DNA of 64,000 nt from assembly GCA_026075535.2 (NCBI GenBank), contig AP026545.1, positions 2,170,001 through 2,234,000 of the forward strand. Direction: 5' to 3'. The notes beneath the pieces were generated by a model, which made no database searches, was not told the DNA's origin, and saw nothing but the letters and a program-made list of their open reading frames with translations. Source of the DNA: Tricholoma matsutake (Eukaryota; Basidiomycota; Agaricomycetes; Agaricales; Tricholomataceae). A program made the position numbers and the translations under genes. How positions within the stretch are numbered: the first letter of the stretch is position 1; each line of letters begins with the position of its first letter. Below are positions 1 through 64,000 of this stretch, piece after piece.

Positions 1-264
1 CAGCCATGCGTGGAGGGGAGTCAATTCCCAATGGGCACACTAAGGTTCCCCAATTTGGGCTCATTGGTGCGCCTATAACTTCCTCCCCTTCCCTGTTGTG
101 GGCAGAAGGGGCATGTCTTATTAATCGCCAAGGAGGCTCTTGAATGAAAAGCAGGTCATAGTCATCTACAAAATCTGCCAGTATAGAGTCCATGTAACCC
201 CAATTTCTGTTTACATTTTGACCAAATATGCGTAGCTGGGGGGTAGATCTAAGTCTGTCCCTCA
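1..264 (-). pseudogene. TL0 ORF2 N-terminus (endonuclease start), partial at window edge
   Basis: The first ~88 codons of TL ORF2 read from the ATG at 264 towards position 1. They include the QN dyad and the QEPPW motif of the APE-like endonuclease. The rest lies outside the window, so intactness cannot be judged. The ATG directly follows the ORF1 stop (TAA-ATG), as in every other TL copy here. Because the ORF1 next to it is truncated, I treat it as a remnant. Confidence 0.75.
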
Positions 265-463
265 TTTACGTTTGGCCACCACATCCTGCAGGATGGTAAG
301 CAGGAGGGGAGCGAGAGTTGCGTCTTGCACTCACCTCGTCATAGTGAGCTTTGATCCAGTCACGGTCAAAGCGATGTCGCCAAAAGTTGCATCGACAATC
401 GTCGGATGCGTGGTTCTTCCAGCAGTTTATACACCTAGCCGGGTGCGGGCAGGCCGCCCCCTC
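265..463 (-). pseudogene. TL0 ORF1 C-terminal fragment
   Basis: This is the last ~65 codons of the TL gag-like ORF1, with the third zinc knuckle (C-x2-C-x4-H-x5-C type) and the basic tail. The N-terminal ~570 residues are missing because the copy is broken at ~463, where PE-derived sequence begins. It cannot make a functional ORF1 protein. Confidence 0.75.
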
Positions 464-475
464 GGAGCCCCCGCC

Positions 476-799
476 TCCCGATGACCATGTTTATTGGTAC
501 CGTCCATACATCCGCCGTTCCCCCTGCAGAGAGGAACGCATGGTGCCAAATGGCCTGGGAGTTATTCACGACCACCTGGCGACTGTCTGAGATGATGTCG
601 GCGGAACTAGCAGCTGCTCCGACACCTCTCGATCTCATGTCTCCGGCAGCCTTCCGGGCTTCCTACGCGGCGATGCACACTGCTCAGTCAGAGCCTCAAT
701 CTGGGGAACCCTCGTCCCCAGCACGGCGCTGTCGTCCTCGAGGTCCTCATGGACAGCAGCGCCGCAACTAGTACAGAGGCCTATCCCCCTCTACATTTC
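476..799 (+). mobile_element. PE0: fragment of the short partner element
   Basis: This plus-strand piece matches the 3' half of the PE open reading frame and the first ~28 bp of its 3' UTR. It is truncated at both ends and has no poly(A) tail and no target-site duplication. Bases 800-812, between it and TL2, I could not assign to either family. Confidence 0.75.
481..771 (+). pseudogene. PE0 ORF, C-terminal ~96 residues
   Basis: The fragment starts at the internal Met-Thr-Met of the PE protein (about residue 174 of 269) and keeps the natural stop. The conserved block around ERNAW, MAWELF and TTTWRLSE and the Arg-rich C-terminus are present. Compared with PEb it has a few substitutions, for example a Cys at the position of an Arg after ERNAW. 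The first ~173 residues are missing. The function of the family is unknown; see the PEb ORF for the full description. Confidence 0.75.
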
Positions 800-808
800 C
801 ACCTACTC

Positions 809-3800
809 CTATGTTACGTTTCTCACCTCGTCTCCGGCTAGCCAGGGACGAAGTGAGCGACAGGCGTCCAGAGCAAAAACTTGCTCAGAGCGTGGTCTAG
901 GGTCAATTAGGGACTCAATGCCCGTAGTAGAATCCGAGAATATCACCAACTTCTTGCATCCCCTGCTGCACGCAGCGGATACTCCCAGTTGGAGAGCAAA
1001 TAGTTCGACTTCCGGGGGGGTTCTCCTCCCAGAAGCAGAGACAACGCGATCGACCTGCTCCCCCTGTCCGAAGACAAGAGCGCAGGCGACAGCCTGAAAT
1101 TTGGCATCTGTGGGCACTGAGGCGTCCACTGCGACGACAAGAGTGTCGTCCTCGACCAGGGCGGCAGCCCAGGCCTTATCGAGGTCACTCTTGTAAGAGT
1201 TCCTCGCTCCATCCTCCTTAGAGGTGAGGCGATGGGAGAAAAAGCGAGTGGGGAACAGATCCTTCACTCTATTTCCAGGTGTGTTTTCTTCCCCAAAGGG
1301 GTCAAACTCATCGCCTGGTACGAGGGCCAGAGCTGCAGCCGAGGCGACAGATGGACCTTGCAGGTTGAATGTGTCGAGCACGTTTCCTCCCCAGAGTCCT
1401 AGCTCGTGGGAGTGGGTAGTGCCGACATGATTAGGCCCTAAGATCGCTCTCAGGGGGTGTGATGGAGCCAATAGAGGGGTTCTGAATACCCCTCTGTCGA
1501 CTAGACGACGCAGTAACAGCTGCATAGGCAGCAGTCCGGCGATACTTTCCAGGCCACCAATTGGGGTGGTTCTGAAGGCACCGAGGATCCAGCGAGCAGC
1601 GATGGACTGCACCTGGGCCAACGTTTTGATGACCCCTTTGACGTGTGCGCCTTTGAAGTGCCATAGTCTAAGTCCGTATGTCATAATAGGTACGACGCAC
1701 GAACGGTACAGAAGGCGTTTCTGCATAGGGGTTAGCCCTCTGACAGAATTGCCGAGCATTCCCATCGCCCTTGCCGTAGTAAGGGCTTTGGTGGAGTAGA
1801 ACCGCGTGTGCTCCTTGAAGGAGAGTTTGCGGTCGAAGAAAAAGCCGAGGTACCTCCAGGTAACCTTGGGTTTGAGGGGGGTATTGCCCGTGTAAGGGGC
1901 AAAGCCGAGATCGATGGGTAAGGGAGTGAACCGCCTCGCCCTCGAGAAGTGAAATATTTCGGACTTGTCATGTTCGAGGACAAGCCCAAGGGAGGTGAAC
2001 GCCTGGAATATCCAGCCATACGCTTTTTTAAGCAGGGGGAGGTTGTCCTCCAGCTGTGGGGAGCGGGCGATGAGGGTGCCATCGTCTACATATGACATGA
2101 GGTCGACATCTCTGCCGATCTCGCTCCTTCTGAAGAGTTTCATAATAGGCGTCAAATATAACGCCGATAAGACAGGGGACAAGGCAGAGCCTTGACCTAC
2201 CCCCACATCGGCTGCGAAAGAGCCAGATGAGAAAGCGTTCCATTTGTAGGTCGTTTTGCGACCGACTAAGTAAGATCGGAAGAAGTTCACTACTTGCGCA
2301 GGGAACCCCGACCGAGAGATGATCTCCAGCAGAACCTGGTGGTTCAGGGAGGGGAAGAATTGAGCGATGTCGAAAGCGACAACGCTTGTCTTAAGTCCTT
2401 TGGCCCATCCTGCCCTGACAAGATGAGTGAGGTAGATACCTGCATCCTCAGTGGAACGCTGGGCGACGCCTCCGAACTGATTCTGCTCGAAGGCTTCGTG
2501 TGCGACGCCGTCAAATTGAAGTCTTCTGGACAGCATTTTTTCGACTAATTTACCCAGAGTGTTCAGAAGCACGATGGGTCTGAACGACTTAGGGGTAGAA
2601 TAATTAGGTTTCCCTGGCTTCGGGATAATGACCGACAGGGATTCCTTAAAATGAGCTGGCCAATGGCCTGCAGTGATGCATGCCTCAGCGATGCGGGTGA
2701 TGAGCCCTGCCACCTCTGGGTTGCTACACCAGTGTTTAAGGTGCGACCATGTAACATGATCGGGACCTGGAGCGGAACGGGAAGAACACGCGTTTAGCGC
2801 TTCTTTCATTTCCGTAACGGAGAACGAGATCCAGGCCCTTTCAGGCACCAGATCAAGTTCATCGAGAATGCTCAGATCGACTACTCGATCTGAGGCAGCG
2901 TTATAGGACCCATCAAGGGCGGCCCAAAGAGAGTCCAGATCGTTGCAAGGTTCTCCCCGATAGGAGATTGCCTCGTATGACGGGAGGTTACGTTGACGAG
3001 TCCAAGACATCAAGTCCCAGGGTCGTCTGTTCATCGTAGCCACTTCCTGGATACGGTCGTCGAAAAAGTCGCGCTTTGCGTGTCGCATGACTTTCCTATA
3101 GAGCTTCCAGTCTCCCTCGTCTCGAGAGGCTCTGTAAGCGTCTAGGGCACCACTGCATTCGTCTGTCCACCAGCCTTTGGACGACTTGCCGAGGCGGGAT
3201 TCCTTGGCATGGTTTTCCCATGCCTTGTTTAAGATCGTTGATATCGCCGAAACGACCTCATCGATCTCTGCCGATGTATTTCCGTGCCAATTTAGCCACG
3301 GAATTAAAGCGGAGGAGACGGCATCTCGATAAGATGCTTCCTCCTCGGATCCTTTTTTGATGGACCACTTGGTAACCAGAACCAGAGATCCCGGACCAGG
3401 TAGAACTAACGTCAGGGGGGCATGGTCAGATGTTCCCCTGGCTTCAGGTACAATCTCGCAGTACAATACAAATCTAAGATCTGTAGGTACGAACATCAGG
3501 TCGATCACCGTAGGGTGAAGGCCCTGTTGTGGGGGGAAGTGGGTAGGGCCCTCCACTACTGGTAGAGCTCTAGTCAGGCCTAATGCCGCAGCCGTTTCCA
3601 CTAAGTGGTCAGCGTGAATGGAGTGTTCAGGCCCCTGGGGGTCCCAGGAGGCGTGTCTCACGTTAAAGTCGCCACACATGAAATGTAGGCGAGGAATCAG
3701 CATGACGTTCTCGAACAAGAGCGTGATGGCTGAGTGTTGGCTATCCGAGTATACGTTAGCGAGTAGCATGACGTCCTCCCCTATTCCCAGTGAGAACAAG

Positions 3801-4034
3801 AGGATGTCACGATCGTCGATCAGATCTCGTCTGAGACCTGGTCTTAGATTAGCGATGCTGTTTGCAAAATAGACAGCAACGCGTGGGGGGGAATCAATAC
3901 CCGAGGGGCGCACTAACGTTCCCCAGTTTGGGCTCATCGGTGCGCCTATAACTTCCTCCCCTTCCCTGTTGTGGGCAGATGGGGCGTGTCTTATCAGTCG
4001 CCAAGGCGGCTCTTGGATAAAAAGCAAATCATAA
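809..4034 (-). pseudogene. TL2 ORF2, C-terminal portion (endonuclease, RT, partial RNase H)
   Basis: About 1070 codons of TL ORF2 remain open, from just after the N-terminal ~39 residues. GDFN and SDH of the endonuclease, the RT core with FDIAQFF and YVDD, and the first RNase H Asp and Glu motifs are all readable. The frame ends near residue 1108, where homology to TL stops, so the last RNase H Asp and the C-terminal CCHC are lost. Its own start codon and first ~39 codons lie beyond TL1 at 10447-10562. The coding sequence itself looked healthy before the two disruptions, so this copy was probably young when hit. Confidence 0.88.
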
Positions 4035-4035
4035 T
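4022..4035. repeat. Target-site duplication of TL1 (14 bp; second copy 10446-10459)
   Basis: AAGCAAATCATAAT occurs immediately before the poly(T) at 4035 and again directly after the TL1 5' end. It comes from TL2 ORF2 around the codons before FIQEPPW. Confidence 0.95.
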
Positions 4036-4058
4036 TTTTTTTTTTTTTTTTTTTTTTT

Positions 4059-4582
4059 GGGTCAAAAATTTATAACGCGGCGCCCGATCGCAGTCCGCGG
4101 TAGAGACATACAAACGAAGTACACTACGCCCAGCCCAAGTCCTCCTCCTGCTGATCTTCGCACCAACCACCTGGATAGCTGCAAAGGCCACTAAGGGGGC
4201 TCCCTTTATCGAGTAAACGGACTTGCCAGTGGTGGCGTACCGACAACTCGAGCTTGACGATGTCGTGTTCCCCGAATCCCTACGGGTATGAGTGCAAGAT
4301 TTAGGGGATATTGCCGCCCCGACGTGAGCCTCCCAGCTCGGAAAGGAAGGCGCAGTCAGCGTTGAAGCTGTAGCGCACAACCGACAGCGGAACTGAAGGC
4401 GCTCAGGCGCCTCCCCGAACCGGTATCTAGGTTTGTGTCCCCCCTCCCTGACAGTCGCTCCTGAACACGGGTGGGCCCCCTTTATGAGGGTTAACGGACT
4501 CGCCTGGTGCCCTACGGCCCCCCCGACATACCGATAACACTAGCTAGAACCAGACGGGGGTCATACGCCCTGCGCGCACAAC
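4059..4582 (-). other. TL1 3' UTR
   Basis: A non-coding tail between the ORF2 stop and poly(A). It holds the terminal stem-loop (CGCGG/CCGCG) next to the tail and two diverged copies of a module beginning GGGCCCCCTTTAT (plus-strand reading), about 280 bp apart. The second copy is near 4486. Confidence 0.8.
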
Positions 4583-7500
4583 CTATCCTGGGTCCCACGC
4601 AAGTGAGTTGAACGACCCTAGTGCTGGGTTATTGTCCATAAATTCAGTGAAGCCTTCGACAGAGTCTGGGCTTGCACGAGTCTCTTTGCGATCCACCTTG
4701 CGGCAGACGCGTAGTAGATGGTCTCGAGTTTGTATCTTGGGACCAAGGCACCAACATTGGTATTCCCCGTCAAGGGATAAACGTTGACGATACTCCCCTA
4801 TGGGAGCATGGCCAGTGATCATGCGAGTTGAACGGGAAGTCAGCGTAGTGTTGCTCCCCATAACTTTCAGCCAGGGCCCACCTTTGTGAGTCGAGGGTAG
4901 AGCTGGTTTTCCACCGACTCCTTTGAGTTGGTAGAAGTGTCGCCCCCGGTACGCAGGATCTGCGAACCGGGTGTGCCAATCCTTGCAAACGGCCTTCTCG
5001 ACCTGATTTCTAAGGTAATCTAAAGACGTCCGCGGGTGTCTGCCCACGGAGATCTTGGTAGATGTAGCTACATCGTGAGCCATCTTGTGAACGTTCCACT
5101 CGAATTTTGAGGGGACGTGCCAGAATGTAACGTTCCTCTCCTCGTCCCCAGCTAGCCAGGGACGCAGGGAGCGACAAGCGTCCAGAGCAAAGATTTGCTC
5201 AGAACGTGGTTTAGGATCAATTAGGGACTCAATGCCCGTAGTAGAATCCGAGAATATGACCAACTTTTTGCATCCTCTGCTGCACGCAGCCGAGACGCCC
5301 AGTTGGAGAGCAAAGAGTTCGACTTCTGGGGGGGTTCTCCTTCCAGAAGCAGAGACAACGCGATCGACCTGTTCTCCCTGTCCGAAGACAAGAGCACAGG
5401 CGACAGCCTGAAATTTAGCATCTGTGGGCACTGAGGCGTCCACTGCAACGACAAGAGTGTCGTCCTCGACCAGGGCAGACGCCCAGGCCTTATCGAGGTC
5501 GCTCCTGTAAGAGTTCCTCGCTCCATCCTCCTTAGAGGTGAGGCGATGAGAGGAAAAGCGAGTGGGGAACAAGTCCTTCACTCTGTTTCCAGGTGTGTTT
5601 TCTTCCCCAAAGGGGTCGAATTCATCGCCTGGTACGAGGGCCAGGGCCGTGGCCGAGGCGACAGATGGACCTTGCAGGTTGAGTGTGTCGAGCACGTCCC
5701 CGCCCCAGAGTCCTAGCTCATGAGAGTGGGTGGTGCCAACGTGATTGGGCCCTAGGATCGCTCTTAGGGGGTGTGAAGGAGCCAATAGAGGGGTTCTGAA
5801 TACCCCTCTGTCGACTAGACGTCGCAGTAACAGCTGCATGGGCAGCAGTCCTGCGATACTTTCCAGGCCACCGATTGGGGTGGTTCTGAAGGCACCGAGG
5901 ATCCAACGTGCAGCGATAGACTGCACTTGGGCCAACGTCTTAATGACACCTTTGACACGAGCGCCTTTGAAGTGCCATAGTCTGAGTCCATACGTCATAA
6001 TTGGTACGACACATGAACGGTATAGAAGGCGCTTCTGCATAGGGGTTAACCCTCTGACAGAATTGCCGAGCATTCCCATCGCCCTCGCCGTGGTGAGGGC
6101 TTTGGTGGAATAGAACCGCGTGTGCTCTTTGAAAGAGAGCTTGCGGTCGAAGAAAAAACCAAGGTACCTCCAGGTAACCTTGGGTTTGAGGGGGGTGTTG
6201 CCCGTGTAGGGGGCGAATCCGAGATCAATGGGCAGGGGAGTGAAACTCCTCGCCCTTGAAAAATGAAATATTTCGGACTTGTCGTGTTCGAGGACGAGTC
6301 CGAGGGAGGTGAACGCCTGGAATATCCAGCCGTACGCTTTTTTGAGCAAGGGGAGGTTATCCTCCAGCTGTGGAGAGCGGGCGATGAGAGTTCCATCGTT
6401 CATAATGGGCGTTAGGTATAACGCCGATAAGACAGGGGACAAAGCAGAGCCTTGACCCACTCCCACATCGGCTGCAAAGGAGCCAGATGAGAAAGCGTTC
6501 CATTTGTAGGTCGTTTTGCGACCGACAAGGTATGAACGGAAGAAGTTCACTACTTGCGCAGGGAACCCCGACCGAGAGATGATCTCCAACAGAACTTGGT
6601 GGTTCAAGGAGGGGAAAAATTGAGCGATGTCGAAAGCGACAACACTCGTTTTGAGTCCCTTGGCCCATCCTGCCCTGACCAGGTGGGTGAGGTAGATACC
6701 TGCATCCTCAGTGGAACGCTGGGCGACGCCTCCGAATTGGTTTTGCTCGAAGGCCTCGTGTGCGACACCGTCAAACTGAAGTCGCCTAGACAACATCTTT
6801 TCGACTAATTTGCCCAGAGTGTTCAGAAGCACAATGGGCCTGAACGACTTAGGGGTAGAGTAATTAGGTTTCCCTGGTTTCGGGATAATAACCGACAGGG
6901 ACTCCTTAAAGTGATCTGGCCAGTGGCCAGCGGTGATGCACGCCTCAGCAATGCGGGTGATGAGCCCTGCCACTTCTGGGTTGCTACACCAGTGTTTTAG
7001 GTGCGACCACGTAACATGATCGGGACCTGGAGCGGAACGGGAAGAACACGCGTTTAGCGCTTCCTTCATTTCCGTAACGGAGAACGAGATCCAGGCCCTT
7101 TCAGGCACCGGATCAAGTTCATCGAGGATACTCAGATCGACTACTCGATCTGAGGCAGCGTTATAGGACCCGTCCAGGGCAGCCCAAAGGGAGTCCAGAT
7201 CATTACAAGGTTCTCCCCGGTAGGAGATTGCCTCGTATGACGGGAGGTTACGTTGACGAGTCCAGGACATCAAATCCCAGGGTCGCCTGTTCATCGTAGC
7301 CACTTCCTGGATACGGTCGTCGAAAAAGTCGCGCTTTGCGTGTCGCATGACTTTCCTATAAAGCTTCCAGTCTCCCTCGTCTCGAGAGGCTCTGTAAGCG
7401 TCTAAGGCACCACTGCATTCGTCTGTCCACCAGCCCTTGGACGACTTGCCGAGGCGGGATTCCTTGGCATGGTTTTCCCATGCCTTGTTTAAGATCGTTG

Positions 7501-8398
7501 ATATCGCCGAAACGACGTCATCGATCTCTGCCGAAGTATTTCCGTGCCAGTCTAGCCACGGAATTAAAGCGGAGGAAACAGCATCACGGTAAGATGCTTC
7601 CTCCTCGGATCCTTTTTTGATGGACCACTTGGTAACCGGGACCAAAGATCCCGGACCAGGTAGAACTAACGTCAGGGGAGCGTGGTCAGACGTCCCCCTG
7701 GCTTCAGGTATAATCTCACAGTACAGTACGAATCTGAGATCCGTAGGCACAAACATCAGGTCGATCACCGTGGGGTGAAGGCCCTGTTGAGGGGGGAAGT
7801 GGGTGGGGCCCTCCATTACTGGTAGGGCTCTAGTCAGGCCTAGCGCCGTAGCCGTTTCCACTAAGTGGTCAGCGTGAATTGAGTGTTCAGGCCCCTGGGG
7901 ATCCCAGGATGCGTGTCTCACGTTGAAATCGCCGCACATGAAGTGTAGGCGTGGGATCGTCATGACGTTCTCAAATAGGAGCGTGATGGCCGAATGCTGG
8001 CTGTCCGAATAGACGTTAGCGAGTAGCATGACATCCTCGCCTATTCCCAATGAGAACAGAAGGATGTCACGATTATCGATCAGATCTCGTCTGAGACCTG
8101 GTCTTAAGTTAGCGATGCTGTTCGCAAAATAGACAGCAACGCGTGGAGGGGAGTCCAAACCCAAGGGGCGCACTAACGTTCCCCAATTTGGGCTCATCGG
8201 CGCGCCTATAACTTCTTCCCCCTCCCTGTTGTGGGCAGAGGGAGCGTGTCTTATCAACCGCCAGGGCGGTTCTTGGATGAAAAGCAAATCGTAATCATCT
8301 ACGAAATCAGCCAGTAAAGAGTCCATGTACCCCCAATTACGGTTAACATTCTGACTAAATATGCGCAACTGCGGTGTAGATCTAAGTCTATCCCTCAT
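4583..8398 (-). CDS. TL1 ORF2: endonuclease/reverse transcriptase/RNase H lacking YVDD
   Basis: The protein is 1271 aa, 18 shorter than the 1289-aa family standard. The APE-like endonuclease motifs (QN, QEPPW, GDFN, SDH) are in the first ~240 residues. The RT core has FDIAQFF and GVGQGSALSP. RNase H has its Asp-Glu-Asp-Asp set and there is a C-terminal CCHC. Between LTPIM and DGTLIA, 18 residues are gone, including the YVDD catalytic box (54-bp in-frame deletion at about 6398-6400). The frame is open, so a protein could be made, but target-primed reverse transcription should be impossible. The ATG is contiguous with the ORF1 stop, which suggests termination-reinitiation translation. Confidence 0.93.
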   Translation of the reverse strand: MRDRLRSTPQLRIFSQNVNRNWGYMDSLLADFVDDYDLLFIQEPPWRLIRHAPSAHNREGEEVIGAPMSPNWGTLVRPLGLDSPPRVAVYFANSIANLRPGLRRDLIDNRDILLFSLGIGEDVMLLANVYSDSQHSAITLLFENVMTIPRLHFMCGDFNVRHASWDPQGPEHSIHADHLVETATALGLTRALPVMEGPTHFPPQQGLHPTVIDLMFVPTDLRFVLYCEIIPEARGTSDHAPLTLVLPGPGSLVPVTKWSIKKGSEEEASYRDAVSSALIPWLDWHGNTSAEIDDVVSAISTILNKAWENHAKESRLGKSSKGWWTDECSGALDAYRASRDEGDWKLYRKVMRHAKRDFFDDRIQEVATMNRRPWDLMSWTRQRNLPSYEAISYRGEPCNDLDSLWAALDGSYNAASDRVVDLSILDELDPVPERAWISFSVTEMKEALNACSSRSAPGPDHVTWSHLKHWCSNPEVAGLITRIAEACITAGHWPDHFKESLSVIIPKPGKPNYSTPKSFRPIVLLNTLGKLVEKMLSRRLQFDGVAHEAFEQNQFGGVAQRSTEDAGIYLTHLVRAGWAKGLKTSVVAFDIAQFFPSLNHQVLLEIISRSGFPAQVVNFFRSYLVGRKTTYKWNAFSSGSFAADVGVGQGSALSPVLSALYLTPIMNDGTLIARSPQLEDNLPLLKKAYGWIFQAFTSLGLVLEHDKSEIFHFSRARSFTPLPIDLGFAPYTGNTPLKPKVTWRYLGFFFDRKLSFKEHTRFYSTKALTTARAMGMLGNSVRGLTPMQKRLLYRSCVVPIMTYGLRLWHFKGARVKGVIKTLAQVQSIAARWILGAFRTTPIGGLESIAGLLPMQLLLRRLVDRGVFRTPLLAPSHPLRAILGPNHVGTTHSHELGLWGGDVLDTLNLQGPSVASATALALVPGDEFDPFGEENTPGNRVKDLFPTRFSSHRLTSKEDGARNSYRSDLDKAWASALVEDDTLVVAVDASVPTDAKFQAVACALVFGQGEQVDRVVSASGRRTPPEVELFALQLGVSAACSRGCKKLVIFSDSTTGIESLIDPKPRSEQIFALDACRSLRPWLAGDEERNVTFWHVPSKFEWNVHKMAHDVATSTKISVGRHPRTSLDYLRNQVEKAVCKDWHTRFADPAYRGRHFYQLKGVGGKPALPSTHKGGPWLKVMGSNTTLTSRSTRMITGHAPIGEYRQRLSLDGEYQCWCLGPKIQTRDHLLRVCRKVDRKETRASPDSVEGFTEFMDNNPALGSFNSLAWDPG

Positions 8399-10321
8399 TT
8401 ACGTTCGGCCACCGCGTCCTGCGGGATGGTAAGAAGGAGGGGAGCGAGAATTACGTCTCGCACTCACCTCGTCATAGCGAGCTTTGATCCATTCCCGGTC
8501 AAAGCGATGTCGCCAAAAGTTGCATCGACGATCGTCCGATGCGTGGTTTTTCCGGCAGTTTATGCACCTGGCCGGGTGAGGACAAGCTGCCCCCTCTGGG
8601 GTAGCTGGGACGGGAGGGTTCGCCTTGGCGTTTCCCTTACAACACCCTGCGAGGGCACGGTGGTGCTCCTTGCGGTGTGGGCCTGCGCAGACCGGGCATT
8701 TGGTCTGTGGAGCTCTGCATGCTTGAGTGGGGTGACCCCACTTCCAGCACCGTTGGCAGATAGGCGATCCAGGGTTCGCCCTGGCAGCCCTAATGTGAGC
8801 GACGTAGCGTCCAAATTGGACGCCCCGACCGATAAGAGCCTTGGCTCGTGCACCGCTGACAGAGTCAGCGATGTTAAGATAGACGGTGCACGTGTCCGAC
8901 ATTTTCGAATCACGTACGACCCGGGGGGGGACTTGTAACACTGCGAGGTCCGATATTCCGGACTTTCCCAGGTGTGCAACAACGACATCAGGCGTTAGAG
9001 CCTTGTCGTTAGCGACGAATGGCACATCGACCAGCTTGAGGTACGACGTGGACGTGGGTAGCGCTGCATCTACTTGCAGTGCGAAAGGAAACGCCTTGTG
9101 GGCCGCCTCCTTGAAGCAACGAAGGTCCTCCTCGGAGGCCACGACGTCTGTAGCTACTGATAGGTTACCAGCATGCATTGATGCGGATTGGGCCACTAGT
9201 TTAGAGTGGTGCAATCCGAGAGTGACTCGGACATGGTCCAAAAAGTCTGCAGGGTTCGTTTCCGCCCCGAGGGGGGGACGAACGTGTACCAGGACCTGTC
9301 GTCTCGACGGTCCATGGACAGTAGGCGAAGGCTTTGCAGCTTTCGGTTTGGACGGACCCACATGCTGCTGTATGTCAGCCAGCTTATCGGTTGGGAGTTC
9401 AGGGAAGGCCTTGGCTAGTCGCACAAGGCCGTCCATGGAAGTGTTAGGTGCTCGCCCCCCAGGGAAGCGAGCGACCTGAGCGAAGGTTCCCCTGCCCGAA
9501 GGCCTGGTGGACCAGTTCACGGGGGGAGGCGGTCCTCGACCCCATGACGACGAGACACCCCCTGCTGGGGGTTTAGGAAGAGGTCGAGCCCCTTTCGGGC
9601 CTCGGGTCCTCGCTGATTTGTGAGGGGGGGGGCGTTGCCCATCCCATCCCTCCAGATACTCCGTCCTTGGGACGTCGTTAGGATCGTTAGTGACGGTGCC
9701 CGACCTAGGTCGTTTACTGTTCCCAGCGATCCTGTCTATAGCGTTCCGGAGCGTAGCGCTTCCAGAGTTGCGATCGATACCAGCCTCGGCAGCTGCTGCC
9801 AGCACCGAGCCCAGTTGTTCAGCTATGAGCTGCCGTTCTTCAGCAGTCGGTCGTTTGGATCCCGTCCTGTTCAGGACAACTCGGAATCCGGTAGCGTACT
9901 CACCCAAGTCACTGGCGAAGGTCTGGGGTCCACTCCAGTCATCGCTCGTCATCTCCGTATCTTGTATGACGTGGGTAGAGAGGTTATCAGCCACTTCGTC
10001 AGCCCACGAAGCGGGTGTCGAAGGGGTAGCCGGAGGTGCAGGAGACGCAGTTGCATCCCTGGAAGATAGCGCTGGCACGCTGAATCGCTGTGCTCGCGGA
10101 GTGACAGTGCCCGCCCCATAGGGGGAGGGGGTTGGAGAGCCTCTTTGGGTCCTGTGGGGGCCCACTGAGGGAACGTTCTGTGTGGATCTGCGGCTCGAAG
10201 AGAGCCGCAGGGAATCAATGGGGTCGTCGCCAGGAGTTCTGGGCGTACCGGATCTAGAGGGTCCCCCCTCGTCCATCGCCTCGCCCGATCTCCCCCTACT
10301 TCTAGAATACGAATCAGACAT
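8399..10321 (-). CDS. TL1 ORF1: gag-like RNA-binding protein
   Basis: 640 aa. The N-terminal ~300 residues are low complexity and rich in Ser, Pro, Arg and Gly (probably disordered), with a short conserved acidic segment near 125-200. A conserved central region (~345-520) could be an RRM-like fold, which is inference. Three zinc knuckles follow at about 522-535 (C-x2-C-x4-H-x4-C), 542-560 and 586-600, then a basic tail. In this family type ORF1 binds element RNA to form the transposition RNP. The start is the MSDS Met: TL1, TL5 and TL8 have an in-frame stop just upstream, ruling out an earlier start. By eye I see no residue difference from TL5 ORF1, so it is recent and intact. Confidence 0.93.
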   Translation of the reverse strand: MSDSYSRSRGRSGEAMDEGGPSRSGTPRTPGDDPIDSLRLSSSRRSTQNVPSVGPHRTQRGSPTPSPYGAGTVTPRAQRFSVPALSSRDATASPAPPATPSTPASWADEVADNLSTHVIQDTEMTSDDWSGPQTFASDLGEYATGFRVVLNRTGSKRPTAEERQLIAEQLGSVLAAAAEAGIDRNSGSATLRNAIDRIAGNSKRPRSGTVTNDPNDVPRTEYLEGWDGQRPPPHKSARTRGPKGARPLPKPPAGGVSSSWGRGPPPPVNWSTRPSGRGTFAQVARFPGGRAPNTSMDGLVRLAKAFPELPTDKLADIQQHVGPSKPKAAKPSPTVHGPSRRQVLVHVRPPLGAETNPADFLDHVRVTLGLHHSKLVAQSASMHAGNLSVATDVVASEEDLRCFKEAAHKAFPFALQVDAALPTSTSYLKLVDVPFVANDKALTPDVVVAHLGKSGISDLAVLQVPPRVVRDSKMSDTCTVYLNIADSVSGARAKALIGRGVQFGRYVAHIRAARANPGSPICQRCWKWGHPTQACRAPQTKCPVCAGPHRKEHHRALAGCCKGNAKANPPVPATPEGAACPHPARCINCRKNHASDDRRCNFWRHRFDREWIKARYDEVSARRNSRSPPSYHPAGRGGRT

Positions 10322-10445
10322 GCGTTGGTAAGACGCTGGTTATACCGGATCGCGGGGATCGAGGACGGATTGAGCTGCAAAAGTTGAAAACGGTGTCGAC
10401 GAAATTTTTTGTGGCTGTGCACGTCGCGGTAGGAAGACAAGAAGC
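10322..10445 (-). promoter_or_regulatory. TL 5' UTR / presumed internal promoter
   Basis: About 124 bp from the element 5' end (sense GCTTCTTGTCTTC) to the ORF1 ATG. Full-length copies must carry a promoter at or downstream of their first base. A GACGTG motif lies at about +21 to +26 and is present in all TL copies here. It resembles the downstream promoter motif of insect LINEs, but its role in this host is speculation. Confidence 0.5.
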
Positions 10446-10446
10446 A

Positions 10447-10562
10447 AGCAAATCATAATCATCTACGAAGTCTGCCAGTATAGAGTCCATGTAACCCCAA
10501 TTCCGATTTACATTTTGACTAAATATGCGTAACTGTGGGGTAGATCTAAGTCTGTCCCTCAT
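10447..10562 (-). pseudogene. TL2 ORF2 N-terminal ~39 codons, cut by TL1
   Basis: The start of TL2 ORF2, from its ATG at 10562 through the conserved QN motif to the DDYDLL segment. Here the TL1 5' end interrupts it and adds an artificial reading frame into TL1 5' UTR sequence. The rest of the gene is at 809-4034. Confidence 0.9.
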
Positions 10563-12485
10563 TTACGTTCGGCCACCGCGTCCTGCGGGATGGTGAGTAG
10601 GAGGAGAGCGAGAGTTGCGTCTAGCACTCACCTCGTCGTAGCGAGCCTTGATCCAGTCACGGTCAAAGTGATGTCGCCAGAAATTGCATCGACAATCATC
10701 GGATGCGTGGTTCTTCCGGCAGTTCAAGCACCTAGCCGGGTGAGGACATGCTGCCCCCTCTGGGGTAGCTGGGATGGGAGGGTTCGCCTTGGCGTTTCCC
10801 TTACAGCACCCCGCTAGGGCACGATGGTGCTCCTTGCGGTGTGGGCCTGCACATATCGGACATTTCGACTGTGGAGCTCTGCATGCTGGGGTGGGGTGGC
10901 CCCACTTCCAGCACCGTTGGCATAATGGGAGTCCAGGGTTCGCCCTGGCTGCCCTAACGTAGGCGACGTATCGTCCAAACTGGACACCACGCCCGATGAG
11001 AGCTTTCGCTCGTGCGCCACTGACCGAGTCAGCAATGTTGAGGTAAACGGTGCACGTATCCGACATTCTTGAATCACGTACGACCCTTGGGGGGACCTGC
11101 AGCACGGTGAGGTCAGATATGCCTGACTTCCCCAGGTGGGCTATGACGACATCAGGCGTAATGGCCTTGTCGTTTGCGATGTAGGGCACGTCTACCAGCT
11201 TGAGGTAGGACGTGGACGTAGGTAACGCTGCATCGATTTGAAGCGCGTAGGGGAAGGCCTTGTGAGCCGCCTCCTTAAAACATCGTAGGTCCTCATCCGA
11301 GGCCACTACGTCCATTGACACCGAGAGGTTCCCGGCGTGCATGGTAGCAGACTGTGCCACTAACTTGGAGTGGTGCAGTCCTAAAGTCGTCCGGACATGG
11401 TCCAGGAAATCAGCCGGGTTCGTTCCCTCCTCTAGGGGGGGTCGAACGTGAATGAGGACCTGTCTTCGAGACGGTCCGTGAACAGTGGGCGAAGGCTTTG
11501 CAGCCTTGGGCCTGGATGGACCGACGTGCTGCTGGATGTCAGCCAGCTTGTCGGTAGGAAGCTCAGGGAAGGCCTTGGCTAGTCGCACAAGGCCGTCCAT
11601 GGATGTGTTAGGAGCTCGCCCCCCGGGGAAGCGAGCTACCTGAGCAAACGTCCCCCTGCCCAAAGGCTTGGTTGACATGTTCACAGGGGGAGGAGGTCCT
11701 CTGCCCCATGAGGAAGAGGTGCCCCCTGTTGGGGGCTTAGGAAGAGGTCGAGCCCCTTTCGGGCCTCGTGTCCTCGCAGATTTGTGAGGGGGGGGGCGTG
11801 GCCCATCCCATCCCTCCAAGTGCTCCGTCCTTGGGACGTCGTTGGGGTCGGTAGTCGCAGGTCGCTTGCCTGCACCGCCAGCCCTGTCGATGGCTCTTCG
11901 GAGGGTCGTGTTCCCCGAGTCGCGATGGAATCCGACTGTGGTCGCTGCATACAGCACCGCCCCCAGTTGTTCAGCAATTTCCTGCCGTTGTTCAGCAGTA
12001 GGTTGTCGGGCTCCAGTCCTGTTCAAAACAGTAATGAATCCCTGGGCGTATTCCCCGAGGTCGTGGGCGAAGGTGACTGGACCGGCCCAATCGTCGTCCG
12101 CATCGCTCGCCATCACCGTGTCTTGGATCACGGGCTCGGGGTTGGGTGTCAAAGCTTCGTCTCCCCACCGAGAGGCAGGAGTGGAAGGAGTGGTAGGTGG
12201 TGCAGGGGACGCTGTGGCCCTCCTGGGAGATAGTGTCGGCACACTGAACCTTTGTGCGCGAGGTGTGATCGTTCCGGCCCCGTACGGGGAGGGAGTTGGA
12301 GAGCTTCTTTGGGACCGATGAGGGCCCACCGAAGGTGCTATCTGTGAGGATCTACGGCCCCCAGAGGGCCGTAGAGAATCAATGGGGTCGTCGCCAGGAG
12401 TTCTGGGCGTACCGGCTCTGGAATGGTCCCCCACATCCATCGCTTCGCCCGATCTCCCCCTTACTCTGCTAACAGAATCTGACAT
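10563..12485 (-). CDS. TL2 ORF1: gag-like protein, second ORF1 subfamily
   Basis: 640 aa and intact. The C-terminal half (central domain and three zinc knuckles at ~522-600) is close to the other copies. The N-terminal ~230 residues form a different subfamily shared only with TL8, with a PSGGRRSSQ segment, ASRWGDEALT and two extra acidic residues before W. The reading frame is open further upstream into the 5' UTR, but the ATG at 12485 is chosen because TL8, the same subfamily, has an in-frame TAA just upstream. Although the protein could be made, its element cannot move because ORF2 is split. Confidence 0.92.
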   Translation of the reverse strand: MSDSVSRVRGRSGEAMDVGDHSRAGTPRTPGDDPIDSLRPSGGRRSSQIAPSVGPHRSQRSSPTPSPYGAGTITPRAQRFSVPTLSPRRATASPAPPTTPSTPASRWGDEALTPNPEPVIQDTVMASDADDDWAGPVTFAHDLGEYAQGFITVLNRTGARQPTAEQRQEIAEQLGAVLYAATTVGFHRDSGNTTLRRAIDRAGGAGKRPATTDPNDVPRTEHLEGWDGPRPPPHKSARTRGPKGARPLPKPPTGGTSSSWGRGPPPPVNMSTKPLGRGTFAQVARFPGGRAPNTSMDGLVRLAKAFPELPTDKLADIQQHVGPSRPKAAKPSPTVHGPSRRQVLIHVRPPLEEGTNPADFLDHVRTTLGLHHSKLVAQSATMHAGNLSVSMDVVASDEDLRCFKEAAHKAFPYALQIDAALPTSTSYLKLVDVPYIANDKAITPDVVIAHLGKSGISDLTVLQVPPRVVRDSRMSDTCTVYLNIADSVSGARAKALIGRGVQFGRYVAYVRAARANPGLPLCQRCWKWGHPTPACRAPQSKCPICAGPHRKEHHRALAGCCKGNAKANPPIPATPEGAACPHPARCLNCRKNHASDDCRCNFWRHHFDRDWIKARYDEVSARRNSRSPPTHHPAGRGGRT

Positions 12486-12612
12486 GCGTTGGTAAGACGC
12501 TAGATAAACCGGATCGCTGGGATCGTTGACGGATGGAGCCACAAAAGATGAAAACGGTGTCGACGAAGTATTTGGTGGCTGTGCACGTCGCGGTAACAAG
12601 ACAAGAAGCGAT

Positions 12613-14777
12613 GGGGTGTCTACCCATGGAGATCTTGGTAGATGTAGCTACATCGTGAGCCATCTTGTGTACGTTCCACTCAAACTTCGAGGGGACATGC
12701 CAGAATGTTACAGTTCTCTCCTCATCCCCGGCTAGCCAGGGGCAGAGTGAGCGACAGGCGTCCAGGGCGAAAATCTGCCCAGAGCGTGGTTTTGGGTCTA
12801 TGAGGGACTCGATGCCCATGGTAGAATCCAAGAATATCACCAGCTTTTTGCACCCTCTGCTACAAGCAGCCGAGACGCCTAGTTGGAGAGCGAAGAGTTC
12901 GACTTCTGGGGGGGTTCTCCTCCCAGAGGCTGAGACAACGTGATCTACCTGTTCCCCCTGTCCAAAGACAAGAGCACAAGCGACAGCTTGGAATTTAGCA
13001 TCTGTGGGCACCAAAGCGTCCACTGCAACGACAAGAGTGTCATCCTCCATCTGAGCCAAAGCCCAGGCTTTGTCGAGGTCACTCCTGTAGAAACTCCTTG
13101 CCCCATCCTCCTTAGAGGTGAGTCGATGAGAGGAAAAACGAGTGGGGAATAAATCCTTCACTCTGTTCCCGGGTGCACTTTCTTCCCCAAAGGGGTCAAA
13201 TTCATTGCCTGGTACGAGGGCCAACGCTGCAGCCGAAGCAACGGATAGACCCTGTAGGGTGAGTGTGTCAAGCACATTTCCTCCCCAGAGTCCTAGCTCA
13301 TGAGAGTGGGTAGTGCTGACGTGATTGGGCCCTAAGATCGCTCTTAGGGGGTGTGATGGGGCCAGTAGGGGGGTTTGGAATACTCCCTTGTCGACCAGAC
13401 GATGCAGTAGCAGCTGCATAGGGAGCAGCCCTGCGATACTTTCCAGACCGCCGATAGGGGTGGTTCTGAATGCACCGAGGATCCAATGAGCAGCGATGGA
13501 CTGCACTTGGGCCAGCGTTTTGATGACACCTTTGACACGAGCGCCTTTGAAGTGCCAGAGTCCCAGTCCGTATGTCATGATAGGTACGACACACGAGTGG
13601 TACAGAAGCATTTCTGCATAGGGGTTAATCCTCTCACAGAATTGCCGAGCATTCCCATTGCCCTTGCAGTGTTAAGGGCTTTGGTGGAGTAGAACCATGT
13701 ATGCTCCTTGAAGGAGAGTTTGCGGTCAAAGAAAAAACCAAGGTACCTCCAGGTAACTTTGGGTTTGAGAGGGGTATTGCCCATGTAAGGGGCAAAGCCA
13801 AGATCGATGGGTAGGGGATTGAATCTCCTCGCCCTTGAGAAGTGGAAGATTTTGGACTTGTCGTGTTCCAGGACAAGTCCGAGGGAGGTGAATGCCTGGA
13901 AAATCCAACCATATGCTTTTTTAAGAAGGGGGAGGTTATCCTCCACCTGTGGAGAGCGGGCGATGAGGGTGCCATTGTCCACATAGGACGTGAGATCGAC
14001 ATCTCTGCCGATTTTGCTTCTTCTGAAGAGTTTCATAATGGGTGTCAGGTATAACACCAATAAGACTGGGGACAAGGCAGAGCCCTGTCCCACTCCCACA
14101 TCAGCTGCAAAGGAGCCAGACGAGAAAGTGTTCCACTTGTAAGTCGTTTTATGACCAATGAGGTATGAACAGAAGAAATTCACTACTTGCGCAGGGAATC
14201 CTGACTGCGAGATGATCTCCAGCAGAACCTGGTGGGTCAGGGAGGGAAAGAATTGAGCGATGTCGAAGGCGACAACACTTGTTTTAAGACCCTTAGCCCA
14301 TCCTGCTCTGACCAAGTGGGTGAGGTAGATTCCTGCGTCCTCAGTGGAACGCTGGGCGACGCCTCTGAACTGATTTGCTCAAAGGCCTCATGTGCGACAC
14401 CGTCAAATTGAAGTCATCTAGACAACATTTTTTCGACTAATTTGCCCAGAGTGTTCAGCAGCACGATAGGCCTGAACGACGTTGGGGTGGAATAATTAGG
14501 TTTCCCTGGTTTCGGGATGATGACCGACAGGGAGTCCTTAAAATGAGCCGGCCAGTGGCCAGCAGTGATGTACGCCTCAGCAATGCAGGTGATGAGTCCT
14601 GCCACTTCTGGGTTGCTACACCAGTGTTTTAGGTGCGACCACGTAACATGATCGGGACCTGGAGCGGAATGGGAAGAACATGCATTTAATGCTTCTTTCA
14701 TTTCCATGACGGAGAATGGGATCCAGGCCCCTTCAGGCACCGGATCAAGTTCATCTAGGATGCTCAGATCGACTACT
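12613..14777 (-). pseudogene. TL7 ORF2, middle portion (RT to RNase H), decayed
   Basis: This covers ORF2 from about residue 420 to residue ~1139, where TL2 has inserted (sequence ends after the GRHP segment). Two single-base deletions shift the frame: one near 14374 (after the RT NTLGKLVEK region) and one near 13606 (after NSVRGLTP). Many CpG sites conserved in other copies are TpG or CpA here. The active-site box reads YVDN instead of YVDD. This is the oldest copy in the window and is clearly non-functional. Confidence 0.92.
14764..14777. repeat. Target-site duplication of PEa (14 bp; second copy 17030-17043)
   Basis: TCAGATCGACTACT precedes the poly(T) at 14777 and follows the PEa 5' end. 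It derives from TL7 ORF2. It is still perfect although TL7 is decayed. Confidence 0.95.
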
Positions 14778-14790
14778 TTTTTTTTTTTTT

Positions 14791-15406
14791 GGGTCAAAAA
14801 TTTATAACGCGGGGCTCGATCGCAGTCCGCGGAGCAGGGTACAAACTAGGGTACTACTATATCTACGCGTTCCCCTCGCCCATCTCCCACCCAGGTCCTC
14901 GTTTTAGCCACTTTAGGCGGGCAGTGCCACAGACGTTGGCCTCTCAGCCAGGAAAGGCAATAATCCAGAGGGGAAGCCTCCCCCTCCCGAAGCTAGCCAT
15001 TAGGTCGTCCACTGGTACCAACCGGTCCCCCGGCCACATATCCAACCGAAGTCAGATCAGGCGCAGTGGTGTCAATTCACCGTAAATCCCCCCTTGCGGG
15101 AGGAATAACCGATAGCCTACTTCCAGCCAGCGAGGATTGACCACCCCAGACGAATGGGATGGACCATCACCGTGTTTGTGCACGAGTGACAGAGATGTGG
15201 TAGCTGGTTATTCACCTGGTTATTCACCGGAACTACCGTGGGCAGGGGGGCCGAGGCCCCCCTTCGAGCAAATGCCGACATGTGCGTGCACTCGATGACA
15301 ACGTCCCCCCCGCAGCGGGGGGAAGGTGGAGGGAAGCGACACGATGTCACTATCCCGATATCGGCCACCAATTATTTGGTGGGCGTGGTTGTGGAGGGGT
15401 GTTCCC
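14791..15406 (-). other. PEa 3' UTR with terminal stem-loop
   Basis: ~0.6 kb without a gene. Next to the tail is CGCGG-(14 nt)-CCGCG as in TL. Further in there is an imperfect version of the GGCCACCA...TGGTGG hairpin seen in PEb (near 15363-15383), and G-run/C-run pairs around 15240 and 15310. Confidence 0.7.
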
Positions 15407-16249
15407 CTATAGGTTGCGGCGCGGCTGTCTCCGAGGACCTCGAGGATGACGGCGCCGTGATGAGGACGAGGGTTCCTCATGATGGAGCTCTGCATGAGCT
15501 GCCTGCCTAGCCGCGTAGGAAGTCCTGAAGGCTTCCGGTGACGTGAGATCGAGAGGCAATCCGGCAGCTGCTAGTTCTGCCGACATTGGCTCGGACAATC
15601 GCCAGGTGGTAGTGAATAGTTCCCATGCCATCTGGCGCCATGCATTCCTCTCTATGAGCGGAACGGCGGATACTCGGACGGTACCGACGAAAATCGTCAT
15701 AGCCTCCAGTAAATGTAGAAAGCCATGAGAGGTGGACGTTATGTCCACCCTCTCATCTCTCGACAACGGAGGCTCATCCTCCACCAACTCTGGGATGGCG
15801 GATGAACCCGGTGATGTGGGGAGGGGCGGCGCAGATTGCTCCTGCTGCCCCTCCGGATAGAGGAGCTCGGCGATGCCGAGCTCTTGATTGTTGTTGGCCT
15901 CGAGCCCAAGCTCGAGAGCCAGATCATGCACCTCATCGGCTATCACTTGTGATGCCAAGAAGCGGTTTATCGTCTCCTGCGAGGCTAGCTCGGTGAGACC
16001 TGGAATGAATTCGACGTCTCCGCCGGTGGCAGAGCCGTCGTCGTCGTCTGGCAGGTCGGAGGAGTCGTCCTCCGCCCAAAGATTGTGGAACTGGTTAGCC
16101 ACATCAGAGTCCCATCCGCTCAGGGAGACGTGTCCGAACTCTGGGAGGTAGTTGTCGTCGAAATCTGCAAAGTCGGCGTTTGTGTATAGGAGGGGGTCGC
16201 CGTGAGCCGCCTGGTGTCGAGTTCGCGCTCTACGGTTTGCAGAGGGCAT
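15407..16249 (-). CDS. PEa ORF: unknown 280-aa partner-element protein
   Basis: 280 aa. I do not recognise the family. Layout: short basic N-terminus, strongly acidic stretch around 40-80 (DDDDG run), a QELGIAELLYPE segment near 120, Pro-rich linker, IPELVEDE, then a conserved helical-looking block (EAMTIFVGTVRVSAVP, ERNAWRQMAWELFTTTWRLSE), ending in an Arg-rich tail. The N-terminal third differs greatly from PEb, while the C-terminal half keeps frame and motifs. That pattern suggests selection on protein sequence. The basic ends could bind RNA; that is inference. Confidence 0.8.
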   Translation of the reverse strand: MPSANRRARTRHQAAHGDPLLYTNADFADFDDNYLPEFGHVSLSGWDSDVANQFHNLWAEDDSSDLPDDDDGSATGGDVEFIPGLTELASQETINRFLASQVIADEVHDLALELGLEANNNQELGIAELLYPEGQQEQSAPPLPTSPGSSAIPELVEDEPPLSRDERVDITSTSHGFLHLLEAMTIFVGTVRVSAVPLIERNAWRQMAWELFTTTWRLSEPMSAELAAAGLPLDLTSPEAFRTSYAARQAAHAELHHEEPSSSSRRRHPRGPRRQPRRNL

Positions 16250-17026
16250 TGAGGATGACTTAGCACAAGTAGATGACGGTAGAAGTCAAGATACGTAGCG
16301 TGATACCGATAACAGACGGTCCCTTATCTCAATTCCGGGTCCACCCGACACAGCCTCCAGACGCTCCGAGGGGGCAGGCAGGCCGCAAATCCTGCTGCCG
16401 ATTGGGAGGAACGATTGAACCCGGTTCCAAACACCTCAAGGGTGTGAGTGCCGGAGGTAAAGAGTCGGTGGTGAATAGCGGCCACCAGAGCGTCGACCTA
16501 GCCACCAGGGGGCACCATCGCCCGGCCCCTTTTAACGATGGTGTATTCCAATAGGTAGTCAGTGTAGCATGTCTCTAGATGTAGAAACTCACACAGCATG
16601 GAGGTAGGAAGTCTCCCAGACGACCCACAATCCAGTGAATATGTCCCTCCTCCTGAACCAGACCTCCCCCAGCTAAACGAATGCGACGACTTGGGCGAGC
16701 GTTGAAGTAGGCATCCCACACCCACTCTAAGCCCCCATAGGGGCCCAGACTACTCTTTCATTGCCAACACTCACCTAACCAGGATCCTCGAAGCCCAGGA
16801 GAACGAGACGAATAGCAGACATTGTCAAAAACAGTGACTGGGGCATCCACAGAGATCGGATGGACGGATCTCTTAGCAAATCAGGGCAGGCCTGGAGACG
16901 CCGAGAGCGTTCGTGATGGCGAAATCCGATCGAAAATCGGACCAAAATTGAGGTGTCGACGTCGCGTGCAACGTTGAGCAGAGGTGTTTACCACTATTTA
17001 TGGTGGTTGTAACAAGTCAAGGAGCG
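16250..17026 (-). other. PEa 5' UTR
   Basis: ~0.78 kb non-coding leader, holding the same three hairpins as PEb: ACCAC/GTGGT near the start, a CCGAT-centred hairpin, and CACCATCG/CGATGGTG around 16510-16545. The loop of the last is C/G-rich and identical in type to other copies. Confidence 0.7.
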
Positions 17027-17029
17027 ATG

Positions 17030-18296
17030 TCAGATCGACTACTCGATCTGAAGCAGCATTGTAGGACCCATCAAGGGCAGCCCAAAGGGATTCCAGATCA
17101 CTACAGGGTTCTCCCCGATAGGAGATTGCCTCGTATGACGGGAGTTTACGTTGATGAGTCCAGGACATCAGGTCCCAGGGTTGTCTGTTCATCGTAGCCA
17201 CTTCCTGGATACGGTTGTCGAAAATGTCTCGCTTTGCATGTCGCATGACTTTTCTGTAAAGCTTCCAGTCCTCCTTGTCCCGGGAGGCTCTGTAAGCATC
17301 TAAGGCACCACTGCATTTGTCTGTCCACCAGCGTTTGGACAACTTGCTGAGGCGAGATTCCTTGGCATGGTCTTCCCATGCCTTGTTTAAAATCGTTGAT
17401 ATCGCTGAGATGACATCATTGATTTCCACCGAGGTATTTCCGTGCCAGCCAAGCCACGGGGTTAGAGCGGAGGAGACAGCATCCCGATAAGATGCTTCCT
17501 CCTCGGATCCTTTTTTGATGGACCACTTGGTAACCAGAACCAAAGATCCCAAGCCAGGTAGTACTAATGTCAGAGGGGCATGGTCAGACGTCCCCCTAGC
17601 CTCAGGTACAATCTCGCAGTACAATATGAATCTAAGATCCGTAGGTACAAACATCAGGTCTATCACCGTGGGGTGAAGGCCCTGTTGAGGAGGGAAGTGT
17701 GTGGGCCCTTCCACTACTGGAAGGGCTCTAGTCAGGCCTAATGCCGTCGCCGTTTCCACCAAGTGGTCAGCATGGATTGAGTGTTCAGGCCCCTGGGGAT
17801 CCCAGGAGGTGTGCCTCACGTTGAAATTGCCACACATGAAGTGTAATCGTGGGATCGTCATGACGTTCTCAAATAAGAGCGTGATGGCTGAGTGCTGGCT
17901 ATCCGAATAGATGTTAGCAAGTAGCATGACATCCTCTCCTATTCCCAGTGAGAACAAGAGGATTTCACAATCGTCAATCAGATCTTGTCTGAGACCCGGT
18001 CTTAGATTAGCAATGCAGTTCGCAAAATAAACAGCCACGCGTGGAGGGGAGTCAATTCCCGATGGGCACACTAAGGTTCCCCAATTTGGGCTCATTGGTG
18101 CGCCTATAACTTCTTCCCCTTCCCTGTTGTGGGCAGAGGGGGCGTGTCTTATTAATTGCCAGGGAGGCTATTGAATAAACAGCAGGTCATAGTCATCTAC
18201 GAAATCTGCCAGTAATGAGTCCATGTAACCCCAGTTTCTGTTTACATTTTGACTAAATACGCATAGCTGGGGGGTAGATCTAAGTCTGTCCCTCAT
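17030..18296 (-). pseudogene. TL7 ORF2 N-terminal portion, decayed
   Basis: From the ATG at 18296 through the endonuclease into the RT-proximal region (~residue 420), where PEa has inserted. A G-to-T change makes a stop (TAG at 18168-18170) in place of the Glu of the QEPPW motif, killing the ORF. GDFN has become GNFN. TL3 inserted exactly at the ORF1/ORF2 boundary, so the ORF1 remainder lies at 24770-25069. Confidence 0.9.
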
Positions 18297-18298
18297 TT
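18283..18298. repeat. Target-site duplication of TL3 (16 bp; second copy 24756-24771)
   Basis: AGTCTGTCCCTCATTT occurs before the poly(T) and after the TL3 5' end. It covers the start of TL7 ORF2. The last T residues are ambiguous with the tail. Confidence 0.95.
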
Positions 18299-18311
18299 TT
18301 TTTTTTTTTTT

Positions 18312-18835
18312 GGATCAAAAATTTATAACGCGGCGCCCGGTCGCAGTCCGCGGTAGAGACGTACAAGCAGAGTACACTACGCCCAGCCCAAGTCCTCCTC
18401 CTGCTAATCTTCGCACCAACCACCTGGATAACTGCGATGACCACTAAGGGGGCCCCCTTTATCGAGTAAACGGACTTGCCAGTGGTGGCGTACCGACAAC
18501 CCGGACTCGACGACGTCGTGTTCCCCGATCCCTACGGGTATGAGTGCAAGATTTAGGGGAAACTGCCGCCCCGATATGAGCCTCTCAGCTCGGAAAGGAA
18601 AGCGTGGTCGACTGAGATCGTCGCAACGCATAACCGACAGCGGATCTGAAAGCGCTCAGGCGCCTCCCCGAACCGGTACCTAGGTTCGTGTCCCCCCTCC
18701 CTGACAGTCGCTCCTGAACACGGGTGGGCCCCCTTTATGAGGGTTAACGGACTCATCTGGTGCCCCACGGCCACCCCGACATACCGATAACACTAGCTAG
18801 AACCAGACGAGGGTCATACGCCCTGCGCGCACAAC
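18312..18835 (-). other. TL3 3' UTR
   Basis: Terminal stem 18329-18333 / 18348-18352 next to the tail, and two copies of the GGGCCCCCTTTAT...CGGACT module at ~18450 and ~18727. No ORF. Confidence 0.8.
18329..18352 (-). other. 3'-terminal stem-loop of TL RNA
   Basis: A perfect 5-bp stem CGCGG/CCGCG encloses a 14-nt loop (sense ACTGCGACCGGGCG), ending ~17 nt before poly(A). The same stem and loop pattern is in every TL and PE 3' end here, a plausible RT recognition element. Confidence 0.7.
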
Positions 18836-21800
18836 CTATCCTGGATCCCACGCAAGTGAGTTGAACGATCCTAGTGCAGGATTGTTGTCCATGAATTCGT
18901 TGAAGCCTTCGACAGAGTCTGGGCTTGCACGAGTTTCTTTGCGATCCACCTTGGGGCAGACGCGTAGTAGATGGTCTCGAGTTTGAATCTCGGGACCAAG
19001 ACACCAACATTGGTATTCCCCGTCGAGGGATAAACGTTGACGATACTCCCCTATAGGAGCATGGCCAGTGATCATGCGAGTTGAACGGGAAGTCAGCGTA
19101 GTGTTGCTCCCCATTACTTTCAGCCAAGGCCCACCTTTGTGAGTCGAGGGTAATACTGGTTTTCCACCAACTCCTTTGAGTTGGTAGAAGTGTCGTCCAC
19201 GGTACGCAGGATCTGCGAACCGAGTGTGCCAATCCTTGCAAACGGCCTTTTCGACCTGGTTTTTAAGGTAATCTAGAGACGTCCGCGGGTGTCTGCCCAC
19301 GGAGATCTTGGTAGATGTAGCTACATCGTGAGCCATCTTATGTACGTTCCACTCGAACTTCGAGGGGACGTGCCAGAATGTAACGTTCCTCTCCTCGTCT
19401 CCGGATAGCCAGGGACGGAGGGAGCGGCAAGCGTCCAGAGCAAAGACTTGCTCAGAGCGTGGTTTAGGATCAGTTAGGGACTCAATGCCCGTAGTAGAAT
19501 CCGAGAATATCACCAACTTTTTGCACCCTCTGCTGCAAGCAGCCGAGACGCCCAGTTGGAGAGCAAAGAGTTTGACTTCTGGGGGGGTTCTCCTCCCAGA
19601 AGCAGAGACAACGCGATCGACCTGTTCTCCCTGTCCGAAGACCAGGGCACAGGCGACAGCCTGAAATTTGGCATCTGTGGGCACCGAAGCGTCCACTGCA
19701 ACGACCAGAGTGTCTTCCTCGCCCTGGGCAGACGCCCAGGCCTTGTCGAGGTCACTTCTGTAAGAATTCCTCGCTCCATCCTCCTTAGAGGTGAGGCGAT
19801 GAGAGGAGAAGCGAGTGGGGAATAGATCCTTCACTCTGTTTCCAGGTGTGTTTTCTTCCCCAAAGGGATCGAATTCATCGCCTGGTACTAAGGCCAAGGC
19901 TGCAGCCGAAGCAACAGACGGCCCTTGCAAGGTTAGTGTGTCGAGCACGTTCCCTCCCCAGAGTCCAAGCTCATGAGAGTGGGTGGTGCCGACGTGATTA
20001 GGCCCTAAGATCGCTCTTAGGGGGTGTGATGGGGCCAATAGGGGGGTTCTGAATACCCCCCTATCGACTAAGCGACGCAGTAACAGCTGCATAGGCAGCA
20101 GTCCCGCGATACTTTCAAGGCCACCGATTGGGGTGGTTCTGAATGCACCGAGGATCCAACGTGCAGCGATGGACTGCACTTGGGCCAACGTTTTGATAAC
20201 ACCTTTGACGCGAGCGCCTTTGAAGTGCCATAATCTGAGTCCATATGTCATAATAGGTACGACGCACGAACGGTATAGTAGGCGTTTCTGCATAGGGGAG
20301 AGCCCTCTGACAGAGTTGCCGAGCATTCCCATCGCCCTCGCAGTGGTGAGGGCTTTGGTGGAGTAAAATCGCGTATGCTCCTTGAAGGAGAGCTTACGGT
20401 CGAAGAAGAATCCAAGGTACCTCCAGGTGACCTTGGGTTTGAGAGGGGTGTTGCCCGTGTAGGGGGCAAAGCCAAGATCAATAGGCAGGGGGGTGAACCT
20501 CCTCGCCCTTGAGAAGTGGAATATTTCGGACTTGTCATGTTCGAGGACAAGCCCGAGGGAGGTAAATGCCTGGAAAATCCAGCCATACGCGTTTTTGAGG
20601 AGGGGGAGGTTATCCTCCAACTGTGGAGAGCGGGCGATGAGGGTGCCATCGTCTACGTAGGACATGAGATCGACATCCCTGCCGACCTCGCTTCTTCTGA
20701 AGAGTTTCATGATAGGCGTCAGGTATAACGCCGATAGGACAGGGGACAAGGCAGAGCCTTGACCCACCCCCACGTCGGCTGCAAAGGAGCCAGACGAGAA
20801 AGCGTTCCATTTGTAGGTCGTTCTGCGACCGACAAGGTATGAGCGGAAGAAGTTCACTACTTGCGCAGGAAACCCCGACCGAGAGATGATCTCCAATAGA
20901 ACCTGGTGGTTCAAGGAGGGAAAGAATTGAGCGATGTCGAAAGCGACAACGCTCGTTTTGAGTCCCTTGGCCCATCCTGCTCTGACCAGGTGGGTAAGGT
21001 AGATACCTGCATCCTCAGTGGAACGCTGGGCGACGCCTCCAAACTGGTTTTGTTCGAAAGCCTCGTGTGCGACACCGTCGAATTGAAGTCGCCTTGACAA
21101 CATCTTTTCGACTAGCTTGCCCAGAGTGTTCAGAAGCACAATGGGCCTGAACGACTTAGGGGTAGAGTAGTTGGGCTTCCCTGGTTTCGGGATAATTACC
21201 GACAGGGACTCCTTAAAGTGATCTGGCCAGTGGCCAGCGGTGATGCACGCCTCAGCAATGCGGGTGATGAGCCCTGCCACTTCCGGGTTGCTACACCAGT
21301 GTTTTAGGTGCGACCACGTAACATGATCGGGACCTGGAGCGGAACGGGAAGAACACGCGTTTAGCGCTTCTTTCATTTCCGTAACGGAGAACGAGATCCA
21401 GGTCCTTTCAGGCACCGGATCAAGCCCATCAAGAATGCTCAGATCGACTGCTCGATCTGATGCGGCGTTGTAGGACCCATCCAGGGCAGCCCAGAGAGAG
21501 TCCAGATCGTTACACGGTTCTCCCCGATAGGAGATCGCCTCGTACGACGGGAGGTTGCGTTGACGAGTCCAGGACATTAGGTCCCAGGGTCGTCTATTCA
21601 TCGTAGCCACCTCTTGGATACGGTCGTCGAAGAAGTCACGCTTTGCATGTCGCATGACCTTCCTGTAAAGCTTCCAGTCCCCCTCATCACGAGAGGCTCT
21701 GTAAGCGTCTAGAGCACCACTGCACTCGTCTGTCCACCAACCCTTGGACGACTTGCCGAGGCGAGATTCCTTGGCATGGTTTTCCCATGCCTTGTTTAAG

Positions 21801-22705
21801 ATCGCTGATATCGCCGAAACGACCTCATCGATCTCTGCCGAAGTATTTCCGTGCCAATTTAGCCACGGATTTAAAGCGGAGGAGACCGCCTCCCGATAGG
21901 ATGCTTCCTCCTCGGATCCTTTTTTGATGGACCACTTGGTGACCGGAACCAGAGATCCCGGGCCAGGCAGCACTAACGTCAAAGGAGCGTGGTCAGACGT
22001 TCCCCTGGCTTCAGGTACGATCTCGCAGTACAGTACAAATCTAAGATCTGTAGGTACGAACATCAGGTCGATCACCGTGGGGTGAAGGCCCTGTTGAGGG
22101 GGGAAGTGGGTAGGGCCCTCCACTACTGGTAGGGCTCTAGTCAGGCCTAATGCCGTAGCCGTTTCCACTAAGTGGTCAGCGTGAATTGAGTGCTCAGGCC
22201 CCTGGGGATCCCAGGATGCGTGTCTCACGTTAAAGTCGCCACACATGAAGTGTAGGCGTGGGATCGTCATGACATTCTCAAAGAGGAGCGTAATGGCGGA
22301 GTGTTGGCTATCCGAGTATACGTTAGCGAGTAGCATGACGTCCTCCCCTATTCCCAGTGAGAACAAGAGGATGTCACGATCGTCGATCAGATCTCGTCTG
22401 AGACCTGGTCTTAGATTAGCGATGCTGTTTGCAAAATAGACAGCAACGCGTGGGGGGGAATCAATACCCGAGGGGCGCACTAACGTTCCCCAGTTTGGGC
22501 TCATTGGTGCGCCTATAACTTCTTCCCCTTCCCTGTTGTGGGCAGAGGGGGCGTATCTTATTAGTCGCCAAGGAGGCTCTTGGATAAAAAGCAAGTCGTA
22601 ATCATCTACGAAGTCTGCCAGTAGCGAGTCCATGTAACCCCAATTCCGATTTACATTCTGACTAAATATTCGTAACTGTGGGGTAGATCTAAGCCTGTCC
22701 CTCAT
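18836..22705 (-). CDS. TL3 ORF2: endonuclease/reverse transcriptase/RNase H with mutated RNase H
   Basis: 1289 aa, the full family length. APE-like endonuclease at 1-240 (QN 16-17, QEPPW 42-46, GDFN 156-159, SDH 237-239). RT at ~440-800 (Asp590 in FDIAQFF, YVDD 683-686). RNase H at ~1000-1130 (Asp1005, Asp1069, Asp1127). C-terminal C-x-C-x9-H-x4-C at 1233-1250. Residue 1045, Glu in the other copies (VELFAL), is Lys, from a CpG transition at ~19571; by alignment logic this is the catalytic Glu of RNase H. RT and endonuclease should work, and second-strand or RNA removal may not. The ATG abuts the ORF1 stop. Confidence 0.95.
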   Translation of the reverse strand: MRDRLRSTPQLRIFSQNVNRNWGYMDSLLADFVDDYDLLFIQEPPWRLIRYAPSAHNREGEEVIGAPMSPNWGTLVRPSGIDSPPRVAVYFANSIANLRPGLRRDLIDDRDILLFSLGIGEDVMLLANVYSDSQHSAITLLFENVMTIPRLHFMCGDFNVRHASWDPQGPEHSIHADHLVETATALGLTRALPVVEGPTHFPPQQGLHPTVIDLMFVPTDLRFVLYCEIVPEARGTSDHAPLTLVLPGPGSLVPVTKWSIKKGSEEEASYREAVSSALNPWLNWHGNTSAEIDEVVSAISAILNKAWENHAKESRLGKSSKGWWTDECSGALDAYRASRDEGDWKLYRKVMRHAKRDFFDDRIQEVATMNRRPWDLMSWTRQRNLPSYEAISYRGEPCNDLDSLWAALDGSYNAASDRAVDLSILDGLDPVPERTWISFSVTEMKEALNACSSRSAPGPDHVTWSHLKHWCSNPEVAGLITRIAEACITAGHWPDHFKESLSVIIPKPGKPNYSTPKSFRPIVLLNTLGKLVEKMLSRRLQFDGVAHEAFEQNQFGGVAQRSTEDAGIYLTHLVRAGWAKGLKTSVVAFDIAQFFPSLNHQVLLEIISRSGFPAQVVNFFRSYLVGRRTTYKWNAFSSGSFAADVGVGQGSALSPVLSALYLTPIMKLFRRSEVGRDVDLMSYVDDGTLIARSPQLEDNLPLLKNAYGWIFQAFTSLGLVLEHDKSEIFHFSRARRFTPLPIDLGFAPYTGNTPLKPKVTWRYLGFFFDRKLSFKEHTRFYSTKALTTARAMGMLGNSVRGLSPMQKRLLYRSCVVPIMTYGLRLWHFKGARVKGVIKTLAQVQSIAARWILGAFRTTPIGGLESIAGLLPMQLLLRRLVDRGVFRTPLLAPSHPLRAILGPNHVGTTHSHELGLWGGNVLDTLTLQGPSVASAAALALVPGDEFDPFGEENTPGNRVKDLFPTRFSSHRLTSKEDGARNSYRSDLDKAWASAQGEEDTLVVAVDASVPTDAKFQAVACALVFGQGEQVDRVVSASGRRTPPEVKLFALQLGVSAACSRGCKKLVIFSDSTTGIESLTDPKPRSEQVFALDACRSLRPWLSGDEERNVTFWHVPSKFEWNVHKMAHDVATSTKISVGRHPRTSLDYLKNQVEKAVCKDWHTRFADPAYRGRHFYQLKGVGGKPVLPSTHKGGPWLKVMGSNTTLTSRSTRMITGHAPIGEYRQRLSLDGEYQCWCLGPEIQTRDHLLRVCPKVDRKETRASPDSVEGFNEFMDNNPALGSFNSLAWDPG

Positions 22706-24628
22706 TTACGTTCGGCCACCGCGTCCTGCGGGATGGTAAGTGGGAGGGGAGCGAGAATTGCGTTTCGCACTCACCTCGTCGTAGCGAGCTTTGATCCAAT
22801 CACGGTCAAAGCGATGTCGCCAAAAGTTACACCGACGATCGTCGGATGCATGATTTTTCCGGCAGTTTATACACCTAGCCGGGTGTGGACAGGCTGCCCC
22901 CTCTGGGGTAGCTGGAATGGGAGGGTTCGCCTTGGCGTTACCCTTGCAACACCCTGCGAGGGCACGGTGGTGCTCCTTGCGGTGTGGGCCTGCACAAACC
23001 GGGCATTTGGTCTGTGGAGCTCTGCATGCTTGAGTGGGGTGACCCCACTTCCAGCACCGTTGGCAGATAGGCATCCCGGGGTTCGCCCTGGCAGCTCTAA
23101 TGTGGGCGACGTAGCGTCCAAATTGGACGCCTCGACCGATAAGAGCTTTAGCTCGTGCACCGCTGACAGAGTCAGCAATGTTAAGATAGACGGTGCACGT
23201 ATCCGACATTTTCGAATCACGTACGACCCGGGGGGGGACTTGTAACACTGCGAGGTCCGATATACCGGACTTCCCCAGGTGTGCAATGACGACGTCAGGC
23301 GTAAGAGCCTTGTCGTTAGCGACGAATGGCACATCGACCAGCTTAAGGTACGACGTGGAAGTGGGTAGCGCTGCATCTACTTGCAGTGCGAAAGGAAACG
23401 CCTTGTGGGCCGCCTCCTTGAAGCAACGAAGGTCCTCCTCGGAGGCCACGACGTCAGTAGCTACTGATAGGTTACCAGCATGCATCGAAGCGGATTGGGC
23501 CACTAGTTTAGAGTGGTGCAATCCGAGGGTGACTCGGACATGATCCAAGAAGTCTGCAGGGTTCGTTTCCGCCCCGAGGGAGGGACGAACGTGTACCAGG
23601 ACCTGTCGTCTCGACGGTCCATGGACAGTAGGCGATGGCTTTGCAGCCTTCGGTTTAGAGGGGCCCACGTGCTGCTGTATGTCAGCCAGCTTGTCGGTTG
23701 GAAGTTCAGGGAAGGCCTTGGCAAGTCGCACAAGGCCGTCCATGGAAGTGTTAGGTGCTCGCCCTCCGGGGAAGCGAGCAACCTGAGCGAAGGTCCTCCT
23801 GCCCGAAGGCCTGGTGGACCAGTTCACGGGGGGAGGCGGTCCTCGACCCCATGACGACGAGACACCCCCTGCTGGGGGTTTAGGAAGAGGTCGAGCCCCT
23901 TTCGGGCCTCGGGTCCTCGCTGATTTGTGAGGGGGGGGGCGTTGCCCATCCCATCCCTCCAGATACTCCGTCATTGGGACGTCGTTAGGATCGTTAGTGA
24001 CAGTGCCCGACCTAGGTCGTTTACTGTTCCCAGCAATCCTGTCTATAGCGTTCCGGAGCGTGGCGCTTCCAGAATTACGATCGATACCGGCCTCGGCCGC
24101 TGCTGCCAGCACCGAGCCCAGTTGTTCAGCTATGAGCTGCCGTTCTTCAGCAGTCGGTCGTTTGGATCCCGTCCTGTTCAGGACAACTCGGAATCCAGTA
24201 GCGTACTCACCCAAGTCACTGGCGAAGGTCTGGGGTCCACTCCAGTCATCGCTCGTCATCTCCGTATCTTGTATGACGTGGGTAGAGAGGTTATCGGCCA
24301 CTTCATCAGCCCACGAAGCGGGTGTCGAAGGGGTAGCCGGAGGTGCAGGAGACGCAGTTGCATCCCTGGAAGATAGCGCTGGCACGCTGAATCGCTGTGC
24401 TCGCGGAGTGACAGTGCCCGCCCCATAGGGGGAGGGGGTTGGAGAGCCTCTTTGGGTCCTGTGGGGGCCCACTGAGGGAACGTTCTGTGTGGATCTGCGG
24501 CTCGAAGAGAGCCGCAGGGAATCAATGGGGTCGTCGCCAGGAGTTCTGGGCGTACCGGATCTAGAGGGTCCCCCCTCGTCCATCGCCTCACCCGATCTCC
24601 CCCTACTTCTAGTATACAAATCAGACAT
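22706..24628 (-). CDS. TL3 ORF1: gag-like protein
   Basis: 640 aa, intact, with three zinc knuckles at ~522-600. It is almost identical to TL4 ORF1, including shared private changes (VPMTEYLEG, SGRRTFAQ). One N-terminal difference (MSDL versus MSDS) is another CpG change. An open frame continues upstream through the 5' UTR into target-site sequence from TL7 and picks up a MRDRL start, but this is an insertion artefact. The real start is the ATG at 24628. Confidence 0.93.
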   Translation of the reverse strand: MSDLYTRSRGRSGEAMDEGGPSRSGTPRTPGDDPIDSLRLSSSRRSTQNVPSVGPHRTQRGSPTPSPYGAGTVTPRAQRFSVPALSSRDATASPAPPATPSTPASWADEVADNLSTHVIQDTEMTSDDWSGPQTFASDLGEYATGFRVVLNRTGSKRPTAEERQLIAEQLGSVLAAAAEAGIDRNSGSATLRNAIDRIAGNSKRPRSGTVTNDPNDVPMTEYLEGWDGQRPPPHKSARTRGPKGARPLPKPPAGGVSSSWGRGPPPPVNWSTRPSGRRTFAQVARFPGGRAPNTSMDGLVRLAKAFPELPTDKLADIQQHVGPSKPKAAKPSPTVHGPSRRQVLVHVRPSLGAETNPADFLDHVRVTLGLHHSKLVAQSASMHAGNLSVATDVVASEEDLRCFKEAAHKAFPFALQVDAALPTSTSYLKLVDVPFVANDKALTPDVVIAHLGKSGISDLAVLQVPPRVVRDSKMSDTCTVYLNIADSVSGARAKALIGRGVQFGRYVAHIRAARANPGMPICQRCWKWGHPTQACRAPQTKCPVCAGPHRKEHHRALAGCCKGNAKANPPIPATPEGAACPHPARCINCRKNHASDDRRCNFWRHRFDRDWIKARYDEVSAKRNSRSPPTYHPAGRGGRT

Positions 24629-24769
24629 GCGTTGGTAAGACGCTGGTTGTACCGGATCGCTGAGATCGTGGACGGATTGAGCTGCAAAAGTTGAAAACGG
24701 TGTCGACGAAGATTTTTGTGGCTGTGCACGTCGCGGTAAGAAGACAAGAAGCGTGAGTCTGTCCCTCAT

Positions 24770-25069
24770 TTACGTTTGGCCACCGCGTCCTGCGGGAAGG
24801 TAAGCAGGAGGGGAGCAAGAGTTGCATCTCGCACTCACCTCATCATAGCGAGCCTTGATCCAGTCACGGTCAAAGCGATGTCGCCAAAAGTTGCACCCAC
24901 GATTGTTGGAGGCGTGATTCTTCCAGCAGTTTATACACCTAGCCGGGTGAGGACAGGCTGCCCCCTCTGGGGTAGCTGGGACAGGAGGGTTCGCCTTGGT
25001 GTTTCCCTTACAACACCCAGCAAGGGCACGGTGGTGCTCCTTGCGGTGTGGGCCTGCACAGATTGGGCA
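24770..25069 (-). pseudogene. TL7 ORF1 C-terminal fragment
   Basis: About 100 codons of ORF1, from the second zinc knuckle to the stop, in the old TL7 copy. It ends at 25069, where the TL6 poly(T) begins. The remainder of TL7 ORF1, which should appear on the far side of TL6 if TL6 had simply inserted here, is not found there. Confidence 0.85.
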
Positions 25070-25093
25070 TTTTTTTTTTTTTTTTTTTTTTTT

Positions 25094-25617
25094 GGATCAA
25101 AAATTTATAACGCGGCGCCCGGTCGCAGTCCGCGGTAGAGACGTACAAACGAAGTACACTACGCCCAGCCCAAGTCCTCCTCCTGCTGATCTTCGCACCA
25201 ACCACCTGGATAGCTGCGCTGACCACTAAGGGGGCCCCCTTTATCGAGTAAACGGACTTGCCAGTGGTGGCGTACCGACAACCCGAGCTTGACGATGTTG
25301 CGTCCCCGAATCCCTACGGGTATGCGTGCAAGATTTAGGGGAGACTGCCGCCCCGACGTGAGCCTCTCAGCTCGGAAAGGAAAGCGTAGTCGACTGGAGT
25401 CGTCGTAACGCGTAACCGACAGCGGATCTGGAAGCGCTCAGGCACCTCCCCAAACCGGTACCTAGTTTCATGTCCCCCCTCCCTGACAGTCGCTCCTGAA
25501 CACGGGTGGGCCCCCTTTATGAGGGTTAACGGACTCGTCTGGCGCCCTACAGCCACCCCGACCTACCGATAACACTAGCTAGAACCAGACGGGGGTCATA
25601 CGCCCTGCGCGCACAAC
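25094..25617 (-). other. TL6 3' UTR
   Basis: Same layout as other TL tails: terminal stem-loop beside the long poly(T) 25070-25093, and two GGGCCCCCTTTAT modules. No ORF. Confidence 0.8.
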
Positions 25618-27923
25618 CTATCCTGGATCCCACGCGAGTGAGTTGAACGATCCTAGTGCAGGATTATTGTCCATGAATTCGTGGAAGCCTTCGACAGAGT
25701 CGGGGCTTGCACGAGTTTCTTTGCGATCTACCTTGGGGCAGACGCGTAGCAGATGGTCCCGAGTTTGTATGTCAGGACCAAGGCACCAGCATTGGTATTC
25801 CCCGTCGAGGGACAGACGTTGGCGATACTCCCCTATAGGAGCATGGCCAGTGATCATACGAGTTGAACGGGAAGTCAACGTAGTGTTGTTTCCCATTACT
25901 TTCAGCCAAGGCCCACCTTTGTGAGTCGAGGGTAATACTGGTTTTCCACCGACTCCTTTGAGTTGGTAGAAGTGTCGTCCGCGGTATGCAGGATCTGCGA
26001 ACCGAGTGTGCCAGTCCTTACAAACGGCCTTTTCGACCTGGTTTTTAAGGTAGTCTAGAGACGTCCGCGGGTGTCTGCCCACGGAGATCTTGGTAGATGT
26101 AGCAACATCATGAGCCATCTTATGTACGTTCCACTCGAACTTCGAGGGGACATGCCAGAATGTAACGATCCTCTCCTCGTCTCCCGCTAACCAGGGACGA
26201 AGGGAGCGACAAGCGTCCAGGGCGAATATCTGCCCAGAGCGCGGTTTTGGATCAATCAGGGACTCAATGCCTGTAGTTGAATCCGAGAAAATCACCAACT
26301 TTTTGCATCCTCTGCTGCAAGCAGCTGAGACGCCCAGTTGGAGAGCAAAGAGTTCGACTTCTGGGGGGGTTCTCCTCCCCGAAGCTGATACAACGCGATC
26401 GACCTGTTCTCCCTGTCCGAAGACAAGAGCGCAAGCGACCGCTTGAAATTTGGCATCTGTGGGCACCGAAGCGTCCACTGCAACGACCAGAGTGTCTTCC
26501 TCGACCTGGGCAGACGCCCAGGCTTTGTCGAGGTCACTCCTGTAAGAGTTCTTCGCTCCATCCTCCTTAGAGGTGAGGCGATGAGAGGAGAAACGAGTGG
26601 GGAATAGATCCTTCACCCTGTTTCCAGGTGTGTTTTCTTCCCCAAAGGGGTCGAATTCATCGCCTGGTACAAGGGCCAGAGCTGCAGCCGAGGCTACAGA
26701 TGGGCCTTGCAGGTTTAGCGTGTCAAGCACGTTCCCTCCCCAGAGTCCTAGCTCATGAGAGTGGGTGGTACCGACGTGATTAGGCCCTAGGATGGCTCTT
26801 AGGGGGTGTGATGGGGCCAATAGGGGGGTTCTGAATACCCCTCTGTCGACTAAGCGACGCAGTAACAGCTGCATGGGCAGCAGTCCTGCGATACTTTCCA
26901 GACCACCGATAGGGGTAGTTCTGAATGCACCGAGGATCCAACGTGCAGCGATGGACTGCACTTGGGCCAGCGTTTTGATGACCCCCTTGACGCGAGCGCC
27001 TTTGAAGTGCCATAGTCTGAGTCCGTATGTCATAATAGGTACGACACACGAGCGGTATAGAAGGCGTTTCTGCACAGGGGTTAGCCCTCTGACAGAATTG
27101 CCGAGCATTCCCATCGCCCTCGCCGTGGTAAGGGCTTTGGTGGAGTAGAACCGCGTGTGCTCCTTGAAGGAGAGTTTGCGGTCGAAGAAAAAACCGAGGT
27201 ACCTCCAGGTAACCTTGGGTTTGAGGGGGGTATTGCCTGTGTAAGGGGCAAATCCGAGATCGATGGGTAGAGGAGTGAACCTCCTCGCCCTCGAGAAGTG
27301 AAATATTTCGGACTTGTCATGTTCGAGGACGAGTCCGAGGGAGGTGAATGCCTGGAAAATCCAGCCATACGCTTTCTTGAGAAGGGGGAGGTTATCCTCC
27401 AACTGTGGAGAGCGGGCGATGAGGGTGCCATCGTCCACATACGACATAAGGTCGACATCTCTGCCGATCTCGCTTCTTCTGAAGAGCTTCATAATGGGCG
27501 TTAGGTACAACGCCGATAAGACAGGGGACAGGGCAGAGCCTTGACCCACTCCCACATCGGCTGCAAAGGAGCCAGACGAGAAAGCGTTCCATTTGTAGGT
27601 CGTTTTGCGACCGACAAGATATGAACGGAAGAAATTCACTACTTGCGCAGGGAACCCCGACCGAGAGATGATCTCCAACAGAACTTGGTGGTTCAGGGAG
27701 GGGAAGAATTGAGCGATGTCGAAAGCGACAACGCTCGTTTTCAGTCCCTTGGCCCATCCTGCTCTGATCAGGTGGGTAAGGTATATTCCTGCATCCTCCG
27801 TGGAACGCTGGGCGACGCCTCCGAACTGGTTTTGTTCAAAGGCTTCGTGTGCTACACCGTCGAACTGAAGCCGCCTGGACAGCATCTTTTCGACTAACTT
27901 GCCCAAAGTGTTCAGAAGCACTA
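25618..27923 (-). pseudogene. TL6 ORF2, C-terminal portion (RT to stop)
   Basis: About 767 codons from residue ~523 (IVLLNTLGKL) to the natural stop. It contains FDIAQFF, YVDD, the full RNase H set with Glu (VELFAL) and the C-terminal CCHC. It is separated from its first ~525 codons at 43100-44676 by TL5. Apart from the split I see no inactivating change. Confidence 0.92.
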
Positions 27924-27924
27924 T
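27911..27924. repeat. Target-site duplication of TL5 (14 bp; second copy 43100-43113)
   Basis: TTCAGAAGCACTAT, from the TL6 RT coding region, flanks TL5 with its nested insertions. Confidence 0.95.
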
Positions 27925-27939
27925 TTTTTTTTTTTTTTT

Positions 27940-28464
27940 GGGTCAAAAATTTATAACGCGGCGCCCGATCGCAGTCCGCGGTAGAGACATACAAACGAAG
28001 TACACTACGCCCAGCCCAAGTCCTCCTCCTGCTGATCTTCGCACCAACCACCTGGATAGCTGCAAAGGCCACTGAGGGGGCTCCCTTTATCGAGTAAACG
28101 GACTTGCCAGTGGTGGCGTACCGACAACCCGAGCTTGACGATGTCGTGTTCCCCGAATCCCTACGGGTATGAGTGCAAGATTTAGGGGATACTGCCGCCC
28201 CGATGTGAGCCTCTCAGCTCGGAAAGGAAAGCGTATTCGACTGTAGTCGTCGTAACGCATAACCGACAGAGGATCTGGAAGCGCTCAGGCGCCTCCCCGA
28301 ACCGGTATCTAGTTTTGTGTCCCCCCTCCCTGACAGACGCTCCTGAACACGGGTGGGCCCCCTTTATGAGGGTTAACGGACTCGTCTGGTGCCCCACGGC
28401 CACCCCGACATACCGATAACACTAGCCAGAACCAGACGAGGGTCATACGCCCTGCGCGCACAGC
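27940..28464 (-). other. TL5 3' UTR
   Basis: TL-type tail with terminal stem-loop and the duplicated GGGCCCCCTTTAT module. Its 3' UTR differs from TL1 at several sites although their ORF1 sequences match. Confidence 0.8.
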
Positions 28465-28613
28465 CTATCCTGGATCCCACGCGAGTGAGTTGAACGACCC
28501 TAGTGCAGGGTTATTGTCCATAAATTCAGTGAAGCCCTCGACAGAGTCTGGACTTGCACGAGTCTCTTTGCGATCTACCTTGGGGCAGACGCGTAATAAG
28601 TGGTCTCGAGTTT
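28465..28613 (-). pseudogene. TL5 ORF2, last ~46 codons
   Basis: The extreme C-terminus of ORF2, starting inside the CCHC motif (HLLRVC segment) and ending at the common LAWDPG stop. It is separated from the rest of the gene by TL4. Confidence 0.9.
28599..28613. repeat. Target-site duplication of TL4 (15 bp; second copy 37314-37328)
   Basis: AGTGGTCTCGAGTTT precedes the TL4 tail and follows its 5' end. It comes from TL5 ORF2 near the CCHC. Confidence 0.95.
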
Positions 28614-28628
28614 TTTTTTTTTTTTTTT

Positions 28629-29152
28629 GGATCAAAAATTTATAACGCGGCGCCCGGTCGCAGTCCGCGGTAGAGACGTACAAGCAGAGTACACTACGCC
28701 CAGCCCAAGTCCTCCTCCTGCTAATCTTCGCACCAACCACCTGGATAACTGCGATGACCACTAAGGGGGCCCCCTTTATCGAGTAAACGGACTTGCCAGT
28801 GGTGGCGTACCGACAACCCGGACTCGACGACGTCGTGTTCCCCGATCCCTACGGGTATGAGTGCAAGATTTAGGGGAAACTGCCGCCCCGATATGAGCCT
28901 CTCAGCTCGGAAAGGAAAGCGTGGTCGACTGAGATCGTCGCAACGCATAACCGACAGCGGATCTGAAAGCGCTCAGGCGCCTCCCCGAACCGGTACCTAG
29001 GTTCGTGTCCCCCCTCCCTGACAGTCGCTCCTGAACACGGGTGGGCCCCCTTTATGAGGGTTAACGGACTCGTCTGGTGCCCCACGGCCACCCCGACATA
29101 CCGATAACACTAGCTAGAACCAGACGAGGGTCATACGCCCTGCGCGCACAAC
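28629..29152 (-). other. TL4 3' UTR
   Basis: Nearly identical to the TL3 3' UTR. One difference is CpG in TL4 and CpA in TL3 (~29070 versus ~18756). It has the terminal stem-loop and the duplicated module. Confidence 0.8.
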
Positions 29153-31039
29153 CTATCCTGGATCCCACGCAAGTGAGTTGAACGATCCTAGTGCAGGATT
29201 GTTGTCCATGAATTCGTTGAAGCCTTCGACAGAGTCTGGGCTTGCACGAGTTTCTTTGCGATCCACCTTGGGGCAGACGCGTAGTAGATGGTCTCGAGTT
29301 TGAATCTCGGGACCAAGACACCAACATTGGTATTCCCCGTCGAGGGATAAACGTTGACGATACTCCCCTATAGGAGCATGGCCAGTGATCATGCGAGTTG
29401 AACGGGAAGTCAGCGTAGTGTTGCTCCCCATTACTTTCAGCCAAGGCCCACCCTTGTGAGTCGAGGGTAATACTGGTTTTCCACCAACTCCTTTGAGTTG
29501 GTAGAAGTGTCGTCCACGGTACGCAGGATCTGCGAACCGAGTGTGCCAATCCTTGCAAACGGCCTTTTCGACCTGGTTTTTAAGGTAATCTAGAGACGTC
29601 CGCGGGTGTCTGCCCACGGAGATCTTGGTAGATGTAGCTACATCGTGAGCCATCTTATGTACGTTCCACTCGAACTTCGAGGGGACGTGCCAGAATGTAA
29701 CGTTCCTCTCCTCGTCTCCGGATAGCCAGGGACGGAGGGAGCGGCAAGCGTCCAGAGCAAAGACTTGCTCAGAGCGTGGTTTAGGATCAGTTAGGGACTC
29801 AATGCCCGTAGTAGAATCCGAGAATATCACCAACTTTTTGCACCCTCTGCTGCAAGCAGCCGAGACGCCCAGTTGGAGAGCAAAGAGTTCGACTTCTGGG
29901 GGGGTTCTCCTCCCAGAAGCAGAGACAACGCGATCGACCTGTTCTCCCTGTCCGAAGACCAGGGCACAGGCGACAGCCTGAAATTTGGCATCTGTGGGCA
30001 CCGAAGCGTCCACTGCAACGACCAGAGTGTCTTCCTCGCCCTGGGCAGACGCCCAGGCCTTGTCGAGGTCACTTCTGTAAGAATTCCTCGCTCCATCCTC
30101 CTTAGAGGTGAGGCGATGAGAGGAGAAGCGAGTGGGGAATAGATCCTTCACTCTGTTTCCAGGTGTGTTTTCTTCCCCAAAGGGGTCGAATTCATCGCCT
30201 GGTACTAAGGCCAAGGCTGCAGCCGAAGCGACAGACGGCCCTTGCAAGGTTAGTGTGTCGAGCACGTTCCCTCCCCAGAGTCCAAGCTCATGAGAGTGGG
30301 TGGTGCCGACGTGATTAGGCCCTAAGATCGCTCTTAGGGGGTGTGATGGGGCCAATAGGGGGGTTCTGAATACCCCCCTATCGACTAAGCGACGCAGTAA
30401 CAGCTGCATAGGCAGCAGTCCCGCGATACTTTCAAGGCCACCGATTGGGGTGGTTCTGAATGCACCGAGGATCCAACGTGCAGCGATGGACTGCACTTGG
30501 GCCAACGTTTTGATAACACCTTTGACGCGAGCGCCTTTGAAGTGCCATAATCTGAGTCCATATGTCATAATAGGTACGACGCACGAACGGTATAGTAGGC
30601 GTTTCTGCATAGGGGAGAGCCCTCTGACAGAGTTGCCGAGCATTCCCATCGCCCTCGCAGTGGTGAGGGCTTTGGTGGAGTAAAATCGCGTATGCTCCTT
30701 GAAGGAGAGCTTACGGTCGAAGAAGAATCCAAGGTACCTCCAGGTGACCTTGGGTTTGAGAGGGGTGTTGCCCGTGTAGGGGGCAAAGCCAAGATCAATA
30801 GGCAGGGGGGTGAACCTCCTCGCCCTTGAGAAGTGGAATATTTCGGACTTGTCATGTTCGAGGACAAGCCCGAGGGAGGTAAATGCCTGGAAAATCCAGC
30901 CATACGCGTTTTTGAGGAGGGGGAGGTTATCCTCCAACTGTGGAGAGCGGGCGATGAGGGTGCCATCGTCTACGTAGGACATGAGATCGACATCCCTGCC
31001 GACCTCGCTTCTTCTGAAGAGTTTCATGATAGGCGTCAG
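29153..31039 (-). pseudogene. TL4 ORF2, C-terminal portion
   Basis: About 628 codons from residue ~662 (just before KLFRRSE) to the stop. It contains YVDD, the complete RNase H set (Glu retained, unlike TL3) and the CCHC. It is split from the N-terminal 666 codons by PEb. Reading upstream into PEb gives a short artificial extension only. Confidence 0.93.
31026..31039. repeat. Target-site duplication of PEb (14 bp; second copy 33266-33279)
   Basis: ATGATAGGCGTCAG lies before the PEb 5' end and directly after its poly(A). It is TL4 RT coding sequence. Confidence 0.96.
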
Positions 31040-31820
31040 CACATCGCTCCTTGACTTGTTACAACCACCATAAATAGTGGTAAACACCTCTGCTCAATGT
31101 TGCACGCGACGTCGACACTTCAATTTTTGTCCGATTTTCGATCGGACTTCACCATCACGAACGCTCTCGGCGTCTCCAGGCCTGCCCTGATTTGCTAAGA
31201 GATCTGTCCATCCGATCTCCGGGGATGTCTCGGTCATTGTTTCCAACAGTGACTGCTATCTGTCTTGTTCCCCTTGGCTTCGAGGATCCTGGCTAGGTGA
31301 GTGATGTCTATGAAAGAGTAGTCTGGGTCCCTATGGGGGCTTAGAGTGGGTGTGGGATGCCTGCTTCAACGCTCGCCCAAGTAGAAGCGCTCGTTTAGCT
31401 GGGGGAGGTCTGGCTTAGGGGGAAGGACGTTTTTACTGGACTGCTGGCCATCTGGGAGGCTCCCAGCCTCCATGCTCTGTGAGTTTCTATTACTAGAGAC
31501 ATGCTACACTGACTACCCGTTGGAATACACCATCGTTAAAAGGGGCCGGGCGATGGTGCCCCCTGACAGCTAGGTCAATGCTCTGGTGGCCGCTACTCAC
31601 CACCAACCCTCTACCTCCGGTGCTCACTCTTCTAGGGTGTTATGACCCGGGTTCAGTCTTCTCCCACTGGGTGACAGGATGTGCGGCCTGTCCCCCCCTC
31701 GGAGCATTTGGAGGCAGTATCGGGTGGACCCGGAATAGAGATAAGGGACCAACCGTTATCGATGGCACGCTACGTATCTTGATTTCTACTATCACCTACT
31801 AGCATTAACTTCCCCTCTCA
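31040..31820 (+). other. PEb 5' UTR with three hairpins
   Basis: Long leader without a gene. Perfect inverted repeats: ACCAC/GTGGT at 31064-31081 (loop includes CATAAATA), GTCCGAT/ATCGGAC at 31129-31147, and CACCATCG/CGATGGTG at 31528-31558 with loop TTAAAAGGGGCCGGG. They recur in the other PE copies. The leader must also carry the promoter, but no box can be named with confidence. Confidence 0.75.
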
Positions 31821-32630
31821 ATGCCTAAACGGCGAACCAGAGCCCAAACACCACGCTGGGGTCTACACGACCCCTCCCTGATTACGGGCGACATCTATGA
31901 TGATGACGTCCAAGACTACGACACCCGGTACGATCAAGACGATCCGGATGTAGCTACTGCCCTACGGGCAGTTAGAGATCTATGGGCTGGAGAAGACCTC
32001 TCCGACCCTGAAGATGACGAGGACTCTCTTGCTATGCAAGAGGCCCTCAATTACGCCGAGAGCAGCCCCAAGCTGGCCTCGAGGCAAACGATAGACCGTG
32101 TGCTGTGGGCGCAGGACGTCCATGTCGCACATAAACGATGGACTCGCAGTCTTGAACGCGAGGACATGTATTCACAGGAGCTCGGCATGGCCGAGCTCTT
32201 CTATCCGGAGGCATCCCCTGCCCCATTACCGCCTTTGCCCCCCATCCCTGAGTTGGTGGAGGATGAAGTGCCGCTATCTGTGAATGACAGGTTGGAAATC
32301 GAAGCCACCTCTCATGCCATGCTACACCAACTCGACGCGATGACCATGTTCATTGGTACCGTCCGTACATCCGCCGTTCCCCCTGCAGAGAGGAACGCAT
32401 GGCGCCAAATGGCCTGGGAGTTATTCACGACCACCTGGCGACTGTCTGAGACAATGTCGGCGGAACTAGCAGCCGTTCCGACACCTCTCGACCTCACGTC
32501 TCCGGCAGCCTTCCGGGCTTCCTACGCGGCGGTGCACACCGCTCAATCAGAGCTTCAATCTGGGGAACCCTCGTCCCCAGCACGGCGCCGTCGTCCTCGA
32601 GGTCCTCGTGGACAGCAGCGCCGCAACTAG
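31821..32630 (+). CDS. PEb ORF: unknown 269-aa partner-element protein
   Basis: 269 aa; no family recognised. It is not a copy of TL ORF1: there are no zinc knuckles and no shared motif. Order: basic start (MPKRRTRAQ), acidic region ~25-75 with PEDDED, charged helical stretch, QELGMAELFYPE (~120), Pro-rich PAPLPPLPPIPELVEDE, a conserved block ~160-225 (AMTMFIGTVRTSAVPP, ERNAWRQMAWELFTTTWRLSE), then a very basic tail. The mix of acidic and basic segments suggests an RNA- or protein-binding accessory factor; that is inference. The ATG follows a pyrimidine-rich leader and there is no upstream in-frame extension. The frame is also open in PEc, PEa and PEf, and until interrupted in PEd and PEe. 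Confidence 0.85.
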   Translation: MPKRRTRAQTPRWGLHDPSLITGDIYDDDVQDYDTRYDQDDPDVATALRAVRDLWAGEDLSDPEDDEDSLAMQEALNYAESSPKLASRQTIDRVLWAQDVHVAHKRWTRSLEREDMYSQELGMAELFYPEASPAPLPPLPPIPELVEDEVPLSVNDRLEIEATSHAMLHQLDAMTMFIGTVRTSAVPPAERNAWRQMAWELFTTTWRLSETMSAELAAVPTPLDLTSPAAFRASYAAVHTAQSELQSGEPSSPARRRRPRGPRGQQRRN

Positions 32631-33248
32631 TACAGGGGGCTATCCCCCTCTACATTCACGGCCACCAAGTAACTGGTGGCCACTATCGGGATGGTGACAT
32701 GGTGTCGCTTCCCTATACCTTCCCCCCACTGCGGGGGGGACGATGTCATCGAGTGCGTGCACATAGGTGCATTTGCTCGAGGGGGGTCTCGGCCCCCTAC
32801 TTACGGCGGTCACGGTGAATAACCAGGTGAACAACCACCCGCCTTGTTACTGTCACTCGTGCACAACACGGTGACGGTCCACCTCATTCGTCTGGGGTGG
32901 TCAATCCTCGTTGGCTGGAAAAACGCAGACGGTTATTCCTCCCGCAAGGGGGGATTTACGGTGAATTAACACTGCTGCGCCTGGTCTGGCCTCGGTCGGA
33001 CATGTGGCTGGGGGACCGTTTGCTCCAGGGGGCGATCTAATGGCTAACTTCGGGAGGGGGGGCGCCCCCTCCAGATTATTGCCTTTCCTGGCTGAGAGGC
33101 CAACGTCTGTGGAACTGCCCGCCTAAAGGTGGCTAAAACGGGGACCTGAGTGGGAGATGGGCGAGGGGAACGCGTAGATAAAGTAGTACCCGAGTTTGTA
33201 CCTTGCTCCGCGGACTGCGTTCGAGCCCCGCGTTATAAATTCTGATCC
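32631..33248 (+). other. PEb 3' UTR, structured
   Basis: Non-coding. Strong inverted repeats: AGGGGG/CCCCCT just after the stop, GGCCACCA/TGGTGGCC at 32660-32681, CCCCCC/GGGGGG around 32725, then the terminal hairpin at 33209-33232. PEa, PEc and PEb keep these despite sequence change. Confidence 0.75.
33209..33232 (+). other. 3'-terminal stem-loop shared with TL
   Basis: CGCGG/CCGCG with 14-nt loop ACTGCGTTCGAGCC. TL copies have ACTGCGAYCGGGCG in the same place. It lies ~17 nt from the poly(A) and is the best candidate for recognition by the TL reverse transcriptase. Confidence 0.72.
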
Positions 33249-33265
33249 AAAAAAAAAAAAAAAAA

Positions 33266-35262
33266 ATGATAGGCGTCAGGTATAACGCCGATAGGACAGG
33301 GGACAAGGCAGAGCCTTGACCCACCCCCACGTCGGCTGCAAAGGAGCCAGACGAGAAAGCGTTCCATTTGTAGGTCGTTCTGCGACCGACAAGGTATGAG
33401 CGGAAGAAGTTCACTACTTGCGCAGGGAACCCCGACCGAGAGATGATCTCCAATAGAACCTGGTGGTTCAAGGAGGGAAAGAATTGAGCGATGTCGAAAG
33501 CGACAACGCTCGTTTTGAGTCCCTTGGCCCATCCTGCTCTGACCAGGTGGGTAAGGTAGATACCTGCATCCTCAGTGGAACGCTGGGCGACGCCTCCAAA
33601 CTGGTTTTGTTCGAAAGCCTCGTGTGCGACACCGTCGAATTGAAGTCGCCTTGACAACATCTTTTCGACTAGCTTGCCCAGAGTGTTCAGAAGCACAATG
33701 GGCCTGAACGACTTAGGGGTAGAGTAGTTGGGCTTCCCTGGTTTCGGGATAATTACCGACAGGGACTCCTTAAAGTGATCTGGCCAGTGGCCAGCGGTGA
33801 TGCACGCCTCAGCAATGCGGGTGATGAGCCCTGCCACTTCCGGGTTGCTACACCAGTGTTTTAGGTGCGACCACGTAACATGATCGGGACCTGGAGCGGA
33901 ACGGGAAGAACACGCGTTTAGCGCTTCTTTCATTTCCGTAACGGAGAACGAGATCCAGGTCCTTTCAGGCACCGGATCAAGCCCATCAAGAATGCTCAGA
34001 TCGACTGCTCGATCTGATGCGGCGTTGTAGGACCCATCCAGGGCAGCCCAGAGAGAGTCCAGATCGTTACACGGTTCTCCCCGATAGGAGATCGCCTCGT
34101 ACGACGGGAGGTTGCGTTGACGAGTCCAGGACATTAGGTCCCAGGGTCGTCTATTCATCGTAGCCACCTCTTGGATACGGTCGTCGAAGAAGTCACGCTT
34201 TGCATGTCGCATGACCTTCCTGTAAAGCTTCCAGTCCCCCTCATCACGAGAGGCTCTGTAAGCGTCTAGAGCACCACTGCACTCGTCTGTCCACCAACCC
34301 TTGGACGACTTGCCGAGGCGAGATTCCTTGGCATGGTTTTCCCATGCCTTGTTTAAGATCGCTGATATCGCCGAAACGACCTCATCGATCTCTGCCGAAG
34401 TATTTCCGTGCCAATTTAGCCACGGATTTAAAGCGGAGGAGACCGCCTCCCGATAGGATGCTTCCTCCTCGGATCCTTTTTTGATGGACCACTTGGTGAC
34501 CGGAACCAGAGATCCCGGGCCAGGCAGCACTAACGTCAAAGGAGCGTGGTCAGACGTTCCCCTGGCTTCAGGTACGATCTCGCAGTACAGTACAAATCTA
34601 AGATCTGTAGGTACGAACATCAGGTCGATCACCGTGGGGTGAAGGCCCTGTTGAGGGGGGAAGTGGGTAGGGCCCTCCACTACTGGTAGGGCTCTAGTCA
34701 GGCCTAATGCCGTAGCCGTTTCCACTAAGTGGTCAGCGTGAATTGAGTGCTCAGGCCCCTGGGGATCCCAGGATGCGTGTCTCACGTTAAAGTCGCCACA
34801 CATGAAGTGTAGGCGTGGGATCGTCATGACATTCTCAAAGAGGAGCGTAATGGCGGAGTGTTGGCTATCCGAGTATACGTTAGCGAGTAGCATGACGTCC
34901 TCCCCTATTCCCAGTGAGAACAAGAGGATGTCACGATCGTCGATCAGATCTCGTCTGAGACCTGGTCTTAGATTAGCGATGCTGTTTGCAAAATAGACAG
35001 CAACGCGTGGGGGGGAATCAATACCCGAGGGGCGCACTAACGTTCCCCAGTTTGGGCTCATTGGTGCGCCTATAACTTCTTCCCCTTCCCTGTTGTGGGC
35101 AGAGGGGGCGTATCTTATTAGTCGCCAAGGAGGCTCTTGGATAAAAAGCAAGTCGTAATCATCTACGAAGTCTGCCAGTAGCGAGTCCATGTAACCCCAA
35201 TTCCGATTTACATTCTGACTAAATATTCGTAACTGTGGGGTAGATCTAAGCCTGTCCCTCAT
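33266..35262 (-). pseudogene. TL4 ORF2, N-terminal portion (endonuclease and RT start)
   Basis: The first ~666 codons: the whole endonuclease (QN, QEPPW, GDFN, SDH), and RT through FDIAQFF and GVGQGSALSP up to LTPIM, where PEb interrupts just before the YVDD region. The frame runs on into PEb tail sequence, giving a chimeric C-terminus that includes Phe codons from the poly(T). The remainder is at 29153-31039. Confidence 0.93.
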
Positions 35263-37185
35263 TTACGTTCGGCCACCGCGTCCTGCGGGATGGTAAGTGG
35301 GAGGGGAGCGAGAATTGCGTTTCGCACTCACCTCGTCGTAGCGAGCTTTGATCCAATCACGGTCAAAGCGATGTCGCCAAAAGTTACACCGACGATCGTC
35401 GGATGCATGATTTTTCCGGCAGTTTATACACCTAGCCGGGTGTGGACAGGCTGCCCCCTCTGGGGTAGCTGGAATGGGAGGGTTCGCCTTGGCGTTACCC
35501 TTGCAACACCCTGCGAGGGCACGGTGGTGCTCCTTGCGGTGTGGGCCTGCACAAACCGGGCATTTGGTCTGTGGAGCTCTGCATGCTTGAGTGGGGTGAC
35601 CCCACTTCCAGCACCGTTGGCAGATAGGCATCCCGGGGTTCGCCCTGGCAGCTCTAATGTGGGCGACGTAGCGTCCAAATTGGACGCCTCGACCGATAAG
35701 AGCTTTAGCTCGTGCACCGCTGACAGAGTCAGCAATGTTAAGATAGACGGTGCACGTATCCGACATTTTCGAATCACGTACGACCCGGGGGGGGACTTGT
35801 AACACTGCGAGGTCCGATATACCGGACTTCCCCAGGTGTGCAATGACGACGTCAGGCGTAAGAGCCTTGTCGTTAGCGACGAATGGCACATCGACCAGCT
35901 TAAGGTACGACGTGGAAGTGGGTAGCGCTGCATCTACTTGCAGTGCGAAAGGAAACGCCTTGTGGGCCGCCTCCTTGAAGCAACGAAGGTCCTCCTCGGA
36001 GGCCACGACGTCAGTAGCTACTGATAGGTTACCAGCATGCATCGAAGCGGATTGGGCCACTAGTTTAGAGTGGTGCAATCCGAGGGTGACTCGGACATGA
36101 TCCAAGAAGTCTGCAGGGTTCGTTTCCGCCCCGAGGGAGGGACGAACGTGTACCAGGACCTGTCGTCTCGACGGTCCATGGACAGTAGGCGATGGCTTTG
36201 CAGCCTTCGGTTTAGAGGGGCCCACGTGCTGCTGTATGTCAGCCAGCTTGTCGGTTGGAAGTTCAGGGAAGGCCTTGGCAAGTCGCACAAGGCCGTCCAT
36301 GGAAGTGTTAGGTGCTCGCCCTCCGGGGAAGCGAGCAACCTGAGCGAAGGTCCTCCTGCCCGAAGGCCTGGTGGACCAGTTCACGGGGGGAGGCGGTCCT
36401 CGACCCCATGACGACGAGACACCCCCTGCTGGGGGTTTAGGAAGAGGTCGAGCCCCTTTCGGGCCTCGGGTCCTCGCTGATTTGTGAGGGGGGGGGCGTT
36501 GCCCATCCCATCCCTCCAGATACTCCGTCATTGGGACGTCGTTAGGATCGTTAGTGACAGTGCCCGACCTAGGTCGTTTACTGTTCCCAGCAATCCTGTC
36601 TATAGCGTTCCGGAGCGTGGCGCTTCCAGAATTACGATCGATACCGGCCTCGGCCGCTGCTGCCAGCACCGAGCCCAGTTGTTCAGCTATGAGCTGCCGT
36701 TCTTCAGCAGTCGGTCGTTTGGATCCCGTCCTGTTCAGGACAACTCGGAATCCAGTAGCGTACTCACCCAAGTCACTGGCGAAGGTCTGGGGTCCACTCC
36801 AGTCATCGCTCGTCATCTCCGTATCTTGTATGACGTGGGTAGAGAGGTTATCGGCCACTTCATCAGCCCACGAAGCGGGTGTCGAAGGGGTAGCCGGAGG
36901 TGCAGGAGACGCAGTTGCATCCCTGGAAGATAGCGCTGGCACGCTGAATCGCTGTGCTCGCGGAGTGACAGTGCCCGCCCCATAGGGGGAGGGGGTTGGA
37001 GAGCCTCTTTGGGTCCTGTGGGGGCCCACTGAGGGAACGTTCTGTGTGGATCTGCGGCTCGAAGAGAGCCGCAGGGAATCAATGGGGTCGTCGCCAGGAG
37101 TTCTGGGCGTACCGGATCTAGAGGGTCCCCCCTCGTCCATCGCCTCACCCGATCTCCCCCTACTTCTAGTATACGAATCAGACAT
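35263..37185 (-). CDS. TL4 ORF1: gag-like protein
   Basis: 640 aa, intact, near-identical to TL3 ORF1, with three zinc knuckles at ~522-600. The start is the MSDS ATG at 37185. Its 5' UTR has no in-frame stop, and the host TL5 ORF2 enters in the same frame. One uninterrupted frame of 1928 codons therefore runs from the TL5 ORF2 start (41049) to this stop. The fusion is a by-product of insertion; ORF1 alone is the ancestral gene. Confidence 0.93.
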   Translation of the reverse strand: MSDSYTRSRGRSGEAMDEGGPSRSGTPRTPGDDPIDSLRLSSSRRSTQNVPSVGPHRTQRGSPTPSPYGAGTVTPRAQRFSVPALSSRDATASPAPPATPSTPASWADEVADNLSTHVIQDTEMTSDDWSGPQTFASDLGEYATGFRVVLNRTGSKRPTAEERQLIAEQLGSVLAAAAEAGIDRNSGSATLRNAIDRIAGNSKRPRSGTVTNDPNDVPMTEYLEGWDGQRPPPHKSARTRGPKGARPLPKPPAGGVSSSWGRGPPPPVNWSTRPSGRRTFAQVARFPGGRAPNTSMDGLVRLAKAFPELPTDKLADIQQHVGPSKPKAAKPSPTVHGPSRRQVLVHVRPSLGAETNPADFLDHVRVTLGLHHSKLVAQSASMHAGNLSVATDVVASEEDLRCFKEAAHKAFPFALQVDAALPTSTSYLKLVDVPFVANDKALTPDVVIAHLGKSGISDLAVLQVPPRVVRDSKMSDTCTVYLNIADSVSGARAKALIGRGVQFGRYVAHIRAARANPGMPICQRCWKWGHPTQACRAPQTKCPVCAGPHRKEHHRALAGCCKGNAKANPPIPATPEGAACPHPARCINCRKNHASDDRRCNFWRHRFDRDWIKARYDEVSAKRNSRSPPTYHPAGRGGRT

Positions 37186-37313
37186 GCGTTGGTAAGACGC
37201 TGGTTGTACCGGATCGCTGAGATCGTGGACGGATTGAGCTGCAAAAGTTGAAAACGGTGTCGACGAAGATTTTTGTGGCTGTGCACGTCGCGGTAAGAAG
37301 ACAAGAAGCGATG

Positions 37314-40300
37314 AGTGGTCTCGAGTTTGTATCTCGGGACCAAGGCACCAGCATTGGTATTCCCCGTCGAGGGATAGGCGTTGACGATACTCCCCTATAG
37401 GAGCATGGCCAGTGATCATACGAGTTGAACGAGAAGTCAGCGTAGTGCTGCTCCCCATATCTTTCAGCCAAGGCCCACCTTTGTGTGTCGAGGGTAAGAC
37501 TGGTTTTCCACCGACTCCTTTGAGTTGGTAGAAGTGTCGTCCACGGTACGCAGGGTCTGCGAACCGGGTGTGCCAATCCTTACAAACGGCCTTTTCGACC
37601 TGATTTCTAAGGTAGTCTAGAGATGTCCGCGGGTGTCTGCCCACGGAGATCTTGGTAGATGTAGCTACATCGTGAGCCATCTTGTGAACATTCCACTCGA
37701 ATTTCGAGGGGACGTGCCAGAATGTAACGTTCCTCTCCTCGTCCCCAGCTAGCCAGGGACGCAGGGAGCGACAAGCGTCCAGAGCAAAGATTTGCTCAGA
37801 GCGTGGTTTGGGATCAATTAGGGACTCAATGCCCGTAGTGGAGTCCGAGAATATCACCAACTTTTTGCACCCTCTGCTGCACGCAGCCGAGACGCCCAGT
37901 TGGAGAGCAAAGAGTTCGACTTCTGGGGGGGTTCTCCTTCCAGAAGCCGAGACAACGCGATCGACCTGTTCTCCCTGCCCGAAGACAAGAGCACAGGCGA
38001 CAGCCTGAAATTTAGCATCTGTGGGCACTGAGGCGTCCACTGCAACGACGAGAGTGTCGTCCTCGACCAGGGCAGAAGCCCAGGCCTTATCGAGGTCACT
38101 CCTGTAAGAGTTCCTCGCTCCATCCTCCTTAGAGGTGAGGCGATGAGAGGAAAAGTGAGTGGGGAACAGGTCCTTCACTCTGTTTCCAGGTGTGTTTTCT
38201 TCCCCGAAGGGGTCGAACTCATCGCCTGGTACCAGGGCCAGAGCTGCAGCCGAAGCGACAGATGGACCTTGCAGGTTAAGTGTGTCAAGCACGTTCCCCC
38301 CCCAGAGTCCAAGCTCATGAGAGTGGGTGGAGCCGACGTGATTAGGCCCTAGGATCGCTCTTAGGGGGTGTGAAGGAGCCAATAAAGGGGTCCTGAATAC
38401 CCCTCTGTCGACTAGACGTCGCAGTAACAGCTGCATGGGCAGCAGTCCCGCGATACTTTCCAGGCCCCCGATTGGGGTGGTTCTGAAGGCACCGAGGATC
38501 CAACGTGCAGCGATAGACTGCACTTGGGCCAACGTCTTGATGACACCTTTGACGCGAGCGCCTTTGAAGTGCCACAGTCTGAGTCCATACGTCATAATTG
38601 GTACGACGCATGAACGGTATAGAAGGCGCTTCTGCATAGGGGTCAGCCCTCTGACAGAATTGCCGAGCATTCCCATCGCCCTCGCCGTGGTAAGGGCTTT
38701 GGTGGAATAGAACCGCGTGTGCTCTTTGAAAGAGAGTTTGCGGTCGAAGAAAAACCCAAGGTACCTCCAGGTAACCTTGGGTTTGAGGGGGGTGTTGCCC
38801 GTGTAGGGGGCGAATCCGAGATCAATGGGCAGGGGAGTGAAACTCCTCGCCCTTGAAAAATGAAATATTTCGGACTTGTCGTGTTCGAGGACGAGTCCGA
38901 GGGAGGTGAACGCCTGGAATATCCAGCCGTACGCTTTTTTGAGCAAGGGGAGGTTATCCTCCAGCTGTGGAGAGCGGGCGATGAGAGTTCCATCGTCCAC
39001 ATATGACATGAGATCGACATCTCTGCCGATTTCGCTCCTTCTGAAGAGCTTCATAATGGGCGTTAGGTATAACGCCGATAAGACAGGGGACAAAGCAGAG
39101 CCTTGACCCACTCCCACATCGGCTGCAAAGGAGCCAGATGAGAAAGCGTTCCATTTGTAGGTCGTTTTGCGACCGACAAGGTATGAACGGAAGAAGTTCA
39201 CTACTTGCGCAGGGAACCCCGACCGAGAGATGATCTCCAACAGAACTTGGTGGTTCAAGGAGGGGAAAAATTGAGCGATGTCGAAAGCGACAACACTCGT
39301 TTTGAGTCCCTTGGCCCATCCTGCCCTGACCAGGTGGGTGAGGTAGATACCTGCATCCTCAGTGGAACGCTGGGCGACGCCTCCGAATTGGTTTTGCTCG
39401 AAGGCCTCGTGTGCGACACCGTCAAACTGAAGTCGCCTAGACAACATCTTTTCGACTAATTTGCCCAGAGTGTTCAGAAGCACAATGGGCCTGAACGACT
39501 TAGGGGTAGAGTAATTAGGTTTCCCTGGTTTCGGGATAATAACCGACAGGGACTCCTTAAAGTGATCTGGCCAGTGGCCAGCGGTGATGCACGCCTCAGC
39601 AATGCGGGTGATGAGCCCTGCCACTTCTGGGTTGCTACACCAGTGTTTTAGGTGCGACCACGTAACATGATCGGGACCTGGAGCGGAACGGGAAGAACAC
39701 GCGTTTAGCGCTTCCTTCATTTCCGTAACGGAGAACGAGATCCAGGCCCTTTCAGGCACCGGATCAAGTTCATCGAGGATACTCAGATCGACTACTCGAT
39801 CTGAGGCAGCGTTATAGGACCCGTCCAGGGCAGCCCAAAGGGAGTCCAGATCATTACAAGGTTCTCCCCGGTAGGAGATTGCCTCGTATGACGGGAGGTT
39901 ACGTTGACGAGTCCAGGACATCAAATCCCAGGGTCGCCTGTTCATCGTAGCCACTTCCTGGATACGGTCGTCGAAAAAGTCGCGCTTTGCGTGTCGCATG
40001 ACTTTCCTATAAAGCTTCCAGTCTCCCTCGTCTCGAGAGGCTCTGTAAGCGTCTAAGGCACCACTGCATTCGTCTGTCCACCAGCCCTTGGACGACTTGC
40101 CGAGGCGGGATTCCTTGGCATGGTTTTCCCATGCCTTGTTTAAGATCGTTGATATCGCCGAAACGACGTCATCGATCTCTGCCGAAGTATTTCCGTGCCA
40201 GTCTAGCCACGGAATTAAAGCGGAGGAAACAGCATCACGGTAAGATGCTTCCTCCTCGGATCCTTTTTTGATGGACCACTTGGTAACCGGGACCAAAGAT

Positions 40301-41049
40301 CCCGGACCAGGTAGAACTAACGTCAGGGGGGCGTGGTCAGACGTCCCCCTGGCTCCAGGTATAATCTCACAGTACAGTACGAATCTGAGATCCGTAGGCA
40401 CAAACATCAGGTCGATCACCGTGGGGTGAAGGCCCTGTTGAGGGGGGAAGTGGGTGGGGCCCTCCATTACTGGTAGGGCTCTAGTCAGGCCTAGCGCCGT
40501 AGCCGTTTCCACTAAGTGGTCAGCGTGAATTGAGTGTTCAGGCCCCTGGGGATCCCAGGATGCGTGTCTCACGTTGAAATCGCCGCACATGAAGTGTAGG
40601 CGTGGGATCGTCATGACGTTCTCAAATAGGAGCGTGATGGCCGAGTGCTGGCTGTCCGAATAGACGTTAGCGAGTAGCATGACATCCTCGCCTATTCCCA
40701 ATGAGAACAGAAGGATGTCACGGTTATCGATCAGATCTCGTCTGAGACCTGGTCTTAAGTTAGTGATGCTGTTCACGAAATAGACAGCAACGCGTGGAGG
40801 GGAATCCAAACCCGAGGGGCGCACTAACATTCCCCAATTTGGGCTCATCGGCGCGCCTATAACTTCTTCCCCCTCCCTGTTGTGGGCAGAGGGAGCGTGT
40901 CTTATCAACCGCCAGGGCGGTTCTTGGATGAAAAGCAAATCGTAATCATCTACGAAATCAGCCAGTAAAGAGTCCATGTACCCCCAATTACGGTTAACAT
41001 TCTGACTAAATATGCGCAACTGCGGTGTAGATCTAAGTCTATCCCTCAT
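37314..41049 (-). pseudogene. TL5 ORF2, first ~1245 codons, fused in frame to TL4 5' UTR/ORF1
   Basis: The endonuclease (QN, QEPPW, GDFN, SDH), RT with YVDD, and RNase H with all four acidic residues are present. The frame is cut inside the C-terminal CCHC (after IQTRDH) by TL4. Because of phase and the lack of stops in the TL4 leader, translation would continue through ~40 leader codons into TL4 ORF1. The last ~46 codons are at 28465-28613. The loss of the CCHC and the appended gag domain make normal function unlikely. Confidence 0.92.
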
Positions 41050-42972
41050 TTACGTTCGGCCACCGCGTCCTGCGGGATGGTAAGAAGGAGGGGAGCGAGA
41101 ATTACGTCTCGCACTCACCTCGTCATAGCGAGCTTTGATCCATTCCCGGTCAAAGCGATGTCGCCAAAAGTTGCATCGACGATCGTCCGATGCGTGGTTT
41201 TTCCGGCAGTTTATGCACCTGGCCGGGTGAGGACAAGCTGCCCCCTCTGGGGTAGCTGGGACGGGAGGGTTCGCCTTGGCGTTTCCCTTACAACACCCTG
41301 CGAGGGCACGGTGGTGCTCCTTGCGGTGTGGGCCTGCGCAGACCGGGCATTTGGTCTGTGGAGCTCTGCATGCTTGAGTGGGGTGACCCCACTTCCAGCA
41401 CCGTTGGCAGATAGGCGATCCAGGGTTCGCCCTGGCAGCCCTAATGTGAGCGACGTAGCGTCCAAATTGGACGCCCCGACCGATAAGAGCCTTGGCTCGT
41501 GCACCGCTGACAGAGTCAGCGATGTTAAGATAGACGGTGCACGTGTCCGACATTTTCGAATCACGTACGACCCGGGGGGGGACTTGTAACACTGCGAGGT
41601 CCGATATTCCGGACTTTCCCAGGTGTGCAACAACGACATCAGGCGTTAGAGCCTTGTCGTTAGCGACGAATGGCACATCGACCAGCTTGAGGTACGACGT
41701 GGACGTGGGTAGCGCTGCATCTACTTGCAGTGCGAAAGGAAACGCCTTGTGGGCCGCCTCCTTGAAGCAACGAAGGTCCTCCTCGGAGGCCACGACGTCT
41801 GTAGCTACTGATAGGTTACCAGCATGCATTGATGCGGATTGGGCCACTAGTTTAGAGTGGTGCAATCCGAGAGTGACTCGGACATGGTCCAAAAAGTCTG
41901 CAGGGTTCGTTTCCGCCCCGAGGGGGGGACGAACGTGTACCAGGACCTGTCGTCTCGACGGTCCATGGACAGTAGGCGAAGGCTTTGCAGCTTTCGGTTT
42001 GGACGGACCCACATGCTGCTGTATGTCAGCCAGCTTATCGGTTGGGAGTTCAGGGAAGGCCTTGGCTAGTCGCACAAGGCCGTCCATGGAAGTGTTAGGT
42101 GCTCGCCCCCCAGGGAAGCGAGCGACCTGAGCGAAGGTTCCCCTGCCCGAAGGCCTGGTGGACCAGTTCACGGGGGGAGGCGGTCCTCGACCCCATGACG
42201 ACGAGACACCCCCTGCTGGGGGTTTAGGAAGAGGTCGAGCCCCTTTCGGGCCTCGGGTCCTCGCTGATTTGTGAGGGGGGGGGCGTTGCCCATCCCATCC
42301 CTCCAGATACTCCGTCCTTGGGACGTCGTTAGGATCGTTAGTGACGGTGCCCGACCTAGGTCGTTTACTGTTCCCAGCGATCCTGTCTATAGCGTTCCGG
42401 AGCGTAGCGCTTCCAGAGTTGCGATCGATACCAGCCTCGGCAGCTGCTGCCAGCACCGAGCCCAGTTGTTCAGCTATGAGCTGCCGTTCTTCAGCAGTCG
42501 GTCGTTTGGATCCCGTCCTGTTCAGGACAACTCGGAATCCGGTAGCGTACTCACCCAAGTCACTGGCGAAGGTCTGGGGTCCACTCCAGTCATCGCTCGT
42601 CATCTCCGTATCTTGTATGACGTGGGTAGAGAGGTTATCAGCCACTTCGTCAGCCCACGAAGCGGGTGTCGAAGGGGTAGCCGGAGGTGCAGGAGACGCA
42701 GTTGCATCCCTGGAAGATAGCGCTGGCACGCTGAATCGCTGTGCTCGCGGAGTGACAGTGCCCGCCCCATAGGGGGAGGGGGTTGGAGAGCCTCTTTGGG
42801 TCCTGTGGGGGCCCACTGAGGGAACGTTCTGTGTGGATCTGCGGCTCGAAGAGAGCCGCAGGGAATCAATGGGGTCGTCGCCAGGAGTTCTGGGCGTACC
42901 GGATCTAGAGGGTCCCCCCTCGTCCATCGCCTCGCCCGATCTCCCCCTACTTCTAGAATACGAATCAGACAT
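41050..42972 (-). CDS. TL5 ORF1: gag-like protein
   Basis: 640 aa, intact. By eye it has no residue difference from TL1 ORF1. Three zinc knuckles at ~522-600. An in-frame TAA in the 5' UTR (in the GGTATAACC context) shortly before the ATG at 42972 supports this start. The stop abuts the ORF2 ATG. Confidence 0.93.
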   Translation of the reverse strand: MSDSYSRSRGRSGEAMDEGGPSRSGTPRTPGDDPIDSLRLSSSRRSTQNVPSVGPHRTQRGSPTPSPYGAGTVTPRAQRFSVPALSSRDATASPAPPATPSTPASWADEVADNLSTHVIQDTEMTSDDWSGPQTFASDLGEYATGFRVVLNRTGSKRPTAEERQLIAEQLGSVLAAAAEAGIDRNSGSATLRNAIDRIAGNSKRPRSGTVTNDPNDVPRTEYLEGWDGQRPPPHKSARTRGPKGARPLPKPPAGGVSSSWGRGPPPPVNWSTRPSGRGTFAQVARFPGGRAPNTSMDGLVRLAKAFPELPTDKLADIQQHVGPSKPKAAKPSPTVHGPSRRQVLVHVRPPLGAETNPADFLDHVRVTLGLHHSKLVAQSASMHAGNLSVATDVVASEEDLRCFKEAAHKAFPFALQVDAALPTSTSYLKLVDVPFVANDKALTPDVVVAHLGKSGISDLAVLQVPPRVVRDSKMSDTCTVYLNIADSVSGARAKALIGRGVQFGRYVAHIRAARANPGSPICQRCWKWGHPTQACRAPQTKCPVCAGPHRKEHHRALAGCCKGNAKANPPVPATPEGAACPHPARCINCRKNHASDDRRCNFWRHRFDREWIKARYDEVSARRNSRSPPSYHPAGRGGRT

Positions 42973-43099
42973 GCGTTGGTAAGACGCTGGTTATACCGGA
43001 TCGCGGGGATCGAGGACGGATTGAGCTGCAAAAGTTGAAAACGGTGTCGACGAAATTTTTTGTGGCTGTGCACGTCGCGGTAGGAAGACAAGAAGCGAT

Positions 43100-44676
43100 T
43101 TCAGAAGCACTATGGGTCTGAACGACTTAGGGGTAGAATAATTGGGTTTCCCTGGTTTCGGGATGATGACCGACAGGGACTCCTTAAAGTGGGCCGGCCA
43201 ATGGCCAGCAGTGATGCACGCCTCAGCGATGCGGGTGATGAGCCCTGCCACCTCTGGGTTGCTACACCAGTGTTTTAGGTGCGACCACGTAACATGATCG
43301 GGACCTGGAGCGGACCGGGAAGAGCACGCATTTAGCGCTTCTTTCATTTCCGTGACGGAGAACGGGATCCAGGTCCTTTCAGGCACCGGATCGAGTTCAT
43401 CAAGGAAACTCAGATCGACTACTCGATCTGAGGCAGCATTATAGGACCCGTCCAGGGCAGCCCAGAGAGATTCCAGATCGTTGCAGGGTTCTCCCCGATA
43501 GGAGATAGCCTCGTACAATGGAAGGTTGCGTTGGCGAGTCCAGGACATCAAATCCCAGGGTCGTCTATTCATCGTAGCCACTTCCTGGATACGGTCGTCG
43601 AAAAAGTCGCGCTTTGCGTGTCGCATGACTTTCCTATAGAGCTTCCAGTCCCCCTCATCGCGAGAGGCTCTGTAAGCGTCTAAGGCACCACTGCATTCGT
43701 CTGTCCACCATCCTTTGGACGACTTGCCGAGGCGAGATTCCTTGGCGTGGTTCTCCCACGCCTTGTTTAAAATCGCTGATATCGCCGAGACGACATCATC
43801 GATTTCTGCCGAAGTATTCCCGTGCCAGCCTAGCCACGGAGTTAAAGCGGAGGAGACAGCATCTCGGTAAGATGCTTCCTCCTCGGATCCTTTTTTGATG
43901 GACCACTTGGTGACCGGGACCAGAGATCCCGGGCCAGGTAGCACTAACGTCAGAGGGGCGTGGTCAGACGTCCCCCTGGCTTCAGGTACAATCTCGCAAT
44001 ATAGTACAAATCTAAGATCTGTAGGTACGAACATCAGGTCGATCACCGTAGGGTGAAGGCCCTGTTGTGGGGGAAAATGAGTAGGGCCCTCCATGACTGG
44101 TAGGGCTCTTGTCAGGCCTAGTGCCGTAGCCGTTTCCACTAAGTGGTCAGCATGGATCGAGTGTTCAGGCCCCTGGGGGTCCCAGGAGGCGTGTCTCACG
44201 TTAAAGTCGCCGCACATGAAATGCAGGCGTGGGATCGTCATGACGCTCTCGAACAAGAGTGTGATGGCCGAATGTTGGCTATCCGAGTAAACGTTAGCAA
44301 GCAACATGACATCCTCCCCTATTCCCAAAGAGAACAAAAGAATATCACGATCATCGATCAGATCTCGTCTGAGACCCGGTCTTAGATTAGCGATGCTGTT
44401 TGCAAAATATACAGCAACGCGTGGAGGGGAGTCGATCCCCGATGGGCGCACTAAGGTACCCCAATTAGGGCTCATCGGTGCGCCAATGACTTCTTCCCCG
44501 TCCCTGTTGTGGGCAGAGGGGGCGTGTCTTATTAATCGCCAAGGAGGCTCCTGGATGAAAAGCAAATCATAGTCTTCTATAAGGTCTGCCAGTAATGAGT
44601 CCATGTATCCCCAATTACGGTTAACATTCTGACTAAATACGCGTAACTGCGGTGTAGATCTAAGTCTATCCCTCAT
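43100..44676 (-). pseudogene. TL6 ORF2, first ~525 codons, fused to TL5 5' UTR
   Basis: Endonuclease complete (QN, QEPPW, GDFN, SDH) plus the RT thumb-proximal start up to FRPIVLL, where TL5 interrupts. Reading continues ~34 codons into the TL5 leader and stops at its TAA, giving an open frame of 561 codons: in effect a stand-alone endonuclease with a truncated RT. The rest of the gene is at 25618-27923. Confidence 0.92.
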
Positions 44677-46599
44677 TTACGTTCGGCCACCGCGTCCTGC
44701 GGGATGGTAATTAGGAGGGGGGCGGGAGTTGCGCTTCGCACTCACCTCGTCATAGCGAGCTTTGATCCAGTCTCGGTCAAAGCGATGTCGCCAGAAATTG
44801 CATCGACGATCGTCGGATGCGTGGTTCTTCCGGCAGTTTATGCACCTAGCCGGGTGAGGACAGGCTGCCCCCTCTGGGGTAGCTGGGACAGGGGGGTTCG
44901 CCTTCGCGTTTCCCTTACAACACCCTGCAAGAGCACGATGGTGCTCCTTGCGGTGTGGGCCTGCACAGATCGGGCATTTGGTCTGTGGAGCTCTGCATGC
45001 CGTGGTGGGGTGTCCCCACTTCCAGCATCGTTGGCAAAGGGGCAATCCAGGGTTCGCCCTGGCAGCCCTAACATAAGCGACGTAACGTCCGAATTGGACG
45101 CCCCGACCGATAAGAGCCTTGGCTCGTGCACCGCTGACTGAGTCAGCGATGTTAAGGTAGACGGTGCACGTATCCGACATCTTCGAATCACGTACTACCC
45201 GGGGGGGAACTTGGAGCACTGTGAGGTCCGATATTCCAGACTTTCCCAAGTGTGCAATAACGACGTCAGGCGTAAGAGCCTTGTCGTTGGCGATAAATGG
45301 CACATCGACCAACTTGAGGTACGATGTGGAAGTAGGTAACGCTGCGTCTACTTGCAGCGCAAAAGGAAACGCCTTGTGGGCAGCTTCCTTGAAGCATCGA
45401 AGGTCCTCCTCGGAGGCCACAACGTCAGTAGCTACTGATAAGTTACCAGCATGCATCGATGCGGACTGAGCCACCAATTTGGAGTGGTGCAGTCCGAGGG
45501 TGATCCGGACGTGGTCCAGGAAGTCAGCAGGGTTCGTCTCTGCCCCAAGGGGAGGACGAACGTGAACCAGGACCTGTCGTCTAGACGGTCCATGGACTGT
45601 AGGCGAGGGCTTAGCAGCCCTAGGTTTAGATGGGCCGACGTGCTGCTGTATATCAGCCAGCTTATCGGTTGGAAGTTCAGGGAAGGCCTTGGCTAGTCGC
45701 ACAAGGCCGTCCATGGATGTGTTAGGTGCTCGCCCCCCAGGGAAGCGAGCAACCTGAGCAAAGGTCCCCTTGCCCGAGGGCCTGGTGGACCAGTTCACGG
45801 GGGGAGGTGGTCCTCGACCCCATGACGAAGAAACACCCCCTGTTGGGGGTTTAGGAAGAGGTCGAGCCCCCTTCGGGCCTCGTGTCCTCGCTGATTTGTG
45901 AGGGGGGGGGCGTTGCCCATCCCATCCCTCCAGGTAATCCGTCCTTGGGACGTCATTAGGATCGTTAGTGACAGTGCCCGACCTAGGTCGTTTACTGCCC
46001 CCTGCCATCCTGTCTATAGCGCTCCGGAGCATAGCGTTCCCCGAGTCGCGATCAATGCCAGCCTCGGCAGCTGCTACCAGCACCGAGCCCAGTCGTTCTG
46101 CTATGAGCTGCCGATCCTCAGCAGTCGGTCGACGAGATCCCGTTCTGTTGAGAACAACTCGGAATCCCTCAGCGTACTCTCCCAAGTCTTTGGCGAAGGT
46201 CTGGGGTCCACTCCAGTCATCGCTAGCCATCTCCGTGTCCTGAATGACGTGGGAGGAGAAGTTATCGGCCACTTCATCAGCCCACGAAGCGGGTGTAGAA
46301 GGGGTAGCCGGAGGTGCAGGAGACGCAGTGGCGTCTCTGGAGGATAACGCTGGCACGCTGAAACGCTGTGCTCGCGGAGTGACGATGCCCGCCCCATAGG
46401 GGGAGGGGGTTGGAGAACCTCTTTGTGTCCTGTGAGGACCCACTGAGGGAGCGTTCTGTGTGGATCTGCGGCTCGAAGAGAGCCGCAGGGAATCAATTGG
46501 GTCGTCGCCAGGAGTTCTGGGCGTACCGGATCTAGAAGGTCTCCCCTCATCCATCGCCTCACCCGATCTCCCCCCTCTTCTGGATAGTGAATCTGACAT
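44677..46599 (-). CDS. TL6 ORF1: gag-like protein
   Basis: 640 aa, intact, with three zinc knuckles at ~522-600. The N-terminus belongs to the larger ORF1 subfamily, with variants shared with TL9 (QNAPSVGPHR, AGIVTPRAQ). The frame is open upstream into flanking PE sequence, but the MSDS ATG at 46599 is the conserved start. Confidence 0.92.
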   Translation of the reverse strand: MSDSLSRRGGRSGEAMDEGRPSRSGTPRTPGDDPIDSLRLSSSRRSTQNAPSVGPHRTQRGSPTPSPYGAGIVTPRAQRFSVPALSSRDATASPAPPATPSTPASWADEVADNFSSHVIQDTEMASDDWSGPQTFAKDLGEYAEGFRVVLNRTGSRRPTAEDRQLIAERLGSVLVAAAEAGIDRDSGNAMLRSAIDRMAGGSKRPRSGTVTNDPNDVPRTDYLEGWDGQRPPPHKSARTRGPKGARPLPKPPTGGVSSSWGRGPPPPVNWSTRPSGKGTFAQVARFPGGRAPNTSMDGLVRLAKAFPELPTDKLADIQQHVGPSKPRAAKPSPTVHGPSRRQVLVHVRPPLGAETNPADFLDHVRITLGLHHSKLVAQSASMHAGNLSVATDVVASEEDLRCFKEAAHKAFPFALQVDAALPTSTSYLKLVDVPFIANDKALTPDVVIAHLGKSGISDLTVLQVPPRVVRDSKMSDTCTVYLNIADSVSGARAKALIGRGVQFGRYVAYVRAARANPGLPLCQRCWKWGHPTTACRAPQTKCPICAGPHRKEHHRALAGCCKGNAKANPPVPATPEGAACPHPARCINCRKNHASDDRRCNFWRHRFDRDWIKARYDEVSAKRNSRPPPNYHPAGRGGRT

Positions 46600-46730
46600 G
46601 CGTTGGTAAGATGCTGGTGGTACCGGATCGCTGAGATCGTGGACGGATTGAGCTGCAAAAGTTGAAAACGGTGTCGACGAAGATTTTTGTGGCTGTGCAC
46701 GTCGCGGTAAGAAGACAAGAAGCGATGTCG

Positions 46731-47296
46731 ACTTGGGTACTACTTTATCTACGCGTTCCCCTCGCCCATATCCCACTCAGGTCCCCGTTTTAGCCACCTT
46801 TAGGCGGGCAGTTCCACAGACGTTGGCCTCTCAGCCAGGAAAGGCAATAATCTGGAGGGGGCGCCCCCCCCTCCCGAAGTTAGCCATTAGATCGCCCTCT
46901 GGAGCAGACGGTCCCCCAGCCACATGTCCAACCGAGGTCAGACCAGGCGCAGCAGTGTCAATTCACCGTAAATCCCCCCTTGCGGGAGGAATAACCGTCT
47001 GCGTTTTTCCAGCCAACGAGGATTGACCACCCCAGACGAGTGAGGTGGACCATCACTGTGTTGTGCACGAGTGACAGTAACGAGGCGGGTGGTTGTTCAC
47101 CTGGTTATTCACCGTGACCGCCGTAAGTAGGGGGCCAAGACCCCCCTCGAGCAAATGCACCCATGTGCACGCACTCGATGACATCGTCCCCCCCGCAGTG
47201 GGGGGAAGGTATAGGGAAGCGACACCATGTCACCATCCCGATAATGGCCACCAGTTACTTGGTGGCCGTGAACGTAGAGGGGGATAGCCCCCTGTA
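46731..47296 (-). other. PEc 3' UTR, truncated
   Basis: Keeps the GGCCACCA/TGGTGGCC-type hairpin (~47246-47268) and G-run/C-run hairpins. Lacks the terminal stem-loop and poly(A), lost at the TL6 junction. Confidence 0.75.
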
Positions 47297-48106
47297 CTAG
47301 TTGCGGCGCTGCTGTCCACGAGGGCCTCGAGGATGACGGCGCCGTGCTGGGGACGAGGGTTCCCCAGATTGAGGCTCTGATTGAGCGGTGTGCACTGCCG
47401 CGTAGGAAGCCCGGAAGGCTGCCGGAGACGTGAGGTCGAGAGGTGTCGGAACGGCTGCTAGTTCCGCCGACATCGTCTCAGATAGTCGCCAGGTGGTCGT
47501 GAATAACTCCCAGGCCATTTGGCGCCATGCGTTCCTCTCTGCAGGGGGAATGGCGGACGTACGGACGGTACCAACGAACATGGTCATCGCGTCGAGTTGG
47601 TGTAGCATGGCATGAGAGGTGGCTTCGATTTCCAGCCTCTCATTCACAGATAACGGCACTTCGTCCTCCACCAGCTCAGGGATGGGGGGCAAAGGCGGTA
47701 ACGGGGCAGGGGATGCCTCCGGATAGAAGAGCTCAGCAATGCCGAGCTCCTGAGTGTACATGTCCTCGCGTTCGAGACTGCGAGTCCATCGTTTATGTGC
47801 GACATGGACGTCCTGCGCCCACAGCACACGGTTGATCGTTTGCCTCGAGGCTAGCTTGGGGCTGCTCTTGGCATAATTGAGGGCCTCCTGCATAGCAAGA
47901 GAATCCTCGTCATCCTCAGGGTCGGAGAGGTCTTCTCCAGCCCATAGATCTCTAACTGCCTGTAGGGCAGTAGCTACATCCGGATCGTCATGATCGTACC
48001 GGGTGTCGTAGTCTTGGACGTCATCGTCATAGATGTCGCCCGTAATCAGGGAGGGGTCGTGTAGACCCCAGCGTGGTGTTTGGGCTCTAGTTCGCCGTTT
48101 AGGCAT
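47297..48106 (-). CDS. PEc ORF: unknown 269-aa partner-element protein
   Basis: 269 aa, intact, differing from PEb at a handful of residues (for example DHDDPD for DQDDPD, IAELFYPE for MAELFYPE, RTSAIPP for RTSAVPP). Same layout: basic start, acidic first third, Pro-rich linker, conserved ERNAWRQMAWELFTTTWRLSE block, Arg-rich tail. Changes look conservative, as expected for a sequence under selection as protein. Function unknown. Confidence 0.85.
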   Translation of the reverse strand: MPKRRTRAQTPRWGLHDPSLITGDIYDDDVQDYDTRYDHDDPDVATALQAVRDLWAGEDLSDPEDDEDSLAMQEALNYAKSSPKLASRQTINRVLWAQDVHVAHKRWTRSLEREDMYTQELGIAELFYPEASPAPLPPLPPIPELVEDEVPLSVNERLEIEATSHAMLHQLDAMTMFVGTVRTSAIPPAERNAWRQMAWELFTTTWRLSETMSAELAAVPTPLDLTSPAAFRASYAAVHTAQSEPQSGEPSSPARRRHPRGPRGQQRRN

Positions 48107-48883
48107 TGAGAGGGGGAGTTAGTGCTAGTAGGTGATGGTAGAAATCAAGATACATAGCGTGCCGTCGATAGCAGCTGGTCCCTTATCTCTATTCCGGGTC
48201 CACCCGATACTGCCTCCGAACGCTCCGAGGGGGGGACAGGCCGCACATCCTGTAGCCCAGTGGGAGAAGATTGAACCCGGATCATACCACCCTAGAAGAG
48301 TGAGCACCGGAGGTAGAGAGTTGGTGGAGAGTGGCGGCCACCAAGGTGTCGACCTAGCCGCCAGGGGGCACCATCGCCCGGCCCCTTTTAACGATGGTGT
48401 ATTCCAACGGGTAGTCAGTGTAGCATGTCTCTAGTAATAGAAACTCACAGAGCATGGAGGCTAGACGCCTCCCAGACAACTAGCAATCCAGTGATAACGT
48501 CCCTTCTCCCTAAGCCAGACCTCCCCCAACTAAACGAGTGTGTCGACTTGGGCGAGCGTTGAAGCAGGCATCCCACACCCACTCTAAGCCCCCAGAGGGA
48601 CCCAGACTACTCTTTCATAAACAACACTCACCTAGTCAGGATCCTCGAAGCCCAGGAGAACGAGACAGATAGCAGCCATTGTCAAAAACAATGACTGGGG
48701 CATCCACGGAGATCGGATGGACGGATCTCTTAGCAAATCAGGGTAGGCCTGGAGACGCCGAGAGCGTTCGTGATGGTGAAATCCGATCGAAAATCGGACG
48801 AAAATTGAAGTGTCGACGTCGCATGCAACGTTGAGCAGAGGTGTTTACCACTATTTATGGTGGTTGTAGCAAGTCAAGGAGCG
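48107..48883 (-). other. PEc 5' UTR
   Basis: PE-type leader with the three conserved hairpins. No other gene seen. Confidence 0.75.
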
Positions 48884-49637
48884 TCGAGGGTTCCCCAGAT
48901 TGAGGCTCTGATTGAGCGGTGTGCACCGCCGCGTAGGAAGCCCGGAAGGCTGCCGGAGACGTGAGGTCGAGAGGTGTCGGAACGGCTGCTAGTTCCGCTG
49001 ACATCGTCTCAGACAGTCGCCAGGTGGTCGTGAATAACTCCCAGGCCATTTGGCGCCAAGCGTTCCTCTCTGCAGGGGGAACGGCGGACGTACGGACGGT
49101 ACCAACGAACATGGTCATCGCGTCGAGTTGGTGTAGCATGGCATGAGAGGTGGCTTCGATTTCCAGCCTCTCATTCACAGATAACGGTGCTTCGTCCTCC
49201 ACCAGCTCAGGGATGGGGGGCAAAGGCGGTAACGGGGCAGGGGATGCCTCCGGATAGAAGAGCTCAGCAATGCCGAGCTCCTGAGTGTACATGTCCTCGC
49301 GTTCGAGACTGCGAGTCCATCGTTTATGTGCGACATGGACGTCCTGCGCCCACAGCACACGGTCGATCGTTTGCCTCGAGGCTAGCTTGGGGCTGCTCTC
49401 GGCATAATTGAGGGCCTCCTGCATAGCAAGAGAATCCTCGTCATCCTCAGGGTCGGAGAGGTCTTCTCCAGCCCATAGATCTCTAACTGCCCGTAGGGCA
49501 GTAGCTACATCCGGATCGTCATGATCGTACCGGGTGTCGTAGTCTTGGACGCCATCGTCGTAGATGTCGCCCGTAATCAGGGAGGGGTCGTGTAGACCCC
49601 AGCGTGGTGTTTGGGCTCTAGTTCGCCGTTTAGGCAT
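48884..49637 (-). pseudogene. PEd ORF, first ~251 codons
   Basis: Very close to the PEc ORF through SGEPS, then the frame runs into the 5' start of PEc, adding a short artificial LLDLLQPP tail and a stop (260 codons in all). It lacks the Arg-rich C-terminus. The conserved ERNAW/MAWELF block is present. Confidence 0.88.
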
Positions 49638-50414
49638 TGAGAGGGGAAGTTAGTGCTAGTAGGTGATAGTAGAAATCAAGATACGTAGCGTGCCATCGAT
49701 AACAGCTGGTCCCTTATCTCTATTCCGGGTCCACCCGATACTGCCTCCGAACGCTCCGAGGGGGGGACAGGCCGCACATCCTGTAACCCAGTGGGAGAAG
49801 ATTGAACCCGGGTCATACCACCCTAGAAGAGTGAGCACCGGAGGTAGAGAGTTGGTGGAGAGTGGCGGCCACCAAGGTGTTGACCTAGCCGCCAGGGGGC
49901 ACCATCGCCCGGCCCCTTTTAACGATGGTGTATTCCAACGGGTAGTCAGTGTAGCTTGTCCCTAGTAGTAGTGACTCACATAGCATGGAGGCTAGAAGCC
50001 TCCCAGACAACTAGCAATCCAGTGATAACGTCCCTTCTCCCTAAGCCAGACCTCCCCCAACTAAACGAGTGTGTCGACTTGGGCGAGCGTTGAAGCAGGC
50101 ATCCCACACCCACTCTAAGCCCCCAGAGGGACCCAGACTACTCTTTCATAAACAACACTCACCTAGTCAGGATCCTCGAAGCCCAGGAGAACGAGACAGA
50201 TAGCAGCCATTGTCAAAAACAATGACTGGGGCATCCACGGAGATCGGATGGACGGATCTCTTAGCAAATCAGGGCAGGCCTTGAGACGCCGAGAGCGTTC
50301 GTGATGGTGAAATCCGATCGAAAATCGGACGAAAATTGAAGTGTCGACGTCGCATGCAACGTTGAGCAGAGGTGTTTACCACTATTTATGGTGGTTGTAA
50401 CAAGTCAAGGAGCG
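49638..50414 (-). other. PEd 5' UTR
   Basis: PE-type leader with the three hairpins; almost identical to the PEc leader. Confidence 0.75.
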
Positions 50415-50645
50415 TTGAGGCTCTGATTGAGCTGCTAGCATTGCTGCATAGGAAGCTCGAAAGGCTGCCGGAGACGTGAGATCGAGAGGTGACACAGCAG
50501 CTGCTAGTTCTGCCGACATCGTCTCAGACAATCGCCAGGTGGCTGTGAATAATTCCCAGGCCATCCGACGCCATACATTCCTCTCTGTAAGAGGGACGGC
50601 AGACACTCGGATGGTACCGACGAAAATTGTCATTGCCTCCAGTAG
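50415..50645 (-). mobile_element. PEg: ORF fragment of a diverged partner element
   Basis: A short piece of PE ORF (about residues 172-246) on the minus strand. It is closer to the PEa subfamily (VSAVPLTERN). The PEd 5' end cuts it on one side and the TL9 5' end on the other. Confidence 0.82.
50415..50645 (-). pseudogene. PEg ORF fragment (conserved block)
   Basis: About 75 codons, including MTIFVGTIRVSAVP and the MAWELF/TWRLSE block, with substitutions such as ERNVWRRMAW. The frame is still open, and continues into the PEd 5' sequence to give a short fused tail. It cannot encode a complete PE protein. Confidence 0.8.
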
Positions 50646-50774
50646 ACATCGCTTCTTGTCTTGTTACCGCGACGTGCACAGCCACCAAAAACTTCGTCGA
50701 CACCGTTTTCATCTTTTGTGGCTCCATCCGTCAACGATCCCAGCAATCCAGTTTAAATAGCGTCTTACCAACGC

Positions 50775-52685
50775 ATGTCAGATTCTGTCAGTAGAAGAGG
50801 GGGGAGATCGGGTGATGCGATGGACGAGGGGAGACTCTCTAGATCGGGTACGCCTCGAACTCCTGGCGACGATCCAATTGACTCTCTGCGGCTCTCTTCA
50901 AGCCGCAGATCCACACAGAATGCTCCCTCAGTGGGCCCTCACAGGACCCAAAGAGGCTCTCCAACCCCCTCCCCCTATGGGGCGGGCATCGTCACTCCGC
51001 GAGCACAGCGATTCAGCGTGCCAGCGCTATCTTCTAGAGATGCAACTGCGTCTCCTGCACCTCCGGCTACCCCTTCTACACCTGCTTCGTGGGCTGATGA
51101 AGTGGCCGATAATCTCTCCTCCCAAGTCATTCAGGACACAGAGATGGCTAGCGATGACTGGAGTGGACCCCAGACCTTCGCCAAAGACCTGGGAGAGTAC
51201 GCTGAGGGATTCCGAGTTGTTCTCAACAGAACGGGATCTCGTCGACCGACTGCTGAAGATCGGCAGCTCATAGCAGAATGACTGGGCTCGGTGCTGGTAG
51301 CAGCTGCCGAGGCTGGTATTGATCGCGACTCGGGGAGTTCCTTCCTCCGAGGAGCAATAGACAAAATTGCAGGGGGCAGTAAACGACCTAGGTCGGGGAC
51401 TGTCACCAACGATCCCAATGTGGATCATCTGGAGGGATGGGATGGGCAACGCCCCCCCCCTCACAAATCAGCGAGGACGCGAGGCCCGAAAGGGGCTCGA
51501 CCTCTTCCTAAACCCCCAGCAGGGGGCGTCTCTTCGTCATGGGGTCGAGGACCTCCTCCCCCCGTGAACTGGTCCACCAGGCCTTCGGGCAGGGGGACCT
51601 TTGCTCAGGTTGCTCGCTTCCCTGGGGGGCGAGCTCCTAACACATCCATGGATGGTCTTGTGCGTCTAGCCAAGGCCTTCCCTGAACTTCCAACCGACAA
51701 GCTGGCAGATATACAGCAGCATGTCGGCCCCTCCAAACCGAAGGCGTCAAAACCTTCACCTACCGTACATGGACCGTCGAGACGACAGGTCCTAGTTCAC
51801 ATTCGTCCCCCCCTTGGGGTGGAGACGAACCCTGCTGACTTCCTGGACCACGTCCGGATCACCCTCGGACTGCACCACTCCAAATTGGTGGCTCAGTCTG
51901 CATCGATGCATGCTGGTAATTTATCAGTAGCTACTGACGTTGTGGCCTCCGAGGAGGACCTTCGTTGCTTCAAGGAAGCTGCCCACAAGGCGTTTCCATT
52001 CGCGCTGCAAGTAGACGCAGCGTTACCTACATCCACATCGTACCTTAAACTGGTCGATGTGTCATTCATCGCTAATGACAAGGCGTTAACGCCTGACGTC
52101 GTCATTGCACACTTGGGAAAGTCCGGAATCTCGGACCTCACAGTGCTTCAAGTCCCCCCCCGAGTAGTACGTGATTCGAAGATGTCGGATACGTGCACCG
52201 TCTACCTTAACATCGCTGACTCAGTCAGCGGTGCACGAGCCAAGGCTCTTATCGGTCGGGGCGTCCAATTTGGACGCTACGTCGCCTATGTTAGGGCTGC
52301 CAGGGCAAACCCTGGACTGCCCCTTTGCCAACGATGCTGGAAGTGGGGTCACCCCACCCCGGCATGCAGAGCTCCACAGATCAAGTGTCCGATCTGTGCA
52401 GGCCCACACCGTAAGGAGCACCATCGTGCCCTTGCAGGGTGTTGTAAGGGAAACGCTAAGGTGAATCCCCCCGTTCCTGCTACCCCAGAGGGGGCAGCCT
52501 GTCCCCACCCGGCTAGGTGTGTAAACTGCCAGAAAAACCACGCATCCGACGATCGTCGATGCAACTTTTGGCGACATCGCTTTGACCGTGACTGGATCAA
52601 AGCTCGCTATGACGAGGTGAGTGTGAGACGCAACTCTCGCTCCCCTCCTGCTTACCATCCCGCAGGACGCGGTGGCCGAACATAA
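50775..52685 (+). pseudogene. TL9 ORF1 with one nonsense mutation
   Basis: Read from ATG 50775, the frame meets TGA at 51279-51281 where other copies have CGA (Arg in the AERLGS segment), a CpG transition. Beyond it the frame is open to the usual stop, with three zinc knuckles intact. A few codons are also missing near NDPNV compared with TL6. A second Met at 51291 allows a 464-aa C-terminal product, but full-length ORF1 cannot be made without readthrough. Confidence 0.93.
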
Positions 52686-54895
52686 ATGAGGGACAGACTC
52701 AGATCTACCCCACAGTTACGCATATTTAGTCAAAATGTAAATCGAAATTGGGGTTACATGGACTCTTTACTGGCAGACTTCGTAGACGACTATGATTTGC
52801 TTTTTATCCAAGAGCCTCCTTGGCGATTAATAAGGCACGCCCCCTCTGCCCACAACAGGGAAGGGGAAGAAGTCATCGGCGCACCAATGAGCCCAAATTG
52901 GGGTACCTTAGTGCGCCCATCGGGGGTTGACGCCCCTCCACGTGTCGCTGTATATTTTGCGAACAGCATCGCCAATCTAAGACCGGGTCTCAGACGAGAT
53001 CTGATCGACAATTGTGACATCCTTCTGTTCTCACTGGGAATAGGGGAGGATGTCATGCTGCTCGCTAACGTTTACTCGGACAGCCAACACTCGGCCATCA
53101 CACTCTTATTCGAGAGCGTCATGACGATCCCACGCTTGCACTTCATGTGTGGCGACTTTAACGTGAGACACGCCTCCTGGGACCCCCAGGGGCCTGAGCA
53201 CTCAATCCATGCTGACCACTTAGTGGAAACGGCTACGGCACTAGGCCTGACGAGAGCCCTACCAGTCATGGAGGGCCCTACTCATTTTCCCCCACAACAG
53301 GGCCTTCACCCCACGGTGATCGACCTGATGTTCGTACCTACAGATCTCAGATTTGTACTGTACTGCGAGATCGTGCCTGAAGCCAGGGGAACGTCTGACC
53401 ACGCCCCCCTGACATTAGTGCTGCCTGGCCCGGGATCTTTGGTTCCGGTTACCAAGTGGTCCATCAAAAAAGGATCCGAGGAGGAAGCATCGTATCGAGA
53501 TGCCGTCTCCTCCGCTTTAACTCCGTGGCTAGATTGGCACGGAGATACATCGGCAGAAATCGATGATGTCGTCTCGGCAATATCCACGATTTTAAACAAG
53601 GCATGGGAAAACCATGCCAAGGAATCCCGCCTCGGCAAGTCGTCCAAAGGTTGGTGGACGGACGAATGCAGCGGTGCCCTAAACGCTTACAGAGCCTCTC
53701 GTGATGAGGGGGACTGGAAGCTCTATAGGAAAGTCATGCGACATGCAAAGCGTGACTTCTTCGACGACCGTATCCAGGAAGTGGCTACGATGAACAGACG
53801 ACCCTGGGACCTGATGTCCTGGACTCGTCAACGCAACCTCCCATCGTACGAGGCTATCTCCTATCGGGGAGAACCATGCAACGATCTGGATTCTCTGTGG
53901 GCTGCCCTTGATGGGTCCTATAACGCCGCATCTGATCGAGAAGTCGATCTGAGCATACTCGAGGAACTTGATCCGGTGCCTGAAAGGGCCTGGATCCCGT
54001 TCTCCGTCACGGAAATGAAAGAAGCGCTTAACGCGTGTTCTTCCCGTTCCGCTCCTGGTCCCGATCATGTTACATGGTCGCACCTAAAACACTGGTGTAG
54101 CAACCCAGAAGTGGCAGGGCTCATCACCCGCATTGCTGAGGCGTGCATCACTGCTGGCCACTGGCCAGTGCACTTCAAGGAGTCCCTGTCGGTAATCATC
54201 CCGAAGCCAGGGAAGCCTAACTACTCTACCCCTAAGTCGTTCAGGCCCATTGTGCTTCTGAACACTCTGGGCAAATTAGTCGAAAAGATGTTGTCGAGGC
54301 GACTTCAATTCGACGGCGTCGCACACGAGGCTTTCGAACAAAACCAATTTGGAGGCGTCGCCCAGCGTTCCACTGAGGATGCAGGTATTTACCTTACCCA
54401 CCTGGTCAGAGCAGGATGGGCCAAGGGGCTCAAAACGAGCGTTGTCGCTTTCGACATCGCTCAATTCTTCCCCTCCTTGAACCACCAAGTTCTGTTGGAG
54501 ATCATCTCTCGGTCGGGGTTCCCTGCACAAGTAGTGAACTTCTTCCGTTCTTATCTTGTTGGTCGCAAAACGACCTACAAATGGAACGCTTTCTCATCTG
54601 GCCCCTTTGCAGCAGATGTGGGAGTGGGCCAAGGCTCTGCCCTGTCCCCTGTTTTATCGGCGCTATATTTGACGCCCATCATGAAGCTCTTCAGAAGAAG
54701 CGAAATCGGCAGAGATGTCGACCTCATGTCCTATGTGGACGATGGCACCCTCATCGCCTGCTCCCCACAGCTAGAGGATAACCTCCCCTTGCTCAAGAAA
54801 GCGTATGGCTGGATATTCCAGGCGTTCACCTCCCTCGGGCTCGTCCTTGAACACGACAAGTCCGAAATATTTCATTTCTCAAGGGCGAGGAGATT
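52686..54895 (+). pseudogene. TL9 ORF2, N-terminal ~737 codons
   Basis: Endonuclease motifs (QN, QEPPW, GDFN, SDH) and RT with FDIAQFF and YVDD are intact. The frame stops near residue 738 (SRARRF), where PEe begins and supplies a stop codon within a few bases. No RNase H or CCHC remains in the window. Confidence 0.93.
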
Positions 54896-55675
54896 CGCTC
54901 CTTGACTTGTTACAACCACCATAAATAGTGGTAAACACCTCTGCTCAACGTTGCACACGACGTCGACACTTCAATTTTTGTCCGATTTTCGATCGGATTT
55001 CGCCATCACGAACGCTCTCGGCGTCTCCAGGCCTGCCCTGATTTGCTAAGAGATCCGTCCATCTGATCTCCGTGGATGCCCCGGTCATTGTTTTTGACAA
55101 TGGCTGCTATCTGTCTCGTTCTCCTGGGCTTCGAGGATCCTGACTAGGTGAGTGTTGTTTATGAAAGAGTAGTCTGGGTCCCTCTGGGGGCTTAGAGTGG
55201 GTGTGGGATGCCTGCTTCAACGCTCGCCCAAGTCGACACACTCGTTTAGTTGGGGGAGGTCTGGCTTAGGGAGAAGGGACGTTATCACTGGATTGCTGGT
55301 TGTCTGGGAGGCTTCTAGCCTCCATGCTCTGTGAGTTTCTATTACTAGAGACATGCTACACTGACTACCCGTTGGAATACACCATCGTTAAAAGGGGCCG
55401 GGCGATGGTGCCCCCTGGCAGCTAGGTCGTCACCTTGGTGGCCGCCACTCTCCACCAACTCTCTACCTCCGGTGCTCACTCTTCTAGGGTGTTATGACCC
55501 GGGTTCAATCTTCTCCCACTAGGCAGCAGGATGTGCGGCTTGCTCGCCCCCTCGGAGCGTTCGGAGGCTGCATCGGGTGGACCCGGAATATAGATAAGGG
55601 ACCAGTCGTTATCGACTCCACGCTGCATATTTTGATCCTTGCCATCATCTACTAGCACTAACACACACTCTCTCA
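54896..55675 (+). other. PEe 5' UTR
   Basis: PE-type leader with the three conserved hairpins. The 5' junction reads ATTCGCTCC. Confidence 0.75.
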
Positions 55676-55916
55676 ATGCCCAAACGGCGAACCAGAGTCC
55701 AACCACCACATCGGGGTCTACGTGACCCCGTTCTGATCACGGGCGACATCTTTGATGATGACGTCCAAGACTACGACACCCGGTTCGTGCAAGACGAATC
55801 GGAGGTAGCAGCTGCTTTCAGGGCAGCTAGAGATTTATGGGCCGGGGAAGACCTCTCCGACCCTAACGATGATGACGACGACGAGGATTCTCTTGCTATG
55901 CAGGAGGCCCTCAATT
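55676..55916 (+). pseudogene. PEe ORF, first ~80 codons
   Basis: Starts MPKRRTRVQPPHRGL and continues through the acidic region (DDDDDEDS), then is broken by the TL8 poly(T). From codon ~40 it differs from PEb, PEc and PEd (FVQDESEVAAAFRAA), making a third subfamily. It continues at 62394-62466 with 24 more codons up to AQDVH, where PEf interrupts. Function unknown. Confidence 0.85.
55901..55916. repeat. Target-site duplication of TL8 (16 bp; second copy 62378-62393)
   Basis: CAGGAGGCCCTCAATT is PEe ORF sequence, present on both sides of TL8. Confidence 0.96.
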
Positions 55917-55933
55917 TTTTTTTTTTTTTTTTT

Positions 55934-56458
55934 GGGTCAAAAATTTATAACGCGGCGCCCGATCGCAGTCCGCGGTAGAGACGTACAAACGAAGTACACT
56001 ACGCCCAGCCCAAGTCCTCCTCCTGCTGATCTTCGCACCAACCACCTGGATAGCTGCAACGACCACTAAGGGGGCCCCCTTTATCGAGTAAACGGACTTG
56101 CCAGTGGTGGCGTACCGACAACCCGAGCTTGACGATGTCGTGTTCCCCGAATCCCTACGGGTATGTGTGCAAGATTTAGGGGAAACTGCCGCCCCGACGT
56201 GAGCCTCTCAGCTCGGAAAGGAGAGCGTAGTCGACTGGAGTCGTCGTAACGCATAACCGACAGCGGATCTGAAAGCGCTCAGGCGCCTCCCCGAACCGGT
56301 ACCTAGGTTCGTGTCCCCCCTCCCTGACAGTCGCTCCTGAACACGGGTGGGCCCCCTTTATGAGGGTTAACGGACTCATCTGGTGCCCTACGGCCACCCC
56401 GACATACCGATAACACTAGCTAGAACCAGACGGGGGTCATACGCCCTGCGCGCACAAC
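55934..56458 (-). other. TL8 3' UTR with duplicated module
   Basis: Terminal stem-loop next to poly(A). Two diverged copies of one module, read on the plus strand: GGGCCCCCTTTAT...CGGACT at 56072-56098 and again at 56349-56376. No ORF. Confidence 0.8.
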
Positions 56459-59400
56459 CTATCCTGGATCCCACGCAAGTGAGTTGAACGACCCAAGCAC
56501 TGGGTTATTGTCCATAAATTCGCTGAAGCCTTCGACGGAGTCGGGGCTTGCACGAGTTTCCTTGCGATCCACCTTGGGGCAGACGCGTAGTAGGTGGTCT
56601 CGAGTTTGTATCTCAGGACCAAGACACCAGCATTGGTATTCCCCGTCGAGGGACAGACGTCGACGATACTCCCCTATAGGAGCATGGCCAGTGATCATAC
56701 GAGTTGAACGGGAAGTCAACGTAGTGTTGCTCCCCATGACTTTCAGCCAAGGCCCACCTTTGTGAGTCGAGGGTAATGCCGGTTTTCCACCAACTCCTTT
56801 GAGCTGGTAGAAATGTCGTCCACGGTACGCAGGATCTGCGAACCGGGTGTGCCAATCCTTACAAACGGCCTTTTCGACCTGGTTTTTAAGGTAGTCTAGA
56901 GACGTCCGCGGGTGTCTGCCCACGGAGATCTTGGTAGATGTAGCAACATCGTGAGCCATCTTATGTACGTTCCACTCGAATTTCGAGGGAACATGCCAGA
57001 ATGTAATGTTCCTCTCCTCGTCCCCGGATAGCCAGGGACGAAGGGAGCGACAAGCGTCCAGAGCAAAGATTTGCTCAGAGCGTGGTCTAGGATCAACTAG
57101 GGATTCGATGCCCGTAGTAGAGTCCGAGAATATCACCAGCTTTTTGCATCCTCTGCTGCAAGCAGCCGAGACGCCCAGTTGGAGAGCAAAGAGTTCGACT
57201 TCTGGGGGGGTTCTCCTCCCAGAAGCTGAGACAATGCGATCTACCTGTTCTCCCTGTCCAAAGACAAGAGCGCAGGCGACAGCTTGAAATTTGGCATCTG
57301 TGGGCACCGAAGCGTCCACTGCAACGACAAGAGTGTCTCCCTCGATCTGGGCAGAAGCCCAGGCTTTATCGAGGTCACTCCTGTAAGAATTCCTCGCTCC
57401 ATCCTTCTTAGAGGTGATGCGATGAGAGGAGAAACGAGTGGGGAATAGGTCCTTCACTCTGTTTCCAGGTGTGTTTTCTTCCCCAAAGGGGTCGAACTCA
57501 TCGCCTGGTACAAGGGCCAGAGCTGCAGCCGAAGCGACAGATGGGCCTTGCAGGTTTAATGTGTCAAGCACATTCCCTCCCCAGAGTCCTAGCTCATGAG
57601 AGTGGGTGGTACCAACGTGATTGGGCCCTAAGATCGCTCTTAGGGGGTGAGATGGAGCCAACAGAGGGGTTCTGAATACCCCTCTGTCGACTAAACGACG
57701 CAGTAACAGCTGCATGGGCAGCAGTCCTGCGATACTTTCCAGGCTGCCGATAGGGGTGGTCCTGAAGGCACCGAGGATCCAGCGAGCAGCGATGGACTGC
57801 ACCTGGGCCAGCGTTTTGATGACACCCTTGACGCGAGCGCCCTTGAAGTGCCAGAGTCTGAGCCCGTATGTCATGATGGGTACGACACACGAGCGGTACA
57901 GGAGGCGTTTCTGCATAGGGGTAAGCCCTCTAACAGAATTGCCGAGCATTCCCATCGCCCTCGCAGTGGTGAGGGCTTTGGTGGAGTAGAACCGCGTGTG
58001 CTCCTTGAAAGAGAGCTTACGGTCGAAGAAAAAGCCAAGGTACCTCCAGGTACCCTTGGGTTTGAGGGGAGAATTGCCCGTGTATGGGGCAAAGCCGAGA
58101 TCGATGGGTAGGGGAGTGAAACTCCTCGCCCTTGAGAAATGAAATATTTCGGACTTGTCGTGTTCAAGGACAAGCCCGAGGGAGGTGAACGCCTGGAATA
58201 TCCAGCCGTATGCTTTTTTGAGCAAGGGGAGGTTATCCTCTAGCTGTGGGGAGCGGGCGATGAGGGTGCCATCGTCCACATAGGACATGAGATCAACATC
58301 TCTGCCGATTTCGCTTCTTCTGAAGAGCTTCATGATGGGCGTCAAATATAACGCCGATAAAACAGGGGACAGGGCAGAGCCTTGGCCCACTCCCACATCT
58401 GCTGCGAAGGAGCCAGATGAGAAAGCGTTCCATTTGTAGGTCGTTTTGCGACCAACAAGATAAGAACGGAAGAAGTTCACTACTTGTGCAGGGAACCCCG
58501 ACCGAGAGATGATCTCCAACAGAACCTGGTGGTTCAAGGAGGGGAAGAATTGAGCGATGTCGAAAGCGACAACGCTCGTTTTGAGCCCCTTAGCCCATCC
58601 TGCTCTGACCAGGTGGGTAAGGTAGATACCTGCATCCTCGGTGGAACGCTGGGCGACGCCTCCAAATTGGTTTTGTTCGAAAGCCTCGTGTGCGACACCG
58701 TCGAATTGAAGTCGCCTCGACAACATCTTTTCGACTAATTTGCCCAGAGTGTTCAGAAGCACAATGGGCCTGAACGACTTAGGGGTAGAGTAGTTAGGCT
58801 TCCCTGGCTTCGGGATGATTACCGACAGGGACTCCTTGAAGTGTGCTGGCCAGTGGCCGGCAGTGATGCACGCCTCAGCAATGCGGGTGATGAGCCCTGC
58901 CACTTCTGGGTTGCTACACCAGTGTTTTAGGTGCGACCACGTAACATGATCGGGACCTGGAGCGGAACGGGAAGAACACGCGTTAAGCGCTTCTTTCATT
59001 TCCGTGACGGAGAACGGGATCCAGACCCTTTCAGGCACCGGATCCAATTCCTCGAGTATGCTCAGATCGACAACTCGATCAGATGCGGCGTTATAGGACC
59101 CATCAAGGGCAGCCCACAGAGAATCCAGATCGTTACATGGTTCACCCCGATAGGAGATAGCCTCGTACGATGGGAGGTTGCGTTGACGAGTCCAGGACAT
59201 CAGGTCCCAGGGTCGTCTGTTCATCGTAGCCACTTCTTGGATACGGTCGTCGAAGAAGTCACGCTTCGCATGTCGCATGACTTTCCTATAGAGCTTCCAG
59301 TCCCCCTCATCACGAGAGGCTCTGTAAGCGTCTAGGGCACCGCTGCATTCGTCCGTCCACCAGCCTTTGGACGACTTGCCGAGGCGAGATTCCTTGGCAT

Positions 59401-60328
59401 GGTTTTCCCATGCCTTGTTTAAAATCGTTGATATCGCCGAGACGACATCATCGATTTCTGCCGATGTATCTCCGTGCCAATCTAGCCACGGGGTTAAAGC
59501 GGAGGAGACGGCATCTCGATACGATGCTTCCTCCTCGGATCCTTTTTTGATGGACCACTTGGTAACCGGGACCAAAGATCCCGGGCCAGGCAGCACTAAT
59601 GTCAGGGGGGCGTGGTCAGACGTTCCCCTGGCTTCAGGTACAATCTCACAGTACAATACAAATCTGAGATTTGTAGGTACGAACATCAGGTCGATCACCG
59701 TGGGGTGAAGGCCCTGTTGAGGGGGGAAATGCGTAGGGCCCTCCACTACTGGTAGGGCTCTGGTCAGGCCTAATGCCGTAGCCGTTTCCACCAAGTGGTC
59801 GGCGTGGATCGAGTGTTCAGGCCCCTGGGGATCCCAGGATGCGTGTCTCACGTTAAAATCGCCGCACATGAAGTGTAAGCGTGGGATCATCATGACGTTC
59901 TCGAATAAGAGCGTGATGGCCGAATGTTGGCTGTCCGAGTAGACGTTAGCGAGCAGCATGACATCCTCCCCTATTCCCAATGAGAAGAGTAGGATGTCCC
60001 GATTGTCGATCAGATCTCGTCTGAGACCCGGTCTTAGATTAGCGATGCTGTTTGCAAAATAGACAGCCACGCGTGGAGGGGAGTCAATCCCTGATGGGCG
60101 CACTAGGGTACCCCAATTCGGGCTCATTGGTGCGCCTATAACTTCTTCCCCTTCCCTGTTGTGGGCAGAGGGGGCGTGTCTTATTAATCGCCAAGGAGGC
60201 TCTTGGATGAAAAGCAAATCATAGTCGTCTACAAAATCTGCCAGTAGAGAGTCCATGTAACCCCAGTTTCGATTTACATTTTGACTAAATATGCGTAACT
60301 GTGGGGTAGCTCTAAGTCTGTCCCTCAT
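56459..60328 (-). CDS. TL8 ORF2: endonuclease/reverse transcriptase/RNase H, intact
   Basis: 1289 aa. Order: APE-like endonuclease 1-240 (QN 16-17, QEPPW 42-46, GDFN 156-159, SDH 237-239) that would nick target DNA; linker; RT ~440-800 (Asp590, GQGSALSP, YVDD 683-686) that would copy element RNA from the nick; RNase H ~1000-1130 (Asp1005, Glu1045, Asp1069, Asp1127); C-terminal CCHC 1233-1250. Small differences from TL3 are scattered and conservative. The domain order with RNase H places it in the I/Tad1-type group. The ATG abuts the ORF1 stop (TAAATG), so it is probably translated by reinitiation. Confidence 0.96.
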   Translation of the reverse strand: MRDRLRATPQLRIFSQNVNRNWGYMDSLLADFVDDYDLLFIQEPPWRLIRHAPSAHNREGEEVIGAPMSPNWGTLVRPSGIDSPPRVAVYFANSIANLRPGLRRDLIDNRDILLFSLGIGEDVMLLANVYSDSQHSAITLLFENVMMIPRLHFMCGDFNVRHASWDPQGPEHSIHADHLVETATALGLTRALPVVEGPTHFPPQQGLHPTVIDLMFVPTNLRFVLYCEIVPEARGTSDHAPLTLVLPGPGSLVPVTKWSIKKGSEEEASYRDAVSSALTPWLDWHGDTSAEIDDVVSAISTILNKAWENHAKESRLGKSSKGWWTDECSGALDAYRASRDEGDWKLYRKVMRHAKRDFFDDRIQEVATMNRRPWDLMSWTRQRNLPSYEAISYRGEPCNDLDSLWAALDGSYNAASDRVVDLSILEELDPVPERVWIPFSVTEMKEALNACSSRSAPGPDHVTWSHLKHWCSNPEVAGLITRIAEACITAGHWPAHFKESLSVIIPKPGKPNYSTPKSFRPIVLLNTLGKLVEKMLSRRLQFDGVAHEAFEQNQFGGVAQRSTEDAGIYLTHLVRAGWAKGLKTSVVAFDIAQFFPSLNHQVLLEIISRSGFPAQVVNFFRSYLVGRKTTYKWNAFSSGSFAADVGVGQGSALSPVLSALYLTPIMKLFRRSEIGRDVDLMSYVDDGTLIARSPQLEDNLPLLKKAYGWIFQAFTSLGLVLEHDKSEIFHFSRARSFTPLPIDLGFAPYTGNSPLKPKGTWRYLGFFFDRKLSFKEHTRFYSTKALTTARAMGMLGNSVRGLTPMQKRLLYRSCVVPIMTYGLRLWHFKGARVKGVIKTLAQVQSIAARWILGAFRTTPIGSLESIAGLLPMQLLLRRLVDRGVFRTPLLAPSHPLRAILGPNHVGTTHSHELGLWGGNVLDTLNLQGPSVASAAALALVPGDEFDPFGEENTPGNRVKDLFPTRFSSHRITSKKDGARNSYRSDLDKAWASAQIEGDTLVVAVDASVPTDAKFQAVACALVFGQGEQVDRIVSASGRRTPPEVELFALQLGVSAACSRGCKKLVIFSDSTTGIESLVDPRPRSEQIFALDACRSLRPWLSGDEERNITFWHVPSKFEWNVHKMAHDVATSTKISVGRHPRTSLDYLKNQVEKAVCKDWHTRFADPAYRGRHFYQLKGVGGKPALPSTHKGGPWLKVMGSNTTLTSRSTRMITGHAPIGEYRRRLSLDGEYQCWCLGPEIQTRDHLLRVCPKVDRKETRASPDSVEGFSEFMDNNPVLGSFNSLAWDPG

Positions 60329-62251
60329 TTACGTTCGGCCACCGCGTCCTGCGGGATGGTAAGTGAGAGGGGAGCGAGAGTTGCGTCTCGCACTCACCTC
60401 GTCATAGCGCGCCTTGATCCAGTCACGGTCAAAGCGGTGTCGCCAGAAATTGCATCGACGATTGTCGGATGCGTGGTTCTTCCGGCAGTTAAGACACCTA
60501 GCCGGGTGAGGACATGCTGCCCCCTCTGGGGTAGCTGGGATGGGAGGGTTCGCCTTGGCGTTTCCCTTACAGCACCCCGCTAGGGCACGATGGTGCTCCT
60601 TGCGGTGTGGTCCTGCACAGATCGGGCATTTCGACTGTGGAGCTCTGCATGCTGGGGTGGGGTGCCCCCACTTCCAGCACCGTTGGCATAGTGGGAGTCC
60701 CGGGTTCGCCCTGGCTGCCCTAACGTAGGCGACGTAGCGTCCAAACTGGACACCACGCCCGATGAGAGCTTTCGCTCGTGCGCCACTGACGGAGTCAGCA
60801 ACGTTGAGGTAGACGGTGCACGTGTCCGACATTCTCGAATCACGGACGACCCGTGGGGGGACTTGCAGGACGGTGAGGTCAGATATGCCTGACTTCCCCA
60901 GGTGAGCTATGACGACATCAGGCGTGATGGCCTTGTCGTTTGCGATGTAGGGCACGTCTACCAGCTTGAGGTAGGACGTGGACGTAGGTAGCGCTGCGTC
61001 GATTTGGAGCGCGTAGGGGAAGGCCTTGTGAGCCGCCTCCTTGAAACATCGTAGGTCCTCGTCCGAGGCCACTACGTCAGTTGACACCGAGAGATTCCCG
61101 GCGTGCATGGTAGCAGACTGTGCCACTAGCTTGGAGTGGTGCAGTCCTAAGGTCGTCCGGACATGGTCCAGGAAATCAGCGGGGTTCGTTCCCTCCTCTA
61201 GGGGGGGTCGAACGTGAACGAGGACCTGTCTTCGAGACGGTCCGTGAACGGTGGGCGAAGGCTTTGCAGCCTTGGGCCTGGATGGACCGACGTGCTGCTG
61301 GATGTCAGCTAGTTTGTCGGTTGGAAGCTCAGGGAAGGCCTTGGCTAGTCGCACAAGGCCGTCCATGGATGTGTTAGGAGCTCGCCCCCCGGGGAAGCGA
61401 GCAACCTGAGCAAACGTCCCCCTGCCCGAAGGCTTGGTTGACATGTTCACGGGGGGAGGAGGTCCTCTGCCCCATGAAGAAGATGTGCCCCCTGTTGGGG
61501 GTTTAGGAAGAGGTCGAGCCCCTCTCGGGCCTCGTGTCCTCGCAGATTTGTGAGGGGGGGGGCGTGGCCCATCCCATCCCTCCAGGTGCTCCGTCCTTGG
61601 GACGTCGTTGGGGTCGGTAGTCGCAGGTCGTTTGCCTGCACCGCCAGCCCTGTCGATGGCTCTTCGGAGGGTCGTGTTCCCCGAGTCTCGATGGAATCCA
61701 ACTGTGGTCGCTGCATACAGCACCGCCCCCAGTTGTTCTGCGATTTCCTGCCGTTGTTCAGCAGTAGGTTGTCGGGCTCCAGTCCTGTTCAGAACAGTGA
61801 TGAATCCCTGGGCATATTCCCCGAGGTCGTGGGCGAAGGTGACTGGACCGGCCCAATCGTCGTCCGCATCGCTCGCCATCACCGTGTCTTGGATCACGGG
61901 CTCGGGGTTGGGTGTCAAGGCTTCGTCTCCCCACCGAGAGGCAGGAGTGGAAGGAGTGGTAGGTGGTGCAGGGGACGCTGTGGCCCTCCTGGGAGATAGT
62001 GTCGGCACGCTGAATCGCTGTGCGCGAGGTGTGATCGTTCCGGCCCCATATGGGGAGGGAGTTGGAGAGCTTCTTTGGGACCGGTGAGGGCCCACCGAAG
62101 GTGCTATCTGTGAGGATCTACGGCCCCCAGAGGGCCGTAGAGAATCAATGGGGTCGTCGCCAGGAGTTCTGGGCGTACCGGCTCTGGAAGGGTTCCCCAC
62201 GTCCATCACTTCGCCCGATCTCCCCCTTACTCTGCTAACAGAATCTGACAT
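60329..62251 (-). CDS. TL8 ORF1: gag-like protein, second ORF1 subfamily
   Basis: 640 aa, intact. N-terminal region of the TL2 type (PSGGRRSSQ, ASRWGDEALT, ASDADDDW), central conserved region ~345-520, three zinc knuckles ~522-600, basic tail. Predicted to coat element RNA. The start is fixed by an in-frame TAA a few codons upstream (GGTTTAAATAGC context). The ORF2 of this element is as close to other TL ORF2s as they are to each other, although the ORF1 N-terminus is clearly divergent. Confidence 0.95.
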   Translation of the reverse strand: MSDSVSRVRGRSGEVMDVGNPSRAGTPRTPGDDPIDSLRPSGGRRSSQIAPSVGPHRSQRSSPTPSPYGAGTITPRAQRFSVPTLSPRRATASPAPPTTPSTPASRWGDEALTPNPEPVIQDTVMASDADDDWAGPVTFAHDLGEYAQGFITVLNRTGARQPTAEQRQEIAEQLGAVLYAATTVGFHRDSGNTTLRRAIDRAGGAGKRPATTDPNDVPRTEHLEGWDGPRPPPHKSARTRGPRGARPLPKPPTGGTSSSWGRGPPPPVNMSTKPSGRGTFAQVARFPGGRAPNTSMDGLVRLAKAFPELPTDKLADIQQHVGPSRPKAAKPSPTVHGPSRRQVLVHVRPPLEEGTNPADFLDHVRTTLGLHHSKLVAQSATMHAGNLSVSTDVVASDEDLRCFKEAAHKAFPYALQIDAALPTSTSYLKLVDVPYIANDKAITPDVVIAHLGKSGISDLTVLQVPPRVVRDSRMSDTCTVYLNVADSVSGARAKALIGRGVQFGRYVAYVRAARANPGLPLCQRCWKWGHPTPACRAPQSKCPICAGPHRKEHHRALAGCCKGNAKANPPIPATPEGAACPHPARCLNCRKNHASDNRRCNFWRHRFDRDWIKARYDEVSARRNSRSPLTYHPAGRGGRT

Positions 62252-62377
62252 GCGCTGGTAAGACGCTATTTAAACCGGATCGCTGGGATCGTTGACGGAT
62301 GGAGCCACAAAAGATGAAAACGGTGTCGACGAAGTTTTTGGTGGCTGTGCACGTCGCGGTAACAAGACAAGAAGCGT
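62252..62377 (-). promoter_or_regulatory. TL8 5' UTR / presumed internal promoter
   Basis: ~126 bp from sense GCTTCTTGTCTTGTTACC to the ORF1 ATG, with GACGTG at about +21. The first ~18 bases resemble the PE 5' end (CGCTCCTTGACTTGTTAC), suggesting a shared initiator or RNA element. Confidence 0.5.
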
Positions 62378-62393
62378 CAGGAGGCCCTCAATT

Positions 62394-62466
62394 ACGCTGA
62401 GAGCAGCCCTAAGCTAGCCTCGAGGCAAACGATCGACCGTGTGCTGTGGGCGCAGGACGTCCATAT
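62394..62466 (+). pseudogene. PEe ORF, continuation (~24 codons)
   Basis: Codons for YAESSPKLASRQTIDRVLWA and the next few residues, in the same frame as 55676-55916 once TL8 is removed. Cut by the PEf 5' end. Confidence 0.85.
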
Positions 62467-62469
62467 CGT

Positions 62470-63249
62470 CGCTCCTTGACTTGTTACTACCACCATAAAC
62501 AGTGGTAAACACCTCTGCTCAACGTTGCAAGCGACGTCGACACTTCAATTTTCGTCCGATTTTCGATCGGATTTCACCATCACGAACGCTCTCGGCGTCT
62601 CCAGGCGTGCCCTGATTTGCTAAGAGATCCGTCCATCCGATCTCCGTGGATGCCCCGGTCATTGTTTCTGACAATGGCCGCTATCTGTCTCGTTCTCCTG
62701 GGCTTCGAGGATCCTGACTAGGTGAGTGTTGTTTATGAAAGAGTAGTCTGGGTCCCTCTGGGGGCTTAGAGTGGGTGTGGGATGCCTGCTTCAACGCTCG
62801 CCCAAGTCGACACACTCGGTTAGTTGGGGGAGGTCTGGCTTAGGGAGAAGGGACGTTATCACTGGATTGCTGGTTGTCTGGGAGGCTTCTAGCCTCCATG
62901 CTCTGTGAGTTTCTATTACTAGAGACATGCTACACTGACTACCCGTTGGAATACACCATCGTTAAAAGGGGCCGGGCGATGGTGCCCCCTGGCGGCTAGG
63001 TCGTTACCTTGGTGGCCGCCACTCTCCACCCACTCTCTACCTCCGGTGCTCACTCGTCTAGGGTGTCATGACCCGGGTTCAATATTCTCCCACTAGGCAG
63101 CAGGATGTGCGGCTTGCTCGCCCCCTCGGAGCGTTCGGAGGCTGGATCGGGTGGACCCGGAATGTAGATAAGGGACCAGCCGTTATCGATTCCACGCTGC
63201 GTATTTTGATTCTTACCATCATCTACTAGCACTAACACACACTCTCTCA
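62470..63249 (+). other. PEf 5' UTR
   Basis: PE-type leader, close to the PEe leader, with the three conserved hairpins. No other gene. Confidence 0.75.
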
Positions 63250-64000
63250 ATGCCCAAACGGCGAACCAGAGTCCAACCACCACATCGGGGTCTACGCGAC
63301 CCCGTTCTGATCACGGGCGACATCTTTGATGATGACGTCCAAGACTACGACACCCGGTACGATCAAGACGATCCGGATGTAGCTACTGCCCTACGGGCAG
63401 TTAGAGATCTATGGGCTGGAGAAGACCTCTCCGACCCTGAGGATGACGAGGACTCTCTTGCTATGCAAGAGGCCCTCAATTACGCCGAGAGCAGCCCCAA
63501 GCTGGCCTCGAGGCAAACGATAGACCGTGTGCTGTGGGCGCAGGACGTCCATGTCGCACATAAACGGTGGACTCGCAGTCTTGAACGCGAGGACATGTAT
63601 TCACAGGAGCTCGGCATGGCCGAGCTCTTCTATCCGGAGGCATCCCCTGCCCCATTACCGCCTTTGCCCCCCATCCCTGAGTTGGTGGAGGACGAAGTGC
63701 CGCTATCTGTGAATGACAGGTTGGAAATCGAAGCCACCTCTCATGCCATGCTACACCAACTCGACGCGATGACCATGTTCATTGGTACCGTCCGTACATC
63801 CGCCGTTCCCCCTGCAGAGAGGAACGCATGGCGCCAAATGGCCTGGGAGTTATTCACGACCACCTGGCGACTGTCTGAGACGATGTCGGCGGAACTAGCA
63901 GCCGTTCCGACACCTCTCGACCTCACGTCTCCGGCAGCCTTCCAGGCTTCCTACGCGGCGGTGCACACCGCTCAATCAGAGCTTCAATCTGGGGAACCCT
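63250..64000 (+). CDS. PEf ORF: unknown partner-element protein, partial at window end
   Basis: Open from ATG 63250 to the window end (~250 of an expected 269 codons). The first ~35 codons match PEe (MPKRRTRVQPPHRGL, ITGDIFDDDVQDYDTR). From about 63357 on, the sequence matches PEb (YDQDDPDVATALRAV and onward). This looks like a recombinant between two PE subfamilies. The conserved ERNAWRQMAWELF block is intact. Function unknown. Confidence 0.85.
   Translation, partial: MPKRRTRVQPPHRGLRDPVLITGDIFDDDVQDYDTRYDQDDPDVATALRAVRDLWAGEDLSDPEDDEDSLAMQEALNYAESSPKLASRQTIDRVLWAQDVHVAHKRWTRSLEREDMYSQELGMAELFYPEASPAPLPPLPPIPELVEDEVPLSVNDRLEIEATSHAMLHQLDAMTMFIGTVRTSAVPPAERNAWRQMAWELFTTTWRLSETMSAELAAVPTPLDLTSPAAFQASYAAVHTAQSELQSGEP

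What the first reader, a model, noticed from the sequence alone, without database searches (positions are those of the whole stretch)
31040..33265. A protein-coding, RT-less partner family (PE) that appears to parasitise the TL retrotransposon
PEb is a 2.2-kb unit with its own 269-codon ORF, poly(A) and a perfect 14-bp target duplication, but no endonuclease or RT. Its 3' ~45 nt match the TL tail and its 5' ~18 nt resemble the TL 5' end. Non-autonomous LINE partners are usually non-coding SINEs, or keep a piece of the parent's ORF. Here the ORF resembles neither TL ORF. At least seven copies are in this window.
Basis: partly seen in the sequence, partly recalled or inferred. Interest (0 to 1): 0.9.

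Follow-up and report, generated by a model that had tools for sequence, protein, structure and literature searches.

The report
Coding passenger of a centromeric LINE
In the matsutake mushroom, sampled stretches of a presumed centromere consist almost wholly of a jumping gene (a LINE) and a smaller element that seems to copy itself with borrowed enzymes yet carries a conserved protein gene of its own.

Summary
PEb is a 2.2-kb retroposed unit with an intact 269-codon ORF, poly(A), a 14-bp target duplication and no recognisable endonuclease or RT; it sits inside TL's ORF2. The genome is Tricholoma matsutake TMA_r1.1, and the window lies in a published GC-rich, LINE-rich putative centromere. In a 200-kb sample of C9, TL plus PE make up 98% of the DNA. 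Exact searches count 434 PE-type and 236 TL-type tails genome-wide.

TL supplying endonuclease and RT is the best reading: shared 3' 55-71 nt, shared 5' terminus, similar TSD length, cross-predictive target sites, same chromosomal clusters. The PE ORF is under purifying selection (dN/dS 0.20-0.44) and shows no detectable homology to either TL ORF. A derivative without a working ORF (PEc, 214 exact marker hits) also moves, so the protein is not strictly needed in cis.

"Parasitise" is untested; a HeT-A-like two-way arrangement is not excluded. Precedents are MoTeR2 and HeT-A. The PEa protein is already in databases as 'CzcA-like', perhaps from marY2N. I call it a new variant of a known kind.

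The parts
31040..33265 (+). PEb element, complete, inserted into TL ORF2
31026..31039 (.). 5' copy of the 14-bp target-site duplication
33266..33279 (.). 3' copy of the target-site duplication (first A ambiguous with the poly(A))
31045..31062 (+). 5'-terminal 18 nt shared with TL; preceded by 5 variable nt
   Evidence: variable 5' extra bases
31821..32630 (+). PEb ORF, 269 aa: acidic N-terminal part, conserved middle, Arg-rich C-terminus
33196..33248 (+). 3' tail homologous to the TL tail
33249..33265 (+). poly(A)
28613..31039 (-). 3' part of the TL copy interrupted by PEb
33266..37315 (-). 5' part of the same TL copy
18296..24757 (-). full-length TL used as reference (ORF1 22706-24628, ORF2 18836-22705 with endonuclease, RT, and an RNase H-like match just under its Pfam cut-off)
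14777..17030 (-). PEa element, complete; ORF 15407-16249, 98% identical to database 'CzcA-like protein' Q9C4A5
46731..48883 (-). PEb copy lacking its last ~70 nt, apparently cut by a TL insertion
48885..50417 (-). PEb copy, 5' part
50420..50644 (-). PE fragment
54895..55916 (+). PE copy, 5' part, split by a TL insertion (continues at 62378-62468)
62378..62468 (+). continuation of the PE copy at 54895
62469..64000 (+). PEb copy running out of the window
479..797 (+). PE fragment

Best explanation
PE is a family of coding but non-autonomous non-LTR retroelements that moves by target-primed reverse transcription with the endonuclease and RT of TL. TL's ORF2 protein probably recognises the shared 3' tail of PE RNA (inferred), nicks inside existing TL/PE DNA at the presumed centromeres, and copies PE there (the insertions are shown, the enzyme is inferred). 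PE is not passive: coding subfamilies keep their own 269-280-aa protein under purifying selection, so it most likely helps the RNA that encodes it, for instance as an RNA-binding, Gag-like packaging factor with an Arg-rich tail (role inferred, no assay and no usable fold). A derivative without a working ORF, PEc, rides on the same machinery, which gives three tiers: TL, coding PE, PEc.
For: 3' tail: the 65 poly(A)-bearing tails that a pattern found in the window plus 200 kb of C9 all belong to TL (24) or PE (41); homology 55-71 nt, 0 of 500 shuffles. TSDs: 46 of 73 5' ends pair with a TSD-bearing 3' end; without three duplicated loci 43 insertions remain, mean TSD 14.3 (22 coding-length PE), 15.6 (7 PEc), 14.6 (12 TL). 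A target matrix from 30 PE sites ranks 11 TL sites above C9 background that also starts with A (AUC 0.795, p 0.00036), and the reverse (AUC 0.773, p 1.2e-7); leaving out a target used by both: 0.783 and 0.747. That shared target is one TL and one PEc insertion into the same position of different TL copies. Same places: 360 listed PE, TL and tail hits form only 14 clusters spanning 4.1% of the genome. No Pfam RT in PE; TL ORF2 has EN and RT. Selection: dN/dS between subfamilies 0.24-0.44, pooled within subfamilies 0.20-0.26; fewer nonsynonymous changes than random, p 1.4e-13 (a), 1.6e-10 (b), 0.037 (d); 22 of 24 full-length uninterrupted coding-type copies have an intact ORF.
Against: PEc, with a frameshifted and deleted ORF, has TSD-bearing insertions (7) and 214 exact marker hits, so the PE protein is not needed in cis by all PE elements. 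The last 24 codons show dN/dS above 1 in 2 of 4 comparisons (3.99 and 1.13; very few changes). No RNA, protein or activity data. The tail shows no significant RNA fold (4 of 4 sequences tested). 5' homology is limited to the last 18 nt. The structure model failed (pLDDT 40). Only 11 TL target sites entered the motif test. The tail pattern was made from known tails, so a LINE with a more distant tail would be missed.
Confidence: 0.8

Rival explanations
1. Mutual dependence, like HeT-A and TART in flies: the PE protein also serves TL, for example in packaging or in bringing the complex to centromeric chromatin, while TL gives RT.
For: PE ORF under purifying selection; TL and PE share the same clusters; in Drosophila TART Gag needs the Gag of the pol-less HeT-A to reach telomeres (PMC5537684, passages).
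Against: TL-like ORF2 proteins occur in other Agaricales for which the same database gave no PE protein, so such LINEs can probably live without PE. TL has its own ORF1 with dN/dS 0.06-0.14. No data on a benefit to TL.
Confidence: 0.15
2. The ORF is a dispensable passenger; only the tail matters, and PE is simply a long SINE-like element.
For: PEc moves without a working ORF; between subfamilies the ORF is less alike than the 5' region.
Against: Purifying selection and intact ORFs in the coding subfamilies; no tRNA and no Rfam family reaching its cut-off.
Confidence: 0.07
3. PE is mobilised by a different LINE of this genome, not by TL.
For: Other LINEs were not surveyed genome-wide.
Against: In 264 kb the 65 tails found by pattern all belong to TL or PE; TSD length and target motif agree with TL.
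Confidence: 0.05
4. PE is a set of retrocopies of a host gene.
For: Poly(A), TSDs and a single ORF would fit.
Against: Defined 5' terminus and mostly complete lengths (35 of 41 PE 3' ends in C9 trace to a complete 5' end by a chaining script), conserved UTRs with swapped 5' modules, several subfamilies with their own recent copies; no host gene seen (only the best candidates were scored).
Confidence: 0.03

Closest known systems
MoTeR2 with MoTeR1 (Magnaporthe oryzae); PMC7367193, passages seen
   Same: A shorter partner that shares terminal sequences with an RT-bearing LINE and has unrelated sequence in place of the RT region; probably uses the partner's RT; confined to one chromosomal niche.
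   Different: MoTeR2 shares 860 bp at the 5' end and 77 bp at the 3' end and sits in telomeres; its 786-bp unique part has 'no obvious function'. MoTeR1 has a putative restriction-like endonuclease; TL has an Exo_endo_phos (APE-type) one. PE shares 18 nt at the 5' end, sits in presumed centromeres, and its ORF is under measured purifying selection.
HeT-A with TART and TAHRE (Drosophila telomeres); PMC5537684, passages seen
   Same: Encodes a conserved protein, lacks pol, probably uses a partner's RT, lives in one chromosomal niche with it.
   Different: HeT-A codes for a Gag; the TAHRE Gag closely resembles it. PE protein shows no detectable homology to TL ORF1. PE makes TSDs; HeT-A is thought to add to chromosome ends without nicking.
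marY2N (T. matsutake; Murata 2001, paper not seen; described second-hand in PMC10627285, passages)
   Same: LINE-like with poly(A), found in T. matsutake, concentrated in presumed centromeric regions of T. bakamatsutake. The database 'CzcA-like protein' Q9C4A5 is 98% identical to PEa and may be its ORF (inference).
   Different: Its nucleotide record AB047280 was not available here, so identity with PEa is not tested. The passages seen say nothing of an RT-bearing partner.
SINEs with LINE-derived tails (recalled)
   Same: 3' tail shared with a LINE; PEc, with no working ORF, comes closest.
   Different: Coding, 2.2 kb, no tRNA and no Rfam family at cut-off.

Membership tests
MoTeR2-type partner | 3' end shared with an RT-bearing LINE | tested here: met
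MoTeR2-type partner | Long shared 5' region (860 bp) | tested here: not met
   Only the terminal 18 nt agree
MoTeR2-type partner | Inserted in telomere repeats | tested here: not met
   In the window and C9 insertions lie in TL/PE DNA; one copy abuts a telomere at the end of C12
HeT-A-type element | Codes for a protein, lacks pol | tested here: met
HeT-A-type element | Protein is a Gag related to that of an RT-bearing partner | tested here: not met
   BLASTP, hhalign and shuffles against TL ORF1 all negative; profiles are shallow
SINE | Pol III promoter or head from a small RNA | tested here: not met
   Rfam on 31030-33270: 4 matches, all below their cut-offs; no tRNA in the window
SINE | No protein-coding capacity | tested here: not met
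   a, b and d subfamilies coding under selection; PEc alone would meet it
Deletion derivative of the parent LINE (HAL1-like, recalled) | Keeps part of a parental ORF | tested here: not met
Autonomous LINE | Endonuclease and RT domains | tested here: not met
   (Pfam only)
marY2N | Same nucleotide sequence as AB047280 | not testable with these tools
   Record not held; only the protein Q9C4A5 could be compared
Centromeric retroelement | Lies in CenH3 chromatin | not testable with these tools
   Position fits the GC-rich, LINE-rich regions that PMC10211490 proposes as centromeres (passages; one per chromosome, two on chromosome 1, as); no ChIP

The most novel reading that the evidence does not exclude
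TL and PE are a mutual, two-part system that builds and holds fungal centromeres: TL gives endonuclease and RT, the PE protein packages the RNAs or aims the complex at centromeric chromatin, and PEc exploits both. This would be a centromeric counterpart of HeT-A and TART, evolved separately with an unrelated protein.
Probability: 0.15. Interest if true: 0.88.

Novelty: new variant of a known kind. Interest (0 to 1): 0.64.

Why it matters
As far as I know (recall), non-autonomous LINE partners that keep a protein unrelated to the parent's are rare; MoTeR2 and HeT-A are the near cases. Here the protein is measurably under selection in a family of hundreds of copies, beside a derivative without a working ORF that serves as a natural control. 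It makes a testable question of what a retroelement without RT gains from a protein of its own. It also shows a presumed centromere made almost only of one LINE and its passengers, in a fungus with a complete assembly.

Tried and rejected
Homology of the PE protein to TL ORF1: a stretch looked alike by eye, but BLASTP, hhalign (probability 0.1%) and shuffles (10 to 228 of 300 shuffles reached the score over six comparisons) gave no support. I used 2 of 5 ORF1 rows in the shuffles; profiles are shallow.

Structure: AlphaFold2 with 10 rows gave pLDDT 40; I ran no fold search on it. PDB sequences: 3 matches, best E 0.66.

Tail as a conserved RNA fold: z-scores -0.02 to 1.74 in 4 sequences, no support.

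Longer 5' homology of TL and PE: not significant.

Literature: searches of the held library. marY2N appears in one paper. In what I saw of these listings and passages there was no RT-less TL partner, but the search terms were few and most subscription papers, including the 2001 marY2N paper, are not held. In a paper on Fusarium telomeric LINEs (PMC12857005, passages) the words MoTeR2 and non-autonomous do not occur.

Rows dropped and corrected: the dN/dS and ORF-intactness sample holds only PE copies that BLAST gave as one near-full segment (window 2, C9 22 coding-type); 8 PEc copies were read beside them. Interrupted copies were left out, and two broken PEd copies drop out of dN/dS. One search removed four insertions as duplicates; on recheck three were true duplicates and one was a real TL insertion that shares its target sequence with a PEc insertion. 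One search also sorted PEc by size, which put one internally deleted PEa (C9 offset 181168) among them. One search mends both and sets aside that PEa and one unclear nested copy (offset 134759) from the TSD means; I cite. The TL 5'-completeness count (5 of 18 in C9) is unreliable because deep nesting defeats the script.

Full report
WHERE IT LIES. The window is G000:C8:2170001-2234000 of a 161,040,721-base, 13-contig genome. The total equals the table of the telomere-to-telomere assembly of Tricholoma matsutake, and so do the two contig lengths that I saw (chr9 10,996,241; chr12 9,912,917) (PMC10211490, passages). That paper reports one GC-rich, LINE-rich, LTR-poor region per chromosome, two on chromosome 1, and suggests that these are centromeres. 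I pasted 360 listed hits (143 PEb protein, 140 PEa protein, 36 TL ORF2, 41 TL tail) into a script: they form 14 clusters, one per contig and two on C1, with a summed span of 6.58 Mb or 4.1% of the genome. Those searches score only the best candidates, so the counts are lower bounds. One of the 360, at C12:9911521, lies at the very end of C12 and joins its cluster only because the gap is under the 300-kb linking rule.

WHAT THE CLUSTERS ARE MADE OF. In the window 82.2% is TL and 17.7% PE; in C9 1.45-1.65 Mb 57.0% is TL, 41.0% PE and 2.0% matches neither reference. The largest such gap is 1.95 kb; about 0.8 kb in all is the segment that only PEc has. Elements are nested in one another in both orientations, with target duplications readable from the host coordinates. 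Exact pattern searches with whole-genome counts give 434 PE-type tails and 236 TL-type tails, none for the reversed control pattern; a joint, slightly different pattern gave 648. The two types are told apart by two bases that separate TL from PE tails in nearly all of the 65 tails. The PE-type count includes PEc. Only the first 100 places of each search are listed; by eye, 200 of those 200 lie within 50 kb of the clusters.

THE ELEMENT. Four subfamilies are seen: PEa (279-280 aa; a further variant of 278 aa), PEb (269-272), PEd (276) and PEc (1.86 kb). PEc has lost the middle of the ORF and is frameshifted, so it has no working PE ORF. Of full-length uninterrupted coding-type copies in the window and C9, the ORF is intact in 11 of 11 PEb, 6 of 6 PEa and 5 of 7 PEd. 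In the genome-wide PEb list 126 of 143 hits have no stop (tally of the list; biased to close relatives).

TL AS THE LIKELY DRIVER. (i) Tail: the 65 poly(A)-bearing tails found by pattern belong to TL or PE and the alignments of 55-71 nt beat all 500 shuffles. (ii) 5' terminus: CGCTYCTTGWCTTSTTAC in both, preceded by 0-6 variable bases, CAT being the commonest in both. (iii) TSD length: means 14.3, 15.6 and 14.6 for 22 coding-length PE, 7 PEc and 12 TL. (iv) Target sites: the first TSD base is A in 30 of 31 PE (all kinds) and 11 of 12 TL insertions; with that base left out of the score, each family's matrix ranks the other's sites above C9 background (AUC 0.795 and 0.773; without the one shared target 0.783 and 0.747). 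One TL and one PEc insertion hit the same 14-bp target, TL position 2282-2295, in different TL copies. (v) Co-localisation. None of these is a biochemical proof.

THE PROTEIN IS SELECTED. Nei-Gojobori dN/dS is 0.24-0.44 between subfamilies (0.27-0.31 between the two PEa variants), and pooled means within subfamilies are 0.26 (a, 6), 0.20 (b, 11) and 0.22 (d, 5). The last 24 codons are an exception in 2 of 4 comparisons (3.99 and 1.13), on very few changes. Against random change with transitions weighted 4:1, nonsynonymous changes are too few: 44 of 119 (a), 42 of 105 (b), 8 of 17 (d), expected about 0.70. TL as yardstick: ORF1 0.06-0.14 among differing pairs, ORF2 0.05 in the one pair tested (dN 0.017, dS 0.364). 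A star-tree simulation gives a 0.535 chance of no stop per PEb copy, against 11 of 11 seen (stops only, copies treated as independent). Selection on a multicopy element implies that a working ORF helps the copy that carries it. The 24-residue C-terminus holds 8-9 Arg/Lys; the first 117 residues hold 25-27 Asp/Glu (three proteins). A nucleic-acid-binding role is my inference.

WHAT SPEAKS AGAINST A SIMPLE STORY. PEc moves: 7 TSD-bearing insertions in C9, 214 exact marker hits genome-wide (of the first 100 listed, 99 lie within 50 kb of the clusters by eye), and one pair of full-length copies 99.95% alike at different flanks. So the protein is either supplied in trans or dispensable for PEc. The 5' thirds of PE are exchanged between subfamilies: a and d are 90-94% alike there but 47-71% alike in the two ORF halves, and two PEb copies carry a PEd-like N-terminus. 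Template switching or recombination would explain this; neither was tested.

ORIGIN AND SPREAD. The PE protein found 9 and then, with a profile and a laxer limit, 11 database proteins; the 9 with a name among the 11 are T. matsutake, and two come from unnamed ENA contigs. The TL ORF2 search in the same database gave 53 proteins including Cyclocybe, Candolleomyces, Psilocybe, Leucocoprinus and Tricholomella. So PE looks narrower than TL, within the limits of a word-based search. One hit, Q9C4A5 'CzcA-like protein' of T. matsutake, is 272 of 277 identical to PEa. marY2N is a T. matsutake LINE-like element, and marY2N-like sequence marks presumed centromeric regions in T. bakamatsutake (PMC10627285, passages). 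That Q9C4A5 is the marY2N ORF is my inference; I have not seen the 2001 paper or its record.

VERDICT. A real, coding, RT-less retroposon family with very recent copies (PEd pairs 99.8-99.96% alike) that, by the sequence tests made here, depends on a LINE living in the presumed centromeres. It works like MoTeR2 and HeT-A but is a member of neither: it lacks the long shared 5' region and telomeric site of the first and the Gag kinship of the second.

Noticed in passing
L035:2238-4416 (G000:C12:9910738-9912916): The end of chromosome 12 is a PEa copy cut at position 2050 and capped directly by 22 TTAGGG repeats, with a TL 3' end beside it; looks like a telomere healed onto TL/PE DNA.
   Followed up: partly
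window 22703-22708, 8396-8401, 44674-44679, 60326-60331 (-): TL ORF1 stop and ORF2 ATG abut with no spacing in these TL copies (ORF coordinates), which suggests coupled translation.
   Followed up: no
P0006, P0008: The database name 'CzcA-like protein' for PE proteins has no support here: no Pfam match for PEa and PEb at E up to 1; probably a misannotation that has spread.
   Followed up: partly
G000:C3:4489152-4489188: One PEc marker hit lies about 230 kb outside the C3 cluster; a possible insertion elsewhere.
   Followed up: no
L010:1449-3402: A 1.95-kb stretch inside the C9 cluster matches neither TL nor PE; unidentified.
   Followed up: no
C9 loci L009-L028: PE 5' regions are swapped between subfamilies, and some ORFs are chimeric between PEd and PEb.
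   Followed up: partly
window 10446-12613 and 60329-62380 (-): A second TL lineage, with ORF1 about 85% identical to the common one at the protein level.
   Followed up: no
L015:2108 (C9 offset 62108) and L022:6715 (C9 offset 136715): A TL and a PEc insertion used the same 14-bp target in two TL copies, a hint of preferred sites inside TL.
   Followed up: partly
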